The notes beneath the pieces were generated by a model. It was not told the origin of the DNA. It did no database searches and saw only the letters and a list, made by a program, of their open reading frames with translations. A program made the position numbers and the translations under genes. From positions 186,001 through 250,000 of the forward strand of contig JANQAE010000002.1 in assembly GCA_024707225.1 (NCBI GenBank): a stretch of DNA of 64,000 nucleotides. The letters run 5' to 3'. This DNA is from Dokdonella sp. Lineage in GTDB: Bacteria; Pseudomonadota; Gammaproteobacteria; Xanthomonadales; Rhodanobacteraceae. Within the stretch, counting starts at the first letter, position 1; each line of letters starts with the position of its first letter. Shown here piece after piece: positions 1 through 64,000 of the stretch.

Positions 1-131
1 GTCTTGTCGAGTTCGAAGCTCGCGTCGCTGCCCTTGAAGTCGAAGCGCTGGCCGATCTCGCGATTGGCCTGGTCGACCGCATTGGTCAGCTCGTGCTCGT
101 TGATTTCGGAAACGACGTCGAAGGAAGGCAT
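1..131 (-). CDS. yajQ: YajQ-family nucleotide-binding protein (N-terminal fragment)
   Basis: Only the first 43 codons lie in the window; the gene runs off the left edge. The start [20 protein letters not shown], followed by [18 protein letters not shown], is the signature N-terminus of the YajQ/UPF0234 family (normally about 160 residues). These are small cytoplasmic proteins with two ferredoxin-like halves. The Xanthomonas campestris member is known as a cyclic di-GMP effector, and other members bind nucleotides or RNA. Start and family are clear; whether this copy binds cyclic di-GMP cannot be judged from the fragment. Confidence 0.9.
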
Positions 132-255
132 GGCCGGATTCTAGCAGGCCCTCGCGAGACGGCCGCCGGCCGCGCGTCGCTGCCACAGGCCTGCACGCGT
201 CGACCGATTCGGCGCGCGCTGCGATCGGCGGCTGCCGCGCCGGCGCCGCGACCGC

Positions 256-1041
256 TCAAGGCGGGTCGGGCCGATCCGCGTGCGGCGCCGGCCCGGCCGG
301 CACGTCCGGCCACGCCTCGGCCTCGTCCGGCGATGTCCAGCCGAGCCGCGCGAACAGCCGCAGCCAATCCGCGTCGAGCGGCGCGTGCAGATCGAGGAGG
401 CGATCGTCCAGCGGATGGCGCAATCGCAGGCGCCAGGCGTGCAGCAGCAGCCGGTGCGAGCCCAGGTGCTGCCGGAACAGCCGGTTGTGCTCGCCGCGGC
501 CGTGGCTGGTGTCGCCGATCAGCGGATGATGGACGTGCGAGAAATGGCGGCGGATCTGCCGGTAGCGGCCGGTTTCGGGTTCGACCTCGAGCAGTGCGTA
601 GCGCTGCTGCGGATAGCGGCCGAGCGCGATCGGCAGCTCGACCGTCGCCAGCCGCCGCCAGCGCGTCACGGCCGGTTTGCGCGGGCCGTTCTCGCGGACG
701 CCCGGCAGCGGATAGTCGATCTCGCCGGCCGCGTCGGGCCAGCCGCGGCAGACCGCGAGATAGCGCTTGCGGACCGTGCGCGCCATCAGCTGCCGGCCGA
801 GCGCCGCGGCGACCTCGGCGCTGCGCGCGACCAGCACGATGCCGCTGGTCGCGCGATCGAGCCGATGCACCAGCTGCAGCGGCCCGTCGACCTGCGCGCG
901 CAGCCGGTCGATCAGATAGTCCTCGTCGCTGCCGACCAGGCGGCTGCGATGCATCGCCAGCGCCGCCGGCTTGTCGACCGCCAGCAGCTGCTCGTCGCGG
1001 TAGAGAATCGGCAGCGGCGCCTCGCCGGCGCCGCCGGTCAC
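256..1041 (-). CDS. truC: tRNA pseudouridine synthase C (RluA/TruC family)
   Basis: 261-residue pseudouridine synthase. The catalytic block QLVHRLDRATSGIVLVA contains the nucleophilic Asp of the HRLDxxTSG motif, and the substrate-side block GRYRQIRRHFSHVHHPLIGD follows the RluA pattern. The length and the C-terminal SHRLLLHAWRL segment match TruC, which modifies U65 in tRNA, better than the larger RluA/RluD enzymes. There is no S4 domain. The likely start is GTG at 1041-1039, overlapping the stop of the upstream lipoprotein gene as GTGA, so the two are probably translationally coupled. The C-terminus carries an Ala/Pro/Asp-rich tail. Other small RluA-type synthases are the alternative. Confidence 0.85.
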   Translation of the reverse strand: MTGGAGEAPLPILYRDEQLLAVDKPAALAMHRSRLVGSDEDYLIDRLRAQVDGPLQLVHRLDRATSGIVLVARSAEVAAALGRQLMARTVRKRYLAVCRGWPDAAGEIDYPLPGVRENGPRKPAVTRWRRLATVELPIALGRYPQQRYALLEVEPETGRYRQIRRHFSHVHHPLIGDTSHGRGEHNRLFRQHLGSHRLLLHAWRLRLRHPLDDRLLDLHAPLDADWLRLFARLGWTSPDEAEAWPDVPAGPAPHADRPDPP

Positions 1042-1784
1042 CGCTTGGCGTCGGCGGCGCGCTGCGCGTCGCTGACCAGGAGCTGCGCGTTGCGCACCTG
1101 CAGTTGCGCCGCTCTGGCCAGGGCCGACTGACCCCAACCGCTCTGATTGGCGGTCTCCGCGCTCATCTGGGCACGCAGCTCGCCCGCGCTCTGGACGCAT
1201 TCGTTGATGCGCCGGGTCAGGTCGGCATTGGATAGCCCGCTGCGTTCGACGATCTGGCGTGCCTGCTGGCACAGATAGTCCATTTCCTCGGCGCTGCTGT
1301 TGAAGCGCTGTTCGACCGTCTCGCCGACCGGCGTGAACGTATTGGCCGGCGCTGCGGGGGCCGCTGCGGGCGCAGGGGGCGGCGTCGCAGCCGTCGCGGC
1401 GGGCTGCGCATTCGGCAGCGCCGGCAGCGCGGCGAGCAGGTCCATCGCGCGGCGCGTCGGCTTGGGCTTGGCCAGGTCGGTGAACAGCAGCTGCTGCGGA
1501 TTGCGCGCCGGATCGTCGAGCCAGCCCTGCACCGTGCGGCGGCACTCGTCCTTGTGGTCGCCCTGGTAGGCGGCCGGCAGGCCCTGCTGCAGCGATGCAT
1601 CGCCGGACCAGGCACGCAGGCAGTCCACCGCACTGGCGTCGACGCGATAATCGGGCTGCCCGTCGGTGTGCAGCAGCTTCGACAGCTCGGCATCGGTCAG
1701 GCCGTCGGCTTTGCCGCTGCACGCGGCCAGGGCCAGGACGCAGATGCCGATCGCGCTCGACAGGACGGGACGCAGGTGGTTCAT
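1038..1784 (-). CDS. Putative lipoprotein, function unknown
   Basis: 248-residue protein beginning MNHLRPVLSSAIGICVLALAACSG, a signal peptide with lipobox LAAC, so an outer-membrane or periplasmic lipoprotein. The mature part has four Cys before a Pro/Ala-rich linker (about residues 135-160) and a second helical half with two Cys. I recognise no family. I chose ATG 1784 because GGAGA lies 5 nt upstream; an in-frame ATG at 1796 overlaps the ubiB stop by one base. Its stop overlaps the GTG of truC. It sits in the ubiJ-ubiB transcription unit, but a role in ubiquinone synthesis would be a guess. Confidence 0.75.
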   Translation of the reverse strand: MNHLRPVLSSAIGICVLALAACSGKADGLTDAELSKLLHTDGQPDYRVDASAVDCLRAWSGDASLQQGLPAAYQGDHKDECRRTVQGWLDDPARNPQQLLFTDLAKPKPTRRAMDLLAALPALPNAQPAATAATPPPAPAAAPAAPANTFTPVGETVEQRFNSSAEEMDYLCQQARQIVERSGLSNADLTRRINECVQSAGELRAQMSAETANQSGWGQSALARAAQLQVRNAQLLVSDAQRAADAKR

Positions 1785-1795
1785 CGGATTCTCCA

Positions 1796-3463
1796 TCAGG
1801 TATCGGTGGGGCGCAGGGCTGCGACGAACGCGCCGATTGCGCCGAACAGGGCGGCCCAGGCCGGCCAGGATACGTCGCCGATCCGGGCCGGTGGCTCCGG
1901 TAACGTGAACAGCAGCGCCGCGGCGACGGTCAGCGCGGCGCCGAGCATGCGCCAGACGGCGCTGCGCCGGTCGCCGCGCGCAGCGCCGGCCAGCCGCTTC
2001 AGATCGGCCGAGGCCAGCCGAAGTTCCAGGCCGCCGCTGGTGGCCTGCTCGAGCAGGCGATGCGTCAGGCCCGGCATGTCCGGTGCCGCGGCCAGCCACT
2101 CGGGGACGCGCCGGCGCAGACGCGCCAGCAACGCGCGCGGTCCGTGCCGCCTGCGCCAGATCCGCTCGAGCACCGGTTTGGCGGTCGCCCAGATGTCGAT
2201 GCCCGGATCGAGCAGACGGCCCACGCCCTCGATGTTGAGCAGGGTCTTCTGCAGCAGGATCAGCTGCGGCTGCAGGACCAGCTCGTAGCGGCGCGCGGTC
2301 TGGAACAGCTTGACCGTCACCTCGGCCAGCGAGATCTCGCTGAGCGGGCGCGTGAAGTACGGCTCGCAGACCGTGCGCACCGCCGATTCGAGCTCGTCGA
2401 GCCGTACGTGCCCGGGCATCCAGCCGGCACGCAGGTGCAGCTCGGCGATGCGCCGGTAGTCCTGGTTGAACAGCGCGATGAAGTTCTCGGCCAGCCAGTA
2501 CTGGTCGGCCTCGGGCAGGGTGCCCATGATGCCGAAATCGAGCGCGATGAAGCGTGGATTCTCGCGCCGCGCCGCATCGACCCAGATGTTGCCGGCGTGT
2601 GCGTCGGCGTGGAAGAAGTTGTCGCGGAAGACCTGGGTGTAGAACAGCTCCACGCCCTTGGCGGCCAGGCGCCGCCGGTCGATGCCGGCCGCGTCGAGTG
2701 CGGCCAGGTCGTCGACCGGAATGCCGCTGACGCGCTCGAGCGTCAGCACGCCGGCACTGCTGTGCGACCAGTGCACCTCGGGCACGTAGAGGTCGTCGGA
2801 GCCGGCGAAATTGCGCCGCAGCAGGCTGGCGTTGGCGCCCTCGCGCTGCAGGTCGAGCTCGTTGACCAGGGTCGTCTCGATCTCGTCGACGACCTCGTGC
2901 GGACGGATCTTGTCGGCATTGGGATGGTGGCGCGCGGCGACGTCGGCCAGTGCGCGCAACAGGTCGATGTCGCGCGCGATGCGCGGCGCGACGTCCGGAC
3001 GCAGCACCTTGACGACAACGCTGCGGCCGTCCGGCAGGTTGGCCGGATGCACCTGCGCGATCGACGCGGACGCCAGCGGCGTCTCGTCGAACGACGCGAA
3101 CAGCGCCGTCACCGGACGGCCGAGTTCGCGTTCGACCGCCGCCCGCGCCAGCGCGCCGGGGAACGGCGCGACGCGATCCTGCAGCGCGGTCAGTTCGTCG
3201 GCGATGTCGGCCGGCAGCAGATCGCGCCGCGTCGACAGGATCTGACCGAACTTGACGAAGATCGGGCCCAGCTCGGTCAGCGCCAGCGCGAGCCGCTCGC
3301 CGCGCGGCAGCTGCGCGATCGCGGCGGACGGGCCGGGCAGCAGGCGACGCAGCCACGGCAGGCGCCGACGACCGTCGCGACCGTCGGCCAGCTCGAACAG
3401 GCCGTGCCGGGCGGCGACCAGCACGATGCGCAACAGCCGCGGTACCGCGCGCAACCGCGTCAC
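1796..3463 (-). CDS. ubiB: UbiB-type atypical kinase/ATPase of ubiquinone synthesis
   Basis: 555-residue ABC1/ADCK/UbiB-family protein, needed for ubiquinone assembly at the inner membrane. Visible family motifs are [16 protein letters not shown] (the KxGQ motif that replaces a Gly-rich loop), the Ala-rich block [11 protein letters not shown], the ATP Lys in [19 protein letters not shown] and the DFG-like ALDFGIMG. Two hydrophobic segments at the C-terminus (about residues 500-545) are the expected membrane anchors. The GTG start at 3463 overlaps the ubiJ stop in GTGA. Length matches the family (about 545). The ubiJ-ubiB order agrees with other gammaproteobacteria, although ubiE is not next to it here. 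Confidence 0.93.
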
Positions 3464-4113
3464 GAGGTGCTGCCCGCGACGCGCTCGGCCAGCCGGCGCA
3501 CGCGTGCGTGCAGCCGGTCGCTGCCTTCGCGCAGCGCGTCGATCTCGTCGAGGAAGCTCTCCATCTCGGCGCGCGCGACCAGCGTGCGGTCCTCCTCGAC
3601 CAGATAGTCGGCACCGTCGCGCACCAGCGCCCGGGCCGCCGCGCGGGCCCAGCCGGCGCCGCGGCGCGCCAGGCGCGCCAGCTGGAATCCGGCCACGTCG
3701 CCGAACACGCGTGCGAACGCTTCGTCGGTATCGGGCGCGAAGCCGCCGAGGATCTGCTCGAGGCGGCGCGCCAGTTCCGCATCGCCGGCGATCTGGACGC
3801 GTCCCGGCGGCAGCGTGCCGCCGCGTGCGGCGGCCATCGCCAGCCATGCGCCCGGCGTCGCTTCGAGGTCCAGTTCGCTGGCCCCGTCCCAGGCCGGACC
3901 GATCCGCAACCGTGCATCGCGCACGGTCGCGCGCACCGCCAGCGACGTGCCACGAAAGCGAACGGTGACGCTGCGCCCGTCGAGGGCGGCGATGCGGGTC
4001 CGGCTGTCCGGATCCAGCGACAAGGCATGTTCGATCGCCGTTTCGAGCAGACGGCCGAGCGCGGACAGGGCGCGGCTGGGCGTGCGCGGGGCGCCGGTTG
4101 AGGGAGCGGACAT
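3460..4113 (-). CDS. ubiJ: UbiJ, SCP2-domain ubiquinone accessory factor
   Basis: 217 residues. The N-terminal two thirds resemble an SCP2 sterol-carrier-like lipid-binding domain ([18 protein letters not shown], then [15 protein letters not shown]). The C-terminus is a charged helix that could form a coiled coil ([21 protein letters not shown]). UbiJ scaffolds the Ubi metabolon by holding the polyprenyl precursor. Assignment rests on size, fold pattern and position directly upstream of ubiB with overlapping stop and start codons. Sequence conservation in this family is low, so context carries much of the weight. Confidence 0.85.
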
Positions 4114-4375
4114 GCGGCGATTCTACCGTGCGGCACGTCCGCGGCGGTCGGTCACTCCGCCGCTGCCGGCGTCGTGAGTCCCGCGTCTGCCTGGATCGGC
4201 CGGTCGACCAGGACCGGCGCCCTCGACCTCCATCGACGCGATGCCGGTGACTTTGCGATTCCAGGCCGGTGCCGCTTGCCTGCATCGTAGCGGCAGTCGC
4301 GCCGCACTCGCCCCGGTTCGCCGGCGACCGGGAACCGGTGCGCCGCCCCGATCACGCGTCAGGATGGCGAAGACG

Positions 4376-5377
4376 CTACGCGGCAGCGGTCTGAGCGGCG
4401 CCATGACGCTGCGCCTGCCGTGCCAGCATGTCGCGCGTAGAGGTCTGCGGCGCGTAGTCCAGATCGCGGCGCGCCGCGGCGATCGAGAACCAGGCGCTGC
4501 GGTCGGTCAGGTTCAGCAGATAGCGGTCCAGCAGCGGACGGCTGCCGCCGGGCAGGCGCTGGCGCAGGCCGGCGCTCGCGGCCAGCCAGCGTGCGAGCCG
4601 CGGCGACAGGCGCCGCAGCGGCGGCGGCAGGCCGTGGGCACGCAGGATCGCCGCGATCAGCGCCTCGACGCTGAGCGGCTCGCCGTCGCTGATGAAGTAG
4701 CTGCGACCGGCGATCGGCGCGCCCGGCTCGAGCCGCTCGACCGCGAGCACGTGGGCCAGCGCGGCATTGTCGATGTGACAGCAGTCGATCCGGTTGCCCG
4801 GGTGCGCGGTCAGGCGCAGGCGGCCGTTGCGCGCCAGCTCGACCAGGCGCGGCGTCAGCCGTGCTTCGTCGGGCGCCCACAGCAGGCTCGGCCGCAGCGC
4901 AATCGTCGCCAGCGTCTGGCCGTTGGCGGCCAGCACGCGCTGTTCGGCCAGCGCCTTGGCGTGCGGGTAGACCGCCGGCCAGCGCGGCGGATACGCCAGC
5001 GTCTCGGCGCCGCCGTTGATGTCGGCGGCGCCGATCACGACGCTCGCACACGAGGTGAAGACCAGGCGCGGCACACCGGCCAGTTCGGCCGCGGCGAGCG
5101 CGACCTCGGTCGTGAGCACGTTGGCCTCGTAAGCGGTCTCGATCGGGGCCAGCGGATCGACGTGGCCGGCGCTGTGGACGATCGCATCGCAGCCGGCGGC
5201 GACCTCGAGCATCGAATCGAGCGCGTCCGCATGGCCCTGCCATTGCTCGATGCCGAGCGCATCCAGGGCGGGCTGCGGCGTGCGCACCAGCGCGCGGACC
5301 AGATGGCCGCGGTCAACCAGCCGGCGGGCGATCGCGCGTCCGAGAAACCCGCCGGCGCCGGTGAGCACAATCTGCAT
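4376..5377 (-). CDS. NAD-dependent epimerase/dehydratase (extended SDR)
   Basis: 333-residue extended short-chain dehydrogenase. The NAD(P) motif GAGGFLG lies at residues 7-13, and the catalytic Tyr-Lys pair is in VYPHAKALAEQ. The mid-region DCCHIDNAALAHVLA and the C-terminal LDYAPQTSTRDML are typical of the 3-beta-HSD-like/NAD-epimerase group. The substrate (sugar nucleotide, sterol-like or polyketide) cannot be read. ATG 5377 gives the motif its usual distance from the N-terminus, but no Shine-Dalgarno is visible just upstream. An in-frame upstream ATG at about 5530 would add 51 unrelated residues and is less likely. Confidence 0.85.
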   Translation of the reverse strand: MQIVLTGAGGFLGRAIARRLVDRGHLVRALVRTPQPALDALGIEQWQGHADALDSMLEVAAGCDAIVHSAGHVDPLAPIETAYEANVLTTEVALAAAELAGVPRLVFTSCASVVIGAADINGGAETLAYPPRWPAVYPHAKALAEQRVLAANGQTLATIALRPSLLWAPDEARLTPRLVELARNGRLRLTAHPGNRIDCCHIDNAALAHVLAVERLEPGAPIAGRSYFISDGEPLSVEALIAAILRAHGLPPPLRRLSPRLARWLAASAGLRQRLPGGSRPLLDRYLLNLTDRSAWFSIAAARRDLDYAPQTSTRDMLARQAQRHGAAQTAAA

Positions 5378-5484
5378 GAGGAGGTCCCGGAACACAGGCG
5401 AACGCCTGCAGCCGGCACACTTTAATGATTCGCTCAGCTGTTGCGGAATAAGTTCGTCACACTCTGCTGCGGGGGAATCGGTCG

Positions 5485-7533
5485 ATGCGCTACTTGGCCT
5501 TGCTGTTGCTGCTGGTCGGTCTGGCTGCACATGCCCAGGAGGAAACCAGCGGCACGACGCCCTCGGGCGTGTGGTACCGCATCGCGGTGCCGGCCGGCTG
5601 GCAGGCCGGCGACCCGCTCGTGCTGTTTCAGCACGGTTTCAACTTCTCCGAGGCCGATGGCCCGCCCTCGCTCGGTCCGCTGCGCGACGTGATGCTGTCC
5701 GAAGGCTATGCGGTGGCCGCATCGGCCTACGCGCAGCGCGGCTGGGCCGTGTTCACCGCAATCGAGGACAACCGCGAGCTGGTGGACGTCTTTACGGCCC
5801 GATTCGGCGCACCGGGCGAGATCGTCCCGTTCGGCGGCTCGCTCGGCGGCCTGCTCGCCCTCAAGATCGCCGAGGCGCCGGGCTTCCCGCCGGTGCGCGG
5901 CGTCTATTCGCTGTGTCCGGCCGCGGCCGGTTCCCGGCTGTGGGATCACGCCATCGACATGCGCCTGGCCTACGACGTCGTCTGCGAGGGATCGGGGCGG
6001 CTGCCCGAGGGTTTGGAGCCGCTGCCGTGGGCGCTCGACCTGGACGACATCCCGTCCGATCTGGACGACCTCGGAAATCAGGTCGAGGTGCTGCGCGCGC
6101 TGATCCCGCTCAACCAGTGCACCGGCGTGAACCTGCCCGAGCCGCTGCGCAGCAGCGGCATGAAGCGGCGTCTGGCGCAGCTGATGGCGGTTGCCGGCAC
6201 CGACGACGAGAACTTCTTCGTCACCAACATGGCCTACGCGATCTACGCGCTCAGCGATCTGGTGCGCGCGCCGGACAAGCTCGGCGGACGCAACGCGATG
6301 ACCACGCGCGGCGTGACCTATGCCGATCCCGAGATCGCGGCCGGCATCGCGCGCATCGATGCCGACCCGCTGGCGGCGCTGGACCTGCGCTGGCGCTCGG
6401 ACGTGCGCGGCGCGATCGGCTCGGCCAAGGTTCTGTCGCTGCATACGTCCGACGACCAGCTCGTGGTGCCGGCCAATCAGGACGTGCTGCGACGCCGTCT
6501 GCCGGCGCAGCAGCTGACCAGCGCGATCGTCGCCGAGCAGGCGCCGACCCATTGCGGCTTCACCGAGGTCGAGGGTCGCGCCGGTTGGGAGGCGCTGCGC
6601 GAATGGATGCGCAGCGAGCGTCAGCCGCGGCCGGAAAATTTGCAGGCGCTGTGCCAGACGATGCAGGCAGCCGGCGTGTCGGGCGAGTGCCGCTTCGATC
6701 CGGCGGCGACGGTTCCGGCACTCGACAGCGTGATTCCGCCGCGGCCCGCGTTGGCCGTGCCGGATGCGCGCTACAGCGGGCTGTGGTTCGATCCGGTGCG
6801 CGCCGGCGAGGGCATCTATCTGGAAATCCTCGATGCCGGGCGCGCGCATCTGTACTTCTATACCTATCCGGGCCAGGGCGTGCCCGGCGAGCAGGCCTGG
6901 TTGAACGCGGTCGGCCAGGTCGTCGATGGCGGCATCGTGTTCGACGAGGTGACGCGACCGGTCCGTACCGCGACGGTCGGCGGCGGTCAGGTGTTCGTCC
7001 ACGAGCCGTGGGGACGCATCCAGATCAGCTTCGAGGATTGCGACAGCGGCCACATGCGCTGGCAGGGCCCGGACGGCTGGGGTACCGGCGAGGTGCCGCT
7101 GACACGCCTGAGCGCATTGGAAGGGCTGAGCTGCGACTCGGTCGGCACCTCGCCGCCGCCGCAGACCAGCGGCGCCTGGTTCGATCCGGCCTTCACCGGG
7201 AGCGGCTTCCTGGTCCAGCAGCTCGGCAACGGCCGCAGCTGGGTCGGCTGGTTCGACGCCGGCGCCAACGGCGTGCAGACCTGGGCCGAGAACACGATCG
7301 AGCCCGGCGTGAGCCCGCTCGTGCTGTATCGCCGTCTCGGCACGCGCTTCGGTGCCGGCTTCGATCCGCAGCAGCTGATCCAGACGCCATGGGCCGACGT
7401 CGGCTTGCAGATCTCCTGCGGCGACACCGGCAGCGCACAGGTCCAGGTCCGCACCGGCCAGCCGACGCCGGCGCCGGAGTTCGACCTGATCCGTCTGACG
7501 CGTCCGGCCGGTCTGCCCGGCTGCACGCCGTAG
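5485..7533 (+). CDS. Secreted alpha/beta hydrolase with two C-terminal G-x-WFDP repeats
   Basis: 682 residues. Signal peptide MRYLALLLLLVGLAAHAQ. The alpha/beta hydrolase domain (about 30-400) has an oxyanion HGF at 50-52, the nucleophile elbow GGSLGG at 117-122 (Ser119), a probable acid in SLHTSDDQLV and a His in APTHCGF. The remaining 280 residues hold two beta-rich repeats opening YSGLWFDPVRAGEGIYLEI and SGAWFDPAFTGSGFLVQQL. This module is frequent in secreted proteins of Lysobacterales, with no function known to me. Probably an exported esterase or peptidase-like hydrolase. GGGGGA precedes the ATG. A strong hairpin follows the stop. Confidence 0.8.
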   Translation: MRYLALLLLLVGLAAHAQEETSGTTPSGVWYRIAVPAGWQAGDPLVLFQHGFNFSEADGPPSLGPLRDVMLSEGYAVAASAYAQRGWAVFTAIEDNRELVDVFTARFGAPGEIVPFGGSLGGLLALKIAEAPGFPPVRGVYSLCPAAAGSRLWDHAIDMRLAYDVVCEGSGRLPEGLEPLPWALDLDDIPSDLDDLGNQVEVLRALIPLNQCTGVNLPEPLRSSGMKRRLAQLMAVAGTDDENFFVTNMAYAIYALSDLVRAPDKLGGRNAMTTRGVTYADPEIAAGIARIDADPLAALDLRWRSDVRGAIGSAKVLSLHTSDDQLVVPANQDVLRRRLPAQQLTSAIVAEQAPTHCGFTEVEGRAGWEALREWMRSERQPRPENLQALCQTMQAAGVSGECRFDPAATVPALDSVIPPRPALAVPDARYSGLWFDPVRAGEGIYLEILDAGRAHLYFYTYPGQGVPGEQAWLNAVGQVVDGGIVFDEVTRPVRTATVGGGQVFVHEPWGRIQISFEDCDSGHMRWQGPDGWGTGEVPLTRLSALEGLSCDSVGTSPPPQTSGAWFDPAFTGSGFLVQQLGNGRSWVGWFDAGANGVQTWAENTIEPGVSPLVLYRRLGTRFGAGFDPQQLIQTPWADVGLQISCGDTGSAQVQVRTGQPTPAPEFDLIRLTRPAGLPGCTP

Positions 7534-7541
7534 CGCTCGGG

Positions 7542-7571
7542 CCGCACGCCGCGCTCGTGCGCGGCGTGCGG
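7542..7571. terminator. 13-bp hairpin between convergent genes
   Basis: CCGCACGCCGCGC and GCGCGGCGTGCGG pair perfectly around a TCGT loop, 9 nt after the stop of the hydrolase gene. It is symmetric and lies between convergent genes, so it could act on both strands. There is no T-run after it, so it is either a Rho-assisted or 3'-end-stabilising structure rather than a classical intrinsic terminator. Confidence 0.6.
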
Positions 7572-7666
7572 GTCGGGACCTCTGCCTCTACCTCTCTGTC
7601 TCGGGTGCGGGTCGGCGCTGCAAGCCGTGAGGCCGCGCGCGGGCGCGACGGCCTCGGACTCCAGCG

Positions 7667-8608
7667 TCAGCCGCCTTGCGTCCGTAACAGATGTGCCTGC
7701 AGATGGATCCAGGCCACGCGCAGCAGTGGCACCGCCACGCCGAACGCATCGGCACGATGCACGAGGTCGCCGACGATGTGGGCCGCCTCGATCGGCTGAG
7801 CCGACTCGAGGTCGCGCAGCATCGAGGCGGTCAGCGGCGAGCGCGGCTGCACCAGCGCATTGAGCGCGGTGGTCTGGACCGCCTCGGCAATCGGCTGGCC
7901 GGCCGCGGCGGCGACCGCGACGCACTCGGCGTAGAGCGCGCGCATGAACGCATCGCCGCCGTCGGTCGCGACGATCACGCCGATGCTCGCGCGCATCAGG
8001 CAGGTGCCGGCCGCGAGCGCGGCCAGGAACGAATACTTGACCCACATCTCGTGCGCGATGTCGCGCGCGAGCACGGTGTCGAACGCGGCCGGCGCGAAGG
8101 CCTCGGCGATCGCGCGGCAGCGCGCGCTGTCCGGATCGCCGCTGCGCTCGCCGAACGTGACCGACGCGACCGGACCCAGATGCAGGATCTCGCCGTCGGG
8201 CCCCTTGGCGGCGCTGATGAAGCACAGGCCGCCGAGTACGCGCTCCGCGCCGAAGCGGCGATCGAGCGCCAGGTAGTGCAGCAGCCCGTTCAACAGAGGC
8301 AGCACCGCGGCACCGGCCTCGACGGCCGGCGCGATCGCGTCCATCGAGCCGTCCAGGTCGTAGGCCTTGCAGCTCAGCAGGACCAGATCGTAGCCGCGCG
8401 CGGCGCCGCCGGCCAGCTGATCCTGGGTCACGCAGCGGACCGCCAGGTCCGCATCGCCGGCGGCCGGGCTGCGGATGCGCAGGCCGCGCTCGGCCAGATC
8501 GCGCGCGCGCGCCGGCCGCACCAGGAAGGTCACGTCGGCACCGGCCTGCGCGAGCCGGCCGCCGAAATAGCCGCCGGTCCCGCCGGCTCCGAGTACGAGC
8601 ATCTTCAT
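7667..8608 (-). CDS. panE: 2-dehydropantoate 2-reductase family (ketopantoate reductase)
   Basis: 313 residues. The N-terminal Rossmann motif is MLVLGAGGTGGYFGG, followed by VLLSCKAYDLDGSM and LLNGLLHYLALDRRFG, the ApbA/PanE pattern. The catalytic Lys is in AHEMWVKYSFLAALAAGTCL. These enzymes reduce ketopantoate with NADPH in pantothenate synthesis. Many bacteria carry paralogues with other keto-acid substrates, so panE is probable but not certain. MKMLVLG starts at 8608 with AGAGGA upstream. No other pantothenate genes are nearby. Confidence 0.82.
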   Translation of the reverse strand: MKMLVLGAGGTGGYFGGRLAQAGADVTFLVRPARARDLAERGLRIRSPAAGDADLAVRCVTQDQLAGGAARGYDLVLLSCKAYDLDGSMDAIAPAVEAGAAVLPLLNGLLHYLALDRRFGAERVLGGLCFISAAKGPDGEILHLGPVASVTFGERSGDPDSARCRAIAEAFAPAAFDTVLARDIAHEMWVKYSFLAALAAGTCLMRASIGVIVATDGGDAFMRALYAECVAVAAAAGQPIAEAVQTTALNALVQPRSPLTASMLRDLESAQPIEAAHIVGDLVHRADAFGVAVPLLRVAWIHLQAHLLRTQGG

Positions 8609-8706
8609 CGTTCGAACGTCCTCTGCGCCGTGCGCGCGATCGCTTCCCCGCCCGCCCGCAGCATAGCGAGCGCTCCGCTGCGCTGCCACGGCGGCGAGAT
8701 CGGGGC

Positions 8707-8905
8707 GTCTCGAACCCCTGCCGGAAGCGGTCGGCTTCCCGCGTGGTCTTGCGGACGTCGCCGTGCAGAGGCTCGGCGTAGGCCTGGCGGCACGGCAGCT
8801 GGTTCTTGATCGATCCGATCGCGATCGCGTCGAGGCTGTGCTCGAGGAACAGTGCCTGGCCGTGAGCGTGACCCGTCTCGTAGCGTGCGCTCGAGCTGCA
8901 CCTTG
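8707..8905 (-). pseudogene. Degenerate coding remnant in an otherwise empty interval
   Basis: The 8609-9101 interval has no intact gene. In one minus-strand frame it reads ARYETGHAHGQALFLEHSLD, then AIAIGSIKNQLPCRQAYAEP and DVRKTTREADRFRQGFETP. This has the strong third-position G/C bias and balanced composition of a real protein, but no plausible start, and it runs into low-quality sequence at both ends. It looks like the surviving middle of a decayed gene. I do not recognise the family. The rest of the interval shows nothing. Confidence 0.35.
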
Positions 8906-9101
8906 GAGCGCGTGCAGCGTCGCGTCCCGGTGCTGAACGAGCCCGCACGTCCATTCGCGGCGGCGACCGATTCGACCGCGCCGATACGCTCGTCACGTGT
9001 GCCGTACTAAGCGCTTTGGCAGGTCGTCAGCCTCGCGCTGCACGCACGCGCGGATGCGGCGGGCGATGCGGCATGCACGACCGGAGGCGCGAGCGCCGGT
9101 G

Positions 9102-9506
9102 TCACTTGATCGGGTAGGTCTCGACGGCGCCCTGTGCCGGCTCGGCCGGTCGCGTCGCCGGCTGCGCGACGGCCGCGCCGCAGCGATACGCGGCCCAGCT
9201 CTGCGCACCGTCGCGCGGGTCGCCGAGCGGCCGGATCGTGTCCGCGCCGAGGCCGGCGGCCTCGTTGCGGGCCATGACCTCGAGTTCGTCGCGGACCTTG
9301 AGGTTGCTGCGGTCGACCGGGCCGACGCGGTCGAGCACCGAGACGGTCACCTTGCCGCGCTCGGCGCAGCCGGCGACGTCGCCGTTCCAGGCGACGCGCA
9401 CGTTGCGCCCGGCCGAGTCGAGCTTGATGCCCCAGCTGCAGCCGGCCAGCACCGCGCCGCCGATCAACGCGGCCGCGAGATGCAGGCCGGACATACGGAT
9501 CTTCAT
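9102..9506 (-). CDS. DUF4156-like lipoprotein
   Basis: 134 residues. MKIRMSGLHLAAALIGGAVLAGC ends in lipobox LAGC. The mature protein has a conserved-looking VAGCAERGKVTVSVLDRVG stretch and NEAAGLGADTIRPL, which resembles small DUF4156 envelope lipoproteins (GC-x-x-G-x-V, then LGADT). No biochemical function is known for that family. A second Cys pair (VAGC and YRCG) could form a disulfide. A good Shine-Dalgarno (GGAGAA) precedes the ATG. It lies just after the M16 protease gene on the same strand with a 61-bp gap, so co-transcription is possible. Confidence 0.7.
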   Translation of the reverse strand: MKIRMSGLHLAAALIGGAVLAGCSWGIKLDSAGRNVRVAWNGDVAGCAERGKVTVSVLDRVGPVDRSNLKVRDELEVMARNEAAGLGADTIRPLGDPRDGAQSWAAYRCGAAVAQPATRPAEPAQGAVETYPIK

Positions 9507-9567
9507 CGGGTTCTCCGCGGGAAACGCTGCGGCGCCGCCCGGACGGGCGGCGCCGCAGACGGCCGAT

Positions 9568-12408
9568 TCAGCGTAGCACCTTGCCGTCGGCGTCGATGAC
9601 CTTGACCTCGCCGAGCTTCAGGTCGCGGACAGGCTGCTCGATCTTCGACAGATCGCCGACGATGACCCAGGTCAGCGCGTCGGCGCGGTACAGCGCCTGG
9701 GCGGCCGCCCGCACCTTGGCGTCGTCGAGGCCTTCGAGCTTGGTCTTCAGCGTCGGCACGTAGTCGTCCGGACGGCCGTAGAGCTGGTTGCTCGCGAGCG
9801 CGCCGAGCACGCTGCTGGTCGCCTCGTACGCGCCCGGCAGCGCGCGCACGCGCTGTTCCTTGATCTTGCCGATCTCGGCATCGGTCAGCGGCTTGTCGCC
9901 GGCGATCTGGCGCACTTCCTTGAGCACCTCGGCGGCCGACTCGGCGGTCTTGTCGGTCTGCACCGAGGCCACCATCATCAGCGGCCGCTGGCCGATCGCA
10001 TCCTGGATGATGCTCGACGCGCCGTAGGCCCAGCGCTTGTCCTCGCGCAGGTTCATGTTGAGGCGCGAGGTGAAGGTGCCGCCGAACGCGCCGTTCGCGG
10101 TCTGCACCTGCAGGTAGTCCGGCGCACGCGTCGACGGCGCCAGCAGGCCGGCCAGGATCAGCGACTGCGGCGAGTCCTTGCGGTCGATCAGGAACACGCG
10201 CGGCTTGGACTGCGGTGCCACCTCGGCGACGTTCTTCTTCGGCACCGCGCCGGCCGGGGCCTGCCAGTCGCCGAACACCCGATCGAGCTGCGGGATGATC
10301 GCCTCGAGCGTGGTGTCGCCGGCGACCAGGATGCGTGCATTGTCGGGGCGGTAGAAGTCGCGGTGGAACGCGGCCAGATCCTCGGCCGTCAGCGCGCCGA
10401 TCGCCGCCTCGGTGCCGCTGCCGGTGAACGGAATGCCGTAGGCATGGTCGCTGCCGTACAGCAGCGGCGGCAGCGTGCGCATCGCCAGGCTGTTGGGCTG
10501 CGTCTTCTCCTGGGCGATGCCGGCCAGCCACTGCGCGCGGATGCGGTCGATGTCGGTCTGACGGAATGCCGGATTGCGCACGACGTCGGCAAACAGCGCG
10601 AGCGAGGGCTCGAGCTGGTCGTTGAGCGCATTGAGGCCGATCGACGAGCTGTCCAGGCCGGCACCGCCGCCGATGCGTGCGCCCAGGCGCTCCTTGCGCT
10701 TGGCGATCTCGACCGAATCGAGTGCGCGCGTGCCCTCGTCGAGCATCGCCGCGGTGAAGCTGGCGGTGCCGAGCTTGCGGCCGAGATCGGCCGCGTAGCC
10801 GGCATCGAACTGCAGCTGGATCTGCGTGACCGGAATCGTGTGGCGCTCGGCCAGGATCACCTCGATGCCGTTCTTGAGCTTGCCGCGCTGCACCTTCGGG
10901 AAGCTCAGATCCGGGAACGCCGTGACCTCGGGCAGGCCCTTGCTGCGATCGAGCGTCGAGGCGACCGTGCGGAACTCGCCGGCCGGCGCGCGTTTCGCGG
11001 CCGGCTTGCCGTCGGCGGCCGGTAGGCCCTTGACCGCCGCGCTCTCGGCGGCGAGATCGGTGTCCGGCTTGGCCGGCAGCACGGTCAGCGTGTAGTCGCC
11101 GCGCGCGAGCCAGCGGCCGGCCGCGGCCTTGACGCTGTCGGCTGTCGCCGCAGCGATGCGCGCCAGATCGGTCTTGTAGGCGGCCGGATCGCCGCGGTAG
11201 ACCTGGCCCTCGGCCAGGATCGTGGCCTTGCCGCCGAAGCCGCCGACCTTCTCGAGGCCGCGCACGAAGCTCGAGGTGACGCCGGTCTTGGCGCGCGCGA
11301 GCTCGTCCTCGGTCGGGCCCTCGGCCAGGAACTTGGCCCATTCCTCGGCGATGATGTCCTCGACGCGGGCGGGCTCCACGCCGTTCTTGACGTCGGCGCT
11401 CAGCACGAACAGGCCGGCCAGATTGAAGGTCTGCGCGCTGACCGAGACGTCGTCGACCAGCTTGTCCTGGTAGACCAGGCGCTGGTACAGCCGCGAGGTC
11501 TTGCCGCCGCCGAGCGCGGAGGCCGCCAGTTCGAGCAGCGGCGCATCGGCGTCGGCCAGTCCCGGCGTGTTCCAGCTGCGGTAGACGCGGGTCTGCGCGA
11601 CGTGGTCGTGCTGGATGCCGCGCGTCGACGCCGTGCGCGGCGCGGTCCACGGCTGCTGACGCGGCACCGGCTGGCCCGGCGCGATGTCGCCGAAGAACTT
11701 CAGCGCCTTCTCGCGCGCGATCTCCGGCGTGATGTCGCCGGCGATCACCAGCGTGGTGTTGGTCGCGCCGTAGTAGTCGCGGAACCACTGCTTGACGTCG
11801 TCGAGCGAGGCTGCCTCGAGGTCGGCCATCGAGCCGATCGTGTTGTGCTGGTACGGATGGTTGGCCGGGAACGAGTTCAGCAGCAGATTCTCGTAGACGC
11901 GGCCGTACGGGCGGTTCTCGCCCTGGCGCTTCTCGTTCTGCACGACGCCGCGCTGGGTGTCGAGCTCGGCCTGCCCGATCGCGCCGAGCAGGTGGCCCAT
12001 GCGGTCCGATTCCATCCACAGCGCCATGTCGAGCGCGGTCGTCGGAACGGTCTGGAAGTAATTGGTGCGGTCGAACCAGGTCGTGCCGTTCATGTCGGTC
12101 GCGCCGACGCGCTCGAATGGCTCGAAATAGGTGCCCTTGCGGTGCTCGGAGCCGGAGAACATCAGATGCTCGAACAGATGCGCGAAACCGGTCTTGCCGG
12201 CCGGCTCGTCGGCCGAGCCGACGTGGTACCAGACGCTGACCGCGACGACCGGTGCCTTGTGGTCCTCGTTGACGACGACGGTCAGGCCGTTGGGCAGCGT
12301 GAAGCGCGTATAGGGGATGTCGATCACGTCGGTTCCCGGGTTGGCGGACGCGGCGAGGCTCGCCGCCAGCAGGCCGGCGACGATGGCGGGGCGAAACGGT
12401 TTGAGCAT
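9568..12408 (-). CDS. Periplasmic M16 (pitrilysin/insulinase) zinc peptidase
   Basis: 946 residues with signal peptide (MLKPFRPAIVAGLLAASLAASA). It has two M16 modules. The first carries the inverted zinc motif HLFEH at 77-81 inside KTGFAHLFEHLMFSGSEHRK, with the third ligand Glu in RGVVQNEKRQGENRPYG. The second half (about 510-900) repeats the fold without the motif, as in inactive partner domains. The size fits two-domain M16B/pitrilysin enzymes of the periplasm, which degrade short peptides. The start is followed by a clean export signal. The substrate is unknown. Confidence 0.9.
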   Translation of the reverse strand: MLKPFRPAIVAGLLAASLAASANPGTDVIDIPYTRFTLPNGLTVVVNEDHKAPVVAVSVWYHVGSADEPAGKTGFAHLFEHLMFSGSEHRKGTYFEPFERVGATDMNGTTWFDRTNYFQTVPTTALDMALWMESDRMGHLLGAIGQAELDTQRGVVQNEKRQGENRPYGRVYENLLLNSFPANHPYQHNTIGSMADLEAASLDDVKQWFRDYYGATNTTLVIAGDITPEIAREKALKFFGDIAPGQPVPRQQPWTAPRTASTRGIQHDHVAQTRVYRSWNTPGLADADAPLLELAASALGGGKTSRLYQRLVYQDKLVDDVSVSAQTFNLAGLFVLSADVKNGVEPARVEDIIAEEWAKFLAEGPTEDELARAKTGVTSSFVRGLEKVGGFGGKATILAEGQVYRGDPAAYKTDLARIAAATADSVKAAAGRWLARGDYTLTVLPAKPDTDLAAESAAVKGLPAADGKPAAKRAPAGEFRTVASTLDRSKGLPEVTAFPDLSFPKVQRGKLKNGIEVILAERHTIPVTQIQLQFDAGYAADLGRKLGTASFTAAMLDEGTRALDSVEIAKRKERLGARIGGGAGLDSSSIGLNALNDQLEPSLALFADVVRNPAFRQTDIDRIRAQWLAGIAQEKTQPNSLAMRTLPPLLYGSDHAYGIPFTGSGTEAAIGALTAEDLAAFHRDFYRPDNARILVAGDTTLEAIIPQLDRVFGDWQAPAGAVPKKNVAEVAPQSKPRVFLIDRKDSPQSLILAGLLAPSTRAPDYLQVQTANGAFGGTFTSRLNMNLREDKRWAYGASSIIQDAIGQRPLMMVASVQTDKTAESAAEVLKEVRQIAGDKPLTDAEIGKIKEQRVRALPGAYEATSSVLGALASNQLYGRPDDYVPTLKTKLEGLDDAKVRAAAQALYRADALTWVIVGDLSKIEQPVRDLKLGEVKVIDADGKVLR

Positions 12409-12623
12409 GAAGGGATCCTTTCGAGTGTCGCGATCGCGGCCGGTGTCGGCCGGACGGCGGTCGGTCGGGTCGCCGGGAACGGCGGGCCGCGGGAGGCGCA
12501 GATGGTACCGGATCGACCGCGGCGCGCCGCCGCAAGTTCGCCCCGCTGCCTGTCCGCGATCGGTGCCGGATTGTCCGCGCGGTCGGCAGCGGTCGTGAAA
12601 GCGGACAGGTCGTGCTCCGCTCG

Positions 12624-12676
12624 AAGCAATAGATGATTGTTTTAAATGAGATTATTGGTTGGCACGTCTATTGCTT
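12624..12676. promoter_or_regulatory. Perfect 10-bp inverted repeat, candidate operator
   Basis: AAGCAATAGA at 12624-12633 and its exact complement TCTATTGCTT at 12667-12676 flank 33 bp of A/T-rich DNA. The right arm runs into the candidate -10 hexamer of the promoter for the small-peptide gene. This could be an operator with half-sites spaced to allow looping, or a hairpin. No known regulator consensus is recognised. Confidence 0.5.
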
Positions 12677-12682
12677 TATAGA
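12655..12682 (+). promoter_or_regulatory. Candidate sigma-70 promoter for small membrane peptide
   Basis: TTGGTT (12655-12660), 16-bp spacer, TATAGA (12677-12682), in an A/T-rich patch ending about 42 bp before the ATG at 12725. It is a moderate match to TTGACA/TATAAT. It overlaps the inverted repeat. Confidence 0.4.
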
Positions 12683-12724
12683 ACATGCGGGCAGCAGCCC
12701 GATCCCGAGACAAGGAAAGACACC

Positions 12725-12880
12725 ATGAAAACCGAAATGATCGTTCTGCGCGGCCTGTTCGTGATCACGATGGCCGCCGTCGTCGCCGGCTTCGGCAGCT
12801 TCGTGCGCACGATCGACACCGCGCCGGTGCAGATCGCGCAGACCTCGACGTCGACCGCGACCACCGTGCATGCCGGCTGA
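12725..12880 (+). CDS. 51-residue single-span membrane peptide
   Basis: [20 protein letters not shown] continues [19 protein letters not shown] and ends in a Thr/Ser-rich tail. There is one hydrophobic segment (about residues 6-24) with a short charged N-terminus. The start at 12725 has AAGGAAAG at the right distance; an upstream in-frame ATG would add Cys/Arg-rich residues without a Shine-Dalgarno. It has its own candidate promoter and a flanking inverted repeat. Unknown function. Composition is coding-like, but the short length keeps confidence moderate. Confidence 0.6.
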
Positions 12881-13004
12881 GCGGCGCGTGCGTTCGCCGA
12901 TGGCGACGATCGCGCCGTGCGCCTGCACGCGCTTTCCGATGGTTCGTACCCGGACGCGGCGCCGCGTCGATGCGGCGCCGCCCGCGCGGTGCTGATGCCG
13001 ACCT

Positions 13005-13019
13005 GACGCATAATGCGTC
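13005..13019. promoter_or_regulatory. 7-bp palindrome overlapping a -10-like element before trmL
   Basis: GACGCAT-A-ATGCGTC at 13005-13019 contains CATAAT (13010-13015), a -10-like hexamer. Initiation about 7 nt downstream would fall on the GTG start codon of trmL at 13021, giving a leaderless message. No Shine-Dalgarno is seen before that GTG, which fits. Alternatively this is a small operator. Confidence 0.35.
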
Positions 13020-13020
13020 G

Positions 13021-13491
13021 GTGCTGCACGTCCTGCTCTACCAGCCCGAGATCCCGCCCAACACCGGCAACGTGATCCGGCTGTGCGCCAACACCGGCGC
13101 CACCCTGCATCTGATCCGGCCGCTCGGCTATGCGCTCGACGACGCCAAGCTGCGTCGCGCAGGCCTGGACTATCACGAATACGCCGCTCTGGCCGTCCAC
13201 GACGACCTCGATGCCTGCCTGGCCGCGATCGCACCGGCGCGCCTGCTGGCGCTGTCGACGCGTGGCAGCCGCCGCTACGACGCAGTCGACTACCGCGCCG
13301 GCGACGCGGTGCTGTTCGGTCCGGAGACGCGCGGCCTGCCGCAGACGGTGCTGGACGCTCTGCCGCCCGAACAGCGGCTGCGCCTGCCGATGCGGCCCGG
13401 CAATCGCAGCCTCAATCTGTCCAACGCGGTCGCGGTCGTCGTCTACGAGGCGTGGCGGCAGCTCGGGTTCGCCGGCGCGGCGGAGGGCTGA
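13021..13491 (+). CDS. trmL: tRNA (cytidine/uridine-34-2'-O)-methyltransferase TrmL
   Basis: 156 residues, the family's exact size. A SPOUT methyltransferase: N-terminal [20 protein letters not shown], then [30 protein letters not shown] and the knot [20 protein letters not shown], which binds S-adenosylmethionine. TrmL 2'-O-methylates the wobble base of tRNA-Leu isoacceptors. The start is GTG 13021, because the conserved [11 protein letters not shown] must lie at the extreme N-terminus. No Shine-Dalgarno; possibly leaderless. The stop is 5 bp from the convergent end of gpsA. Confidence 0.92.
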
Positions 13492-13498
13492 CCGGCGC

Positions 13499-14504
13499 TC
13501 AGATCGGAAATTCCGGCTTCTGCTCGCGTGCCAGCAGGGCGCGCATGCCTTCCTCAGGCGTGATCTGGCCGTGCAGCACACGCTGCACGCCTTCGCTGAT
13601 CGGCAGATCCACCGCGTGCTGGCGCGCCAGGCGCATGACCGCATCGACGGTGACGATCGATTCGACGACCTGGCCGATCTGCTGCACGGCCTCGGCGATC
13701 GGCACGCCGCGCCGAGTGCGAGGCCGAGCCGCCGGTTGCGCGACAGGTCGCCGGTGCAGGTCAGCACCAGATCGCCGAGTCCTGACAGGCCCATCAGCGT
13801 CTCGGCGCGCGCACCGAGCGCGCCGCCGAGACGCAGCATCTCGCTCATGCCGCGCGTGATGAGGCCGGCGCGGGCGTTGAGACCGAGCTGCATGCCGTCG
13901 GCGACGCCGGTCGCCACGGCCAGCACGTTCTTCATCGCGCCGCCGAGTTCGGCACCGAGCACGTCGGCGCCGGTATAGGCGCGCAGCAGCGGCGAATGCA
14001 GCAGCTGCGCGATCGTCTGCGCATAGGCCGGATCGTCCGAATGCACGGTCACCGCGTCGGCAGGCCGCGCGCGACCTCGTGCGCGAACGACGGGCCAGTC
14101 ACGACGGCGGCCGGGTGCGCCGGAAAGCGCTCGGCGACCAGCTCGTGCAGGAATCGGCCCGAGGCCGGGTCGAAGCCCTTGGTCGCCCAGACGATGCCGA
14201 CGCCGGGCGCGACCCATGGCGCGATCTGATCGAGCGTCTCGGCGAACGCGTGGCTCGGCACGACGACCAGCACCGTGCCGGCGTCGCGCACGGTGGTCTC
14301 CAAGGCGGACGAGAGCTGCAGGCCGTCCGGGAACGGCAGGTCCGGCAGGTAGCGCGCGTTGGTGCGCGTCGTCGCCATCTCGACGATCGCTGCGGCCGAA
14401 CGGCCCCACAGCGTCGTCGCCACCTCGTTTCGCGCGAGCAGCACGGCCAGGGCCGTGCCCCAGGAGCCGGCCCCGATGACCGCGACCGGCGTGGGATCGC
14501 TCAT
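13499..14504 (-). CDS. gpsA: NAD(P)H glycerol-3-phosphate dehydrogenase, two frameshifts in this sequence
   Basis: Full GpsA content spread over three frames. 14504-14049 carries [20 protein letters not shown] (dinucleotide fold) to [15 protein letters not shown] middle frame carries [12 protein letters not shown], then [20 protein letters not shown] with the catalytic Lys, and [20 protein letters not shown]. The third frame (to 13499) carries [15 protein letters not shown]. One base is missing near 14054-14060 and another near 13701-13716. Both repairs restore the family consensus exactly. GpsA makes sn-glycerol-3-phosphate for phospholipids and is usually essential, and no second copy is visible, so sequencing error is more likely than decay. 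Adjacent to secB, as in E. coli. Confidence 0.85.
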
Positions 14505-14511
14505 CGCACGA

Positions 14512-15015
14512 TCAGGCGTTGAGGCCCTGGGTGGGCTGGTTGCCGCCTTCGGCGCGACGACGCAGCTGCTCGGCGTAGAGCGCCTCGAAGTTGATCGGCT
14601 GCAGCAGGAACGGCGGGAAGCCGCCGTTCTGCACGAGGTCGGAGACGACCTGGCGCGCATACGGGAACAGCGTGTTCGGGCAGTAGGTCGACAGCACCGC
14701 CTCGCGCGAGGCGTCGTCGAAGCCGCTCAGGCCGAAGATGCCGGCCTGCTGGACCTCGGCGAGGTAGGCGGTCTTGTCCTCGACCTTGCAGGTCACGGTC
14801 GCGCCGAGCACGACTTCGAACACGCCGTCGCCGAGCTGGTTGACGCGCTGGCTGAGGTTGAGCTCGATGTTCGGCTGCCCCTGCTGCTGGAAGATGTGCG
14901 GCGCGTTCGGCGCCTCGAACGAGGCGTCCTTGATGTAGATGCGCTGCAGGTTGAGCTGGGCGCCGCCCTGCGGCTGCGCTGCGCCGTTGGCCGCGCCGTC
15001 GATGTTCTCTGCCAT
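14512..15015 (-). CDS. secB: Protein-export chaperone SecB
   Basis: 167 residues. After a short Ala/Gly-rich N-terminus come LNLQRIYIKDASFEAPNAPH and FEVVLGATVTCKVEDKTAYL, then the diagnostic YCPNTLFPYARQVVSDLVQN, GGFPPFLLQPINFEALYAEQ and an acidic/polar tail. The tetrameric chaperone holds preproteins unfolded and passes them to SecA. ATG 15015 has GGAG about 9 nt upstream. It precedes gpsA by 7 bp on the same strand, so they are almost certainly co-transcribed. The classical rhodanese-grxC-secB-gpsA order lacks grxC here. Confidence 0.97.
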   Translation of the reverse strand: MAENIDGAANGAAQPQGGAQLNLQRIYIKDASFEAPNAPHIFQQQGQPNIELNLSQRVNQLGDGVFEVVLGATVTCKVEDKTAYLAEVQQAGIFGLSGFDDASREAVLSTYCPNTLFPYARQVVSDLVQNGGFPPFLLQPINFEALYAEQLRRRAEGGNQPTQGLNA

Positions 15016-15300
15016 GTGGTACTCCGGGAGCTGTTGCGAGGAGAAAAGGGGATGAAGCAACGGGGGAAAAGATTCGGGATTATTCCATGCCGTCCGGGCC
15101 GGCGCACCCTCGGTGCCGGCCGCGATGCCGCGGAACGGCCATCGACCCGGCGTTCGTCAGCGGCGCCGCGGGACCGATCGGCGCCGGTCGGAGCGCGCGA
15201 ACAGTACGTGCAGCGTGCCTGCGGGCTGCCGCCGCCGGCGCGGCCGATGTGCGATCGCACCGGTCACTGCATGGCACCGACCGGCCGTTTATCAAGCGCC

Positions 15301-15750
15301 TCAGCCGGTCGCGCGGCCCTTGACGACCGGCATCTGCGCTTCGATCCACGCCGCGAGACCGCCGTCGAGCCAGTACACCTGCTTGAAGCCGGCCTTGGCG
15401 AGCTTGCGCGCCGCCTGCGCCGAGGCCTGGCCGGTCCTGCAGACCAGCGCGACCGGGCGCTCGCGCGCCTTCGCCAGGTCCTTGCCGTCCGGATCGAGCT
15501 GGCTCGGCGGCAGATGGCGCGCCCCCGGCACGTGGCCCTTCTCGTAGTCCTGCACGCTCGATACGTCGATCAGCAGCGGATTGTCGCGGTTGATCAGCTG
15601 GGTCAGCCCCGCCGGCGTCAGCGCGCGATAGCCGCGCGTGAAGCGGTTGACCTCGGTGACGATCAGCGCGACGAGCACGCCGATGAAGCCGAACGAGAGC
15701 AGCGGATGGTGGCTGATGAACTCCGGAAGACGGGCGAGGATTTCGGACAC
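15301..15750 (-). CDS. Membrane-anchored rhodanese (YibN-like)
   Basis: 149 residues: one N-terminal transmembrane segment (LSFGFIGVLVALIVTEV, about 19-34) and a rhodanese domain with YRALTPAGLTQLINR, IDVSSVQDYEKGHVPGARH and the active-site loop VCRTGQASAQAA (Cys104), ending in QVYWLDGGLAAW. A sulfurtransferase-type fold on the cytoplasmic face of the membrane. YibN homologues sit upstream of grxC-secB-gpsA in many gammaproteobacteria. Here 285 bp with no gene separate it from secB, and grxC is absent. Confidence 0.88.
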   Translation of the reverse strand: MSEILARLPEFISHHPLLSFGFIGVLVALIVTEVNRFTRGYRALTPAGLTQLINRDNPLLIDVSSVQDYEKGHVPGARHLPPSQLDPDGKDLAKARERPVALVCRTGQASAQAARKLAKAGFKQVYWLDGGLAAWIEAQMPVVKGRATG

Positions 15751-16002
15751 GGACGACCTGGGCGCGGCGCGGGCGCCGGACGAGCGGCGGGCCGCGGATT
15801 ATCGACGAGCCGGCGGCCGCCATGCAAAGCCGGGACGCCGCGCGGAGGCGCGTCGCGACGCGGCCGGCCGCCGCACCGGCCTGCTTTCGATGCATGCCGC
15901 CGCGGCCGCGCTGCGACGCCGCACCGCTCGCGCCGGCATGGCGTTGTCGCGATGCAGCATGGGACAATCCCGACGCCACGCCTCCTCGACGGTCTGATTC
16001 GC

Positions 16003-16908
16003 ATGGCGATCGTGTCGGTCTTCGCGTTCATCCTGGTGCTGCTGGCGGTCGGCGCCCTGCTGCGCGTCTGGCGGCTGGTGCCCGACACCGCGCCCGAGAC
16101 GCTCAACATCGTCGCGATCTACGTCTGCATGCCGGCGGCGATCCTGCTCAACGTGCCGCGGCTGTCGTTCGAGCGCGAGCTGATCGGCCTGATCGCGATT
16201 CCGTGGATCTGCCTCGCGGTCAGCATCGCCCTGGTGCTGGCGCTGTCGCGCCTGCTGCGCTGGGACCGGCCGAGCACGGCCTGCCTGCTGATGGAGGTGC
16301 CGATGGGCAACACCGCCTTCATCGGCTACGCGCTGATCCCGGCGCTGGCCGGGCCGTCGGCGATGCGCTACGCGGTCGTCTACGACCAGTTCGGCACGTT
16401 CCTGATCCTGGCCAGCTTCGGCCTGTTCGTGCTGGCGCTGTACGGCGGTGGCGCGCGGCCGACGGTCGCTGCGATCGCCGGGCGCGTGCTGCGCTTCCCG
16501 CCGTTCCTCGCGCTGCTGCTCGGCCTGACCGTGATGCCGGCCGAGCTGCCGGTCGCGTTCGCGCGGCCGCTGGAGACGCTGTCCGGCGCGCTGCTGCCGA
16601 TCGTCGTGATCGCGCTCGGCATGCAGCTGCGGCTGAAGCTGCCGCGCCGCTATCTGGCGCCGCTCGGCATCGGCCTGGTCGCCAAGCTGATCGCCCTGCC
16701 GCTGCTGGCGGTCGGGCTGTGTGCCGCGTTCGGGCTGACCGGCGACCTGCGCGCGGTCGCGGTGTTCCAGACCGCGATGCCGACGATGATGACGACCGGC
16801 GCCTTGCTGTCGATGGCCGGTCTCGCGCCGGAGCTGGCCGCGGCGATGGTCGGCTACGGCACGGTGCTGTCGATCGTGACGCTGCCGCTGTGGCACTGGG
16901 TGCTGTAG
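16003..16908 (+). CDS. AEC-family (auxin efflux carrier-like) transporter
   Basis: 301 residues, almost entirely hydrophobic with 9-10 predicted membrane spans. The pattern NIVAIYVCMPAAILLNVPRL, MEVPMGNTAFIGYALIPALA and VFQTAMPTMMTTGALLSMAG is that of the AEC (membrane transport protein, PF03547) family, with the characteristic Asn/Pro-containing broken helices in each half. Such carriers export or import small carboxylates; the substrate is not predictable. ATG 16003 gives a start directly before the first span; upstream starts add Arg/Pro-rich residues. Confidence 0.85.
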   Translation: MAIVSVFAFILVLLAVGALLRVWRLVPDTAPETLNIVAIYVCMPAAILLNVPRLSFERELIGLIAIPWICLAVSIALVLALSRLLRWDRPSTACLLMEVPMGNTAFIGYALIPALAGPSAMRYAVVYDQFGTFLILASFGLFVLALYGGGARPTVAAIAGRVLRFPPFLALLLGLTVMPAELPVAFARPLETLSGALLPIVVIALGMQLRLKLPRRYLAPLGIGLVAKLIALPLLAVGLCAAFGLTGDLRAVAVFQTAMPTMMTTGALLSMAGLAPELAAAMVGYGTVLSIVTLPLWHWVL

Positions 16909-17102
16909 CCGGCAGCTGAGCCGGAGCGCCGCGCGACGTCGCACGGGGCCGTTCGGCCGCGCTGCGATCGGTGCGCATGCGCCGCCGCAGCGCCGGTCTC
17001 ACGCGGCGGCCGCGCCGCGCCGCCGGCAACCCCCGACTTCTGGCGGTTGCCGATGCCGCCCGCTTGCGGCGTCAATGATCGGATTGGGCACCGTTTTTCG
17101 TC

Positions 17103-19316
17103 ATGATGACCGTGAACGTCCTGTCGCTCCCTCCGCTGCACGATGCGGGTTCCGCATTCCCGTCGACCGGCATGCTGCAGGTCGGCGCGCATCGCGTGGA
17201 TCTGGGCGCGCTGCGCGTGATCTCGGACGACGAGCCGCCGGTGCGCCTGACCCTCAAGTCGGTGCAGGTGCTGATCCAGCTGGCGCGCCACCAGGGCGTC
17301 ACGGTCAGCCGCGACCAGCTGCTCGATACGGTCTGGCGCGGGACGCTGCCGACACCGGAAGTCGTCACGCAGGCGATCAAGGAGCTGCGCCGCGTATTCG
17401 GTGACAGCCGCGACACCGCCGAGTACATCGAGACGATTCCCAAGCTCGGCTATCGGCTGATCGCCGAGGCGCGCTTCGAGGACGAACCGCCGCGCGTCGA
17501 CGTTGCGCCCGAGACCGCTGCGCCGGCCGCGACCGAAGCGGCCGTGGACAGGCCGCCGCCGCGGCGCGAGCCGCGATTCGGCCTCGCCTTGCGGCGCGCC
17601 GCCGCGCTCGCGGCCGTGATCGGCCTCGGCGGCGCGGTCGTCGCGTTCAGCACGCATGCCTGGTCGCCGCGCAAGACCGGTCCGGCCTGGGTCGCCGGCG
17701 CGCCGTGGCTGGTGACGACCGATCCGGCGCTCGAGCTCGGCCCGGCGATCTCGCCGGACGGCACCCAGGTGCTCTATCACGTGGTCGACGGCGCCGCGCA
17801 GGCCGGGCGCGTGCGGCTGCAGAACGTGACCGGTTCGCGCGCATTGACGGTGCCGCAGCCGGCCGGCAGCAGCGACCAGTACCCGTCCTGGTCGCCCGCC
17901 GCCGGCGAGATCGTGTTCACGCGCACGCAGGCGCAGAGCTGCCGCATCCTGGCGATGCCGGCGCTCGGCGGACCGGCACGCGCGCTCGGGCCGTGCGGCG
18001 CCGATGCGGTCGTGCGTGTGGACTTTTCGCCGGACCGGCACTGGCTGGTCGGGATGGCGGCGACGTTTCCGGGCGGCGCGTCGATCGGCACCGGTCTGGC
18101 GCGCCAGCCGGTCGGCGGCGGTGCGGCCGAGCCGTTCCCGTATCCGCATACGCCCGGCGACATCGACCTCAGCCCGCGGTTCTCCCCGGACGGGCGCCTG
18201 CTGGCGTTCCGCCGCGGTCTCTTGCCGTACAGCGATCTCTACGTCATGGACGTGGACGCGCCCGATACGCTGCGGCGGCTGACGCGGTTCGGTTCGCGCG
18301 TGGTCGGGTTCGACTGGACGCGCGACAGCCGCGCCCTGGTGTTCTCGTCCGACCACGGCGGCGAGCCGGCGCTGTACGCGGTCGACGTCGGGTCGGGCCA
18401 GATCGACGCGCTCGGCATCGCGCCGGCGGTCGAGCCGACGCTGGCGCGCGAGGCCGACGTCGGCGCCTATCGCGTGCCCGAGCACCGGTTCCAGTTCGCG
18501 CTGCTCGGCGCCGATGCACCGGCCCGGCTGCCGGCGCCGTCGACGACCAGCGATCGCGAGGCGGCGCTGTCGCCGGACGGCCGCCAGATCGCGTTCGTGT
18601 CGCGCCGCACCGGCCGCGACGAGTTGTGGATCCACGATCTCGAACACGGCGACGCCTACGCGGTGACCTCGCTCGAAGCCGGTGTGCCGCGTCTGCCCGA
18701 ATGGCGCGCCGACGGCAGCGGCGTGCTGTTCGTGCTGCGCGGCGACGGTCCCGGCCGCGCGTTCGAAGTCGCGCTCGACACGCGCCGTCTGACGCCGCGT
18801 TCGCCGGCCGCGCTCGACGTGCATTACCTCAGTGCCGCGCCCGATGGCCGGCTCTATGCGGTCGCGCTCGCCGACGGCGAGCATGGCCTCTACGCGCTCG
18901 AGCCGGACGGCAAGGCCGATCTGCTCGAGCCGGGCGTCGCGTTCGCGCGCGCCGGCGATGCGGCGACCGGCCTGGTCTTCAACTATCTCGACCGCGTCGG
19001 CCTCTATCGCTGGCGCGGCAAGGACCTCCAGGCCGAGCGCATCGGCGATGCGCCGTATTTCCGTTACGAGATGCCGTGGGCGCTGGCCGGTGCCACCGCA
19101 TTCCAGGTCGTCGCCGAGTTTCCGACCCGCCGCGTCGAGGCGATCGACCTGGTCAGCGGCGCGCGGCGGCTGGTCGGTCAGGTCGATCAGGGCCTGGGCA
19201 TCACGGCGGTCAGCAGCGATGCCAGCGGCCGCCAGCTGCTGGTCTGGTTGCTCGACCGCGACGGTGGCGACATCGCTGCATTCACGTTCCGCCCGGCCGT
19301 CGCGACCGAAGGCTGA
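17103..19316 (+). CDS. Membrane-tethered winged-helix regulator with TolB-like propeller
   Basis: 737 residues in CadC-like architecture. Residues about 20-120 form an OmpR/PhoB-type winged helix (RLTLKSVQVLIQLARHQGVT, WRGTLPTPEVVTQAIKELRR, IETIPKLGYRLIAEARFE). A Pro/Ala-rich linker leads to one membrane span (LRRAAALAAVIGLGGAVVAF, about 160-180). The C-terminal 540 residues are WD40/TolB-type strands (ISPDGTQVLYHV, FSPDGRLLAFRR, LSPDGRQIAFVSRRTGRDEL). The sensor domain should face the periplasm while the DNA-binding domain stays cytoplasmic. The ligand is unknown. It is the first of three wHTH membrane regulators in this window. Confidence 0.88.
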   Translation: MMTVNVLSLPPLHDAGSAFPSTGMLQVGAHRVDLGALRVISDDEPPVRLTLKSVQVLIQLARHQGVTVSRDQLLDTVWRGTLPTPEVVTQAIKELRRVFGDSRDTAEYIETIPKLGYRLIAEARFEDEPPRVDVAPETAAPAATEAAVDRPPPRREPRFGLALRRAAALAAVIGLGGAVVAFSTHAWSPRKTGPAWVAGAPWLVTTDPALELGPAISPDGTQVLYHVVDGAAQAGRVRLQNVTGSRALTVPQPAGSSDQYPSWSPAAGEIVFTRTQAQSCRILAMPALGGPARALGPCGADAVVRVDFSPDRHWLVGMAATFPGGASIGTGLARQPVGGGAAEPFPYPHTPGDIDLSPRFSPDGRLLAFRRGLLPYSDLYVMDVDAPDTLRRLTRFGSRVVGFDWTRDSRALVFSSDHGGEPALYAVDVGSGQIDALGIAPAVEPTLAREADVGAYRVPEHRFQFALLGADAPARLPAPSTTSDREAALSPDGRQIAFVSRRTGRDELWIHDLEHGDAYAVTSLEAGVPRLPEWRADGSGVLFVLRGDGPGRAFEVALDTRRLTPRSPAALDVHYLSAAPDGRLYAVALADGEHGLYALEPDGKADLLEPGVAFARAGDAATGLVFNYLDRVGLYRWRGKDLQAERIGDAPYFRYEMPWALAGATAFQVVAEFPTRRVEAIDLVSGARRLVGQVDQGLGITAVSSDASGRQLLVWLLDRDGGDIAAFTFRPAVATEG

Positions 19317-19367
19317 GCGCGCGCGGCGCCGGCGCGGCGCCGTCAGCGCCGCCCGTGATCGGCGTCC

Positions 19368-20057
19368 CTATCGGCGATACGCGACCCAGCCGCGGAACGT
19401 GAGCGCGCAGTAGAACAGCTCGATATCGCCGAAGCCGGCCTCGCCGAGCAGCGCGACGTCCTGCTCCGGCGTCAACACCGGCAGGCGCGCCTTCAATGCT
19501 GCGATGCTGCCGTGGGCCTGCGCTGCGGATGCGCCGCCCGCAGCTGCATAGGCGGCGTAGCGCGCCAGCCATCGATCCTGCGCCGGCCCCTGGTTCGGAA
19601 AGCTGTGCTGCGCGACGACCAGCGGCGCGCCCGGCGCCAGCCGCTGCCGGATCTGTTCGAGCGTGCGGAGACGTTCGTCGCGCGGCAGGAAATGCAGCGT
19701 CAGCAGACAGCTCGCCGCGTCGAACGGGCCGTCCGGGGCGTCGTCGACATAGCCCGTATGCAGGCGCACGCGCGAGGCCAGCGGACCGAGCCGCGCCCGC
19801 GCCAGATCGAGCATCGGCGGCGACGGATCGACGCCGTCGAAGCGCCAGCCGGGTTGGCGGCCGGCGAATGCCGCCAGCTCCAGCCCGCCGCCGGCGCCGA
19901 CGACCAGCACGCGCGCGTCGACCGGTGCGCGCTCGGCCAGCAGCAGGCAGGCCATCGCGTGCAGATCGTGCAGGCCGGGCACGATGCGCGCGGTCCGCTG
20001 TGCGTACTGCGAGACCGCGGCGGCATCGGAGAACGGCGCGTCGTCCTGCGCGTTCAT
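19368..20057 (-). CDS. Class I SAM-dependent methyltransferase
   Basis: 229 residues. Motif I is VLVVGAGGGLELAAFAG, the acidic ribose-binding residue follows in FDGVDPSPPMLDLARARLG, motif II is the PFDAASCLLTLHFLPRDERL block and motif III is LAPGAPLVVAQHSFP. Rossmann-like class I fold. The N-terminal FSDAAAVSQYAQRTARIVPG and the C-terminal FGDIELFYCALTFRGWVAYR are typical of uncharacterised small-molecule methyltransferases; the substrate is unknown. It faces the regulator gene convergently and the AraC gene divergently. Confidence 0.85.
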   Translation of the reverse strand: MNAQDDAPFSDAAAVSQYAQRTARIVPGLHDLHAMACLLLAERAPVDARVLVVGAGGGLELAAFAGRQPGWRFDGVDPSPPMLDLARARLGPLASRVRLHTGYVDDAPDGPFDAASCLLTLHFLPRDERLRTLEQIRQRLAPGAPLVVAQHSFPNQGPAQDRWLARYAAYAAAGGASAAQAHGSIAALKARLPVLTPEQDVALLGEAGFGDIELFYCALTFRGWVAYRR

Positions 20058-20446
20058 CGCGCGGCCTCGCTGCGCCGATTCATCGGGGTGGCGCCGCGGC
20101 GCCGGTGCCGGGCGGCGCCGGCGACCGGTGCAAGCCGTTGCCGCGAGCAGGCGGACGCGGGCGACATGGCGCATGAGGTGGCCGGCGCATGCCGGGCCGC
20201 ATCGCGAGCGGGTGTGTATTTCATGTAACTCACTATGTTGCGAGATGCCGCGGCCGGTCAAGTCCTCGGCCTTCAGCCCGCCGGCTTGCCTGCTTCGTGC
20301 CCATTTCGACGCAGCTCGGCGACGATCCCGCACGTTCTGGCGCATCACGGCCGCTTCACGACGATTTCGCGTCGATTTCCGCGCGCCATCAGGACCTCTT
20401 GCGCCGTGCCGACTACACAGGAGACCCCGTCAACGAGGAGGTTTCC
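20058..20446. other. Divergent intergenic region (methyltransferase / araC)
   Basis: 389 bp without a convincing gene. An A/T-richer patch at about 20216-20246 probably holds the promoter(s). A strong GAGGAGG Shine-Dalgarno at 20436-20442 belongs to the AraC gene. I see no clear palindrome or hexamer pair. Confidence 0.5.
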
Positions 20447-21400
20447 ATGTTCGCTTCGCAATGGGTACCCACCGCCCAGGCCCGCCCGGCCGCCGCGGCC
20501 ACGCTGCAATGCCGCCACGTCGCCGGACCCGGCGACTGGGTCGGCGGTCCCGGCTGGGTCCTGATCGCCTGCTTCGAAGGCGGCGCCGAGATCCGCACCG
20601 CCGAGGGCCAGTGGGCGCTCGCCGCGGGCGAGGTCCAGGTCGTCGAAGGCCCGGTCGTCGTCAGCGCCGGCCGCAGTGCGGGCTCGACCTGGGGCGTCGT
20701 CGCCGGCAGCCCCGCCGAATGGAGCTGGGCGCTCGGCGAACTCGGCCTGCCGCCAGCGCGCCGCTTCGTGCCGACCGGCGACTACCGCCTGACGCCCGAC
20801 CGGCTCGACCGGCTGCGCGCGGCCTGCCTGCTCGGCGATCAGGTCCCGGCCCGGCGCGTGCTCGAGACGCTCGGCGATCCGACGCGCTGGAGTGCCGGCC
20901 TGATCGAGCAGATCGGCCGCTGCCCCGGCCGCAGCGCCAGCCAGCGCCGCCGCGTCCACGCACGGCTGCAGCGCGCGCGCAATCTGCTGCGTGCGCGCTG
21001 CTCGCAAGGCCGCCACACCCGGCAGGCCGCGGCCCTGGTCGGCTACACGGTCGGCCATTTCCAGCGGATCTTCCATCGCGTCTTCGGCGAGACCGTGCAG
21101 GGCTTCGTGCTCGGCCGGCGCCTGGAGCTGGCGCGCCAGCTGCTCGAGGGCACGCGCCTGTCGATCGGCGACGTCGGCCTGTCGGCCGGCTTCGAGTCGC
21201 GCTGGGCGTTCGCGCGCCAGTTCCGCCAGCGCTACGGCGTGACCGCCGGCGTGTTCCGCCGCCAGGCCGCGCTCGATCCCGCCCGCGTCGTCAGCGCACA
21301 GCGGCCGCTCCCGACGCCCGCGCGCGCCGCACCACGGCCGGCGGCCTTCGTCCCTAACGTCATCGCATATCCCGACGCCGCGCGGCTGCCCGCCGCGTGA
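20447..21400 (+). CDS. AraC-family transcriptional regulator
   Basis: 317 residues. The N-terminal 110 residues look like a cupin-type sensing domain (WVLIACFEGGAEIRTAEGQW, ALAAGEVQVVEGPVVVSAG). The C-terminal AraC/XylS domain has both helix-turn-helix units: TRQAAALVGYTVGHFQRIFH, then RLSIGDVGLSAGFESRWAFA with RQFRQRYGVTAGVFRR. A 45-residue Ala/Pro-rich tail follows. The start has a near-perfect GAGGAGG. Only 29 bp separate it from the TonB-dependent receptor gene, so the pair is probably one operon in which the regulator controls uptake of the receptor's substrate. Confidence 0.9.
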   Translation: MFASQWVPTAQARPAAAATLQCRHVAGPGDWVGGPGWVLIACFEGGAEIRTAEGQWALAAGEVQVVEGPVVVSAGRSAGSTWGVVAGSPAEWSWALGELGLPPARRFVPTGDYRLTPDRLDRLRAACLLGDQVPARRVLETLGDPTRWSAGLIEQIGRCPGRSASQRRRVHARLQRARNLLRARCSQGRHTRQAAALVGYTVGHFQRIFHRVFGETVQGFVLGRRLELARQLLEGTRLSIGDVGLSAGFESRWAFARQFRQRYGVTAGVFRRQAALDPARVVSAQRPLPTPARAAPRPAAFVPNVIAYPDAARLPAA

Positions 21401-21429
21401 CGCCGATCTACAGCCCCGAGGCGACCCTC

Positions 21430-24400
21430 ATGAACCGAAACGACCCATCCCCTCCCCATCGCGCGCCCGGCCTGCGCCGCTCGCTGCTCGCCCTGGCGCT
21501 CGGCCTCGCGCTGGCGCACACCGTCCAGGCCCAGGAAACCGCCGGCTCGATCTTCGGCCGCGTGCCCGACGGTCAGGCCGGCACCGTGGTGATCGAGAAC
21601 ACCGAAACCGGCCTGCGCCGCGAGATCGCCGTCGACGGCGAGGGGCGCTTCCGCGTGCCGGGCCTGCCGAACGGCCGCTACCGCGTGCATCTGGCGCGCG
21701 ACGGCCAGGTCGTCGCCGAGGCCGCCGTGCTGGTCACCGCCGGCGCCGGCAGCGAGGTCCAGCTGCTGGCCAGCCAGCCATCGGAGCTCGAGACCTATGT
21801 CGTCACCGCCAGCCGCGGCAACGCGATCGACGTGACCACGGTCGAGTCGCCGGTCGTGATCACGACCGAAGACCTCAAGAACATGCCGATCGCGCCGAAC
21901 CTGACCGCGATCGCCCTGCTCGCGCCCGGCGTGATCCCCGGCGACTCGGCCTACAGCGATCCGCCGCGCTTCAGCGCATTGCCGAGCTTCGGCGGCTCGG
22001 CGGTGTCGGAGAACGCGTACTACATCAACGGCTATCCGGTCACCAATCCGCTGACCAGCCTGGGCTACAGCGAGCTGCCGTTCAACGCGATCGACCAGAT
22101 CCAGCTGTCGACCGGCGGCTACGGCGTCGAGTACGGCCGCGCCACCGGCGGCGTCGTCAACGTCGTCACCAAACGCGGCACCAACGAATGGGAAGCCGGC
22201 GGCCAGGTGATCTGGCGCCCCGAAGGCCTGATGGCGGCGCCGCGCAACATCTACTACGGTCGCAACGGCCGCGCGTTCGGCCAGCCCGGTGACGCCGGCC
22301 GCCTCTACCAGTACCGCAACGAGAACCTCTACAGCACGCGCACCGCCTCGGCCTACGTCGGCGGCCCGATCGTCGAGGACACGCTGTTCTTCTACGCGGC
22401 CGGCGAGTTCGTGCGCCAGGAAGGCGGCGGCACCGACTCGTATGCCTCCTCGAACGCGGCGATCGAGGCCGCGCGCAGCAACGGCTGGCGCGACTACACG
22501 TACCGCACGCCGCGCTGGCTCGGCAAGCTCGACTGGAACATCACCGGCAACCATCGCCTCGAGCTGACCGGCTTCTCCGATCGCGCCAAGCAGAGCGCGG
22601 ACCTGACCGGCTTCGACTACGCGAACTTCGAGCGCAACCACATCAAGACCGGCGGCCAGTACCGCGACGACAAGACCAATACCTGGATCGCCAACTACAC
22701 CGGCTACCTGACCGATGCGCTGACCGTCACCGGCATGTTCGGCCGCTCGCGCACCGACCACGTCAACGAGCCCTACCAGTACGATCCGAGCTGCCCGACC
22801 GTCTCGGTCGCGCCCGGCGCCGGCATCGCCGGCTTCACCTACCCGACCTGCCAGTACGCCACCGAGACGCTGACCCCGGCGGGCGCCAACGACCAGACGC
22901 GCAACGGCCGTCTGGATCTGGAGTACCGCATCGGCGACCACACGCTCAAGGCCGGCTACGACTACAGCAAGGCGCGCTCGCTGATGGGCGAGGAGTTCTA
23001 TCCGGGCGGCGAGTGGTGGGAGTACCTGCGCAGCAACGATCCGAATACGCCGGTGGCGCCGGTGTTCGGCGTCGGCTCGCCGGCATCCGGCGGCGGCTAC
23101 GGTGCCGAGGGCTACTACGTGGTCCGGCACGTCAACTTCGGCCGCTCGAACCTGGAGGTCGAGCAGAAGGCGCAGTACATCAAGGATCTGTGGCAGGTCA
23201 CCGACACCGTGCTGCTCGAGATGGGTCTGCGCAACGAGCAGTTCGCGAACTACAACAGCGCCGGCGAGGCCTTCGCGAAGAAGAACCGCCAGATCGCGCC
23301 GCGCTTCGGCGCGACCTGGGACGTGCGCGGCGACTCGACGCTGAAGGTGTTCGCCAATGCCGGCCGCTACCACCTCGCGTTGCCGAGCCAGGTCGCCTAT
23401 CGCGGCGCCGACGGCATCGTCAACACTCAGGAAGCCTTCGTCTACACCGGCGTCGATCCGGTCACCGGCGCACCGACCGGTCTGACGCCGCTCGGCCCGC
23501 GCTGGTCGGAGAACAACGAGTTCGGCCAGCCGAAGGATCCGCGCACGGTCGCCGCGACCAATCTGCGCTCGCACTACCAGGACGCGGTGACGTTCGGTCT
23601 CGAGCAGGCGATCAGCGGCTTCAACGTCGGCGCCAAGGCGTCCTATCGCACGCTGCGCAGCGCGATCGACGACACTTGCGACGCACGGCCGTTCCGCCGC
23701 GCCGCACTCGCCGCCGGTCTGGATCCCGACGCGGTCGAGGATTGGCAGTTCCAGTGCGCGCTGTTCAACCCGGGCTACGCGAACACGTTCTACCAGGACG
23801 TCGACGGCGACGGCACGCTCGAGCGCTACGACCTGTCGGCCGCCGATCTGGGCTACGACAAGGCCAAGCGCAAGTACTACGCGATCGACCTGTTCTTCGA
23901 GCGTCCGTTCGACGGCGTGTGGTATGCGCGCGTGGACTACACGTTCTCGCGCAACTGGGGTAACACCGAGGGCCAGCTGCAGTCCGACTACGGTCAGGAC
24001 GACGTCTCGCAGACCGTGACCTGGGACTATCCGGAGCTGATGGAGCACGCCAACGGACTGCTGCCGAACCACCGCAAGCACCAGCTCAAGCTGCGCGGCT
24101 ACTGGCAGCTCAGTCCGGAGTGGATGATCAGCGGCAGCTTCATGTATGCCTCCGGCCGCAAGCGCAACTGCATCGGCTACTACCCGGATCAGGAGAACGA
24201 AGGCGGCGGCTACGGCTCGTACTACTACTACTGCGACGGCCGGCCGGCGCCGCGCGGCAGCTACGGCACGCTGCCCTCGTTCCAGCGGCTCGACCTCGGC
24301 GTGCGCTATGCGCCGGGCTGGGCCAAGGGTCTGACCTTCAGTGCCGACGTGTTCAACGTGCTCAACCGCCAGTCCGCACAGAACGTCGTCGAGAACCGCT

Positions 24401-24501
24401 TCCTGCAGACCTCCTCGACGACCGTGAGCTCGGCCTGGGATCGCGTGCGCAGCTACACGCCGCCGCGCTACGTGCAGTTCAGCGCGCGCTACGACTGGTA
24501 G
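21430..24501 (+). CDS. TonB-dependent receptor with carboxypeptidase-like N-terminal domain (Oar-type)
   Basis: 1023 residues. Signal peptide (LLALALGLALAHTVQA), a carboxypeptidase-regulatory-like beta-sandwich (about 40-105, IFGRVPDGQAGTVVIENTET), a plug domain (TYVVTASRGNAIDVTTVESP, then QIQLSTGGYGVEYGRATGGV and VNVVTKRGTNEWEAG) and a long outer-membrane barrel ending in an aromatic residue (YVQFSARYDW). Oar-like receptors import large or unusual ligands. A Tyr/Gly-rich loop near residue 930 (GGGYGSYYYYCDG) with a Cys pair is unusual and may be surface-exposed. Co-transcribed behind an AraC regulator. Confidence 0.93.
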   Translation: MNRNDPSPPHRAPGLRRSLLALALGLALAHTVQAQETAGSIFGRVPDGQAGTVVIENTETGLRREIAVDGEGRFRVPGLPNGRYRVHLARDGQVVAEAAVLVTAGAGSEVQLLASQPSELETYVVTASRGNAIDVTTVESPVVITTEDLKNMPIAPNLTAIALLAPGVIPGDSAYSDPPRFSALPSFGGSAVSENAYYINGYPVTNPLTSLGYSELPFNAIDQIQLSTGGYGVEYGRATGGVVNVVTKRGTNEWEAGGQVIWRPEGLMAAPRNIYYGRNGRAFGQPGDAGRLYQYRNENLYSTRTASAYVGGPIVEDTLFFYAAGEFVRQEGGGTDSYASSNAAIEAARSNGWRDYTYRTPRWLGKLDWNITGNHRLELTGFSDRAKQSADLTGFDYANFERNHIKTGGQYRDDKTNTWIANYTGYLTDALTVTGMFGRSRTDHVNEPYQYDPSCPTVSVAPGAGIAGFTYPTCQYATETLTPAGANDQTRNGRLDLEYRIGDHTLKAGYDYSKARSLMGEEFYPGGEWWEYLRSNDPNTPVAPVFGVGSPASGGGYGAEGYYVVRHVNFGRSNLEVEQKAQYIKDLWQVTDTVLLEMGLRNEQFANYNSAGEAFAKKNRQIAPRFGATWDVRGDSTLKVFANAGRYHLALPSQVAYRGADGIVNTQEAFVYTGVDPVTGAPTGLTPLGPRWSENNEFGQPKDPRTVAATNLRSHYQDAVTFGLEQAISGFNVGAKASYRTLRSAIDDTCDARPFRRAALAAGLDPDAVEDWQFQCALFNPGYANTFYQDVDGDGTLERYDLSAADLGYDKAKRKYYAIDLFFERPFDGVWYARVDYTFSRNWGNTEGQLQSDYGQDDVSQTVTWDYPELMEHANGLLPNHRKHQLKLRGYWQLSPEWMISGSFMYASGRKRNCIGYYPDQENEGGGYGSYYYYCDGRPAPRGSYGTLPSFQRLDLGVRYAPGWAKGLTFSADVFNVLNRQSAQNVVENRFLQTSSTTVSSAWDRVRSYTPPRYVQFSARYDW

Positions 24502-24514
24502 AGACGGTTCCCCC

Positions 24515-24544
24515 GTGCCGGCGCGCAGGGACGCGCCCCGGCAC
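24515..24544. terminator. Hairpin between convergent genes
   Basis: GTGCCGG (24515-24521) pairs with CCGGCAC (24538-24544), extended inside by CGCG/CGCG with a 2-nt bulge. It follows the TonB receptor stop by 13 nt and lies before the convergent PGPGW gene. No T-run on either strand, so Rho-independent activity is uncertain. Confidence 0.45.
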
Positions 24545-24551
24545 ACCCCGA

Positions 24552-24929
24552 TCAGCGCGACGGCCGTGCCGCGCGCGCCGCGCGCGCGGCACGCCAGCGC
24601 CGCACGCGGCGCGTCAGCAGCAGATCGATGCGATCGAGCAGCCGCGCGATCAGCAGCGATTCCTCGGCGAACAGGCCCGCGCCGATCACGATGACCAGCA
24701 GGCCCGGTCCCGGCAGCACCAGCAGCAGCAGGCCGATCAGCACCAGCAGCGTCGCCAGCGCGAACACCAGCGACTTGCGCACGATGCCGCCGGGCCGCTC
24801 GGTGCGGCGCCGGTAGCGCTGCTGGAAGCGCGTGCCGCTGCGGTCGGCGACGAACTGGCGGAACTGGGCGTGGAGGGATTCGAACATCGAGGGCTTGCCG
24901 TGCAGAACGTGCGTCGAGGACTCGTGCAT
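24552..24929 (-). CDS. PGPGW-family two-span membrane protein
   Basis: 125 residues. After an amphipathic N-terminus comes RPGGIVRKSLVFALATLLVL, then IGLLLLVLPGPGLLVIVIGA with the diagnostic PGPG turn between two hydrophobic segments, and an Arg/Ala-rich cytoplasmic tail. This matches the small PGPGW putative transmembrane family (function unknown). An in-frame ATG at 24887 is an equally possible start because neither site has a clear Shine-Dalgarno; the conserved part is unaffected. Confidence 0.75.
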   Translation of the reverse strand: MHESSTHVLHGKPSMFESLHAQFRQFVADRSGTRFQQRYRRRTERPGGIVRKSLVFALATLLVLIGLLLLVLPGPGLLVIVIGAGLFAEESLLIARLLDRIDLLLTRRVRRWRAARAARAARPSR

Positions 24930-25146
24930 AGCCTATCCCGCTCGGGGTACGGCGCGCAGTCTGCCGGGGCCGGCCTGAACGCCGCGCGCGGACCGTATCG
25001 GTGCCCGGGACACCGGCACTCGGCGTCGTTCGCGCGTGCACGTCTCGACAGCGGCACGGCCCGGGGCGCGGATCGCATCTCGAAAAGAGCGGCATGAACG
25101 CCGAAACGGAGCGAAAGGACCGCGTCGTTGCTTCGCGTCGTCCCGG

Positions 25147-25962
25147 TCAGGCCCAGCCGAGCCGGAAGTAGCCGCCGTCGCGGTCGACGCGCAGCGGCTG
25201 CCCGTACAGCGCCGACAGCCGTGCCGAGGTCAGCACGCTCGCCGGCGGTCCGTCGGCGAACACGCGCCCTTCGCGCAGCAGGACCACGCGGCCGATCTCC
25301 GGCACGATCTCCTCCAGATGATGCGTCACCAGCACCAGGCCGATGCCGTGCTGCGCGAGCCCGCGCAGCGTCTCGACGAACTGACGCCGTGCGACGATGT
25401 CCAGGCCGGCCGTCGGCTCGTCGAGCAGCAGTGCCTGCGGCCCGTGCACCAGCGCGCGCGCGATCAGCACGCGGCGCAGCTCGCCGGTCGACAGCGCCGA
25501 CAGGCTGCGTCCGGTCAGCGCGCCGGCGCCGCTCTCGCCGAGCGCGGCGCGCGCCCGGGCGCGCAGGTCGGCCGGGATCAGCCGGTGCGGCGGCAGGCGC
25601 TGCGCCGCGAAGAAGCCGCAGACAACCGCGTCCTCGGCCGTGAGCTCGGCGGCTGCGGCGAAGTCGCCGTGCAGGTCCGGCGAGACCAGGCCGAGCTGCG
25701 AGCGCAGGCTGGCCACGTCCCAGCGCGCCTGGCCGAGCACGGTCACCGCGGGGCCGCCTTCGCGCGCCAGCGGATAGAGCTCGCGCGTGATCAGCTTGAC
25801 GAGACTCGACTTGCCGCAGCCGTTGGGCCCGAGGACCGCGACGTGCTCGCCCTGGGCGATGCGCAGGCTGAGATCGTGCAGCACGGCGCGGCCGCCGCGC
25901 ATCACGCAGGCGCGGTCGAGTTCGATCAGCGGCGGTGCGGCGGCCAGGCAATCGACGTTCAT
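25147..25962 (-). CDS. ABC transporter ATP-binding protein (orphan)
   Basis: 271 residues. Walker A is GPNGCGKSSL, the Q-loop region RSQLGLVSPDL, the signature LSTGELRR (a variant of LSGGQ), Walker B QALLLDEP and the H-loop LVTHHLEEIVPEI. The pattern is closest to single ABC ATPases of the iron-chelate/molybdate (YlmA/ModF-like) kind. No permease or binding-protein gene is adjacent, so it must work with a partner elsewhere or have a non-transport role. ATG 25962 follows from the usual distance to the first strand. Confidence 0.85.
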   Translation of the reverse strand: MNVDCLAAAPPLIELDRACVMRGGRAVLHDLSLRIAQGEHVAVLGPNGCGKSSLVKLITRELYPLAREGGPAVTVLGQARWDVASLRSQLGLVSPDLHGDFAAAAELTAEDAVVCGFFAAQRLPPHRLIPADLRARARAALGESGAGALTGRSLSALSTGELRRVLIARALVHGPQALLLDEPTAGLDIVARRQFVETLRGLAQHGIGLVLVTHHLEEIVPEIGRVVLLREGRVFADGPPASVLTSARLSALYGQPLRVDRDGGYFRLGWA

Positions 25963-26043
25963 CGCGCGATGATCGCCGAGCGCGCCGCGGCCGGCCAGCG
26001 CTGCGGCACAATGGCCCACCGTCCGATCAAGAGGGGAGCGTCG

Positions 26044-27741
26044 ATGAAGCGCCGTCTGCTGCTGGTTTCGCTGCTGCTGGCCGTGGCGCCGGCACTCGCC
26101 GCCGATCGCGTCACCGGTCGGCCGTTCACGACGCGCTCGGAAGTCATCGCGCGCAACGGCATGGTCGCCACCTCGCAGCCGCTGGCGACGCAGATCGGCC
26201 TGGATGTGCTCAAGGCCGGCGGCAGCGCGGTCGACGCCGCGATCGCCGCCAATGCCGCGCTCGGCCTGATGGAGCCGACCGGCAACGGCATCGGCGGCGA
26301 TCTGTTCGCGCTGGTCTGGGATGCCAAGGCCGGCAAGCTCTACGGCTACAACGGTTCGGGCCGCTCGCCGCGTTCGCTGAGCCTGGCCTGGTTCCGCGAG
26401 CACGGCTATACACGCATCCCGCCGTACGGCCCGCTGCCGGTCAGCGTGCCCGGCTGCGTCGACGGCTGGTTCGCACTGCATCAGCGCTTCGGCCGCCGGC
26501 CGATGCGCGAGCTGCTCGCGCCGACGATCCGCTACGCGCGCGAAGGCTTTCCGCTCAGCGAGGTGATCGCCTACTACTGGGGCCGTTCGGTGCCGCGCCT
26601 GCGCGACCAGCCCGGCTTCCTCGAGCAGTTCACGATCGACGGCCGCGCGCCGGCCAAGGGCGAGATCTGGAAGAACCCGAACCTCGCCGCGACGCTCGAG
26701 ACGATCGCGCGCGGCGGCCGCGACGCGTTCTACAAGGGCGCGATCGCACGCACGATCGGTGACTTCTTCGCGGCCCACGGCGGCTTCCTGAGCTATGCGG
26801 ACATGGCCGCGCACAGCGGCGAATGGGTCGATCCGGTCGCCGTCGACTATCGCGGCTACCAGGTCTGGGAGCTGCCGCCGAACGGGCAGGGCATCGCCGC
26901 ATTGCAGATGCTCAACATCCTGGAAGGCTTCGACTTCTCGAAGATTCCGTTCGGCAGCGCCGAACACGTGCACCTGTTCACCGAGGCCAAGAAGCTGGCC
27001 TTCGAGGACCGCGCGCGCTATTACGCCGATCCGGCGTTCGCCGCCGCGCCGCTCGACCGCCTGCTGTCGAAGGACTACGCAGCCGAGCGCCGCCGCCTGA
27101 TCTCACCCGACCAGGCCGCGCGCAGCGTGCCGGCCGGCGACTTCAAGCCCGGCACCGACACGATCTACCTGACCACCGCCGACCGCGACGGCAACATGGT
27201 CTCGCTGATCCAGTCGAACTACCGCGGCATGGGCTCAGGGATGGCCCCGCCGGGCCTGGGCTTCATCCTGCAGGACCGCGGCGAGATGTTCGTGCTGGCC
27301 GAAGGCCACGCCAACAGCTTCGCACCAGGCAAGCGGCCGTTCCACACGATCATCCCGGCCTTCGTGACCAGGGACGGCCAGCCGTGGCTGAGCTTCGGCG
27401 TCATGGGCGGCGACATGCAGCCGCAGGGCCATGTGCAGATCGTGATGAACCTGATCGACTTCGGCATGAACCTGCAGGAAGCCGGCGACGCCCCGCGCAT
27501 CCAGCACGAAGGCTCCACTTCACCGGAAGGCGAGGCCCAGCCGATGAAGACCGGCGGCTGGATCGACCTCGAGACGGGCTTCCCGTACGAAACGATCCGC
27601 GACCTGATGCGCAAGGGCCACGACGTCCGCTTCGCCGACGGCCCCTACGGCGGCTACCAGGCGATCGCGCGCGATCCGAAGACCGGCGTCTACACCGGCG
27701 CGTCGGAGAGCCGCAAGGATGGGCAGGCGGCGGGGTACTAG
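26044..27741 (+). CDS. ggt: Gamma-glutamyltransferase family, periplasmic
   Basis: 565 residues with signal peptide (MKRRLLLVSLLLAVAPALAA). N-terminal NGMVATSQPLATQIGLDVLK, GGSAVDAAIAANAALGLMEP and TGNGIGGDLFALVWD are classic for the large subunit. The maturation site, where the proenzyme cleaves itself before a catalytic Thr, is GTDTIYLTTADRDGNMVSLI (near residue 370). This is the variant TD-T form rather than GTTH, so substrate preference may be acylase-like or glutathione. Later motifs FGVMGGDMQPQGHVQ and APRIQHEG fit. GAGGGGAG precedes the ATG. Confidence 0.9.
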   Translation: MKRRLLLVSLLLAVAPALAADRVTGRPFTTRSEVIARNGMVATSQPLATQIGLDVLKAGGSAVDAAIAANAALGLMEPTGNGIGGDLFALVWDAKAGKLYGYNGSGRSPRSLSLAWFREHGYTRIPPYGPLPVSVPGCVDGWFALHQRFGRRPMRELLAPTIRYAREGFPLSEVIAYYWGRSVPRLRDQPGFLEQFTIDGRAPAKGEIWKNPNLAATLETIARGGRDAFYKGAIARTIGDFFAAHGGFLSYADMAAHSGEWVDPVAVDYRGYQVWELPPNGQGIAALQMLNILEGFDFSKIPFGSAEHVHLFTEAKKLAFEDRARYYADPAFAAAPLDRLLSKDYAAERRRLISPDQAARSVPAGDFKPGTDTIYLTTADRDGNMVSLIQSNYRGMGSGMAPPGLGFILQDRGEMFVLAEGHANSFAPGKRPFHTIIPAFVTRDGQPWLSFGVMGGDMQPQGHVQIVMNLIDFGMNLQEAGDAPRIQHEGSTSPEGEAQPMKTGGWIDLETGFPYETIRDLMRKGHDVRFADGPYGGYQAIARDPKTGVYTGASESRKDGQAAGY

Positions 27742-27769
27742 CTTTCGGCTGTCAGACCAGGGAAAATCG

Positions 27770-27784
27770 TGCCACTTGGTGGCA
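27770..27784. promoter_or_regulatory. Inverted repeat upstream of toxin-antitoxin operon, candidate operator
   Basis: TGCCAC-TTG-GTGGCA, perfect 6-bp arms, 13 bp before the GTG start of the toxin gene. HigA/Xre antitoxins autoregulate through such dyads in the operon promoter. The position and the neighbouring Xre-family antitoxin make this the best operator candidate. Confidence 0.55.
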
Positions 27785-27797
27785 TGGATGCGGCACC

Positions 27798-28166
27798 GTG
27801 GAGCGAGCCTTCAAAACTCGTCATTTCCAGCGATGGATGCGCAAAACGGAGCTCACCGAGGCCGCGTTACGCAAGGCCGTTGAGGAAATGGCAGCAGGAT
27901 TGATCGACGCTGACCTCGGTAGCGGCGTGGTCAAAAAGCGCGTCGGGCTGGCCGGTCGTGGCAAGCGCGGCGGCGCCAGGACGCTGGTCGCCACCAAGAA
28001 GAGCGATCGTTGGTTCTTCTTGTATGGGTTCCAGAAGAACGACCGCTCCAACCTCAGTGACGAAGAACTCGAAACCTTGCAAGCGATCGCCGCCGATCTG
28101 TTGGCGCTGACCCACGAGCAACTGGATGAGGCCGTCAGGCGCGGCACATTGCAGGAAATCGGATGA
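27798..28166 (+). CDS. Type II toxin, RelE/HigB-like (PF06296 type)
   Basis: 122 residues from GTG 27798. FKTRHFQRWMRKTELTEAAL, the middle block AGLIDADLGSGVVKKRVGLA, then GRGKRGGARTLVATKKSDRW, FFLYGFQKNDRSNLSDEELE and a C-terminal helix. This arrangement (ADLGGGV-KKRVAR-G-GKSGG-R, FVYGF-K) is that of the RelE-like toxins paired with downstream HigA antitoxins, which are expected to cleave mRNA on the ribosome. The stop overlaps the antitoxin ATG in ATGA. Toxin-first order is typical of higBA. Third-position G/C is visibly lower than in the neighbours, suggesting acquisition. Confidence 0.88.
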   Translation: MERAFKTRHFQRWMRKTELTEAALRKAVEEMAAGLIDADLGSGVVKKRVGLAGRGKRGGARTLVATKKSDRWFFLYGFQKNDRSNLSDEELETLQAIAADLLALTHEQLDEAVRRGTLQEIG

Positions 28167-28486
28167 CCACCAAAAGCAAAGCCAAAAGCCGCGTTCTCGA
28201 CGCCGTCCACGAAACGGCCGGCGATCTGTATCGCCTGGGCTTCATCGATCAGCGCAAGATGCGCAAGTACGACCTGCTGTGCCTCGAGCCGATCCAGGAG
28301 TACGACGCCGCCAAGGTCAAGGCGCTGCGCAAGCGCCTTCATCTGAGCCAGGCAGTGCTGGCATCCGTGCTCAATACCAGCGCGTCCACGATCCGCAAAT
28401 GGGAGGTCGGCGACAAGCGTCCCAGTGGTCCGTCACAGAAGCTGCTGGACCTCATTGATCGCAAGGGGCTGGAAGCTGTTCTCTGA
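28163..28486 (+). CDS. HigA-type Xre-family antitoxin
   Basis: 107 residues. The C-terminal half is a helix-turn-helix of the Cro/CI type: IQEYDAAKVKALRKRLHLSQ, AVLASVLNTSASTIRKWEVG, DKRPSGPSQKLLDLI. The N-terminal half has a charged helix that should wrap around the toxin. It starts within the last codons of the toxin gene (ATGA overlap), ensuring coupled synthesis. It should bind the dyad at 27770-27784 and repress the operon. Same lower-GC composition as the toxin. Confidence 0.88.
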   Translation: MTTKSKAKSRVLDAVHETAGDLYRLGFIDQRKMRKYDLLCLEPIQEYDAAKVKALRKRLHLSQAVLASVLNTSASTIRKWEVGDKRPSGPSQKLLDLIDRKGLEAVL

Positions 28487-28759
28487 GTGAAGGGATAAAT
28501 AGCAAATGCGCGTCGTGTGAGAGCCAATCGACCAAGTGCGTTCCGTCAAGGCCATGGGCGCTCAGGCCAACGTGACCAAACGCTCGATTCTGGACTGGCT
28601 ATGCTCAGCTTCCTTCGCCTACAAGAGGTCTCCGCTGCTTCCCTGCACAAAAATGCCTCAATCGAAAAGCGAGGCCGAGCGATGAAAACTGGGGAACGGA
28701 CCGACCCGAAATCGGACGCTTCTTACAGGACAGGAAACAGTTCTGCTCATGAGGGCTTT

Positions 28760-29053
28760 GTGAAGATTGCACTGCTTGCGGCTTTCGGGTGTGCGGTCGC
28801 AGGTTGCTCCGACGTGGACGACGACTACTTTCCGTACGAGATGAAAGGCCTGAATTCATGGCTGTACGATTCCACGACCGAGCAGGAGTATTTGGCCGGA
28901 TTCACAGAGGCAAATTACAAGAATCGCAATGCCGCTCTGCGCGCGTGCGCTGCGCAAGCATCCACTGCTGCGGCTGCTCGTAGATTGAAAGAATGGAGCT
29001 ATGTGTGTTGCACAGTCACCGAAGAGTCGCAATGTGTCAGCAAGGTGCGCTGA
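28760..29053 (+). CDS. Small Cys-rich lipoprotein, unknown
   Basis: Reading from GTG 28760 (GAGGG 5 nt before) gives MKIALLAAFGCAVAGCSDVD, a compact signal peptide with lipobox AVAGC, then about 80 residues with an acidic start (DVDDDYFPYEMKG) and four further Cys including the CC of WSYVCCTVTEE. An in-frame ATG at 28682 would add a hydrophilic leader that spoils the signal peptide. 97 residues. No family recognised. It lies in the lower-GC islet with the toxin-antitoxin pair, so it may be acquired. Confidence 0.6.
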   Translation: MKIALLAAFGCAVAGCSDVDDDYFPYEMKGLNSWLYDSTTEQEYLAGFTEANYKNRNAALRACAAQASTAAAARRLKEWSYVCCTVTEESQCVSKVR

Positions 29054-29119
29054 GCGCCTAAGTGTGCAATCTGGCTGAACGGGTGTAGCGAAGTAAGCAA
29101 CGGAATTCCTCACCACCGT

Positions 29120-30136
29120 TCAAATCAAATGCGCCGCCTCCAGCTCCCTCTTGAGCAGCGCATAGTAGATCGGCGCCGCGACCAGGCCGGCCAGGCCGAA
29201 CGCCGCTTCCATCAGCAGCATCGCCAGCAGCAGCTCCCAGGCGCGCGCGCGGATCTGCGAGCCGACGATGCGCGCGTTGAGGAAGTACTCGAGCTTGTGG
29301 ATCGCGATCAGGAAGCCGAGCGCGGCGCAGGCAACCCAGAGCGAGACCGACAGGCCGACGATGAAGATCACCGTGTTGGAGATCAGGTTGCCGATCACCG
29401 GCAGCAGGCCGACGACGAACGTGATCACGACCAGCGTCTTGGCGAACGGCAGGTTGACGCCGAACAGCGGCAGCACCAGCAGCAGGAAGATGCCGGTGAA
29501 CAGCGTGTTCAAGGCCGAAATCTTGACCTGCGCGTAGACGATGTCGTGGAACGCGGTGGCCAGCCACGCGGCGCGCTGCGTCAATGCGCGCGCGAGCGGA
29601 CCCTGATAGCGGTGGATGCTGAAGCTGTGCAGCGCAATGATCGCGCCGAGTACCAGGCCGATCAGCAGCTGCACGAAGGTGCGGCCGGCCTGGATGCCGA
29701 CCAGCTGCAGCTGCGCGGCATGCATGCGCAGCCACTCGATCGCCGAGGAGCGGAAGTCCTCGATGTTGTCGGGCAGGTGATCGACGATCATCTGCGGCAG
29801 CTGCGATCGGGCGCTCTCGATCAGCGGCATCATCCGCTCGAACAGCAGGCTCGGGTTGCCGCGTTCGCTGCCGAGGAACGCGATCAGGCCGATGATCGCG
29901 ACGGTGAGGATGCCGACCACCACCACGCCGAGGAACAGCACGACCAGCCAGTGCGCGCGCGCGCCGGGCAGGCGCTTCTGCAGCATCGGCGCCAGGCCGT
30001 GCACGAGCACGTAGACCAGCAGGCCGGCCAGCAGCGCCGGCAGCAGATGCAGGTGCAGGATGGCCAGCAGCGCGAGTGCGGCCAGCACGTGACTGGCGAT
30101 CGTCACGCGCGGAGAAAGCGGTTCGTGGAGGGTCAC
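29120..30136 (-). CDS. AI-2E family transporter / permease
   Basis: 338 residues with about eight membrane spans. Pairs of hydrophobic segments at the N-terminus are followed by a hydrophilic, probably extracytoplasmic, stretch (FERMMPLIESARSQLPQMIV), then the conserved QVKISALNTLFTGIFLLLVL, PVIGNLISNTVIFIVGLSVS and a C-terminal AAFGLAGLVAAPIYYALLKR. This is the PF01594 pattern. Members have been linked to autoinducer-2 export and to Na+/H+ exchange; which applies here cannot be said. The GTG start at 30136 has AGGA 7 nt upstream. Confidence 0.85.
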   Translation of the reverse strand: MTLHEPLSPRVTIASHVLAALALLAILHLHLLPALLAGLLVYVLVHGLAPMLQKRLPGARAHWLVVLFLGVVVVGILTVAIIGLIAFLGSERGNPSLLFERMMPLIESARSQLPQMIVDHLPDNIEDFRSSAIEWLRMHAAQLQLVGIQAGRTFVQLLIGLVLGAIIALHSFSIHRYQGPLARALTQRAAWLATAFHDIVYAQVKISALNTLFTGIFLLLVLPLFGVNLPFAKTLVVITFVVGLLPVIGNLISNTVIFIVGLSVSLWVACAALGFLIAIHKLEYFLNARIVGSQIRARAWELLLAMLLMEAAFGLAGLVAAPIYYALLKRELEAAHLI

Positions 30137-30242
30137 GTGGGATCCTGTCGTGCGGTCCTGGGAGAGCCCGCGCTTAGCACGGGCGTAATAAACTGGCCGG
30201 ATCGTATGCGCTGGGTCGCCGCGTTTCCAATCCCCGGGAGTC

Positions 30243-31154
30243 ATGATGAAGCCGTTTCCTGTTCTCGTGTCGCTGGTCGCGTTCGTGCTCGGCGGCTGTG
30301 CCGCGACGCGGCCGGTCGCGGTCGAGCGCGCTGCCGCCGCCCCGGTGCCGGTGGTGGCCGAAACCGCCGGCCCGCGGCCCGACGACAATCTCAATGCCGT
30401 GGTCTGGACGCAGACGGCGATCGAGCGCGAGCTGCTGACGCGCCAGGCGTTCGCGGCGGCACGCGAGCAGCTGTCGCGCGCGCTGGCCGATCCGGCCTGG
30501 GACGCCCTGCCGCACGAGGAGCGCGAGGGCGGCATCGACCGGCTCGAGCCCGCGATCATCGTCGACATCGACGAGACGATGCTCGACAACAGCCCGTACC
30601 AGGCGCGTCTGGTGCGCGACGGCGCGAGCTACGACGAGTTCACCTGGGCGCAGTGGTGCCGCGAGGAACGCGCGCAGGCGGTGCCGGGCGCACTCGAGTT
30701 CGCGCGCTACGCGGCCGAGCGCGGCGTGACGGTGTTCTACCTGTCCAACCGCGCGCGCGACCTCAACACCGTCACGCTGGCGAACCTGCGCCGGCTCGGC
30801 TTTCCGATCGCCGACCGCGATGACGTGTTCCTGGGCCTGGGCACCGTCGTGCCGGGCTGCGAGCAGAACGGCAGCGAGAAGGGCTGCCGGCGGCGCCTGG
30901 TCGCGCGCGAGCACCGCGTGCTGATGCAGGTCGGCGACCAGATCGGCGATTTCGTCGACGTGCTGGCCAATACGCCGGCCGGCCGGCGCCAGGCGGTCGA
31001 GCCGTATCTGGGCTGGATCGGCGAGCGCTGGTTCGTGCTGCCGAACCCGACCTACGGCTCCTGGGAGCCGGCATTGTTCAACAACGCCTGGAGCCTGCCT
31101 GCCGCCGAGCGGCGCCGCATGAAGCTCGATGCGCTCGACTATCAGGGCAGATAA
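30243..31154 (+). CDS. Lipoprotein acid phosphatase / 5'-nucleotidase, e(P4) family
   Basis: 303 residues. MMKPFPVLVSLVAFVLGGC ends in lipobox LGGC (Cys19). A class C (HAD superfamily) phosphatase follows: motif I IIVDIDETMLDNSPYQ (nucleophile Asp108, acid Asp110), motif II FYLSNRARDL, and VLMQVGDQIGDFVDV as the last acidic motif. The substrate region YDEFTWAQWCREERAQAVPG matches Haemophilus e(P4)-type enzymes that release nucleosides from nucleotides at the outer membrane. Divergent from the AI-2E transporter gene. Confidence 0.92.
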   Translation: MMKPFPVLVSLVAFVLGGCAATRPVAVERAAAAPVPVVAETAGPRPDDNLNAVVWTQTAIERELLTRQAFAAAREQLSRALADPAWDALPHEEREGGIDRLEPAIIVDIDETMLDNSPYQARLVRDGASYDEFTWAQWCREERAQAVPGALEFARYAAERGVTVFYLSNRARDLNTVTLANLRRLGFPIADRDDVFLGLGTVVPGCEQNGSEKGCRRRLVAREHRVLMQVGDQIGDFVDVLANTPAGRRQAVEPYLGWIGERWFVLPNPTYGSWEPALFNNAWSLPAAERRRMKLDALDYQGR

Positions 31155-31185
31155 ATCAATTAGATATGGCCTGTTTCCTAAAGTG

Positions 31186-31214
31186 TTGCATCAGGATCAG
31201 TCAGGTCGTATGAT
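31186..31214 (+). promoter_or_regulatory. Near-consensus sigma-70 promoter
   Basis: TTGCAT (31186-31191), exactly 17 bp, TATGAT (31209-31214). This is among the best promoter matches in the window and lies 32 bp after the phosphatase stop, pointing into the gap before the next gene. Expected start near 31221. Confidence 0.65.
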
Positions 31215-31220
31215 GCGCCC

Positions 31221-31329
31221 GCTCTTCAGATCGACGCCTGCAGCGCCCGAACAGACAGGCCCATAACGACAACGATCTCTCCGGCTCTGCCGGACTCGCC
31301 CGGACGGTCCGCTGCCGTCCGGGTTTTTT
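31221..31329 (+). ncRNA. Candidate small RNA (about 110 nt) or leader RNA
   Basis: From the expected start of the promoter at 31186-31214 to the end of the intrinsic terminator T-run. No long ORF fits. A possible 18-codon ORF (31210-31266) begins inside the -10 hexamer and would lack most of its codons in this transcript. A small stem CCGG-ctctg-CCGG precedes the terminator. GCCCATAA (31259-31266) can pair with TTATGGGC (31328-31335) around the terminator, giving an alternative fold. The following gene starts 245 bp later, so an independent sRNA is preferred over a 5' leader. No known RNA family recognised. Confidence 0.5.
31299..31329 (+). terminator. Intrinsic terminator
   Basis: CCCGGACGG (31299-31307), 7-nt loop, CCGTCCGGG (31315-31323), then six T. 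A textbook 9-bp Rho-independent terminator; the clearest in the window. It ends the candidate sRNA and possibly read-through from the phosphatase gene. Confidence 0.9.
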
Positions 31330-31573
31330 ATGGGCGTCGTGGCCTGATTGCCGGCAGCCCGGCCGGCTACGCAGGCGCTCGCATCCCCCGAGTACCTGGC
31401 TGCTGTTCACCGGCATCGACGCCGCGTCGCCCGGCCCGCCGCGGTTAGGAAGCAACTTGCGAGCCTTCGTCGCGACGCGCTCGGCGATCCGAGCCCGCAC
31501 CCCGCGCATTCAGGTAAATCAGGCAAGTCTGATAGAGTGCCGCTCCTTATCTCTTCGGACTATCGGAATCCCC

Positions 31574-32475
31574 ATGTTCGCGAAATCCCTGCGCATCGCC
31601 GGCCTGGCGCTGTCCCTCGTTCTGGCGACCGCGTGCAGCAAGGAGACTCCGTCCGGCGAGACCGCGAGCCCGGCTGCCGCCAAGAGTGCCGCGGGTCCGG
31701 AAGCGGCGATCCATAGGTCCGTCGCCTTGCTCAAGGCCGGCGACATCGGCGGCCTGATCGCTCATTCGCTGCCGCCGGCCGACTACGCGAAGGTCAAGGC
31801 CGAATGGGGCCAGGACCAGGATCCGCCGACCGACGAGGAGCGCGCGCAGTTCGCCGAGATGATGGCCAAGCTGACCGCGCCGGATGCCGAGCAGACGCTC
31901 TACGCCGAGATCGAGCCGCAGCTCACCGCGTTCGACGCGCAGTACCAGCAGCAGCTGCCGATGTACGTCAACATGGGCGCGGCTTCCTGCGCAGCACGAT
32001 CCAGCAGAGCAAGGATCTGGCCGAGGCCGAGAAGACCCAGGCGCTGGCCGCGATCGACGCGCTGGCCGACTGGATGCAGAACACCCGCTTCACCGATCCG
32101 GACAAGGTCAAGCAGGTCATCGCGATCGCCACCGCCACCGCGCGCGAGATGAAGCTGGCGACGATCGACGAGGCGCGCGCGCTGAGCTACGAGGACGCGA
32201 TGCAGAAGGGCCAGCTGGTGTTCCAGGCGATCAAGCGCACGGTCGCGGTCTACGGCTTCTCGATCGACGACACGCTCGACTCGGTCAAGACCACGCTGGT
32301 GTCCAACGACGGCAACCAGGCCAAGGTCAAGATCGATTACACACTGCTCGGCAAGCCGCTGACGGCCGAGACCGAGATGGTACAGCGCGACAACGCCTGG
32401 TACGGCAAGAACGCACTCGAGAAGCTCGAGCGCGACGCCGCCGCCGAGCCGGCCGTGGCCGCCGGCGAAGGCTGA
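31574..32475 (+). CDS. Putative lipoprotein, single frameshift in this sequence
   Basis: About 300 residues once repaired. The N-terminal part reads MFAKSLRIAGLALSLVLATA then CSK (lipobox), a low-complexity Ala/Ser linker and a helical region (SVALLKAGDIGGLIAHSLPP). The frame is lost near 31975-31984, where NMG should continue RGFLRSTIQQSKDLAEAEKT, and runs in the other frame to 32475. A missing C in GGC(C)GCGGC repairs it. The C-terminal half (YGFSIDDTLDSVKTTLVSND, YTLLGKPLTAETEMVQRDNA) looks like a small beta domain resembling NTF2-like or DUF4878-type lipoproteins. Function unknown. Confidence 0.7.
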
Positions 32476-32513
32476 GCGGCGCGGTCACCCGCCTCGACGA
32501 CCGCTCTTCTCCG

Positions 32514-35075
32514 ATGGATCCGGCCCTTCCCGGAGCCCGGCCGGCCGCCGCAGGCCGGGCACCCGCGATGACGCGGCTGCTGTGCGCACTGCTGCGACCG
32601 TGGCTGCGACTGCGCCTGCAGCCGTCCGACCCGCGCACCCTGGTCGACACCGCCGACGGTCATCCGACCGTCTACGTGCTCGAACGCTACGGCCTGTCCG
32701 ACACGCTGATCCTCGAGGAGGCGGCCGCGTCGGCCGGCCTGCCGGCGCCGCAGGCGGCGGCCGACGTGCTGCCGATCCGCCGGCGCCGTTCGATCGTCTA
32801 TCTGTCGCGGCGGCCGCGCTGGTTCGGCCGGCCGCAGCATCCGACGCGCTCGGAGACGCTGGCGCGCCTGTTCGCACATGTCGCGCAGACGCCCGGCGCC
32901 GATGTGCGCCTGGTGCCGGTGTCGATCTTCGTCGGCCGCGCGCCGGACCGTCAGTCCGGCTGGTTCAGCGTGCTGTTCTCGGAGAACTGGGTCGTCGTCG
33001 GCCGCTTCCGCCGTCTGCTGGCGCTGCTGCTCAACGGCCGCGACACGATCGTCCAGTTCGCCGCGCCGGTGTCGCTGCGCCAGCTGATCGACGAGGCCGG
33101 CGGCGAGGCGTCCGAGCGCAGCGTGCGCAAGCTCTCGCGCGTGCTGCGCGTGCACTTCCACCGGATCCGCGCGGCCGTCATCGGGCCGGACCTCTCGCAT
33201 CGGCGCACCGTCGTCAATGCGGTGCTCAACGCCGAGCTGGTGCGCGAGGCCATCGCGGCGACCGCCAGCAAGGAGAACCTGCCGCTGGCCAAGGCCGAGA
33301 AGCGCGCGCGCGACTTCGCGATGGAGATCGCGGCCGACTACTCCCATCCGCTGGTGCGTTCGATGTCGTTCCTGCTGAACGGCTTCTGGAACAAGCTCTA
33401 CGGCGGCGTGAAGATGCATCACTTCGAGTCGCTGCGCGCCAGCGTGCCCGGCCACGAGGTGATCTACGTGCCGTGCCACCGCAGCCACATCGACTATCTG
33501 CTGCTGTCGTGGCTGCTGTACCGCAACGGCCTGTCGGTTCCGCACATCGCCGCCGGCGTCAATCTCAACCTGCCGGTGCTCGGTTCGCTGCTGCGTCGCG
33601 GCGGCGCGTTCTTCCTGCGCCGCACGTTCCGCGGCAACCTGCTGTACTCGACCGTGTTCCGCGAGTACCTCGGCCAGCTGTTCGCACGCGGCGTGCCGCT
33701 GGAATACTTCATTGAAGGCGGGCGCTCGCGCACCGGCCGCCTGCTCGCGCCGCGCGCCGGCATGCTGTCGATGACGCTGTCGAGCTTCCTGTCGCAGTCG
33801 CGCCGGCCGGTGCTGTTCCAGCCGGTCTACATCGGCTACGAGAAGCTGATGGAAGGCAAGGAATACATCGGCGAGCTGTCGGGCCGTCCGAAGCAGAAGG
33901 AGTCCTGGCTGGGCCTGCTGCGCGCGACCAAGGTGCTGCGCCAGCACTACGGCGAGGTCGCGGTCAGCTTCGGCGAACCGGTCTACCTGGCCGGGCTGCT
34001 CGACGAGGTCGCGCCGCAGTGGCGCGACACGGCGTCCGGCGTCGACGACAAGCCCGACTGGGCCGGCCCGGCGGTCGACGCGCTGGCCGAGCGGATCCTC
34101 GTCAACATCAACCGCTCCGCCGACGTCAATCCGGTCAACCTGCTCGCGCTGGCGCTGCTGTCGACGCCGAACCATGCGATGGCCGAGTCCGACCTGCTCA
34201 CGCAGCTCGATCTGGCCAAGCGGCTGCTGATCGAGCTGCCGTACTCGGACCGCGTGACCGTGACCGCGCTGGAGCCGGCGGCGATCATCGCCTACGGCGA
34301 GAAGATGCAGTGGATCGAGCGCGTTGCCCACCCGCTCGGCGACGTGCTGCGCTGTGGCGAGGAGCAGGCGGTCCTGCTGAGCTACTTCCGCAACAACGTC
34401 CAGCACCTGTTCGCGGCGGCGGCCTGGGTTGCCTGCTGCTTCCTCAACAACCGGCGCATGGCGCGCGCGACCCTGGTGCGGCTCGGCCGCCTGGTCTATC
34501 CGTTCATCCGCTCCGAGCTGTTCCTGGCCTGGGACGAGGAGCGCTTCGGCGAGCGCATCGAGGCGACGCTGGACTTCTTCGCGCGTCACGACCTGCTCGA
34601 GACCGACGAGGACGGCCGCATCATGAGCCGTGGTCCGGGCCAGAGCGATACGGCGTTCCGGCTGCGCGGCATCGCGCACAGCCTGCTGCAGGCATTCGAG
34701 CGCTACTACATCGCGCTGGCCGCGCTCGTGAAGAACGGCCCGCACAGCCTGACCGCCGGCGAGCTCGAGAACCTGTGCTACCTGACCGCGCAGCGGCTGT
34801 CGCTGCTGCACGAGGTCAACGCGCCGGAGTTCTTCGACAAGTCGCTGTTCCGCGGCTTCATCCAGAAGCTGCGCGAGCGGCGCGTGGTCTGGCTCGACGA
34901 GAACGGCAAGCTCGACTTCGACGGCTCGCTGGAGGAAGTGGCACGCGACGCACGCGTGATCCTGAGCCGCGAGATCCGCCACGGCATCCTCAAGCTGACC
35001 CAGGACATGCGCGCGCGTCTGGCCGAAGACACGCCCGAGGTCGCTGCGCCCGGCAGCGCCAAGCCCGCGGCCTGA
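32514..35075 (+). CDS. plsB: Glycerol-3-phosphate 1-O-acyltransferase PlsB
   Basis: 853 residues (E. coli 807). The acyltransferase block I HRSHIDYLLLSWLLY provides H-x4-D near residue 322. Further blocks are GGAFFLRRTFRGNLLYSTVF, YFIEGGRSRTGRLLAPRAGM and VLFQPVYIGYEKLMEGKEYI. Large helical flanks and the C-terminal region FRGFIQKLRERRVVW fit PlsB, which makes lysophosphatidate from acyl-ACP/CoA and glycerol-3-phosphate at the inner membrane. It uses the product of GpsA, also in this window. The start could equally be ATG 32568; neither has a good Shine-Dalgarno. Confidence 0.95.
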   Translation: MDPALPGARPAAAGRAPAMTRLLCALLRPWLRLRLQPSDPRTLVDTADGHPTVYVLERYGLSDTLILEEAAASAGLPAPQAAADVLPIRRRRSIVYLSRRPRWFGRPQHPTRSETLARLFAHVAQTPGADVRLVPVSIFVGRAPDRQSGWFSVLFSENWVVVGRFRRLLALLLNGRDTIVQFAAPVSLRQLIDEAGGEASERSVRKLSRVLRVHFHRIRAAVIGPDLSHRRTVVNAVLNAELVREAIAATASKENLPLAKAEKRARDFAMEIAADYSHPLVRSMSFLLNGFWNKLYGGVKMHHFESLRASVPGHEVIYVPCHRSHIDYLLLSWLLYRNGLSVPHIAAGVNLNLPVLGSLLRRGGAFFLRRTFRGNLLYSTVFREYLGQLFARGVPLEYFIEGGRSRTGRLLAPRAGMLSMTLSSFLSQSRRPVLFQPVYIGYEKLMEGKEYIGELSGRPKQKESWLGLLRATKVLRQHYGEVAVSFGEPVYLAGLLDEVAPQWRDTASGVDDKPDWAGPAVDALAERILVNINRSADVNPVNLLALALLSTPNHAMAESDLLTQLDLAKRLLIELPYSDRVTVTALEPAAIIAYGEKMQWIERVAHPLGDVLRCGEEQAVLLSYFRNNVQHLFAAAAWVACCFLNNRRMARATLVRLGRLVYPFIRSELFLAWDEERFGERIEATLDFFARHDLLETDEDGRIMSRGPGQSDTAFRLRGIAHSLLQAFERYYIALAALVKNGPHSLTAGELENLCYLTAQRLSLLHEVNAPEFFDKSLFRGFIQKLRERRVVWLDENGKLDFDGSLEEVARDARVILSREIRHGILKLTQDMRARLAEDTPEVAAPGSAKPAA

Positions 35076-35090
35076 CTGGGCCGAGCGCGC

Positions 35091-35309
35091 TCAGGCGTCG
35101 AGGTCGGGAATCATCCGGCTTTCGATCCACGCGATCATGTCCTTGAGCCGCAGCTTGCGCTTCTTCATGCGCGTGATCTGCAGCTCGTCGGACAGGTTCG
35201 GGTCGATCGACAGTCGCGCGATCGCGGTGTCCAGGTCGCGGTGCTCCAGCCGCAGCTCGGCGAGCTTGCGGACCAGCACGGCGGGGTCGTCGGTGAACGG
35301 GTGGCTCAT
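35091..35309 (-). CDS. DUF465 (YdcH-like) small coiled protein
   Basis: 72 residues, almost all helix: [40 protein letters not shown] and [20 protein letters not shown]. The ending [11 protein letters not shown] is the DUF465 signature. Small cytoplasmic protein of unknown role, common in proteobacteria. Starts at ATG 35309, divergent from ttcA, with 105 bp between start codons holding both promoters; TACAAT at 35382-35387 is a possible ttcA -10. Confidence 0.85.
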
Positions 35310-35414
35310 GGCAGGGCGGCAAGTGTAGTGCTTTTGACGCCGCGCGGGGCCGCAGGCGGACGCGGCGCCCGGCACTGGCCGTACAATGGACGATTTCCCG
35401 CCCGCCGTCCGCCG

Positions 35415-36266
35415 ATGAACGTCGCCGCCCGCAAGCACGAACACGAAGCCGTCCGGCTGGCCAAGCGCCTGCGCCACCAGGTCGGCCAGGCGATCGCCGA
35501 CTACAACATGATCGAGGACGGCGACCGCGTGATGGTCTGCCTGTCCGGCGGCAAGGACTCCTATACGCTGCTGGACCTGCTGCGCCGGTTGCAGGCCAAG
35601 GCGCCGGTGCGCTTCGAGCTGGTCGCCGTGCACCTGGACCAGAAGCAGCCCGGCTACGATCCGGACCTGCTGCCGGCCTATCTGCGCGGCATCGGCGTGC
35701 CGTTCCACATCATCGAGCAGGACACCTACAGCGTCGTGCGCCGCGTCGTGCCGGAGGGCAAGACGATGTGCAGCCTGTGCTCGCGCATGCGCCGCGGTTC
35801 GCTCTACACGTTCGCGGTGCAGGAGGGTTTCACGAAGATCGCGCTCGGCCATCACCGCGACGACATCGTCGAGACGCTGTTCCTCAATCTGTTCCACCAC
35901 GCCGCGCTGAAGGCGATGCCGCCCAAGCTCCAGTCCGACGACGGCCGCAACATCGTGATCCGTCCGCTGGCCTACTGCCGCGAATCGGACATCGCCGCGC
36001 ATGCCGCGAACGAGGGTTTTCCGATCATGCCGTGCAACCTGTGCGGCTCGCAGGAGAACCTGCAGCGCAAGGTGGTCAAGGCGATGCTGGCCGACTGGGA
36101 GCGCCAGCAGCCCGGCCGCGTCGAGAACGTGTTCCGCGCCCTGACCAAGATTTCGCCCTCGCAGCTGGCCGACCCGGCCCTGTTCGATTTCGCCGGCCTG
36201 GGCACCGGCCGCGCGGGCGCCGACGCCCATGCCTGGCTGCGCGACAACGCGGCCGACCCGACCTGA
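35415..36266 (+). CDS. ttcA: tRNA 2-thiocytidine(32) biosynthesis protein TtcA
   Basis: 283 residues. PP-loop ATPase motif SGGKDS at 44-49. Iron-sulfur ligands Cys119 and Cys122 in [11 protein letters not shown], with the third in [15 protein letters not shown] (Cys207 or Cys210). The [16 protein letters not shown] block is characteristic. TtcA thiolates C32 in certain tRNAs using a 4Fe-4S cluster. Length as in the family. The DUF465 gene is divergent; rdgC follows 73 bp downstream. Confidence 0.96.
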
Positions 36267-36339
36267 TCCCGTTCCGCCGTGGCGCCGGCCGGCACGCGCC
36301 GCCGGCGTCCACTGACGTCCACCTTCGCACCGAGATGCC

Positions 36340-37257
36340 ATGTTCTTCCGAAACCTGACGCTGTTCCGCTTCCCCGAATCCGCCGCCGAGATGCTCGAGG
36401 ACCTCGAGACCCGGCTCGAACCGCAGCGGCTGCGCCCGTGCGGCCCGCTGGAGCTGTCCACGCGCGGCTTCGTCTCGCCGTTCGGCCGTCAGGCCGAGGC
36501 GCTGATGCACCGGATCAATGCCTATACGCTGCTGACGATCGGCGGCGAGGACCGCCTGCTGCCCGGCTCCGTGGTGTCCGAGGAGCTGGCCAACCGGATC
36601 CAGGCCCTGGCCGACAAGGAAGGTCGCCGGATCGGCGCGCGCGAGCGCAAGCGGTTGAAAGAAGAGGTCATTTCTGAACTCATGCCGCGGGCTTTCATCC
36701 GCCCGTCACGTCAGAGTGCTTATCTGGACGCCACGAACGGATGGCTCGTCGTCGATACCGCCAGCCGCAAGGTCGCCGAGGAGGCGGTCAGCCAGATTCG
36801 CGAGGCGGTGGGCCAGTTTCCGGCCACGCCGATGGCGCCGGAAGAGTCGCCGCGGGCCTTGATGACGGACTGGTTGATCCATGGCAAGCTGCCTGCGGGT
36901 CTGACGCTCGGCGACGAGTGCGAGCTGCGCGACCCGGTCGAGTCCGGTGCCATCGTCCGATGCCGGCGTCAAGAGCTTGAATCGGACGAGGTGCGGGAGC
37001 ATCTGAAGACCGGCAAGCAGGTCTATCAGCTCGGTCTGGAATTCGACGAGCGCATGAGTTTCGTGCTCGGCGAAGACCTGACGGTCCGCAAGTTGCGCTT
37101 TCTGGACGTGGTCTTGGACGAGCTCGGCGAGGAATCGTCCGAGTCGATCCAGGCCGAGATCGACGCCCGCTTCGCGCTGCTGACGCTGGAGCTGGCGCGC
37201 CTGTTCGACAAGTTCGGGGAATGGTTTGGTTTGCCGCGGCCGGGGAACCGCGACTAG
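36340..37257 (+). CDS. rdgC: Recombination-associated protein RdgC
   Basis: 305 residues, same as E. coli RdgC. MFFRNLTLFRFPESAAEMLE, LSTRGFVSPFGRQAEALMH, GEDRLLPGSVVSEELANRI, RKRLKEEVISELMPRAFIR and the C-terminal FDKFGEWFGLPRP are all family landmarks. It forms a ring-shaped dimer around DNA and limits RecA activity. Codon use in the second half is slightly less GC-biased than the neighbours, but the gene is intact. Confidence 0.96.
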   Translation: MFFRNLTLFRFPESAAEMLEDLETRLEPQRLRPCGPLELSTRGFVSPFGRQAEALMHRINAYTLLTIGGEDRLLPGSVVSEELANRIQALADKEGRRIGARERKRLKEEVISELMPRAFIRPSRQSAYLDATNGWLVVDTASRKVAEEAVSQIREAVGQFPATPMAPEESPRALMTDWLIHGKLPAGLTLGDECELRDPVESGAIVRCRRQELESDEVREHLKTGKQVYQLGLEFDERMSFVLGEDLTVRKLRFLDVVLDELGEESSESIQAEIDARFALLTLELARLFDKFGEWFGLPRPGNRD

Positions 37258-37437
37258 CGGGCCGTCGAAGACGGCCGGCTGGTGCGATCCAGGGCAGGAT
37301 CGCTCCGGAATCGATCGCGCGAGCGTTCGATTCGGGGGAGAAGGTGCGCAGGCTCGGCCTGCGCCGTTCGATCGGGAGACGGGCTGGAGTCCGTGTTCCG
37401 TCCCGGCTAGCGGACCCGTGTGGGTCATGAGGCAGCG

Positions 37438-38205
37438 ATGACCCTCGACAACGACAATACCTATCTGGAGCTCGCGACGCAGACCGGCGACACGATCAAG
37501 GTCCTGCGCCGCAGCCATCCGCGCGCGCGCCGGCTGCGCCTGACGGTGACGCCGAGCGGCGCGCGCGTGACCTACCCGGAAGGCACCCATCCGGCGCAGG
37601 TGTTCGCGTTCCTGCGCAAACACGGCGAGTGGCTCGAGCGCAAGCTCGACGAGCTCAACCTCGGCTCGCAGCCGCCGCCGCTGAAGGTCGGGTCGGCCAC
37701 CGTGCTGCCGCTGCGCGGCGAGACCACACGCCTGTCCTGGCGCGACGGGCCGTATCCGCACATCGAGCATGCCGAGGACCGGCTGATCATCAGCCTGCCG
37801 CGGCCGCACCGCCGTGCGCCGGAGGCCGCGCGCGCGCTGCTGCGCTCGTTCCTCGAGGCGCAGATGCGCCGCGACGTCTCGCGCTGGCTGGCGCGCTACA
37901 CGCCCGACCTCGGCATGGCGCCGACCGGCATCCGGGTGCGGCCGCTGAAGAGCCTGTGGGGCAGCCTCGACACGCGCGACGTGGTGACGCTGGATCTGGC
38001 CCTGGCGCTGGCACCGCCGGCGGCGCTGCGCTACGTGCTGGTCCACGAGCTGTGCCACCTGCGCATCCGCAACCATTCCAAGCGGTTCTGGAATCTCGTC
38101 GAATCGCTGTATCCGGAATGGGGCGAACAGCGCGACTGGCTGCGCTTCCACGGCCAGGCGCTCAAGGCCGAGCTGAACCGCCTGATCCAGACGCCGGGCG
38201 GCTGA
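37438..38205 (+). CDS. YgjP-type metallopeptidase-domain protein
   Basis: 255 residues. The N-terminal half is beta-rich (VLRRSHPRARRLRLTVTPSG) with VFAFLRKHGEWLERKL. The C-terminal half has IRVRPLKSLWGSLDTRDVVT and the zinc site YVLVHELCHLRIRNHSKRFW (HELCH near residue 203, third ligand in the following NHSKRFW), then YPEWGEQRDWLRFHGQAL. This is the YgjP/DUF45 (SprT-like WrbA-associated) metal-dependent hydrolase pattern. Activity is not established for most members. GAGG lies before ATG 37438. Confidence 0.88.
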   Translation: MTLDNDNTYLELATQTGDTIKVLRRSHPRARRLRLTVTPSGARVTYPEGTHPAQVFAFLRKHGEWLERKLDELNLGSQPPPLKVGSATVLPLRGETTRLSWRDGPYPHIEHAEDRLIISLPRPHRRAPEAARALLRSFLEAQMRRDVSRWLARYTPDLGMAPTGIRVRPLKSLWGSLDTRDVVTLDLALALAPPAALRYVLVHELCHLRIRNHSKRFWNLVESLYPEWGEQRDWLRFHGQALKAELNRLIQTPGG

Positions 38206-38429
38206 GGGCCAAGGGGCGGCGCGGTCGGAGGTGCGCCGCGCGCATCCGATCCGTGCGACGGGCCGATCGGCCACGCGCTGCCGGCGGCAGCGGAGCGTAC
38301 GGGCCGGATCCGGACCTGCGTCGTCGGGCCGCGCATCGGGCGAGCCGCCGTCCGCTCGGCGCGATGTCATCGGGACCTCGGCGCGTGGCGGAGGTCCGGA
38401 CCGGAAGCGTGGAGCGATCCGCGGGCCGC

Positions 38430-39299
38430 TCAGCCGCGCCGGGGCGTCCGCGCGAAGAACGACGTCAGCGCCGCGGCGACCGGGTCGGGGCGTTCCAGAT
38501 GCAGATGATGGCCGCCCCCGAGCCGCACGATCTCGATGCTGGCGACGCGCGCGGCGCGCCGCTCGATGCCCTCGCGCGGCAGGTACGGCGTGTCCGGTTC
38601 GGTCAGCACCAGCAGCGTCGGCGCATCGATGCCGGCGAGCACCGCGAGTACCTGGGCCTCGCTGAAGCGCAGCGGCGAGCTCAGCCGCAGGCGCGCGTCG
38701 CTGGCCCAGACGAAACCGCCGTCGACGCGGCGCAGGCCGCGTTCGACGATCGGCCGTGCACCGTGTTCGGACAGGCCGCCGGCGGTCAGCCGCGCCGCGA
38801 TCGCAGCCTGGACCGTCTCGAACACGCGCCGGCGATCGCCGCGGCGGTCGCGGCGCGCCTCCAGCCCGGTGCGCAGACGCGTCGCGGTCTCCTCGTCGGG
38901 CCCGGTCAGCGGACCGAGCGCCTCGATCAGCGCGAGCCGGTCGATGCGCTCCGGGAACGCGCCGGCCAGCATGCCGGCCAGCGTGCCGCCGAGCGAATGG
39001 CCGAGCATGTCGACGCGCGGCCGGCCGAGCCAGTCGAGCACCGCGAGGATCTCGTCGAGAAAATCGACGTAGTGGTACCAGGCGCCGGCCGGCCGGTGCC
39101 CGGAGCGGCCGTGGCCGGGCAGATCGATCGCGATCACGCGGTGCCGCTCGGCCAGCAGCGGCGCCAGCCGGTCGAACGAGCCGGCATTGTCGAGCCAGCC
39201 GTGCAGTGCGAGCAGCGGCGGCAGTGCCGGATCGCCCCAGCAGCGCGCCGCGATCGTCAGTTGCGGCAGCTCGAAGACCTGCTCGTCCGGCGCGCTCAT
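38430..39299 (-). CDS. Alpha/beta-fold hydrolase
   Basis: 289 residues. Oxyanion segment LLALHGWLDNAGSFDRLAPL, VIAIDLPGHGRSGHRP, nucleophile elbow DMLGHSLGGTLAGMLAG (Ser in GHSLGG), acid in LLVLTEPDTPYLPREG and base His in VRLGGGHHLHLERPD. A complete Ser-Asp-His triad. The LDNAGSFDRLAP and GHHLHLE pattern is close to serine hydrolase-like (SERHL) or MhpC-type hydrolases. ATG 39299 overlaps the hemH stop (ATGA), so it is translated from the hemH operon. Substrate unknown. Confidence 0.85.
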   Translation of the reverse strand: MSAPDEQVFELPQLTIAARCWGDPALPPLLALHGWLDNAGSFDRLAPLLAERHRVIAIDLPGHGRSGHRPAGAWYHYVDFLDEILAVLDWLGRPRVDMLGHSLGGTLAGMLAGAFPERIDRLALIEALGPLTGPDEETATRLRTGLEARRDRRGDRRRVFETVQAAIAARLTAGGLSEHGARPIVERGLRRVDGGFVWASDARLRLSSPLRFSEAQVLAVLAGIDAPTLLVLTEPDTPYLPREGIERRAARVASIEIVRLGGGHHLHLERPDPVAAALTSFFARTPRRG

Positions 39300-40306
39300 G
39301 GCGCCGGCGGACCGCCGAGATGGCGGTCGATCAGCGCCGCGACCAGCGCGATCTGGCCTTCCCCGGCATCGAGCGCGGGGATGTACTCGTAGCGCTCGCC
39401 GCCGGCGGCCAGGAAATGCTCGCGATTGGTCATCGCCAGCTCCTCGAGCGTTTCGAGGCAGTCGATCGAGAAGCCCGGCGCGACGATCTGCACGCTGCGC
39501 ACGCCCTCGGACGGCAGCCGTTCGAGCAGCTGGTCGGTATACGGCTTCAGCCACGGCTCGCGCCCGACCCGCGACTGGAAGCAGGTCAGGACCGGCGGCG
39601 CGGCCGGTCCGAGCCGCTGCTGCAGCGCCGCGGCGGTCGCGTGGCATTGCTCGGCGTAGGGATCGCCGGCGCGCACGTAGCGCTCCGGGATGCCGTGGAA
39701 CGACAGCAGCAGCCGCTCGGCCGGGCCGTGCGTGCGCCAATGCGCCTGGATCCGCGCCGCGAGCGCCTCGATGTAGGCCGGCTCGGTCGCGTAGCCGTCG
39801 ACGAAGTGCAGCTCCGGCACGCGCCGCCGCCGCCGCAGCTGACGGCCGAGCTCGTCGAGCACCGAGGCGGTCGTGGTCGCCGAATACTGCGGGAACAGCG
39901 GCAGCACCAGCAGCCGGCGGATGCCGGCGGCGTCCAGCGCGTCGAGCTGGGCGGCCAGGCTCGGCTCGCGGTAGCGCATCGCGTGACGCACGATCAGGTC
40001 GGGCCGCTGCTTCTGCACGGCCGCGGCGAGCGCCGCCATGCCGGTCTGCAGCGGCGAGCCGGCCTCGGTCCAGATCCGCCGGTACAGCGCGGCCGAGCGC
40101 GCCGGGCGGATCCGCAGGATCACGCCGTGCAGGATCGGCAGCCACAGCCAGCGCGGCTGCTCGACGACGCGCGGGTCGGACAGGAACTCGGCCAGGTAGC
40201 GCCGCACCGCGGCCGGCGTCGGCGCGTCGGGCGTGCCGAGGTTGACCAGCAGGACGGCGCTGTCCGGGGCGGCGGGGGCAGGAGCGGGAAGCGGATCGGA
40301 GGTCAT
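39296..40306 (-). CDS. hemH: Ferrochelatase
   Basis: 336 residues. VLLVNLGTPDAPTPAAVRRY, LAEFLSDPRVVEQPRWLWL, YRRIWTEAGSPLQTGM, LPLFPQYSATTTASVLDEL, catalytic LLLSFHGIPERYVRAGDPYA (His204) and CFQSRVGREPWLKPYTDQLL, ending PGFSIDCLETLEELAMTNRE. It inserts ferrous iron into protoporphyrin IX, the last step of heme synthesis, at the inner membrane. A Pro/Ala-rich N-terminal extension of about 15 residues precedes the domain. First gene of a two-gene operon with the hydrolase. Confidence 0.97.
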   Translation of the reverse strand: MTSDPLPAPAPAAPDSAVLLVNLGTPDAPTPAAVRRYLAEFLSDPRVVEQPRWLWLPILHGVILRIRPARSAALYRRIWTEAGSPLQTGMAALAAAVQKQRPDLIVRHAMRYREPSLAAQLDALDAAGIRRLLVLPLFPQYSATTTASVLDELGRQLRRRRRVPELHFVDGYATEPAYIEALAARIQAHWRTHGPAERLLLSFHGIPERYVRAGDPYAEQCHATAAALQQRLGPAAPPVLTCFQSRVGREPWLKPYTDQLLERLPSEGVRSVQIVAPGFSIDCLETLEELAMTNREHFLAAGGERYEYIPALDAGEGQIALVAALIDRHLGGPPAP

Positions 40307-40505
40307 GCCGGGCGATGGGCTGGGGCGGAGACGGCGCTGCGGATGCGGCCGCGGCGTGCGCGCTCGCAGCGCCCGGGGCCGGGTGGCGGCGGTTTGTCGC
40401 GGCTGGAATTGCTGCTAGACTCGGGCGTGCACGCGTCGACGATGCCGGATCCGATCCGGGCGCCGGCGCGGGCGACGACTACCCATAACGATAACATCGA
40501 CCGCC

Positions 40506-41411
40506 ATGCGCATGCGTGCCTGCTTGACCGCAGCCGTGCTGTCCGTCGCTTCGTCGCCTGCGTTCGCGCAGCTGGCAGCGCCGGCCTACGGTGTGGCGTT
40601 TCGCGATTTCTACCAGATCGATCTCAACGCGCGCCGCGCGAGCTTCGTCGGCGAGGCCGGCGCGGTCAACGGGCAGGCCGTCGCGCAGATCCGCGGCCTG
40701 ACCTACGGGCCCGGCGGCGAGATTCTCGCGGTCGTCGGCAACCAGAAGATCGTCGTGCAGCTCGATCCCGCGTCCGGCACCGCGAGCTATCGCGGCACCC
40801 TGTCCGGCATGCCGACCGAGGAAGCGCTCGACCTGTCGATGACCTATGCCTGCGACGGCAATCTGTGGATCGCCTCGGCCAACGGCAGTCTCTGGAAGAC
40901 GCCGCCGAGCGCGATCCATCCGGTCTACGTCGGCAACACCGGCAAGCCGATCACCGGCCTGGCCGCGCGCGGCGACACGCTGTACGCCGCCGCCGGCCGC
41001 GACGACAACAGCCTCTATCGCGTCGACACCACCGACGCGACGGTCGAGCGGGTCGGCGGTTTCGGCACGGTACCCAATTACGTCAACGTCGTGGCGATGA
41101 GCTTCGGTGCCGACGGCACGCTGTGGGCGACGCTCAACTACAACCCGCCGGCGCTGGTCGACTGGAGCGATCTGGTCAAGATCGATCCGGCCACCGGTGC
41201 ATTGAGCGTGCTCGGCTCGCTGGAGGGGCCGTCGCGCCTGCGCGGCATCTCGATGAACGGCTTTCTCGTCGCGCCGACCGACTGCACCGACCGCGGCGGG
41301 CCGCCCGAACCGGTGCCCGCGCCGGTGCGATCGCCGTGGGCGCTGGCGCTGATGGCGGCCGGCCTCGCGCTGGTCGCCGCATTCGGCCTGCGCCGTCGCC
41401 GTACGTTCTGA
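40506..41411 (+). CDS. Secreted beta-propeller-like protein with IPTL/PEP-CTERM-like sorting tail
   Basis: 301 residues. Signal peptide (ACLTAAVLSVASSPAFAQ), then a repeat-rich beta domain (GLTYGPGGEILAVVGNQKIV, SMTYACDGNLWIASANGSLW, MSFGADGTLWATLNYNPPAL) resembling SMP-30/NHL-type propellers. The C-terminus EPVPAPVRSPWALALMAAGL, then ALVAAFGLRRRR, has the three-part pattern of CTERM sorting signals (Pro-containing motif, hydrophobic span, Arg cluster), closest to IPTL-CTERM. Probably processed and surface-attached. Divergent from hemH; about 200 bp of shared upstream region. Confidence 0.78.
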   Translation: MRMRACLTAAVLSVASSPAFAQLAAPAYGVAFRDFYQIDLNARRASFVGEAGAVNGQAVAQIRGLTYGPGGEILAVVGNQKIVVQLDPASGTASYRGTLSGMPTEEALDLSMTYACDGNLWIASANGSLWKTPPSAIHPVYVGNTGKPITGLAARGDTLYAAAGRDDNSLYRVDTTDATVERVGGFGTVPNYVNVVAMSFGADGTLWATLNYNPPALVDWSDLVKIDPATGALSVLGSLEGPSRLRGISMNGFLVAPTDCTDRGGPPEPVPAPVRSPWALALMAAGLALVAAFGLRRRRTF

Positions 41412-41498
41412 GCGAGCCTGCCGTTTCAGCGACGGCTCAGCGAACGCTCAGCTCGACCTGATAGCGTGCGCGGATTCCGCTTTCGTCTGGAGTCCGCA

Positions 41499-42185
41499 AT
41501 GTCGACCCTCGTGCGCACCTGTCTGGCCGCGTTGGCCCTGTTCGCTTTCGCCGCGCTGCCGGCCGTCGCCGGCGAGAAGGAGAACGAGCGAGCCGCCAAT
41601 GCCGTACGCGTGCTGCAGGAGGTCATGCAGGCACCCGACAAGGCGATCCCGCGCGATCTGCTGCACAACGCCTACGCGGTCGCGGTGATCCCGGACGTCA
41701 TCAAGGCCGGCTTCGTGCTCGGCGGGCGCCGCGGTTCGGGCCTGCTCTCGATCAAGTCCGCCGACGGCACCTGGTCCAATCCCAGCTTCATCAGCATGAC
41801 CGGCGGCAGCGTCGGCTTCCAGGCCGGCGTGTCCTCGACCGACGTGATCCTGGTGTTCCGCAACCAGCGCGGCGTCGAGTCGATCGTGCACGGCAAGTTC
41901 ACGCTCGGCGCCGATGCCTCGGCGGCGGCGGGTCCGGTCGGCCGGACCGCGCAGGCCTCGACCGATGCGCAGCTCAAGGCCGAGATCTATTCGTACTCGC
42001 GCGCGCGCGGCCTGTTCGCCGGTGTCGCGCTCGACGGTTCGGCGCTGACGATCGACAACAAGGCCAATCAGTCCGTCTACGGCAACGGCGTGACCGCCCG
42101 TCGCATCCTCGACGGCGGCGTCAGCAACGTACCGGCCGCCGTCGTGGACTTCCGCGACCGTCTGGAAGAGTACACTGCGCAGTAA
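41499..42185 (+). CDS. SYLF-domain (Ysc84-like) lipid-binding protein
   Basis: 228 residues. Signal peptide (TLVRTCLAALALFAFAALPA), then RAANAVRVLQEVMQAPDKAI, PRDLLHNAYAVAVIPDVIKA, GFVLGGRRGSGLLSIKSADG, SFISMTGGSVGFQAGVSSTD and a long VIVF-type tail. This is the SYLF/Ysc84 (DUF500-type) domain, known to bind phosphoinositides in eukaryotes and found in bacterial periplasmic proteins of unknown function. ATG 41499 gives a clean signal peptide. 78 bp precede tatA, so it may share its transcript. Confidence 0.88.
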   Translation: MSTLVRTCLAALALFAFAALPAVAGEKENERAANAVRVLQEVMQAPDKAIPRDLLHNAYAVAVIPDVIKAGFVLGGRRGSGLLSIKSADGTWSNPSFISMTGGSVGFQAGVSSTDVILVFRNQRGVESIVHGKFTLGADASAAAGPVGRTAQASTDAQLKAEIYSYSRARGLFAGVALDGSALTIDNKANQSVYGNGVTARRILDGGVSNVPAAVVDFRDRLEEYTAQ

Positions 42186-42263
42186 TCGTGCCCGCAGCGG
42201 CCGGACGCCACGTTCCGGATCGCCTCGCCGCGGTGCGCGCCACCACGAGATCGAGGTGTTTCC

Positions 42264-42485
42264 ATGGGTAGTTTCAGCATCTGGCACTGGCTGATCGTTC
42301 TGGTCGTCGTCGCGTTGATCTTCGGCACCAAGCGCCTGCGCAACATCGGCGAGGACGTCGGCAGCGCGATCAAGGGTTTCCGCAAGGGCATGCAGGACGG
42401 TGACGAGCCGCAGGGCCAGCTCAAGGCCGACCCGCCGCCGGCGGCCGCCAAGACCGCCAGCGAGCAGCGCGACCGCGTCGAGTAA
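42264..42485 (+). CDS. tatA: Twin-arginine translocase subunit TatA
   Basis: 73 residues: [20 protein letters not shown], then [20 protein letters not shown] and a polar tail. One membrane span plus amphipathic helix, the pore-forming component of the Tat exporter of folded proteins. The [10 protein letters not shown] hinge is diagnostic. First gene of tatABC. Confidence 0.96.
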
Positions 42486-42494
42486 GGCATCGGC

Positions 42495-42854
42495 ATGTTC
42501 GACGTCGGCTTCGGCAAGCTCGCGCTGATCGCGATCGTCGCGCTGCTGGTGCTCGGACCGGAGCGGCTGCCGCGCGTCGCGCGCACCGCCGGCGCCCTGG
42601 TGCGCCGCGCGCGCAACAGCTGGCTCAGCGTGCGTGGCGAGATCGAGCGCGAGCTGGCCGCCGAGGACATGAAGCGTCAGGTCGAGGAGGCGATGCGCGC
42701 CGGCGACGTCCGCGCCGAGGTCGACGCGGCCGCGCAGACGATCCGCCGCAGCGTCGATCCGGCCGCACCCGTCCCGGCCGCACCGCCCGCCGCGCCGACG
42801 TCCTCCGCCGTCATCGCGCAGGCGCCGTCGCCGGCCGTCGACGAAACCCGCTGA
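42495..42854 (+). CDS. tatB: Twin-arginine translocase subunit TatB
   Basis: 119 residues. MFDVGFGKLALIAIVALLVL, then GPERLPRVARTAGALVRRAR, a charged helix and a Pro/Ala-rich tail. The N-terminal Glu/Pro in LGPERLP is the TatB hallmark. With TatC it forms the receptor for twin-arginine signal peptides. 9 bp after tatA. Confidence 0.95.
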   Translation: MFDVGFGKLALIAIVALLVLGPERLPRVARTAGALVRRARNSWLSVRGEIERELAAEDMKRQVEEAMRAGDVRAEVDAAAQTIRRSVDPAAPVPAAPPAAPTSSAVIAQAPSPAVDETR

Positions 42855-42899
42855 CGCCGGTCCGGCGGCGGCTTCCTTCCCCTCTCTTCTCGCTCTCCC

Positions 42900-43655
42900 A
42901 TGCAAGCCGATCCGGGCCCCGAAGAGGAACAGTCGTTTCTCACGCATCTGGTCGAACTGCGTTCGCGCCTGCTCAAGGCCGTCGCCGCGGTGCTGCTCGT
43001 GCTGGTCGCGCTGCTGCCGTTCTCCAAGCGCGTCTACGCGCTGCTGGCGCAGCCGCTGGTCGAGCATCTGCCGGTCGGCGGCAGCATGATCGCGACCGAG
43101 GTGGCCTCGCCGTTCCTGGTGCCGCTCAAGCTGTGCTTCTTCGTCGCGCTGTTCCTGGCGATGCCGGTCGTGCTCTATCAGCTGTGGGCGTTCGTCTCGC
43201 CGGGCCTGTACCGCCACGAGAAGCGCCTGGCGATGCCGCTGCTGGCCTCGGCGGTCGTGCTGTTCTACATCGGCTGCGCGTTCGCGTACTTCCTCGTGCT
43301 GCCTGCGGTCTTCACGTTCACGACCGGCATCGCGCCCGAGGGCGTCGCGGTCATGCCCGACATCAGTCGCTTCCTCGACTTCGCGCTGATGCTGTTCCTC
43401 GCGTTCGGCCTGTGCTTCGAAGTGCCGGTCGCCCTGATCATCCTGGTCGCGATCGGCGTGGTCACGCCGGCCCAGCTCGCGGCGAACCGCTCCTACGCGA
43501 TCGTCGGCGCCTTCGTCGTGTCGGCGATCGTCACGCCGCCGGACGTGCTGTCGATGCTGATGCTGGCGATCCCGATGTGCCTGCTGTACGAGCTCGGCAT
43601 CCTCGTCGCGCGTGCGATCGTGCGCCGAGCCGCCGAAGCCGACGCCGTCGAGTGA
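42900..43655 (+). CDS. tatC: Twin-arginine translocase subunit TatC
   Basis: 251 residues, six membrane spans. Near the N-terminus FLTHLVELRSRLLKAV includes the acidic/basic residues that contact the RR signal peptide. Further landmarks are FLVPLKLCFFVALFLAMPVV, LYQLWAFVSPGLYRHEKR and the glycine/proline-rich ITPPDVLSMLMLAIPMCLLY (here VTPPD). Third gene of the tat operon. The following stretch holds no gene until 44020. Confidence 0.96.
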   Translation: MQADPGPEEEQSFLTHLVELRSRLLKAVAAVLLVLVALLPFSKRVYALLAQPLVEHLPVGGSMIATEVASPFLVPLKLCFFVALFLAMPVVLYQLWAFVSPGLYRHEKRLAMPLLASAVVLFYIGCAFAYFLVLPAVFTFTTGIAPEGVAVMPDISRFLDFALMLFLAFGLCFEVPVALIILVAIGVVTPAQLAANRSYAIVGAFVVSAIVTPPDVLSMLMLAIPMCLLYELGILVARAIVRRAAEADAVE

Positions 43656-43872
43656 CGGCCGGCCGCAGGCGCGGCGCGTTTCGTTCGGCATGTCCCGTCG
43701 AGAACACGACCCGCCCGAAGCGGGCCGCCGAGGCGTGGCCGGGCCGGCGGCGCGCGGAAGGCACCCCGTTGCCGGTCTTCTGGCACTAGCACGGATGGTC
43801 TTCGCCGGCGCGGCGATGTGTCTTGCATGCGTGGACAGTTACAAAACGTAACAAGTTGATCGGCTCCGATCG

Positions 43873-43886
43873 CCTGTACGTACAGG
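43873..43886. promoter_or_regulatory. Perfect 14-bp palindrome, candidate operator
   Basis: CCTGTACGTACAGG is fully self-complementary. It lies where the -35 element would be relative to TATACT at 43896-43901, about 134 bp upstream of the small regulator-like gene at 44020. A dimeric DNA-binding protein here would block or replace -35 contacts. The consensus of E. coli LexA (CTGT-N8-ACAG) does not fit because the spacing is only 4. Confidence 0.6.
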
Positions 43887-43895
43887 GTCCGCCGA

Positions 43896-43901
43896 TATAC
43901 T
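43896..43901 (+). promoter_or_regulatory. Candidate -10 hexamer TATACT
   Basis: TATACT in GATATACTGC, 9 bp after the palindrome; no good -35 at 16-18 bp, only CTGTAC/CCTGTA inside the palindrome, suggesting activator dependence or operator overlap. Probable start near 43908. Confidence 0.4.
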
Positions 43902-44019
43902 GCCGCGCAGCAATGGATCTGCTCGGCTCGCCGGGCTTCCCGTAGGACGGCAGCCGTGGACGCAGGACACGGGCCCGCCTACCGGCAGCCCGTTGCATTT
44001 TCAGCGACGGTGGATCCCC

Positions 44020-44244
44020 ATGAAGAATTCGAACCTCCCTCCGGAAGACGCCCGCGACGCCTCGCTGCGGGTCTCCAAGCGCATGCGCGACAGCCTCAAG
44101 GCCGCGGCCGCCGTCATGGGCCGGCCGCTGTACGAGGTCACCAACGAGGCGATCAACCACTACCTCGGCAATCTCAAGCTCGGCGATCCGCTGGTCGCGA
44201 TCCGCCGCAGCGGCACGGCACGCACGCGCAACGCCACGCGCTGA
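44020..44244 (+). CDS. Small ribbon-helix-helix-like protein
   Basis: 74 residues. After a polar N-terminus comes ASLRVSKRMRDSLKAAAAVM, then GRPLYEVTNEAINHYLGNLK. The strand (SLRVSKRMRD), helix (SLKAAAAVMG), helix (LYEVTNEAINHYL) order resembles Arc/CopG-type DNA-binding proteins, followed by a basic C-terminus (RRSGTARTRN). ATG 44020 gives the fold a natural N-terminus. It lies behind a perfect palindrome that could be its own operator. No toxin gene is adjacent. Assignment rests on pattern only. Confidence 0.55.
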   Translation: MKNSNLPPEDARDASLRVSKRMRDSLKAAAAVMGRPLYEVTNEAINHYLGNLKLGDPLVAIRRSGTARTRNATR

Positions 44245-44397
44245 TCCCGGCCGCGCGCCCTCCGCCCGCGGCGGCGCAGCGGCTCGTCCGGCGTCCTGGA
44301 CGATCGGCCCGCAACGTCCAGTCCTCCCCTTACCCTCCAAAACCGTCGTGCCGCGCTTGTCGCAGGCGAGCGCGCGCCGTGTGCGGACGCGCGCCGA

Positions 44398-46218
44398 TCA
44401 GTCGATCGGCGGCAATACGGTGCTGACTTCGGCGATCGTCGTGATGCCGCGCGCGATCTGTGCGGCCGCCGACAGCCGCAGCGGCCGCATGCCGGTCGCC
44501 AGCGCCGCCGAGGTCAGCTTGGTCAGGTCCATCTGCGGCTCGATCAGCGCGCGCAGCTTCGGCGTCACGCGCAGCATCTCGTAGAGGCCGGTGCGGCCGA
44601 GAAAGCCGGTCTTGCGGCACTCCAGGCAGCCCTTCGGCGCGAACACGCGCTCGGGCGGCGAGATCTTCCAGCCGTGCGTCAGCGCGGCCCAGGCGGTCTC
44701 GTCGACCGCCTGCTCGGCCTTGCAGTGCGGGCACAGCGTGCGCACCAGGCGCTGCGCGACCACGCCGGTCAGCGTCGACTGGATCAGATAGTTCGGCACG
44801 CCGAGGTCGAGCAGGCGCGTCATCGCGCTCGGCGCGTCGTTGGTGTGCAGCGTGGAGAGCACCAGATGGCCGGTCAGCGAGGCCTGCACGGCCATCTGCG
44901 CGGTTTCCAGGTCGCGGATCTCGCCGACCATGATGATGTCCGGGTCCTGGCGCAGCAGCGTGCGCACGCCGGCGGCGAAGTCCAGGTCGATCGCCGGCTG
45001 CACCTGCATCTGGTTGAACTCCGGCGAGACCATCTCGATCGGGTCCTCGACGGTGCAGACGTTGAGGTCCGGCGTCGCCAGATGCTTGAGCGTGGAGTAC
45101 AGCGTCGTGGTCTTGCCCGATCCGGTCGGGCCGGTCACCAGCACGATGCCGTGCGGGCGCTCGACCATCTCGCGCCAGAGCTTCTCCTCGTCCGGGGCGA
45201 AGCCGAGCTGGCGGAACTCCTTGACGACGATGTCCGGGTCGAAGATGCGCATCACGATCTTCTCGCCGAACGCGGTCGGCATGCTCGAGATGCGCAGCTC
45301 CACCTCGCGGCCGCCCTGCGATCGCGTCTTGATGCGACCGTCCTGCGGGCGCCGCTTCTCGGCCACGTCCATGCGCGCGAGGATCTTCACGCGTGCGGTG
45401 ACCGCGGTCATGACCGGCGTCGGCAGCTCGAACACCTTGTGCATGACGCCGTCGATGCGGAAGCGGATCGGGCTGGTGTCGCGGCGCGGCTCGAGGTGGA
45501 TGTCCGAGGCGCGCTGCTCGAATGCGTACTGCAGCAGCCAGTCGACGATGTGCACGACGTGGCGATCGTCGACGCCGACCTCGCCGGTCTTGCCGAGCTC
45601 GACCAGCTGCTCGAAGTTCAGGATCGCGCGGCCGTCGTGCACGTCGGACTTGGCGTCGCGCGCGCGCTGGATCGAGCGCTGCACGCTCCACCACTCGGCC
45701 AGGTAGCGGTTGACGTCGATCGGGCTGGAGACCACGCGCTGCACGTCCTTGCGCAGGACGTGGGCCAGATCGGCGTGCCAGCGTTCATCGAACGGCTCGG
45801 GCGTGGCGATCACGACCTGCGACTCGGTCACCGCCACCGGCAGGATCCGGTAGCGCTGCGCATAGGCGTGGCTGATCACCTGGGTCGCGGCGGCAACGTC
45901 GATCTTGGTCGGGTCGATCTTCAGATACGGCAGCTGTGCGCGCCGCGCCAGCCACTGCGTCAGCACCTCGACACTGAGCGGCTTCTCCGGCTCGCGCACG
46001 TCGGCCAGCTTGAGATTGGCGATCAGCACCAGCGGATGCAGCTCGGTCAGGCCGCGCGCGGTGCGCACGTCGGCGCGTACGCGCTTGGCATCGGCCTCGG
46101 TGATGACGCCGTCGGCGAGCAGGGCGGCCAGCACATCGTCGAGCTCCAGCCGGCCGCGTGCCCCGAGCAGGCCGTCCTTGCCGCGTTCCGACGGGTTGCG
46201 CTGCGCCTGCGTCGCCAT
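44398..46218 (-). CDS. GspE/PilB-type secretion or pilus ATPase (orphan)
   Basis: 606 residues. The N-terminal MshE/GspE-type domain (about 25-190) leads to [20 protein letters not shown] (VHIEP-like IHLEPRRD), Walker [21 protein letters not shown] near residue 365, Asp-box [10 protein letters not shown], Walker [21 protein letters not shown] and His-box [20 protein letters not shown]. The zinc-binding CPHC and CLEC pair follows. These hexameric ATPases drive type II secretion or type IV pilus assembly. No pilin, GspF or secretin gene is nearby, so the machine it serves lies elsewhere. It is divergent from glyQ. Confidence 0.92.
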
Positions 46219-46289
46219 GCCTCGACCTCGGAAAACCCATGTCCGCGGCTATACTAGCGCGCTTTTTCTTCGCAACTGTGAGCCAGTGC

Positions 46290-47194
<905 letters not shown>

Positions 47195-47195
<1 letters not shown>

Positions 47196-49339
47196 TGACC
47201 GGCACCGCTGCGCTGCTGATCGAGCTGGGCACCGAAGAGCTGCCGCCGAAGGCGCTCGACGATCTGGCCGTGGCATTCTTGAATGCGATCAGCGAAGGGC
47301 TGATCAAGCGGCAGATCGATGCGAAGACACACGCGACGTCCGATGGCACGCCGAACCCGGCGGCCTACCGGTCGCCGCGAAGAATCGCCGCCTACATCCC
47401 TGCGGTGGCGCGGATGCAGCCGACGACGACGTCCGAAGTCCTCGGCCCGTATCTCAACATCGGTCTCGACGCCAACGGCGCGCCGACGCCGGCGCTCGTC
47501 GGCTTCGCCGCGAAGAACGGCGTCGCCGTCGACGAGCTGCAGCGCGTCAGCGACGCCAAGGGCGAGCGCTTCGTCGTGCGCCGCGAACGGCCCGGCCGGC
47601 CCACCGCCGAGCTGGTGCAGGAAATCCTCGACGAGGCGCTCAAGGCGCTGCCGATCCCCAAGCCGATGCGCTGGGGCGCGCATGCGTACGGTTTCGTGCG
47701 TCCGGCGCACTGGCTGGTCGTCCTGCACGGCAGCGACGTCGTCGATGCCTCGGTGCTCGGCCTGCGCTCGGGCCGGCAGTCGCGTGGGCACCGCTTCCAC
47801 CATCCGCAGCCGGTGCACGTCGCCGATGCCGATTCGTGGCTCGACGCGCTGCGCGCGGCCAAGGTGCTGGCCGATCCGGCCGAGCGCCGCGCACGGATCC
47901 GCGAGGAGGTCGCGCGCGCCGGCCGCGACACCGGCGGCGAGCCGCGCCTGTCCGACGGCCTGCTCGACGAGATCGCCAATCTCACCGAGTGGCCGGTCGC
48001 GATCGGCTGCACGTTCGAGCGCGCGTTCCTCGACGTGCCGGCCGAGGCGCTGGTCACGACGATGGAGACCAATCAAAAGTTCGTGCCGGTGTTCGGCGCC
48101 GGCGCGCGGCTGACCGAGCATTTCATCGGCATCGCCAACATCGAGTCGAAGGACCCGGCCGAGATCCGCAAGGGCTACGAGCGCGTGATCCGGCCGCGCT
48201 TCGCCGATGCCAAGTTCTTCTTCGACGAGGACCGCAAGCAACCGCTGGAAGCCTATCAGGCCTCGCTGAAGACGGTGACCTATCAGCAGCAGCTCGGCAG
48301 CGTCTGGGACAAGGTCGTGCGCGTGGCCGAGCTGGCGCGCGTGATCGCCAACCGCTGCGGCGTCGATGCCGGCCTCGCCACGCGCGCGCGCGGCGCTCGC
48401 CAAGTGCGATCTGATGACGCGCATGGTCGGCGAGTTTCCGGAGCTGCAGGGCGTCATGGGCCGCTACTACGCGACCGCCGCCGGCGAGGACGCGGCGGTC
48501 GCCGCCGCGCTCGACGAGGTCTACGCGCCGCGCTACGCCGGCGACGCGATCGCGGCCGGTCCGGTCGGCCGCGTGCTGGCGATCGCCGAGCGGATCGACA
48601 CGCTGGCCGGCATCTTCGCGGTCGGCCTCAAGCCCAGCGGCAACAAGGATCCGTTCGCGCTGCGGCGCGCCGCGCTCGGTCTGGCGCGTACGCTGATCGA
48701 GGGCGGCCTGGACCTCGATCTCAAGGCCCAGATCGCCGAGGCGCTCGCGCAACTGCCGGAAACCGCATTCGCGGGCAAGGACGGCAAGAGCGCCGTCGAC
48801 GCGGGCACGCGGCGTGATGCGCTGGCAACGGAGCTCTACGATTTCGTGCTCGACCGCCTGCGCGGCTACTACGCCGATCAGGGCATCGGCGCCGAGGCGT
48901 TCGAAGCGGTGCGCGTGCTGGCGCCGGCCTCGCTGCTCGACTTCGACCGCCGTCTGCGCGCGGTCGTCGCATTCGCCGGACTGCCCGAGGCCGAGGCACT
49001 GGCCGCGCCAACAAGCGTATCGGCAACATCCTGCGCCAGGCCGGTGGCGAGGCGAACGGCGACATCGAGCGCGCGCTGCTCGCCGGCGATGCCGAGATCG
49101 GCCTGGTCGACGCACTGGCCGGTGCCGAGCGCGATGCCGCGCCGCTGATCGGCGAGCGCGACTACGTCGGTCTGCTGCGCCGGCTGGCCGCATTGCGCGG
49201 TGCGGTCGACCGCTACTTCGATGAGGTCATGGTGATGGCCGAGGATCCGGCCGTGCGCCGCAACCGCCTGGCCGTGCTCGGCCGCCTGCGCGCGCTGTTC
49301 CTGCGCGTGGCCGACGTCGCGCTGCTGCAGCGCGGCTGA
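47195..49339 (+). CDS. glyS: Glycyl-tRNA synthetase beta subunit, two frameshifts in this sequence
   Basis: 714 residues when repaired. TAALLIELGTEELPPKALDD, LTEWPVAIGCTFERAFLDVP and TTMETNQKFVPVF lead to FDEDRKQPLEAYQASLKTVT. Near 48380-48395, in a run of alternating C and G, the frame shifts by +1 (an extra base, or two missing), after which KCDLMTRMVGEFPELQGVMG continues, then GLKPSGNKDPFALRRAALGL. Near 49001-49010 one base is lost (GCCGCG(G)CC) and NKRIGNILRQAGGEANGD continues to the stop at 49337-49339. Both repairs restore the family sequence. The beta subunit is essential, so error is likely. ATG 47195 has AAGGAGG 7 nt upstream. Confidence 0.93.
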
Positions 49340-49344
49340 TCCAA

Positions 49345-49364
49345 CCGGCCGATGCCTCGGCCGG
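49345..49364. terminator. Hairpin after glyQS
   Basis: CCGGCCGA-TGCC-TCGGCCGG, a perfect 8-bp stem with 4-nt loop, 5 nt after the glyS stop and before the convergent secreted-protein gene. No T-run; a probable transcript-end structure for either strand. Confidence 0.55.
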
Positions 49365-49484
49365 AGGCAACCGTCACGCCGTGGCTGCGGCGTGCCGGCT
49401 GCGCCCGCGGTATGTCGATCAGGCGAGCCCGGGCCCGGTGGCGCCGCTGCGTCCGAGACCACCGGTCCGCAGCGGCGCGCAGGC

Positions 49485-51866
49485 TCAATCGAATCCGTTC
49501 TGGAAGATCGCCTCGGTGCGGCCGGTGCCCGACAGCGGCAGCTCGGCGCCGACGCCCTGGTCGGTCATGACCATCAGCGTTTCGTTCTGCGGGCCCGGCC
49601 CGATCGGCGCGAAGCGCACCTCGACCGTGCAGCTTTCGCCGGGGCCGAGCATCGGCATGCACAGCATGCCGTCGGCCTGGAACCACGGCAGCACCATGAA
49701 GTTGGAGATCGGCGCAAAACCGCTGCCGGTGTTGCGCAGCGTCACCGTGCGCGTCGCCGTGGTGCCGGTGGCGACGGCGCCGAAGTCCAGGCTCGCCGGC
49801 TCGAACACCAAAGCGGCCGGCTGACCGTTGCCCGAGCCGGTGCCCGAAACCGGAATCTGCGCGATCGCACCCTGCGCGGTCGTCAGCGTGATCGTCGCGC
49901 TGGCGGGGCCCTGCGCGCCCGGCGTGAATTCCAGATCCACCACGCAGACCTGGCCGGCCTGCAGCCACGGACATTCGGTCTCGGACGAGACGCGGAACGC
50001 CGGGTCGGACGAGGAGAAATCCAGATCGGTCAGCAGGCTCGCGCCGACGTTGCGCAACTGCACCATGCGGCGGCCGATGCCACCGACCGGCGTCTGGCCG
50101 AAGTCGACGCTGCTCTCGACGAATCGAACGGCCGGCTCGCGCAGCACGCCGCGGCCTGACAGGCCGATGTCGACCTCGATGACCGGACTCGGACTGGAGA
50201 TGTGCAGTCTCGTCGAGACCGGTGTCACCGCGATCGGCGCATAGCGCACCGTGATCGGGCAGCTCGCGCCGGCGGCGATGAAGTCGCAGGCGGTCGCGTC
50301 GACCAGGAAGCCCGGCGCGTCCGTGTAGACCATCACGAACATCGCCGAGGCGCCGCCGGTATTGGTCACCGTGAACGTGCGCGGTGCGCTGGTCGTGCCG
50401 ATGTCGACGGCGCCGAAGTCGAGCGCGTCCTCCGATACGGTCGCGCCCTGCGGCGGCGGCACCGCCGTGCCGAGCACATTCAGATGCGCGGTCGCGCCTT
50501 CGAGGGTGCTGACGCCCCAGCGGTCGGCGAGCGCTCCGGCCGTGCCGGGCGCATAGCTCAGGACGATCGGGCAGCCCGCACCCGGTGCCAGCGTCACGTC
50601 GCAGGCGCTGGTGTCGGCACTGACGCCGGAGGGCGGCGCGGTGAACGCCAGACCGGTCGCGGCACGCGCGCCGGCATTCTCGAGCGTCACCGTACGCGTC
50701 GCGAGGCTGCCGGTGCGGACCATCTGGAAGTCGACGTCGGCCGGCGAGAAGCGCAGCCGGTCCGGCACCGGATCGCGCAGCGCGACCTTGATGACCTGGC
50801 CCGGCACGTCGACCGTACCGGCATACGCATAGTCGCCGCTGCGATCGAGCGCGAGACTCAGCAGCGGGCTGTCGTCACCGTCCAGCACCAGCGAGTCGGC
50901 GACCGCGAACGTCGTCAGGTTTACCTTGAGCAGGCGCGCCGGCTTGGTCGCGGTGCCGAAATAGGCAAAGGTGCCGGCCGCGTCGATCGCGGCCGCGCCC
51001 AGACCGATCGAGTCGATGCCCATGTGCAGCACCGGGCCCGGCTGGAACGTCGCCAGATCCACCTTGGCCACGTACGGCGCGAAGTTTGGGTTGGAATACG
51101 TGCCGAAGTACGCGGCCGAGCCGTCCGGCGCCATCACCGCCGAGCGGAAGCCGACGACGTGGGGCGGGAACGTGATCATGCCGGCCCACTGGAACGTCGC
51201 CAGATCGATCCGCGCGACGTTGGCCGGCGCGGTCAGCGTGCCGAGGTAGAGGTAGCGGCCGGAAGGATCGATCGTCGCCGACTGCAGGAAATTCAGGCCC
51301 GTCTGCAGATGGCCGACGACCTGCAGCGTCACCAGATCGATCTTGTCGACGCCGCCCTCGTCGGAACTCGTATAGCCGTAGCGTCCCTGCGCATCGATCA
51401 CGAAGGTCTGCGGGTACTCGCCGATCTGGCCGGTGCCGGTCAGCTGCATCGTCGCGAGGTCGACCCTGGCGATCCGCGGGCCGGCGAGGCTCGAATAGAC
51501 CACGTACAGATGCTGACCGGACGGCGCGAGAACGCCGATCGCGCCGTCGGCCGAGTCCACGTCGGTGGCGTAGCTGATTTCGGCGACCGGCTCCAGCGTC
51601 GCCAGGTCGACCTTGATCAGCGGTGCGGGTCGCGTCGGCGTCGCGCTCGTGACGACATAGGCCCAGCGGCCGTCGCCGCTGAGCAGCACGCGCCGCGCAT
51701 GCGGAATGCCGGCGCCGACGTGGATGGCGTCGACGCGTTCCAGCGCGTGCGCGTCGCCACTGCCGAGCAGCGGCGTCAGCAACGTCAGCGCCAGCAACAG
51801 GAGGCCGCCGCGCCAGACGCGCTGCGCCGCGCCTGCGGTCAGCCTTCGAATGAGTATCGTGTGCAT
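49485..51866 (-). CDS. Secreted seven-bladed propeller plus four ASH-type domains, IF-x-x-GF tail
   Basis: 793 residues. Signal segment (GGLLLLALTLLTPLLGSGDA), then about seven YVTN/WD40-like blades with recurring K/R-V/I-DLAT (IKVDLATLEPVAEI, ARVDLATMQLTG, DKIDLVTLQVVG, ARIDLATFQWAG, AKVDLATFQPGP, LKVNLTTFAVAD). From residue about 400 follow four HYDIN/ASH-type 95-residue domains (VDFQMVRTGSLATRTVTLEN, LDFGAVDIGTTSAPRTFTV, VDFGQTPVGGIGRRMVQLR, LDFGAVATGTTATRTVTLR), each with a Cys pair. It ends GTGRTEAIFQNGFD, a tail shared with the RCC1 protein. Probably exported, ligand-binding or adhesive. GGGAG precedes ATG 51866. Confidence 0.85.
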   Translation of the reverse strand: MHTILIRRLTAGAAQRVWRGGLLLLALTLLTPLLGSGDAHALERVDAIHVGAGIPHARRVLLSGDGRWAYVVTSATPTRPAPLIKVDLATLEPVAEISYATDVDSADGAIGVLAPSGQHLYVVYSSLAGPRIARVDLATMQLTGTGQIGEYPQTFVIDAQGRYGYTSSDEGGVDKIDLVTLQVVGHLQTGLNFLQSATIDPSGRYLYLGTLTAPANVARIDLATFQWAGMITFPPHVVGFRSAVMAPDGSAAYFGTYSNPNFAPYVAKVDLATFQPGPVLHMGIDSIGLGAAAIDAAGTFAYFGTATKPARLLKVNLTTFAVADSLVLDGDDSPLLSLALDRSGDYAYAGTVDVPGQVIKVALRDPVPDRLRFSPADVDFQMVRTGSLATRTVTLENAGARAATGLAFTAPPSGVSADTSACDVTLAPGAGCPIVLSYAPGTAGALADRWGVSTLEGATAHLNVLGTAVPPPQGATVSEDALDFGAVDIGTTSAPRTFTVTNTGGASAMFVMVYTDAPGFLVDATACDFIAAGASCPITVRYAPIAVTPVSTRLHISSPSPVIEVDIGLSGRGVLREPAVRFVESSVDFGQTPVGGIGRRMVQLRNVGASLLTDLDFSSSDPAFRVSSETECPWLQAGQVCVVDLEFTPGAQGPASATITLTTAQGAIAQIPVSGTGSGNGQPAALVFEPASLDFGAVATGTTATRTVTLRNTGSGFAPISNFMVLPWFQADGMLCMPMLGPGESCTVEVRFAPIGPGPQNETLMVMTDQGVGAELPLSGTGRTEAIFQNGFD

Positions 51867-52044
51867 GAGGTCTCCCGGGGAGCGACGATGAGGCATTCCG
51901 TGACAGGACGGAATGCGGACGTGACCGGCGGCCGACAGGTCGCGCCGATCGAGTGTGGAAGTACCGCCGCCGCGCCGACAAGCGGCCGCGGCGCCGTGTT
52001 GGCGCCACGGCGCCGATGCGCCATGCGGGCAGCGTGCGCTGCGT

Positions 52045-53076
52045 TCATGCGCCGGGCGTGCCGCCGGCGCGCTGTGCGGCGAGCCAGCCGGCCTGGAACC
52101 GCGTCCGCGCGCCGAGCCGCTTCATCAGAGCGCCGATTCGCCGGTCCAGCGTGCGCGGCGACAGACCGAGCGCGGCCGCGGTGGTCTTGTCGTTGGAACC
52201 GGCCGCCAGCCGCGTCAGCAGCTGCTGCTCGGTATCGAGCGCGCTGCGCGGATCGGCGCCGGTCGCGGTCAGGTCCGCGACCGACAGCGGCGCGGCCTGT
52301 CGCCAGAGCAGGTCGAAGTAGTCGCGCAGCGCCTCGAGCAGCGAAGACGTGCGCAGCAGCAGCACCGGTCCGCCGAGCGCCTCCAGCCGCATCGGGATCA
52401 GCGCCGCGCTGCCGTCGACGATCAGCAGCTTCAGCGACAGGCCCGAGCCTACGCGCACCTCGGCACCGGCCTCGACGCAGGCGCGCACGCGCTCGAGTAC
52501 GCCGGGCGCATCGAACGCCTCCGCATCGATCAGCGTGCGATAGGCGACGCCGCGCGCAAGGCCCTCGATCTCGGCCGGATCGACCGTATGCGGCGGACCG
52601 GTGACGTACGGCGGCTTGTCCAGGCACAGGCATTCGGCCTGCGCGCCGCGCTGCATCTCGGCGATCGTGCGGCGGACGCGGTCCTCGTCGTCGAGTACCT
52701 CGATCGCGTCGTCGCCGGGCGCGACGCGGAACGTCGCCGGGCGGAACTCCTCGATCAGCGCGGCGGCCGCGGCGCCGGCGCGCGCCAGTGCATCGGTCTG
52801 GCGGCGGATCAGCGCTTCGAGCACGAGGTCGGGCGGCACCGCGCGGTAGCGCCGCGGCCGCTGCCGCGAGATCGTGATCAGGCCCTTGGCCGAAAGCTCT
52901 TCGAGCAGGCCGCGCACGCGCGCCGCCGGCACGGCCAGGCGCGCGGCCAGTTCCGGCGCCGAGGCGCCGGTGCTGCGCAGCAGGAGCCGATAGGCCTGCT
53001 CGGCGGCTGCGCCGAGGCCGAGCACCTCGAGCGCCGGAGACGGCGGCCGATTCTCGGCGGCGATCGATTCGGACAT
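52045..53076 (-). CDS. TrmB/LuxR-like two-HTH transcriptional regulator
   Basis: 343 residues. The N-terminal winged helix (AEQAYRLLLRSTGASAPELA, RVRGLLEELSAKGLITISRQ) is of TrmB type. A central domain (about 110-260) reads EVLDDEDRVRRTIAEMQR and contains ECLCLDKPPYVTGPP. The C-terminal helix-turn-helix is LuxR-like: SNDKTTAAALGLSPRTLDRR, IGALMKRLGARTRFQAG. This two-HTH arrangement recalls TrmB-family regulators with LuxR-type tails. Co-directional with the secreted propeller/ASH gene 178 bp downstream, which it may control. Ligand unknown. Confidence 0.82.
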   Translation of the reverse strand: MSESIAAENRPPSPALEVLGLGAAAEQAYRLLLRSTGASAPELAARLAVPAARVRGLLEELSAKGLITISRQRPRRYRAVPPDLVLEALIRRQTDALARAGAAAAALIEEFRPATFRVAPGDDAIEVLDDEDRVRRTIAEMQRGAQAECLCLDKPPYVTGPPHTVDPAEIEGLARGVAYRTLIDAEAFDAPGVLERVRACVEAGAEVRVGSGLSLKLLIVDGSAALIPMRLEALGGPVLLLRTSSLLEALRDYFDLLWRQAAPLSVADLTATGADPRSALDTEQQLLTRLAAGSNDKTTAAALGLSPRTLDRRIGALMKRLGARTRFQAGWLAAQRAGGTPGA

Positions 53077-53410
53077 CGTGTGGCGCTCCCGTCATGGCGC
53101 GGTTGCGCCACCGGACGTTCTTATCCGCTGCTCGAGTGCCGTGCATTCGCCACGGCTAACACGCGGCTAACAGGCCGGTGAGAAAACGCCCGACACGGCG
53201 GAAGGACGACGTACCGCGGCGCTATCCTTTTTGCAAGCGTTTGATTTGCATGAGATCGTCGCGATCACGCCGAAGCCACGCGATGGCGCCGTCGATCGCG
53301 CACGCGCGACAGGTCGATCGAACGCACGGGGGGCGCCGTGGAGCCGAGCCCCTGCGGCCGGCGAACCGACGCCGGCCGCGGCGCATCGTTCGGGGCGTGT
53401 CCCGGTCGGC
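53077..53410. other. Intergenic region, mostly featureless
   Basis: 334 bp between two minus-strand genes. An A/T-rich patch at about 53225-53255, with a weak dyad TGCAA-n9-TTGCA, may hold the promoter of the TrmB-like gene. No gene or terminator seen. Confidence 0.5.
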
Positions 53411-55808
53411 TCAGCGCGGTCCCGGGAATTCGCGCAGCGCCGGATCGATGGTGCGCTCGGCGGCCAGTGCGTCGGCGCGGTCGAGCGCGGCCTGCCAGGC
53501 GGCGTGTTGGCGCGTGGCGAGGTAGAGCCGCACCTCGAGCACGGCGGCGTCGTAGTTGCGGTAGGTGACGTCGCCGAGCAGGCCGACGATCTCGGCGGCG
53601 CGGTCGGTGTCGCCGTGTTCGATCAGCCACGGCACGTAGCACTCGGCGATGCGCAGGCGGTCCCACGGCACCAGGTCCGGCGTCGCCTGCGCAGCCTCGA
53701 ACGCCGCGCGTGCAGCCTCGGCATCGCCGCGCGCGATCGCGACGAGGGCATCGGCGACGTGCCCGTAGGCGGCGACCGCCCGGCTCGGCGCGGCCTGGAC
53801 GAACGCGCCGAGCGCCGCGGCGGTGCGCTGCGCGGCCGCGACGTCGTGGCCGGCCTGCAGACGCACCAGCAGCAGATGGGTCAGCGCGACGTGGCGCGGA
53901 TCCTCGTCGGGGTCGAACAGGTGCTCGATCGCCAGCGCGGCCTCACGCTCGGCACGACCGTTCTCGCCGGACGCGGCGCGGCACGCGCGGCCAGTGCATG
54001 CGCGAAATAAATGTTGAGGCGATCGTCCTCGTCGAGGATCTGCCGGTACGGCTGCGTGATCAGGGCGACCGCATCTGCGATGCGCCCGTTGTCGAGCAGC
54101 ACGTCGGCGCGTGCCAGCTTCATCGACGCGCGCATGCCGGGGTGTTCGATGCGCGCGTCGAGCTCGCGCATGCGCGGCTCCTGCGTCAGCGCGGCCTGCG
54201 GCTCGGCCATCAGGGTCCAGGCGGCCGCCAGATGGCTGCGGATCACACCTTCGTGCCAGGCCTCGTGGAACGCCTGCAGACGGTCGGCGGCGCGCGACAG
54301 CACCGGCACGCTCTCGGCCAGGCGCCCGGCGCGGCGCAGCACGACGCCGACCTGGGCGTCGGTGCGCGTCACGCCGAGCCAGTCGCCGCTGGCGGCGAGC
54401 AGCACGCGGGCGCGTGCGTACTCGGCCAGGCTCTGCTCGTAGCGGCCTTCGGAGCTCGCGAGCACGCCGAGCTCGCGCCAGGCGCGGCCGAGTTCGTTGG
54501 TGCCGTAGGCGCGTCCCTGCAGCAGATCGATGGTCTGCCGCGCATGGCGCTCGACCTCGGCGAACTCGCGGCGCTGGTAATGCACCTGGGTCAGCGCGTT
54601 CAGCACGCGCGCGCGCATCACGACCTCATCGGGACCGTGCAACTGCGCGATCAGCGCTTCGAAGCGGCCCTGCGCCGCATCGAAGCGGCCGGTCGTGTAT
54701 TCCATGCGACCGAGTTCGTAGGCGAGCTCGACCGAGTCGGGATGGCGCCGCTGCGCCTCGTCGAGCAGGACGCGCGCCGCCTCGGGCTTGCCGTCCAGAT
54801 ACGCGGCCTGCGCCTGCTTGAGCACGACCGCCAGCACCGGATCGGATGGGCCGCTCGGCACGAACGTCGCCGCACCGGCGCCGGCCAGCAGGCGGTCGGC
54901 CGCGTCGCGCGCCGCGTCGAGCACCTGGTCGTGCTCGGCCGATACGCCGAGCCGGATCGGCGTGTCGCCGTGGACGATCGTCAGCTCGACGCGCCAGCGC
55001 GCGCCGACCGCCTCGACGCGCGGCTGCACGATCCAGTTCGCGCCGGCCGTCTCGGCCAGGTCGGCCCATGCGGCCGCATCCAGATGCGCGACGTCGCGGC
55101 CGCGGGTCAGGGCCACGCTGTTGTCGCTGGGAATCGTCGTCCGGCCCGAGCCGTCGAGCCGTTCGGCGACCAGCGCCATCACGCCGAGCCGCAGCCAGGC
55201 CTGCCCATCGGCGGGCTCGACGATCGCCGGCAGTACCAGCGCCGGACGTTGCGCGAGCGGCACCGAGGCCGGTGTGGTGCCGGCTGCCGGCACGATCGCA
55301 TCGGTATCGGTCCGGCGCCAGATCAGCATCGCCACCGCCACGATCGCGACCGCGCCGATCGCGGCCGCGAATACGCCGGACGAGGACCGGCGCGGGCGTG
55401 CCGGGGCTTGCATGGCCGCGCTCGGATCCGCGGGGGCGGCGGCATCTGGACGGCTACGGACGACGCACGCTCCGCCGGCTCCGGATCGGCGATGCGCGTC
55501 TCCGCGACCCAGTGGTAGCCGAATCCCGGAATCGTGCGGATCACGCGCTGCTCGTCGCCGTCGTCGTCGAGCAGCTTGCGCGTGCGCGCGAGCAGCTGAG
55601 CCAGCACGTTGTCGCCGACTTCGGTCTGGTTCCAGACCGCGGCGATCAGCTCGTCGCGACCCACCGCCCGCGCGCGCTGCTCGATCAGGTGCAGCACGCA
55701 GTCGAAGACGCGGGCCGGCAGCACGCTGACGCTGCCGTCGGGACGCCACAGCTGGCGCGTCGCCGCCGACAATCGGAATCCGTCGAATTCGTAGATGCGC
55801 CCGGCCAT
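53411..55808 (-). CDS. CadC-like winged-helix regulator with TPR-like array, two frameshifts in this sequence
   Basis: About 800 residues when repaired. The N-terminal OmpR-type winged helix is RIYEFDGFRLSAATRQLWRP, QTEVGDNVLAQLLARTRKLL, RVIRTIPGFGYHWVAETRIA. The frame slips near 55425-55440 (a base lost in the C-run of CCGCCCCCGCGG) into a membrane span (SGVFAAAIGAVAIVAVAMLI). The periplasmic part has a TolB/FlgO-like region (ERLDGSGRTTIPSDNSVALT) and many TPR-like helices (AAYLDGKPEAARVLLDEAQ, NELGRAWRELGVLASSEGRY). It slips again near 53971-53985 and continues RLQAGHDVAAAQRTAAALGA. Second of three wHTH membrane regulators. Target unknown. Confidence 0.78.
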
Positions 55809-56110
55809 GCCCGCTCGTTCACCGGTCGGCCGCGACGGCGCCGTCCATCGGCACGCGAGCAGACCCGACGGCGCGACGGGCCGCCGGTTCCAAGCCTAAG
55901 CGAAGACGCAGATGCCGCCTAGCAGATCTGCAATCGGCCCGAGCGGCGGCGCCGAACGCCCCGACGATCGGGCTTTGCCGACGAGAGAGGCGCCCGGCAG
56001 GAGCGCGGGCGCTCGTCGCGATGTCACCGATGACGGCCGGCACACGCGCGATCGGGCGGATCGTCCGTGCCGGCAGCGTCATGCCGCCGCGCAGCGCACC
56101 GCCGGCGCGG
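55809..56110. other. Intergenic region, nothing recognised
   Basis: 302 bp between the CadC-like gene and the kinase-fusion gene, both on the minus strand. Uniformly GC-rich, no clear dyad, promoter or terminator. Confidence 0.5.
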
Positions 56111-58849
56111 TCAGTCGCGCTGGGCTTCGGCGAGCAGCTCGCCGATCTCCTCGAGCATTGCGCGGTCCGCACCGCTGCGCTCGAGCGCGTCGCGGCTGGC
56201 CTGCAGCAGCGCCACACCCTCGGCGCGGCGGCCGAGCCGTGCCAGCACCACGCCGCGCGTCGCATCGAGCCGTTCGCGCCAGCCGGCGCTGCCGCCGCCG
56301 GCCTGCAACGCATCCGGCGACAGTCCGTCGAGCTGTTCCAGCGCAGCGGCATGGTCGCCGCTCTGGGTCAGGGCCTGGGCGAGGAAGAAGCGGAAGTTCT
56401 GCGATGCGCCGTGCGCGGCGCCGTAGCGCTCGCGCAGCCTGCGCTCGGCATCGCGGACATGGGCCAGACCCTGTGCGGTCTGGCCGCAGTAGTACTCCTT
56501 GTAGCCGAGATTGCCGACCTCGATCAGCAGCGTCGGACTGTCGTCCGGCCCGGTCCGCCGCATCCGCTCGACGACTTCGCGCGCCGCTTGAAGTGCCGGC
56601 GCACACTGCTCGAGCTCGGCGTGGATGCTGGCGACCGTGCTCAGCGCGACCAGGGTCGTGCGATGGTCCGGTCCCAGCGTCGCTTCGTAGGCGGCCAGGC
56701 CATCGCGTGCCTCGCTCAGTGCCTCGGCATGCCGGCCCTGCTGGCGCAGGATCCGCGACAGCAGCAGATGATCGGCGGCGGCGTGGACGCGGCCGTTCCG
56801 CGACGCGCCCAGCAGCGGATCCTGGCGCAGCGCGCGCACGCGCCGCTCGGCGTCGGCGGCGCGGCCGAGCCGCAGCTCGGCATCGGCGAGGCTGGTGCGG
56901 ATGTGCCGCCCCAGCGGCGCGTCCTGCGGAGTCACCGCGCGCTGCAGCCGATCGGCCGTGGCGAAGGCCGCATGCATCGGTTCGGCCTGCAGCCGGTACA
57001 GATGGTAGGCGCCGCGCGCGAGCGCGGCCTGCAGCGCGGTCTCGCCGCCGGCATCGAGCAGGGCGCCGGCGTCGCGATCGGCGCCGTCGAGTGCGGCCGC
57101 GGCGTCCTCGGACCGGCCGAGCACGGCCAGCAGCGGCACCTGCGCGTAGCGCGCGCGCAGGCTCGCCGGATCGGCGCGGCCGCGCTGCGATACATAGAGC
57201 GCCTCGGCGCGCAGCAGATGATCGAGCGCGGACTGATGACGTGCCAGGCCGCGATAGGTGCGCGCCAGTGCCTCGTGCACGCCGGCCTCGGTCAGTGGCG
57301 CATCGGCGAAGCGATCGGCGAGACCGGCCGATGCGCGGTCGATCAGGTCGGCGATGCTGGTCTCGGCGGGCACGTCGGCCAGCTCCGGATTGGCGCCGCC
57401 GAGCACATCGTCGTTGAGAAAGGCCTGGATCGCGGCCGACCGCGCGCTCTCGCGCTCGGCATCGAACCGCGCGCGGTCGGCTGCGCGGTACTGCCACGCG
57501 CTGAGCGCGAAGCCGAGCGCCAGCACGGCCAGCGCGATGCCGATCCACGGCCGCCGCGCGCGCGCGCGATCGAGGGCGGCGACGGCATCGCGCGCCCGTG
57601 CCTCGGCCGCCTCGACGCGTTGTCGCTCGGCGCGCCGCGCGTCGAGACGGCGCAGCCGGTCGATCAGTTCGCTGACGCTGCCGAGCCGGCGCTCCGGCAC
57701 GCCGTCGGTCGCCAGCGCGATGTCCTCGACCAGCAGCGGATCGCCGACGTCGCGTTCCCAGCCCGGCGCCAGCGGCCGGCGCAGATCGCCGACGACGAGC
57801 TGATACAGCACGATGCCGAGCGCGTAGAGGTCGCTCTGCACGGTCGGCGTGCGGCCGTCGAACAATTCCGGCGCGAGGTAGACGAGCGTGCCCGAGCGCG
57901 CGTCGGCGGCGAGGTCGTGCGCCGACAGCGTCAGGCCGAGCGCGGTGATGCCGAGCGCGGCCAGACGGTCCGGATCGAGCAGGCGTCCGCTGCCGAAGTC
58001 GGTCAGGCGCACCTGCCAGCCGCCGCTGCCGTCGGCCTCGACCAGTACGTTGGCCGGCTTGAGATCCTTGTGCAGCACGCCGACGCCGTGCGCGGCGGCG
58101 ACGGCCTGGGCGATGCACACGAAGAACGCGACGCGCTCGGCCGTCGACCAGTGGCTCGGCACCGATTCCTCGGCGGCCCAGTCGATCAGGTTGCGTCCGG
58201 CGTATGCGGATTCGAGGAAGAACGGTTCCGCGTGGAAGTGCCAGTCGATCACGCGGACCAGGTCGTCGCGCTCGCCGAGGCCCTGGCGCAGCACGCGCGA
58301 CAGCGTCGCCTCGCGCTTGAGCGCGGCCAGCCGCTCGCCGTCGAGCGCGAACTTGTAGACGCGCCGCTCGCCGGTCTTGCCGTGGCGCGCCAGCCAGATC
58401 TCGTTGCCGGCGGTGCGGCCGAGCTGCCGTTCCAGCCGGAAATGCTCGCGCGAGGGCACGCGCTGGCCGGCCGCCAGTGCCAGTTCGCTGGCGAGCCGGC
58501 GGCCGGCGGCGATGCGCTCGACCGGGCCGGTCAGGCGATAGCCGACGCGCGGCACGGTGCGGATCTGGACGCCGGCGGTCTCGCCGATCGCGCGGCGCAG
58601 CTTGCCGACCGCGGTCGCCAGGACGTGATCGACCGTGACGCGGCCGGCCCAGACCGCGTCGAACAGCTCGTGCTTGGTGACGACCTCGCCGGCATGACGC
58701 AGCAGCAGCGCCAGCACCTGCAGCGGCTTGTGCTCGATCGCCGCAGCCGCGCCGGCGACGTGCAGCGTCAGGCGGCTCTCGTCGAACTCGCAGCTGCCGA
58801 AGCGCCATCGGTACAGCGGCGCGTCGGGTGTCGCGACAGCGTCGGCCAT
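56111..58849 (-). CDS. Winged-helix DNA-binding / Ser-Thr kinase / TPR membrane fusion
   Basis: 912 residues. An OmpR/CadC-type winged helix (about 12-108: SRLTLHVAGAAAAIEHKPLQ, FDAVWAGRVTVDHVLATAVG, IRTVPRVGYRLTGPVER). A Hanks-type kinase (about 137-400): degenerate Gly loop LGRTAGNEIWLA, Lys166 in VYKFA, Glu in LKREATLS, catalytic VLHKDLKPANVLV (HKD 260-262, Asn267), DFG at 284-286, YLAPELF (APE 326-328). One span (about 435-452). Then 460 residues of TPR-like helices. All core catalytic residues are present, so it is probably active. Divergent from the RCC1 protein gene. DNA-binding and kinase domains in one chain is unusual. Confidence 0.9.
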   Translation of the reverse strand: MADAVATPDAPLYRWRFGSCEFDESRLTLHVAGAAAAIEHKPLQVLALLLRHAGEVVTKHELFDAVWAGRVTVDHVLATAVGKLRRAIGETAGVQIRTVPRVGYRLTGPVERIAAGRRLASELALAAGQRVPSREHFRLERQLGRTAGNEIWLARHGKTGERRVYKFALDGERLAALKREATLSRVLRQGLGERDDLVRVIDWHFHAEPFFLESAYAGRNLIDWAAEESVPSHWSTAERVAFFVCIAQAVAAAHGVGVLHKDLKPANVLVEADGSGGWQVRLTDFGSGRLLDPDRLAALGITALGLTLSAHDLAADARSGTLVYLAPELFDGRTPTVQSDLYALGIVLYQLVVGDLRRPLAPGWERDVGDPLLVEDIALATDGVPERRLGSVSELIDRLRRLDARRAERQRVEAAEARARDAVAALDRARARRPWIGIALAVLALGFALSAWQYRAADRARFDAERESARSAAIQAFLNDDVLGGANPELADVPAETSIADLIDRASAGLADRFADAPLTEAGVHEALARTYRGLARHQSALDHLLRAEALYVSQRGRADPASLRARYAQVPLLAVLGRSEDAAAALDGADRDAGALLDAGGETALQAALARGAYHLYRLQAEPMHAAFATADRLQRAVTPQDAPLGRHIRTSLADAELRLGRAADAERRVRALRQDPLLGASRNGRVHAAADHLLLSRILRQQGRHAEALSEARDGLAAYEATLGPDHRTTLVALSTVASIHAELEQCAPALQAAREVVERMRRTGPDDSPTLLIEVGNLGYKEYYCGQTAQGLAHVRDAERRLRERYGAAHGASQNFRFFLAQALTQSGDHAAALEQLDGLSPDALQAGGGSAGWRERLDATRGVVLARLGRRAEGVALLQASRDALERSGADRAMLEEIGELLAEAQRD

Positions 58850-59035
58850 GCGTCGGCCCGTGCCCCGTCGATCGGTCGAAGACCGCCGATCTTAGCGCGT
58901 AGCCATGCCTTGAAGGTTTCTTGAAGACCGCGTGAGGACGCCACGGGCGGTCTGGCCGAGCATCCGGGGCTGGCGGGGCTCGCGTGATCCGGGGGCCGCA
59001 CTCGCCATCTTTTTCTCGCATCTGGAGCAGCACAC

Positions 59036-61318
59036 ATGGGCCTTTCGGGCATTGCCGGCGTCTTCGTGCGCATCGGTCTTCTCTTTCTCGTCCTGATGCA
59101 GCCGGGCTGGACCGCGGCCGCGACGCTGTCGGCCGGCGGCGATCACAGCTGCGCGATCGATGCCGGTGACGGCGCGCTGCGTTGCTGGGGCCGTGGCCAG
59201 CTCGGCCAGCTCGGCAACGGACTGACGGTCCACCATGCCGCGCCGAGCCGCGTGGCCGGCGGGGAGACGCTGCACGCGGTCGCCTCCGGCGGCAGCCACA
59301 GCTGCGGTCTGACCCCGTCCGGCGGCGTGCGCTGCTGGGGCGACAATGCCTCGGGCCAGCTCGGCGACGGCAGCACGCTGTTCCGGCCGGCGCCGACGCC
59401 GGTGAGCGGCCTCGGATCGGGCGTGATCGCGCTCGCGCTCGGCACCGCGCACAGCTGCGCGCTGCTGCAGAGCGGCCAGGTGCAGTGCTGGGGCGAGAGC
59501 GACGACGGCCGCCTCGGCAGCGGCCACACCTCCGACCAGACCGCGCCCAATACGGTGATCGGGCTGGCCGGCGCCACCGCGATCAGCGCCGGCGGCGAAC
59601 ACACCTGCGCGCTGCTCGGCGGCGGCGGCGTGGCCTGCTGGGGCGCCAATGCCAGCGGCCAGCTCGGCGATGGCAGCTGGACCGCCCGCACCACGCCGGT
59701 GGCCGCCGCGGTCGGCCAGCCGGTGCAGGCGATCGCGGCCGGCGGCATGCATACCTGCGCGCTCGGCAGCGGCGGCGCGGTGCTTTGCTGGGGCCGCAAC
59801 GTGTCCGGCCAGCTCGGCGACGGCACCGGCACCAACCGCAATCTGCCGGTCGTCGCCGACGGTCTGGCCGGCGGCGCGACGCGGCTGGCGGCCGGCGGTG
59901 CGCACAGCTGCGCGCTGGCCGCGGGTGCCCAGCTGCGCTGCTGGGGCTACAACAACTACGGCCAGCTCGGCGACGGCACTACCGCCAGCGCGAACCGTCC
60001 GGTCGCGGTCGCCGGCCTGTCCGGACCCGTGCTCGAGCTCGCCGCCGGCACCGACCATACCTGCGTGCGCGGCAGCGCCAATGCGATCCGCTGCTGGGGC
60101 AGCACCGAATACGGCAAGGGCGGCTACGGCGACACCAGCTGGGGCAACCTCGGCTACAGCACGCGGCCGCAGCCGATCGGCGGTCTGCCGATGCCGGCCG
60201 CCGCGCTGTCGCTGCGCGCGCGCAACGGCTGCGCGACGACGGTCGAGGGTGGCGCCGCCTGCTGGGGCTCCAATGTCTACGGCCAGGTCGGCGACGGCAT
60301 GACCAGCGGCAGCGGCAACGGCGTCGACCAGGCCGGTCCGCGCGCGGTCGCGGGGCTCGAAGTAGGCGTGCGCGCGGTCGCGGCCGGCGAGCATCACGCC
60401 TGTGCGGTGCGCAGCGACGGCAGCGTCTGGTGCTGGGGCCGCAACCAGTACGGCCAGGTCGCCGACGGCACCACGATCACACGGCGCACGCCGGTCCGCG
60501 TCGCCGGGCTCGACGATACGGTCGCGATCGCCGCCGGCCTGTCCTTCAGCTGCGCGCTCGACGCCGGCGGCGGCGTGCGGTGCTGGGGCCGCAACCAGGT
60601 CGGCCAGCTCGGTGACGGCAGCCTCGTCGACCGCAATGCGCCGACGCCGGTCGCCGGCCTGTCGAGCGGGGTCGTCGTGCTCAGTCTCGGCCAGCAGCAT
60701 GCCTGCGCGCGGCTCGCCGACGGCACGCTGCGCTGCTGGGGGCGCAACAACCGCGGCCAGGTCGGTGACGGCAGCACGACCGACCGGCTGATCCCGACCG
60801 CAGTCGCCGATGCCGGTGTCGCCTACGCGGCCGTCCACGCCGGCGGCGAGCACAGCTGTGGACTGACGACCGGCGGACAGGTCCGCTGCTGGGGCTACAA
60901 CAGCAGCGGCCAGATCGGCGACGGCACGGTGACGACGCGGCCGCTGCCGACCGGCGTCGACGGACTGGCCGCCGGCGTCACTGCGCTCGCGGTCGGCGAC
61001 TACCACGGCTGCGCGCTGCGCGGCGACGGCCAGGCCGTGTGCTGGGGCTACAACAACCGCTACCAGCTCGGCGACGGCAGCACGACGACGCGGCGGCTGC
61101 CGGTGGCCGTGCTCGGCCTCGACGCGCCGGTCGCCGCGCTGCGGCTCGGCGAAGAGACCAGCTGCGCCACGCACGTCGACGGCCGCACGCGCTGCTGGGG
61201 CAACGGTGCCTACGGCCAGCTCGGCAATGGCGCGATCGACCGCTACTGGAGCGAGCCGGTCGAGATCGCGCGCTGGACGCGCAGCGACCGCATCTTCGCG
61301 TACGGCTTCGAGCCCTGA
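59036..61318 (+). CDS. Secreted 14-repeat RCC1-like double propeller, IF-x-x-GF tail
   Basis: 760 residues. Signal segment IGLLFLVLMQPGWTAAA. Fourteen RCC1-type repeats of about 50 residues, each with HSCAL-type and CWG-x-N-x-x-GQLGDG motifs (for example RCWGDNASGQLGDG, LCWGRNVSGQLGDG, RCWGRNQVGQLGDG). Fourteen blades make two complete seven-bladed propellers, and the paired Cys of each blade could form disulfides outside the cytoplasm. The C-terminus RSDRIFAYGFEP shares the IF-x-x-GF tail. GGAG lies 8 nt before the ATG. RCC1 propellers bind proteins; the role here is unknown. Divergent from the kinase-fusion gene. Confidence 0.9.
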   Translation: MGLSGIAGVFVRIGLLFLVLMQPGWTAAATLSAGGDHSCAIDAGDGALRCWGRGQLGQLGNGLTVHHAAPSRVAGGETLHAVASGGSHSCGLTPSGGVRCWGDNASGQLGDGSTLFRPAPTPVSGLGSGVIALALGTAHSCALLQSGQVQCWGESDDGRLGSGHTSDQTAPNTVIGLAGATAISAGGEHTCALLGGGGVACWGANASGQLGDGSWTARTTPVAAAVGQPVQAIAAGGMHTCALGSGGAVLCWGRNVSGQLGDGTGTNRNLPVVADGLAGGATRLAAGGAHSCALAAGAQLRCWGYNNYGQLGDGTTASANRPVAVAGLSGPVLELAAGTDHTCVRGSANAIRCWGSTEYGKGGYGDTSWGNLGYSTRPQPIGGLPMPAAALSLRARNGCATTVEGGAACWGSNVYGQVGDGMTSGSGNGVDQAGPRAVAGLEVGVRAVAAGEHHACAVRSDGSVWCWGRNQYGQVADGTTITRRTPVRVAGLDDTVAIAAGLSFSCALDAGGGVRCWGRNQVGQLGDGSLVDRNAPTPVAGLSSGVVVLSLGQQHACARLADGTLRCWGRNNRGQVGDGSTTDRLIPTAVADAGVAYAAVHAGGEHSCGLTTGGQVRCWGYNSSGQIGDGTVTTRPLPTGVDGLAAGVTALAVGDYHGCALRGDGQAVCWGYNNRYQLGDGSTTTRRLPVAVLGLDAPVAALRLGEETSCATHVDGRTRCWGNGAYGQLGNGAIDRYWSEPVEIARWTRSDRIFAYGFEP

Positions 61319-61320
61319 AC

Positions 61321-61356
61321 GGCACTACGGCCGGCGCTGTCGCTGCCGGCCGTGCC
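61321..61356. terminator. Long hairpin between convergent genes
   Basis: GGCAC-tac-GGCCGGC pairs with GCCGGCC-GTGCC, 12 bp with a 3-nt bulge and 9-nt loop, 2 nt after the RCC1 gene stop. No T-run. Probable shared transcript end with the S41 protease gene. Confidence 0.5.
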
Positions 61357-61390
61357 GCGATCGCCTGCGGGCGACCGCGTGGCGGGCGCG

Positions 61391-64000
61391 TCAGTCGCGC
61401 ATCGGCAGACCCGGAATCGGTCGCGGCGTCAGCGCCGGCACCGGATCGCTGCGCAGCTTGTCCTGCAGATAGCCGATCGCGCGGTCGAGCTGGCGGTCCT
61501 CGCCGTTGAACGTCGCATGCGGCGGATTCTCGACGTGGATGTCCGGCTCCACGCCGATCGCCTCGACCAGCCACTGGCCGTCGACGCCGTACTGCGGAAA
61601 CTCGGCGACGCGCGCGCGGCCGCGATCGACCAGCGCATTGCGGTCCGACAGCCAGACGCCAGCGCCGGCGGTGCGCGTGCCGATCAGCGGCCCGAGCTTG
61701 AGCGCCTTGACCGCCGCGGAGAACGTCTCGCCGTCCGAATAGGTCAGCTCGTCGGTCAGCACCGCCAGGTGGCCGCGGAAGGTCTGCTGCATGTTCGTGT
61801 ACGGCGGCGCATCGGGCCGCGCCCAGAACGCCCAGGCGCGACGCAGCAGCTTCTCGACGATCCAGCTGTCGATGTTGCCGCCGCGGTTGCGGCGCACGTC
61901 GATGATCAGGCCGTCGCGGTCGTACTGCGCGTAGAACTCGCGTACGAAGGTCGCGATGTCGCCCGGTCCCATCGCACGCAGGTGCAGGTAGCCGATGCGG
62001 CCGCCGCCGACCTGCTCGACGCGCTCGCGGCGCACCTGCTCCCAGTCGTTGTAGCGCAGGCCCGACTCGCGCATGCCGTTGGCCGGCACGACGACGAAGC
62101 GCCGGCTCGCGGCCGCGCCGCGCCGTATCTCGATCAGCACCTGCTGGCCGGCCTGGCCGCGCAGCAGGTCCGACAGATCGCGCACGTCGGCGGTCGGCCG
62201 GCCGTTGATCGCGACCAGCAGATCGCCTTCGCGCACGTCGATGCCCGGCTGCTGCAGCGGTCCGCGCTCGGACGGCAGCTCGGCCTCGGTGCGGTAGATC
62301 CGCACGATGCGCCAGCCGCCGTCGGCTCGTTCGAAGCGTGCGCCGAGTCCGGCCGCCTCCGGCACCGGCGCGCCCTCGCGCAGCTCGCCACCGCCGACCT
62401 GCGAATGCAGCGCGCCGAGCTCGCCCATCATCTGGCCGAGCAGGTCGTCGAGCTCGCTGCGGTCGGTCAGGCGTTCGACCAGCGGTGCGTAGCGCGTGCG
62501 CACGGCGGCCCAGTCGACGCCGCGCAGCTTCGCGTCGAAGAAGTGATCGCGATGCAGGCGCCAGGCGTCGTCGAACATCTGCCGCCACTCGGCGCGCGGA
62601 TCGACGCGCAGGTTCCAGTCGCCGACGCGCACGGTCGCCTTGCCCAGATCATCCGGCGCCTTCGCGCCGGCCTCGACGATCGCCATCAGGCCGGGTTCGT
62701 CGCGGCTCGGGCCGGACTTGCGGAAGTAGAGCTTCTTGCCGTCGGCCGAGAGCGCGTACTCGGCGACGTCGCCGGCGAAGGTCTCGAGCTTGACGTCCTC
62801 GTTGCCGATCGCGGCCGTCTTCAGCACGGTCTTGCCGCCTTCGCGGTCGAGCACGTAGAGCCGCTTGTCGTTCGCGCGCAGCGCACGATACTCGCCGGCC
62901 GGCAACGGCAGCTCGTAGAGCCGCTCGGCGAGTCCTTCGCGCTGGATCGCCGGCAGCTTCGGAGACTTCTTATCGTCCTTGTCCTTGCCGCTCTTGTCGT
63001 CCTTCTCGTCCTTGGCCTCGTCGCGCTGGCCGGCGGCCAGCTCGTCCCTGGCCTGGAACGGAAAGCGGTTGCCGGCCTGCAGCGCCAGCGCGTAGAGGCG
63101 CGTGCGCCGGTCGAACACCGGACCGGTATTGCGGTCGCCCCACGGTGAACCGTTGGCCAGGTTGAACTGGCGGTCGGACAGGAACCACAGCCAGCGGCCG
63201 TCCGGACTGAACGCCGGCGAGGCCGAGGCGTATTTGGCGCTGGTCAGCCACTGCAGCGTGCCGCCGTCGAGCGAGTACAGCGCCAGCCGGCTGCGATCGC
63301 GGTCGCGATCGTCGGACAGGCGCACCAATGCGAGGTGGCGGCTGTCCGGCGACCAGACGACGTCGTCGTAGCCTTCGTTGCCGTCCTTGCCGCCGTCGTC
63401 GATCAGGCGATTGCGGCCGCTGGCCAGGTCGAGCAGCCAGAGCCGGCCGCGCTTGTCGTCGTGCGCGAGCTGCTTGCCGTCCGGCGACAGGTACAGGCCC
63501 CAGCGCTGCGTCTGGCCGTCGTCGGTCAGTGCCTTCGCACCGGGACTGCCGTCGGCCGGAAAGCGCCACACCTCCTCCTCGCCGGTCGCATCGCTGATTG
63601 CATAGATCCATTGTCCGTCACGGCTGAACACCGCGCTCGACACGCGCGTGCCGGTCGCTGCGGCGACGTCGACGCGACGCAGCGGACCGGTGCCGGCCAG
63701 GGCGATCTGGCCGCGTGCGGTCAGCGCCAGGCGCTCGCCGTCGGCCGACAGGCTGGCCGATTCCAGATAGCGCAGCGGCTTGTCGAGCCAACGCTCGCGA
63801 CGCTGGTCGAAATCGCCGGCGAGGCCGATGCCGAGCACGCGGTCCTCGCCACTGCGCAGATCGGCCACGCGCAGATCGGCGCCGGCCTGATAGACGACGC
63901 GGTCGCCGTCGAGGCCGGCCGTGCGTACGTCGAAATCGCGCCGCCGGGTCAGCGGCTGCGGATCGCTGCCGTCGGCCGCCAGCGACCACAGGTTGTCGCG
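61391..64000 (-). CDS. Tricorn-like S41 peptidase with TolB propeller (C-terminal part)
   Basis: At least 870 codons; the reading frame stays open to the right edge, so the start lies outside. From the N-terminal side: TolB/WD40 propeller (TAGLDGDRVVYQAGADLRVA, SPDGKQLAHDDKRGRLWLLD, FSPDGRWLWFLSDRQF), a Lys/Asp-rich linker (DEKDDKSGKDKDDKKSPKL), a second propeller part, a tricorn-core region (LHRDHFFDAKLRGVDWAAVR), a PDZ domain (VREGDLLVAINGRPTADVRD) and the S41 protease core with ILDVR-like LIIDVRRNRGGNIDSWIVEK and catalytic Ser in LTYSDGETFSAAVKALKLGP. Probably periplasmic protein turnover. Confidence 0.9.
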   Translation of the reverse strand, partial: RDNLWSLAADGSDPQPLTRRRDFDVRTAGLDGDRVVYQAGADLRVADLRSGEDRVLGIGLAGDFDQRRERWLDKPLRYLESASLSADGERLALTARGQIALAGTGPLRRVDVAAATGTRVSSAVFSRDGQWIYAISDATGEEEVWRFPADGSPGAKALTDDGQTQRWGLYLSPDGKQLAHDDKRGRLWLLDLASGRNRLIDDGGKDGNEGYDDVVWSPDSRHLALVRLSDDRDRDRSRLALYSLDGGTLQWLTSAKYASASPAFSPDGRWLWFLSDRQFNLANGSPWGDRNTGPVFDRRTRLYALALQAGNRFPFQARDELAAGQRDEAKDEKDDKSGKDKDDKKSPKLPAIQREGLAERLYELPLPAGEYRALRANDKRLYVLDREGGKTVLKTAAIGNEDVKLETFAGDVAEYALSADGKKLYFRKSGPSRDEPGLMAIVEAGAKAPDDLGKATVRVGDWNLRVDPRAEWRQMFDDAWRLHRDHFFDAKLRGVDWAAVRTRYAPLVERLTDRSELDDLLGQMMGELGALHSQVGGGELREGAPVPEAAGLGARFERADGGWRIVRIYRTEAELPSERGPLQQPGIDVREGDLLVAINGRPTADVRDLSDLLRGQAGQQVLIEIRRGAAASRRFVVVPANGMRESGLRYNDWEQVRRERVEQVGGGRIGYLHLRAMGPGDIATFVREFYAQYDRDGLIIDVRRNRGGNIDSWIVEKLLRRAWAFWARPDAPPYTNMQQTFRGHLAVLTDELTYSDGETFSAAVKALKLGPLIGTRTAGAGVWLSDRNALVDRGRARVAEFPQYGVDGQWLVEAIGVEPDIHVENPPHATFNGEDRQLDRAIGYLQDKLRSDPVPALTPRPIPGLPMRD

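Follow-up and report, generated by a model that had tools for sequence, protein, structure and literature searches.

The question raised by this locus is what a Ser/Thr kinase does inside a membrane-bound transcriptional regulator. One gene of the window (the whole stretch of 64,000 nucleotides of Dokdonella sp. DNA analysed here) encodes a protein in which an OmpR/CadC-type winged helix (the head), a Hanks-type Ser/Thr kinase, one membrane span and TPR-like helices follow one another along the chain (Table 1). Since the head, the kinase and a probable sensor arm are joined in one protein, a signal from outside could become both phosphorylation and gene control in a single molecule. It is argued below that the protein is probably a CadC/ToxR-type one-component membrane regulator with an active internal Ser/Thr kinase, whose operator serves its own gene and the divergent one and whose occupancy of that operator is changed by phosphorylation. 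A first-pass annotation of this DNA can be kept in part, namely in its architecture and in the place it proposed for a binding site, but not in the meaning it gave to the Gly-rich loop and the HKD motif, nor in what it generalised about PASTA and NHL kinases.

Table 1. Features of the kinase-regulator locus, in positions of the window.
Feature	Position	Strand	Basis or remark
912-aa protein gene	56111..58849	-	winged helix, Ser/Thr kinase, membrane span and TPR-like arm
OmpR/CadC-type winged helix, residues 14-108	58526..58810	-	Pfam Trans_reg_C; CadC head 5ju7; model
Recognition helix, residues 74-88, including His75 and Thr79	58586..58630	-	model; covariation with half-sites
Hanks-type kinase domain, residues 126-405	57635..58474	-	Pfam Pkinase; catalytic residues; fold
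Thr302 codon, candidate autophosphorylation site in activation loop	57944..57946	-	conserved Thr/Ser; putative phosphorylation
Membrane span, residues 433-455	57485..57553	-	hydropathy; span at same place in 50 of 56 rows
TPR-like helical arm, residues 499-911	56117..57355	-	Pfam TPR_12 and TPR_10; model
Predicted operator TTCAAGAAACCTTCAAG, two half-sites 11 bp apart	58909..58925	-	tandem-repeat search
Predicted operator with third in-phase half-site CTCACG, upstream side	58909..58936	-	half-site phase search
Divergent gene of 760-aa RCC1-repeat protein, probable signal sequence	59036..61318	+	Pfam; proposed target

Domain architecture and known systems

Domain search and structure prediction confirm the first-pass annotation in that a single chain holds a head of the DNA-binding type, a complete kinase, a membrane span and TPR-like repeats. 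The AlphaFold model of the protein has a mean pLDDT of 90, the winged helix scores 52.5 bits against the Pfam cut-off of 26.2 and aligns with the solved CadC head 5ju7 (E 1.9e-10), and kinases fill the matches listed in a structure search against solved folds. Lys and Arg are more numerous before the span than after it in 50 of the 56 aligned rows, a bias that would agree with a C-terminal arm outside the cytoplasm. Pfam gave no match in the 912 residues for a receiver domain, for a BTAD domain behind the winged helix (the mark of AfsR/SARP) or for PASTA repeats, and the score against the PASTA kinase (PknB/Stk1) family was 69 bits, the cut-off being 450.

CadC/ToxR-like regulators have the same N-terminal OmpR-type winged helix, one span and a C-terminal sensor part, whereas in the window protein a Ser/Thr kinase of about 280 residues separates the head from the span; a survey of such regulators covers histidine-kinase hybrids and, in the available part of its text, no Ser/Thr kinase (PMC10269533). 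With Hanks-type kinases (PknB/Stk1 and others) the protein shares the kinase fold and the catalytic residues, and single-span bacterial Ser/Thr kinases are reported to be common (PMC1262709), but it differs from PknB/Stk1 in its N-terminal winged helix, its HKD motif, its degenerate Gly-rich loop and the lack of a PASTA match. It had been claimed in the first-pass annotation that bacterial kinases are limited to PASTA or NHL sensors and have no DNA-binding partner. This is too narrow: the same genome has other kinase ORFs that match into the TPR part, and M. tuberculosis is already on record with a kinase that is fused to a MalT-like region (PMC1262709). That protein likewise has a kinase and a regulator-type region in one chain, but there the kinase is N-terminal and its partner MalT-like, whereas here the OmpR-type head comes first and the span and TPR arm come after. 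We take the M. tuberculosis protein to be PknK.

No description of a Ser/Thr kinase inside an OmpR-type membrane regulator was found in the open-licence PMC literature, as far as its text was available, including the available parts of PMC1262709, PMC2877116, PMC4601284, PMC10269533, PMC3973317 and PMC5430869; the architecture may be listed elsewhere, since subscription papers, supplements and InterPro lie beyond such a search. The divergent arrangement and the 11-bp tandem repeat described below are new findings on this architecture.

Distribution of the family

A search of its own genome (4.37 Mb in 4 contigs) with the protein gives 57 places at E<=0.001, which comprise itself, one further full-length copy (the paralogue, 44% identity) and partial matches, the latter mostly kinase ORFs, some reaching into the TPR part, or winged-helix ORFs. 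Matches at E<=1e-60 occur in 10 of 40 genomes of relatives and in 6 of 398 genomes of a phylum sample, its own included in both counts, and the combination of winged helix and kinase is therefore rare, yet no one-off. Among plasmids, 208 records match, none covering 80% of the query, and the ten matches listed hit the kinase part.

A scan of named genomes was guided by conserved peptides of the family itself and was limited to the best 80 of 514 stretches (79 loci), so that it is no census. Among 97 loci in all, 69 ORFs in 68 loci join a winged helix to a kinase; the 67 with a kinase match at E<1e-60 were used further, a set that includes the window (L001) and a duplicate (L018/L070), and the upstream regions were studied in 66 loci. 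The ORFs come from several proteobacterial groups and Acidobacteriota, with record titles that include Pseudoxanthomonas, Luteimonas, Rhodanobacter, Dokdonella, Hydrocarboniphaga, Rubrivivax, Mitsuaria, Hyphomonas, Sphingopyxis, Bowmanella and Acidobacteria.

Several variants were observed on the way. A contig titled Verrucomicrobia and a Nevskia MAG (L030, 5995-8742; L039, 5995-8742) have kinase motifs and a recognition helix much alike, and the former copy reflects either transfer or a misassigned contig. A Thalassolituus MAG (L047) has two winged-helix kinase genes in tandem on one strand (6001-8763 and 9119-11845). Two further proteins (L016, 604-3960, plus strand; L017, 1072-3573, minus strand), from two of the 10 matching genomes of relatives, have the winged helix, about 170 residues and then the same kinase and TPR repeats, and it is because of these additional residues that their match begins only at residue 125-126. 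Part of the extra stretch in L016 matches TIGR04510 weakly (39 of 400 bits), and it may thus be cyclase-like. The TIGR04510 domain ('putative peptide modification system cyclase') also fronts the same kind of kinase in four relatives without a winged helix (L072, L075, L077 and L079), with matches that span roughly one quarter of the model and fall short of its 400-bit cut-off, whereas the window protein has no TIGR04510.

Conservation of the kinase

Lys166, Glu180, Asp262, Asn267 and Asp284 are invariant in all 67 ORFs, and the window kinase has DFG and APE alongside the catalytic Lys, Glu, HxD Asp and Asn. Position 302 is Thr in 65 ORFs and Ser in the other two, and Thr or Ser in 56 of 56 aligned rows. 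The mean share of the commonest residue is 0.65 in the kinase, 0.66 in the head and 0.36-0.43 in the TPR stretches; the kinase is thus conserved like the head and more than the arm, a pattern that argues for catalysis.

Two features had been taken in the first-pass annotation as signs of atypical regulation of the window copy, namely the Gly-rich loop, where residues 144-149 read GRTAGN instead of GxGxxG, and the replacement of the Arg of HRD to give HKD. Both proved to be family-wide, the loop being degenerate in most, not all, of the 67 ORFs and HKD being present in 66 (HRD in one), so that neither marks the window copy as oddly regulated. The same two features would suit a pseudokinase, whose fold binds ATP or acts as a dimer module that relays from span to head with no phosphate transfer. 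Kinases without a GxGxxG loop can still be active, and the five invariant residues, together with the activation-loop Thr/Ser in every member, make a pseudokinase improbable.

Within the head, the best-conserved Ser/Thr positions are Thr58, which corresponds to Ser or Thr in 50 of 56 rows, and Thr98, which does so in 48 of 56, and both are weak candidates for phosphorylation of the head, as they may be kept for structural reasons. A role in anti-phage defence was also considered and rejected: the matches in PADLOC and NCBIfam are mostly to the generic kinase domain and remain far below the NCBIfam cut-offs, with 59 bits against 460 for the methylation-associated defence kinase MAD6.

A predicted operator upstream of the gene

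When the 250-bp upstream regions of the 66 loci were searched with no consensus assumed, an exact 6-mer repeated at a spacing of 11 was found in 28 of them. The corresponding count in 500 dinucleotide shuffles was 3.8 +/- 1.9 and never above 11, and the other spacings from 7 to 40 gave 1-9 regions; with similar regions removed, the repeat is present in 25 of 63. In the window the repeat is TTCAAGAAACCTTCAAG, which lies 59 bp before the start codon of the kinase-regulator gene. The suggestion of the first-pass annotation that a binding site is likely within 58850-59035 has accordingly gained a definite candidate at 58909-58925, with the tandem direct repeats about 11 bp apart of an OmpR/PhoB-type operator. 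A third in-phase half-site (at most one mismatch in 5) accompanies the pair in 22 of 34 loci, the background being 2.9% per place; it lies upstream in 12 and downstream in 11, with both in one locus.

Winged helix and tandem direct repeats are common to this protein and the PhoB/PhoP-type response regulators, and in M. tuberculosis the motifs bound by PhoP are 7 bp long and separated by a 4-bp spacer, which adds up to 11 bp (PMC4832192); the window protein differs from these in being membrane-bound, with a kinase in the same chain and no receiver domain found. It also differs from CadC, whose sites TTAxxxxT are reported to stand head to head (PMC5430869), whereas the half-sites here run head to tail.

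The predicted operator is nearly unique. TTCAAGAAACCTTCAAG has one exact copy in the 4.37 Mb genome, which at up to two mismatches contains this site and two weaker ones. The predicted operator of the paralogue differs (CGGTAACGAAGCGGTAACG), again with one exact copy, and its pattern gives 7 matches within two mismatches against 3 in the reversed control. The 17-mer of the window recurs upstream in L009, L019, L022, L031 and L035, and a one-base variant in L020, L021 and L023; the seven aligned proteins from these loci are only 43-52% identical to the window protein. Eight other genomes contain 10 sites within one mismatch, nine of which stand, by coordinate arithmetic, before a winged-helix kinase gene (one of them before a second copy in one genome, L109, apparently split over two frames); the remaining site is found some 1 kb away from the first one, before the next divergent lipoprotein gene of L031.

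These data bear on an alternative in which the protein is a kinase with a built-in autoregulator: the head would control no more than the levels of the protein and its neighbour, and the kinase would signal elsewhere and never to the head. An operator predicted before its own gene and a complete, conserved kinase would be expected here too, and binding by the head tells nothing about the substrates of the kinase. On the other hand, 67 ORFs keep the head fused to the kinase, and each of the nine genomes searched with the operator has a single copy of it or little more, which, indirectly, suits a private circuit better, and we regard the alternative as rather unlikely.

Recognition helix and half-sites

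The sequence of the half-sites follows two residues of the recognition helix. In a table of 34 loci, half-sites ending AAG go with Thr at residue 79 (15 of 15) and those ending ACG with Asn, once Gln (19 of 19). Residue 75 shows tendencies: His occurs with TTC, Lys with GTA, Asn mostly with CTA or TCA and Gly mostly with CTA or CTC. The two residues correspond, in the alignment to 5ju7, to CadC His66 and Gln70, which are among the sequence-specific contacts in a docking model reported to be backed by NMR and mutants (PMC5430869).

The table combines 21 of the 28 exact-repeat regions with 13 held-out loci within one mismatch; it omits L011 and L067 (repeat word not of class form), L059 (CGGTAA, shorter than the class form), L037 (CCTAACC, Asn79) and L046, L062 and L071 (other words; Lys, Asn and Lys at residue 79), and a 14th held-out locus within one mismatch, L058, is a tie between AAG and ACG. 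For the held-out loci the half-site form was drawn from the other loci, with a shuffled rate of 1.2-1.4% per class. The 38 held-out rows divide into Asn with ACG (13), AAG (2) or a tie (2), Thr with AAG (7) or a tie (5), and other residues (9); ties make up 11 of the 38, and the two Asn rows nearer AAG (L064 and L069) have at best 2 mismatches. On a careful tree residue 79 changes twice (2 pairs), each time together with the base, which is too few for phylogenetic significance of the link; a quick kinase tree gave five changes and one independent pair on starred branches, all concordant.

It could be objected that the head has no specific binding at all, that the repeat belongs to another regulator or a promoter and that the protein is a membrane kinase; 24 of the 66 upstream regions do lack both an exact repeat and any site within one mismatch. 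This is nevertheless very improbable, given that the half-sites follow the protein's own recognition-helix residues, that these align with positions reported for sequence-specific contacts of CadC, and that 18 of the places in the same genome with a winged-helix match only gave the spacing-11 repeat in 0 of 18 in the final tally (a 6-mer with this spacing did turn up for one alternative start of L121, and 5, 4 and 4 of the 18 had repeats at spacings 12, 14 and 16).

The divergent gene and its surroundings

In 40 of 50 loci the next gene upstream is transcribed divergently, in the other ten it is not; among control genes from the same stretches 78 of 330 have a divergent neighbour (Fisher p 1.8e-14). 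Genes were called for these counts with a simple codon-usage caller made for the analysis, and the 50 omit L039, L059 and L063, where the upstream gene is more than 1 kb away, and loci without a called upstream gene. In the window, position makes the RCC1-repeat gene the presumed regulatory target; its product counts as exported by a simpler signal-sequence rule, not by the crude rule used across the loci. That crude rule classes 22 of the 40 divergent proteins as exported and does so for 159 of 462 flank genes, a number in which the 40 are counted; the enrichment is modest. A single conserved target family was not found by Pfam in 45 proteins from the divergent side, which are products of the first and in some loci also the second gene and include two pieces of one gene: they hold 37 Pfam families, and of the 25 listed only OmpA, with three members, occurs more than once. 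The families represented include autotransporter, Cu/Zn SOD, Ig-like, cadherin-like and RCC1 domains as well as GGDEF and a Crp-like helix-turn-helix. A promoter and terminator scan of 58700-59200 was empty, with no sigma-70-like promoter between the two genes.

Other genes of the window deserve mention. Next downstream (53411-55808, minus strand) lies a CadC-like regulator with winged helix and TPR in different frames (parts at 55323-55808, 53881-55749 and 53411-53866), either a decayed gene or the product of assembly errors, and 52045-53076 (minus strand) encodes a 343-residue protein with an N-terminal TrmB-type helix-turn-helix and a weaker C-terminal LuxR-type (GerE) match. An 803-residue protein (49485-51896, minus strand) ends in IFQNGFD and the RCC1 protein in IFAYGFEP; the coding pattern for I-F-x-x-G-F-D/E with an immediate stop occurs 12 times in the genome and 0 times in the reversed control, and this ending is possibly a C-terminal sorting tag. 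In L108 (5614-7319, minus strand) the gene divergent from the paralogue appears split over two frames, and its last piece ends in LLAEGFD.

Proposed mechanism and significance

Computation shows the architecture, the conserved catalytic residues, the predicted operator with its near-uniqueness and the divergent arrangement; in the regulator with an active kinase that we favour, we infer the topology, kinase activity, phosphorylation targets, ligand and sign of regulation. The TPR arm, outside the cytoplasm, would sense a ligand or the state of the envelope, and the signal would cross the span to the kinase. The kinase would autophosphorylate, likely at Thr302, and would probably phosphorylate the head of its own complex, so that operator occupancy changes and phosphorylation gates DNA binding. 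Two or three heads would lie side by side on the tandem 11-bp operator between the gene and its divergent neighbour, and their binding would set transcription of the gene itself, of the divergent gene, often one for an exported protein, or of both. Extended to the family, and put forward here tentatively, this may amount to self-contained, mutually insulated circuits, each with a private operator chosen through a two-residue code and with an occupancy gated by phosphorylation of the head, by its own molecule or by a neighbour on the DNA.

For OmpR-type heads, the residue-base pairs offer a first step to a recognition code. The path from bacterial Ser/Thr kinases to transcription has mostly been studied with separate regulators as substrates; as kinase and DNA-binding domain are here in one chain, with a predicted, near-unique operator, a single protein and a single DNA fragment allow tests of sensing, phosphorylation and promoter binding, and the paralogue with its different operator in the same genome provides a natural control of specificity.
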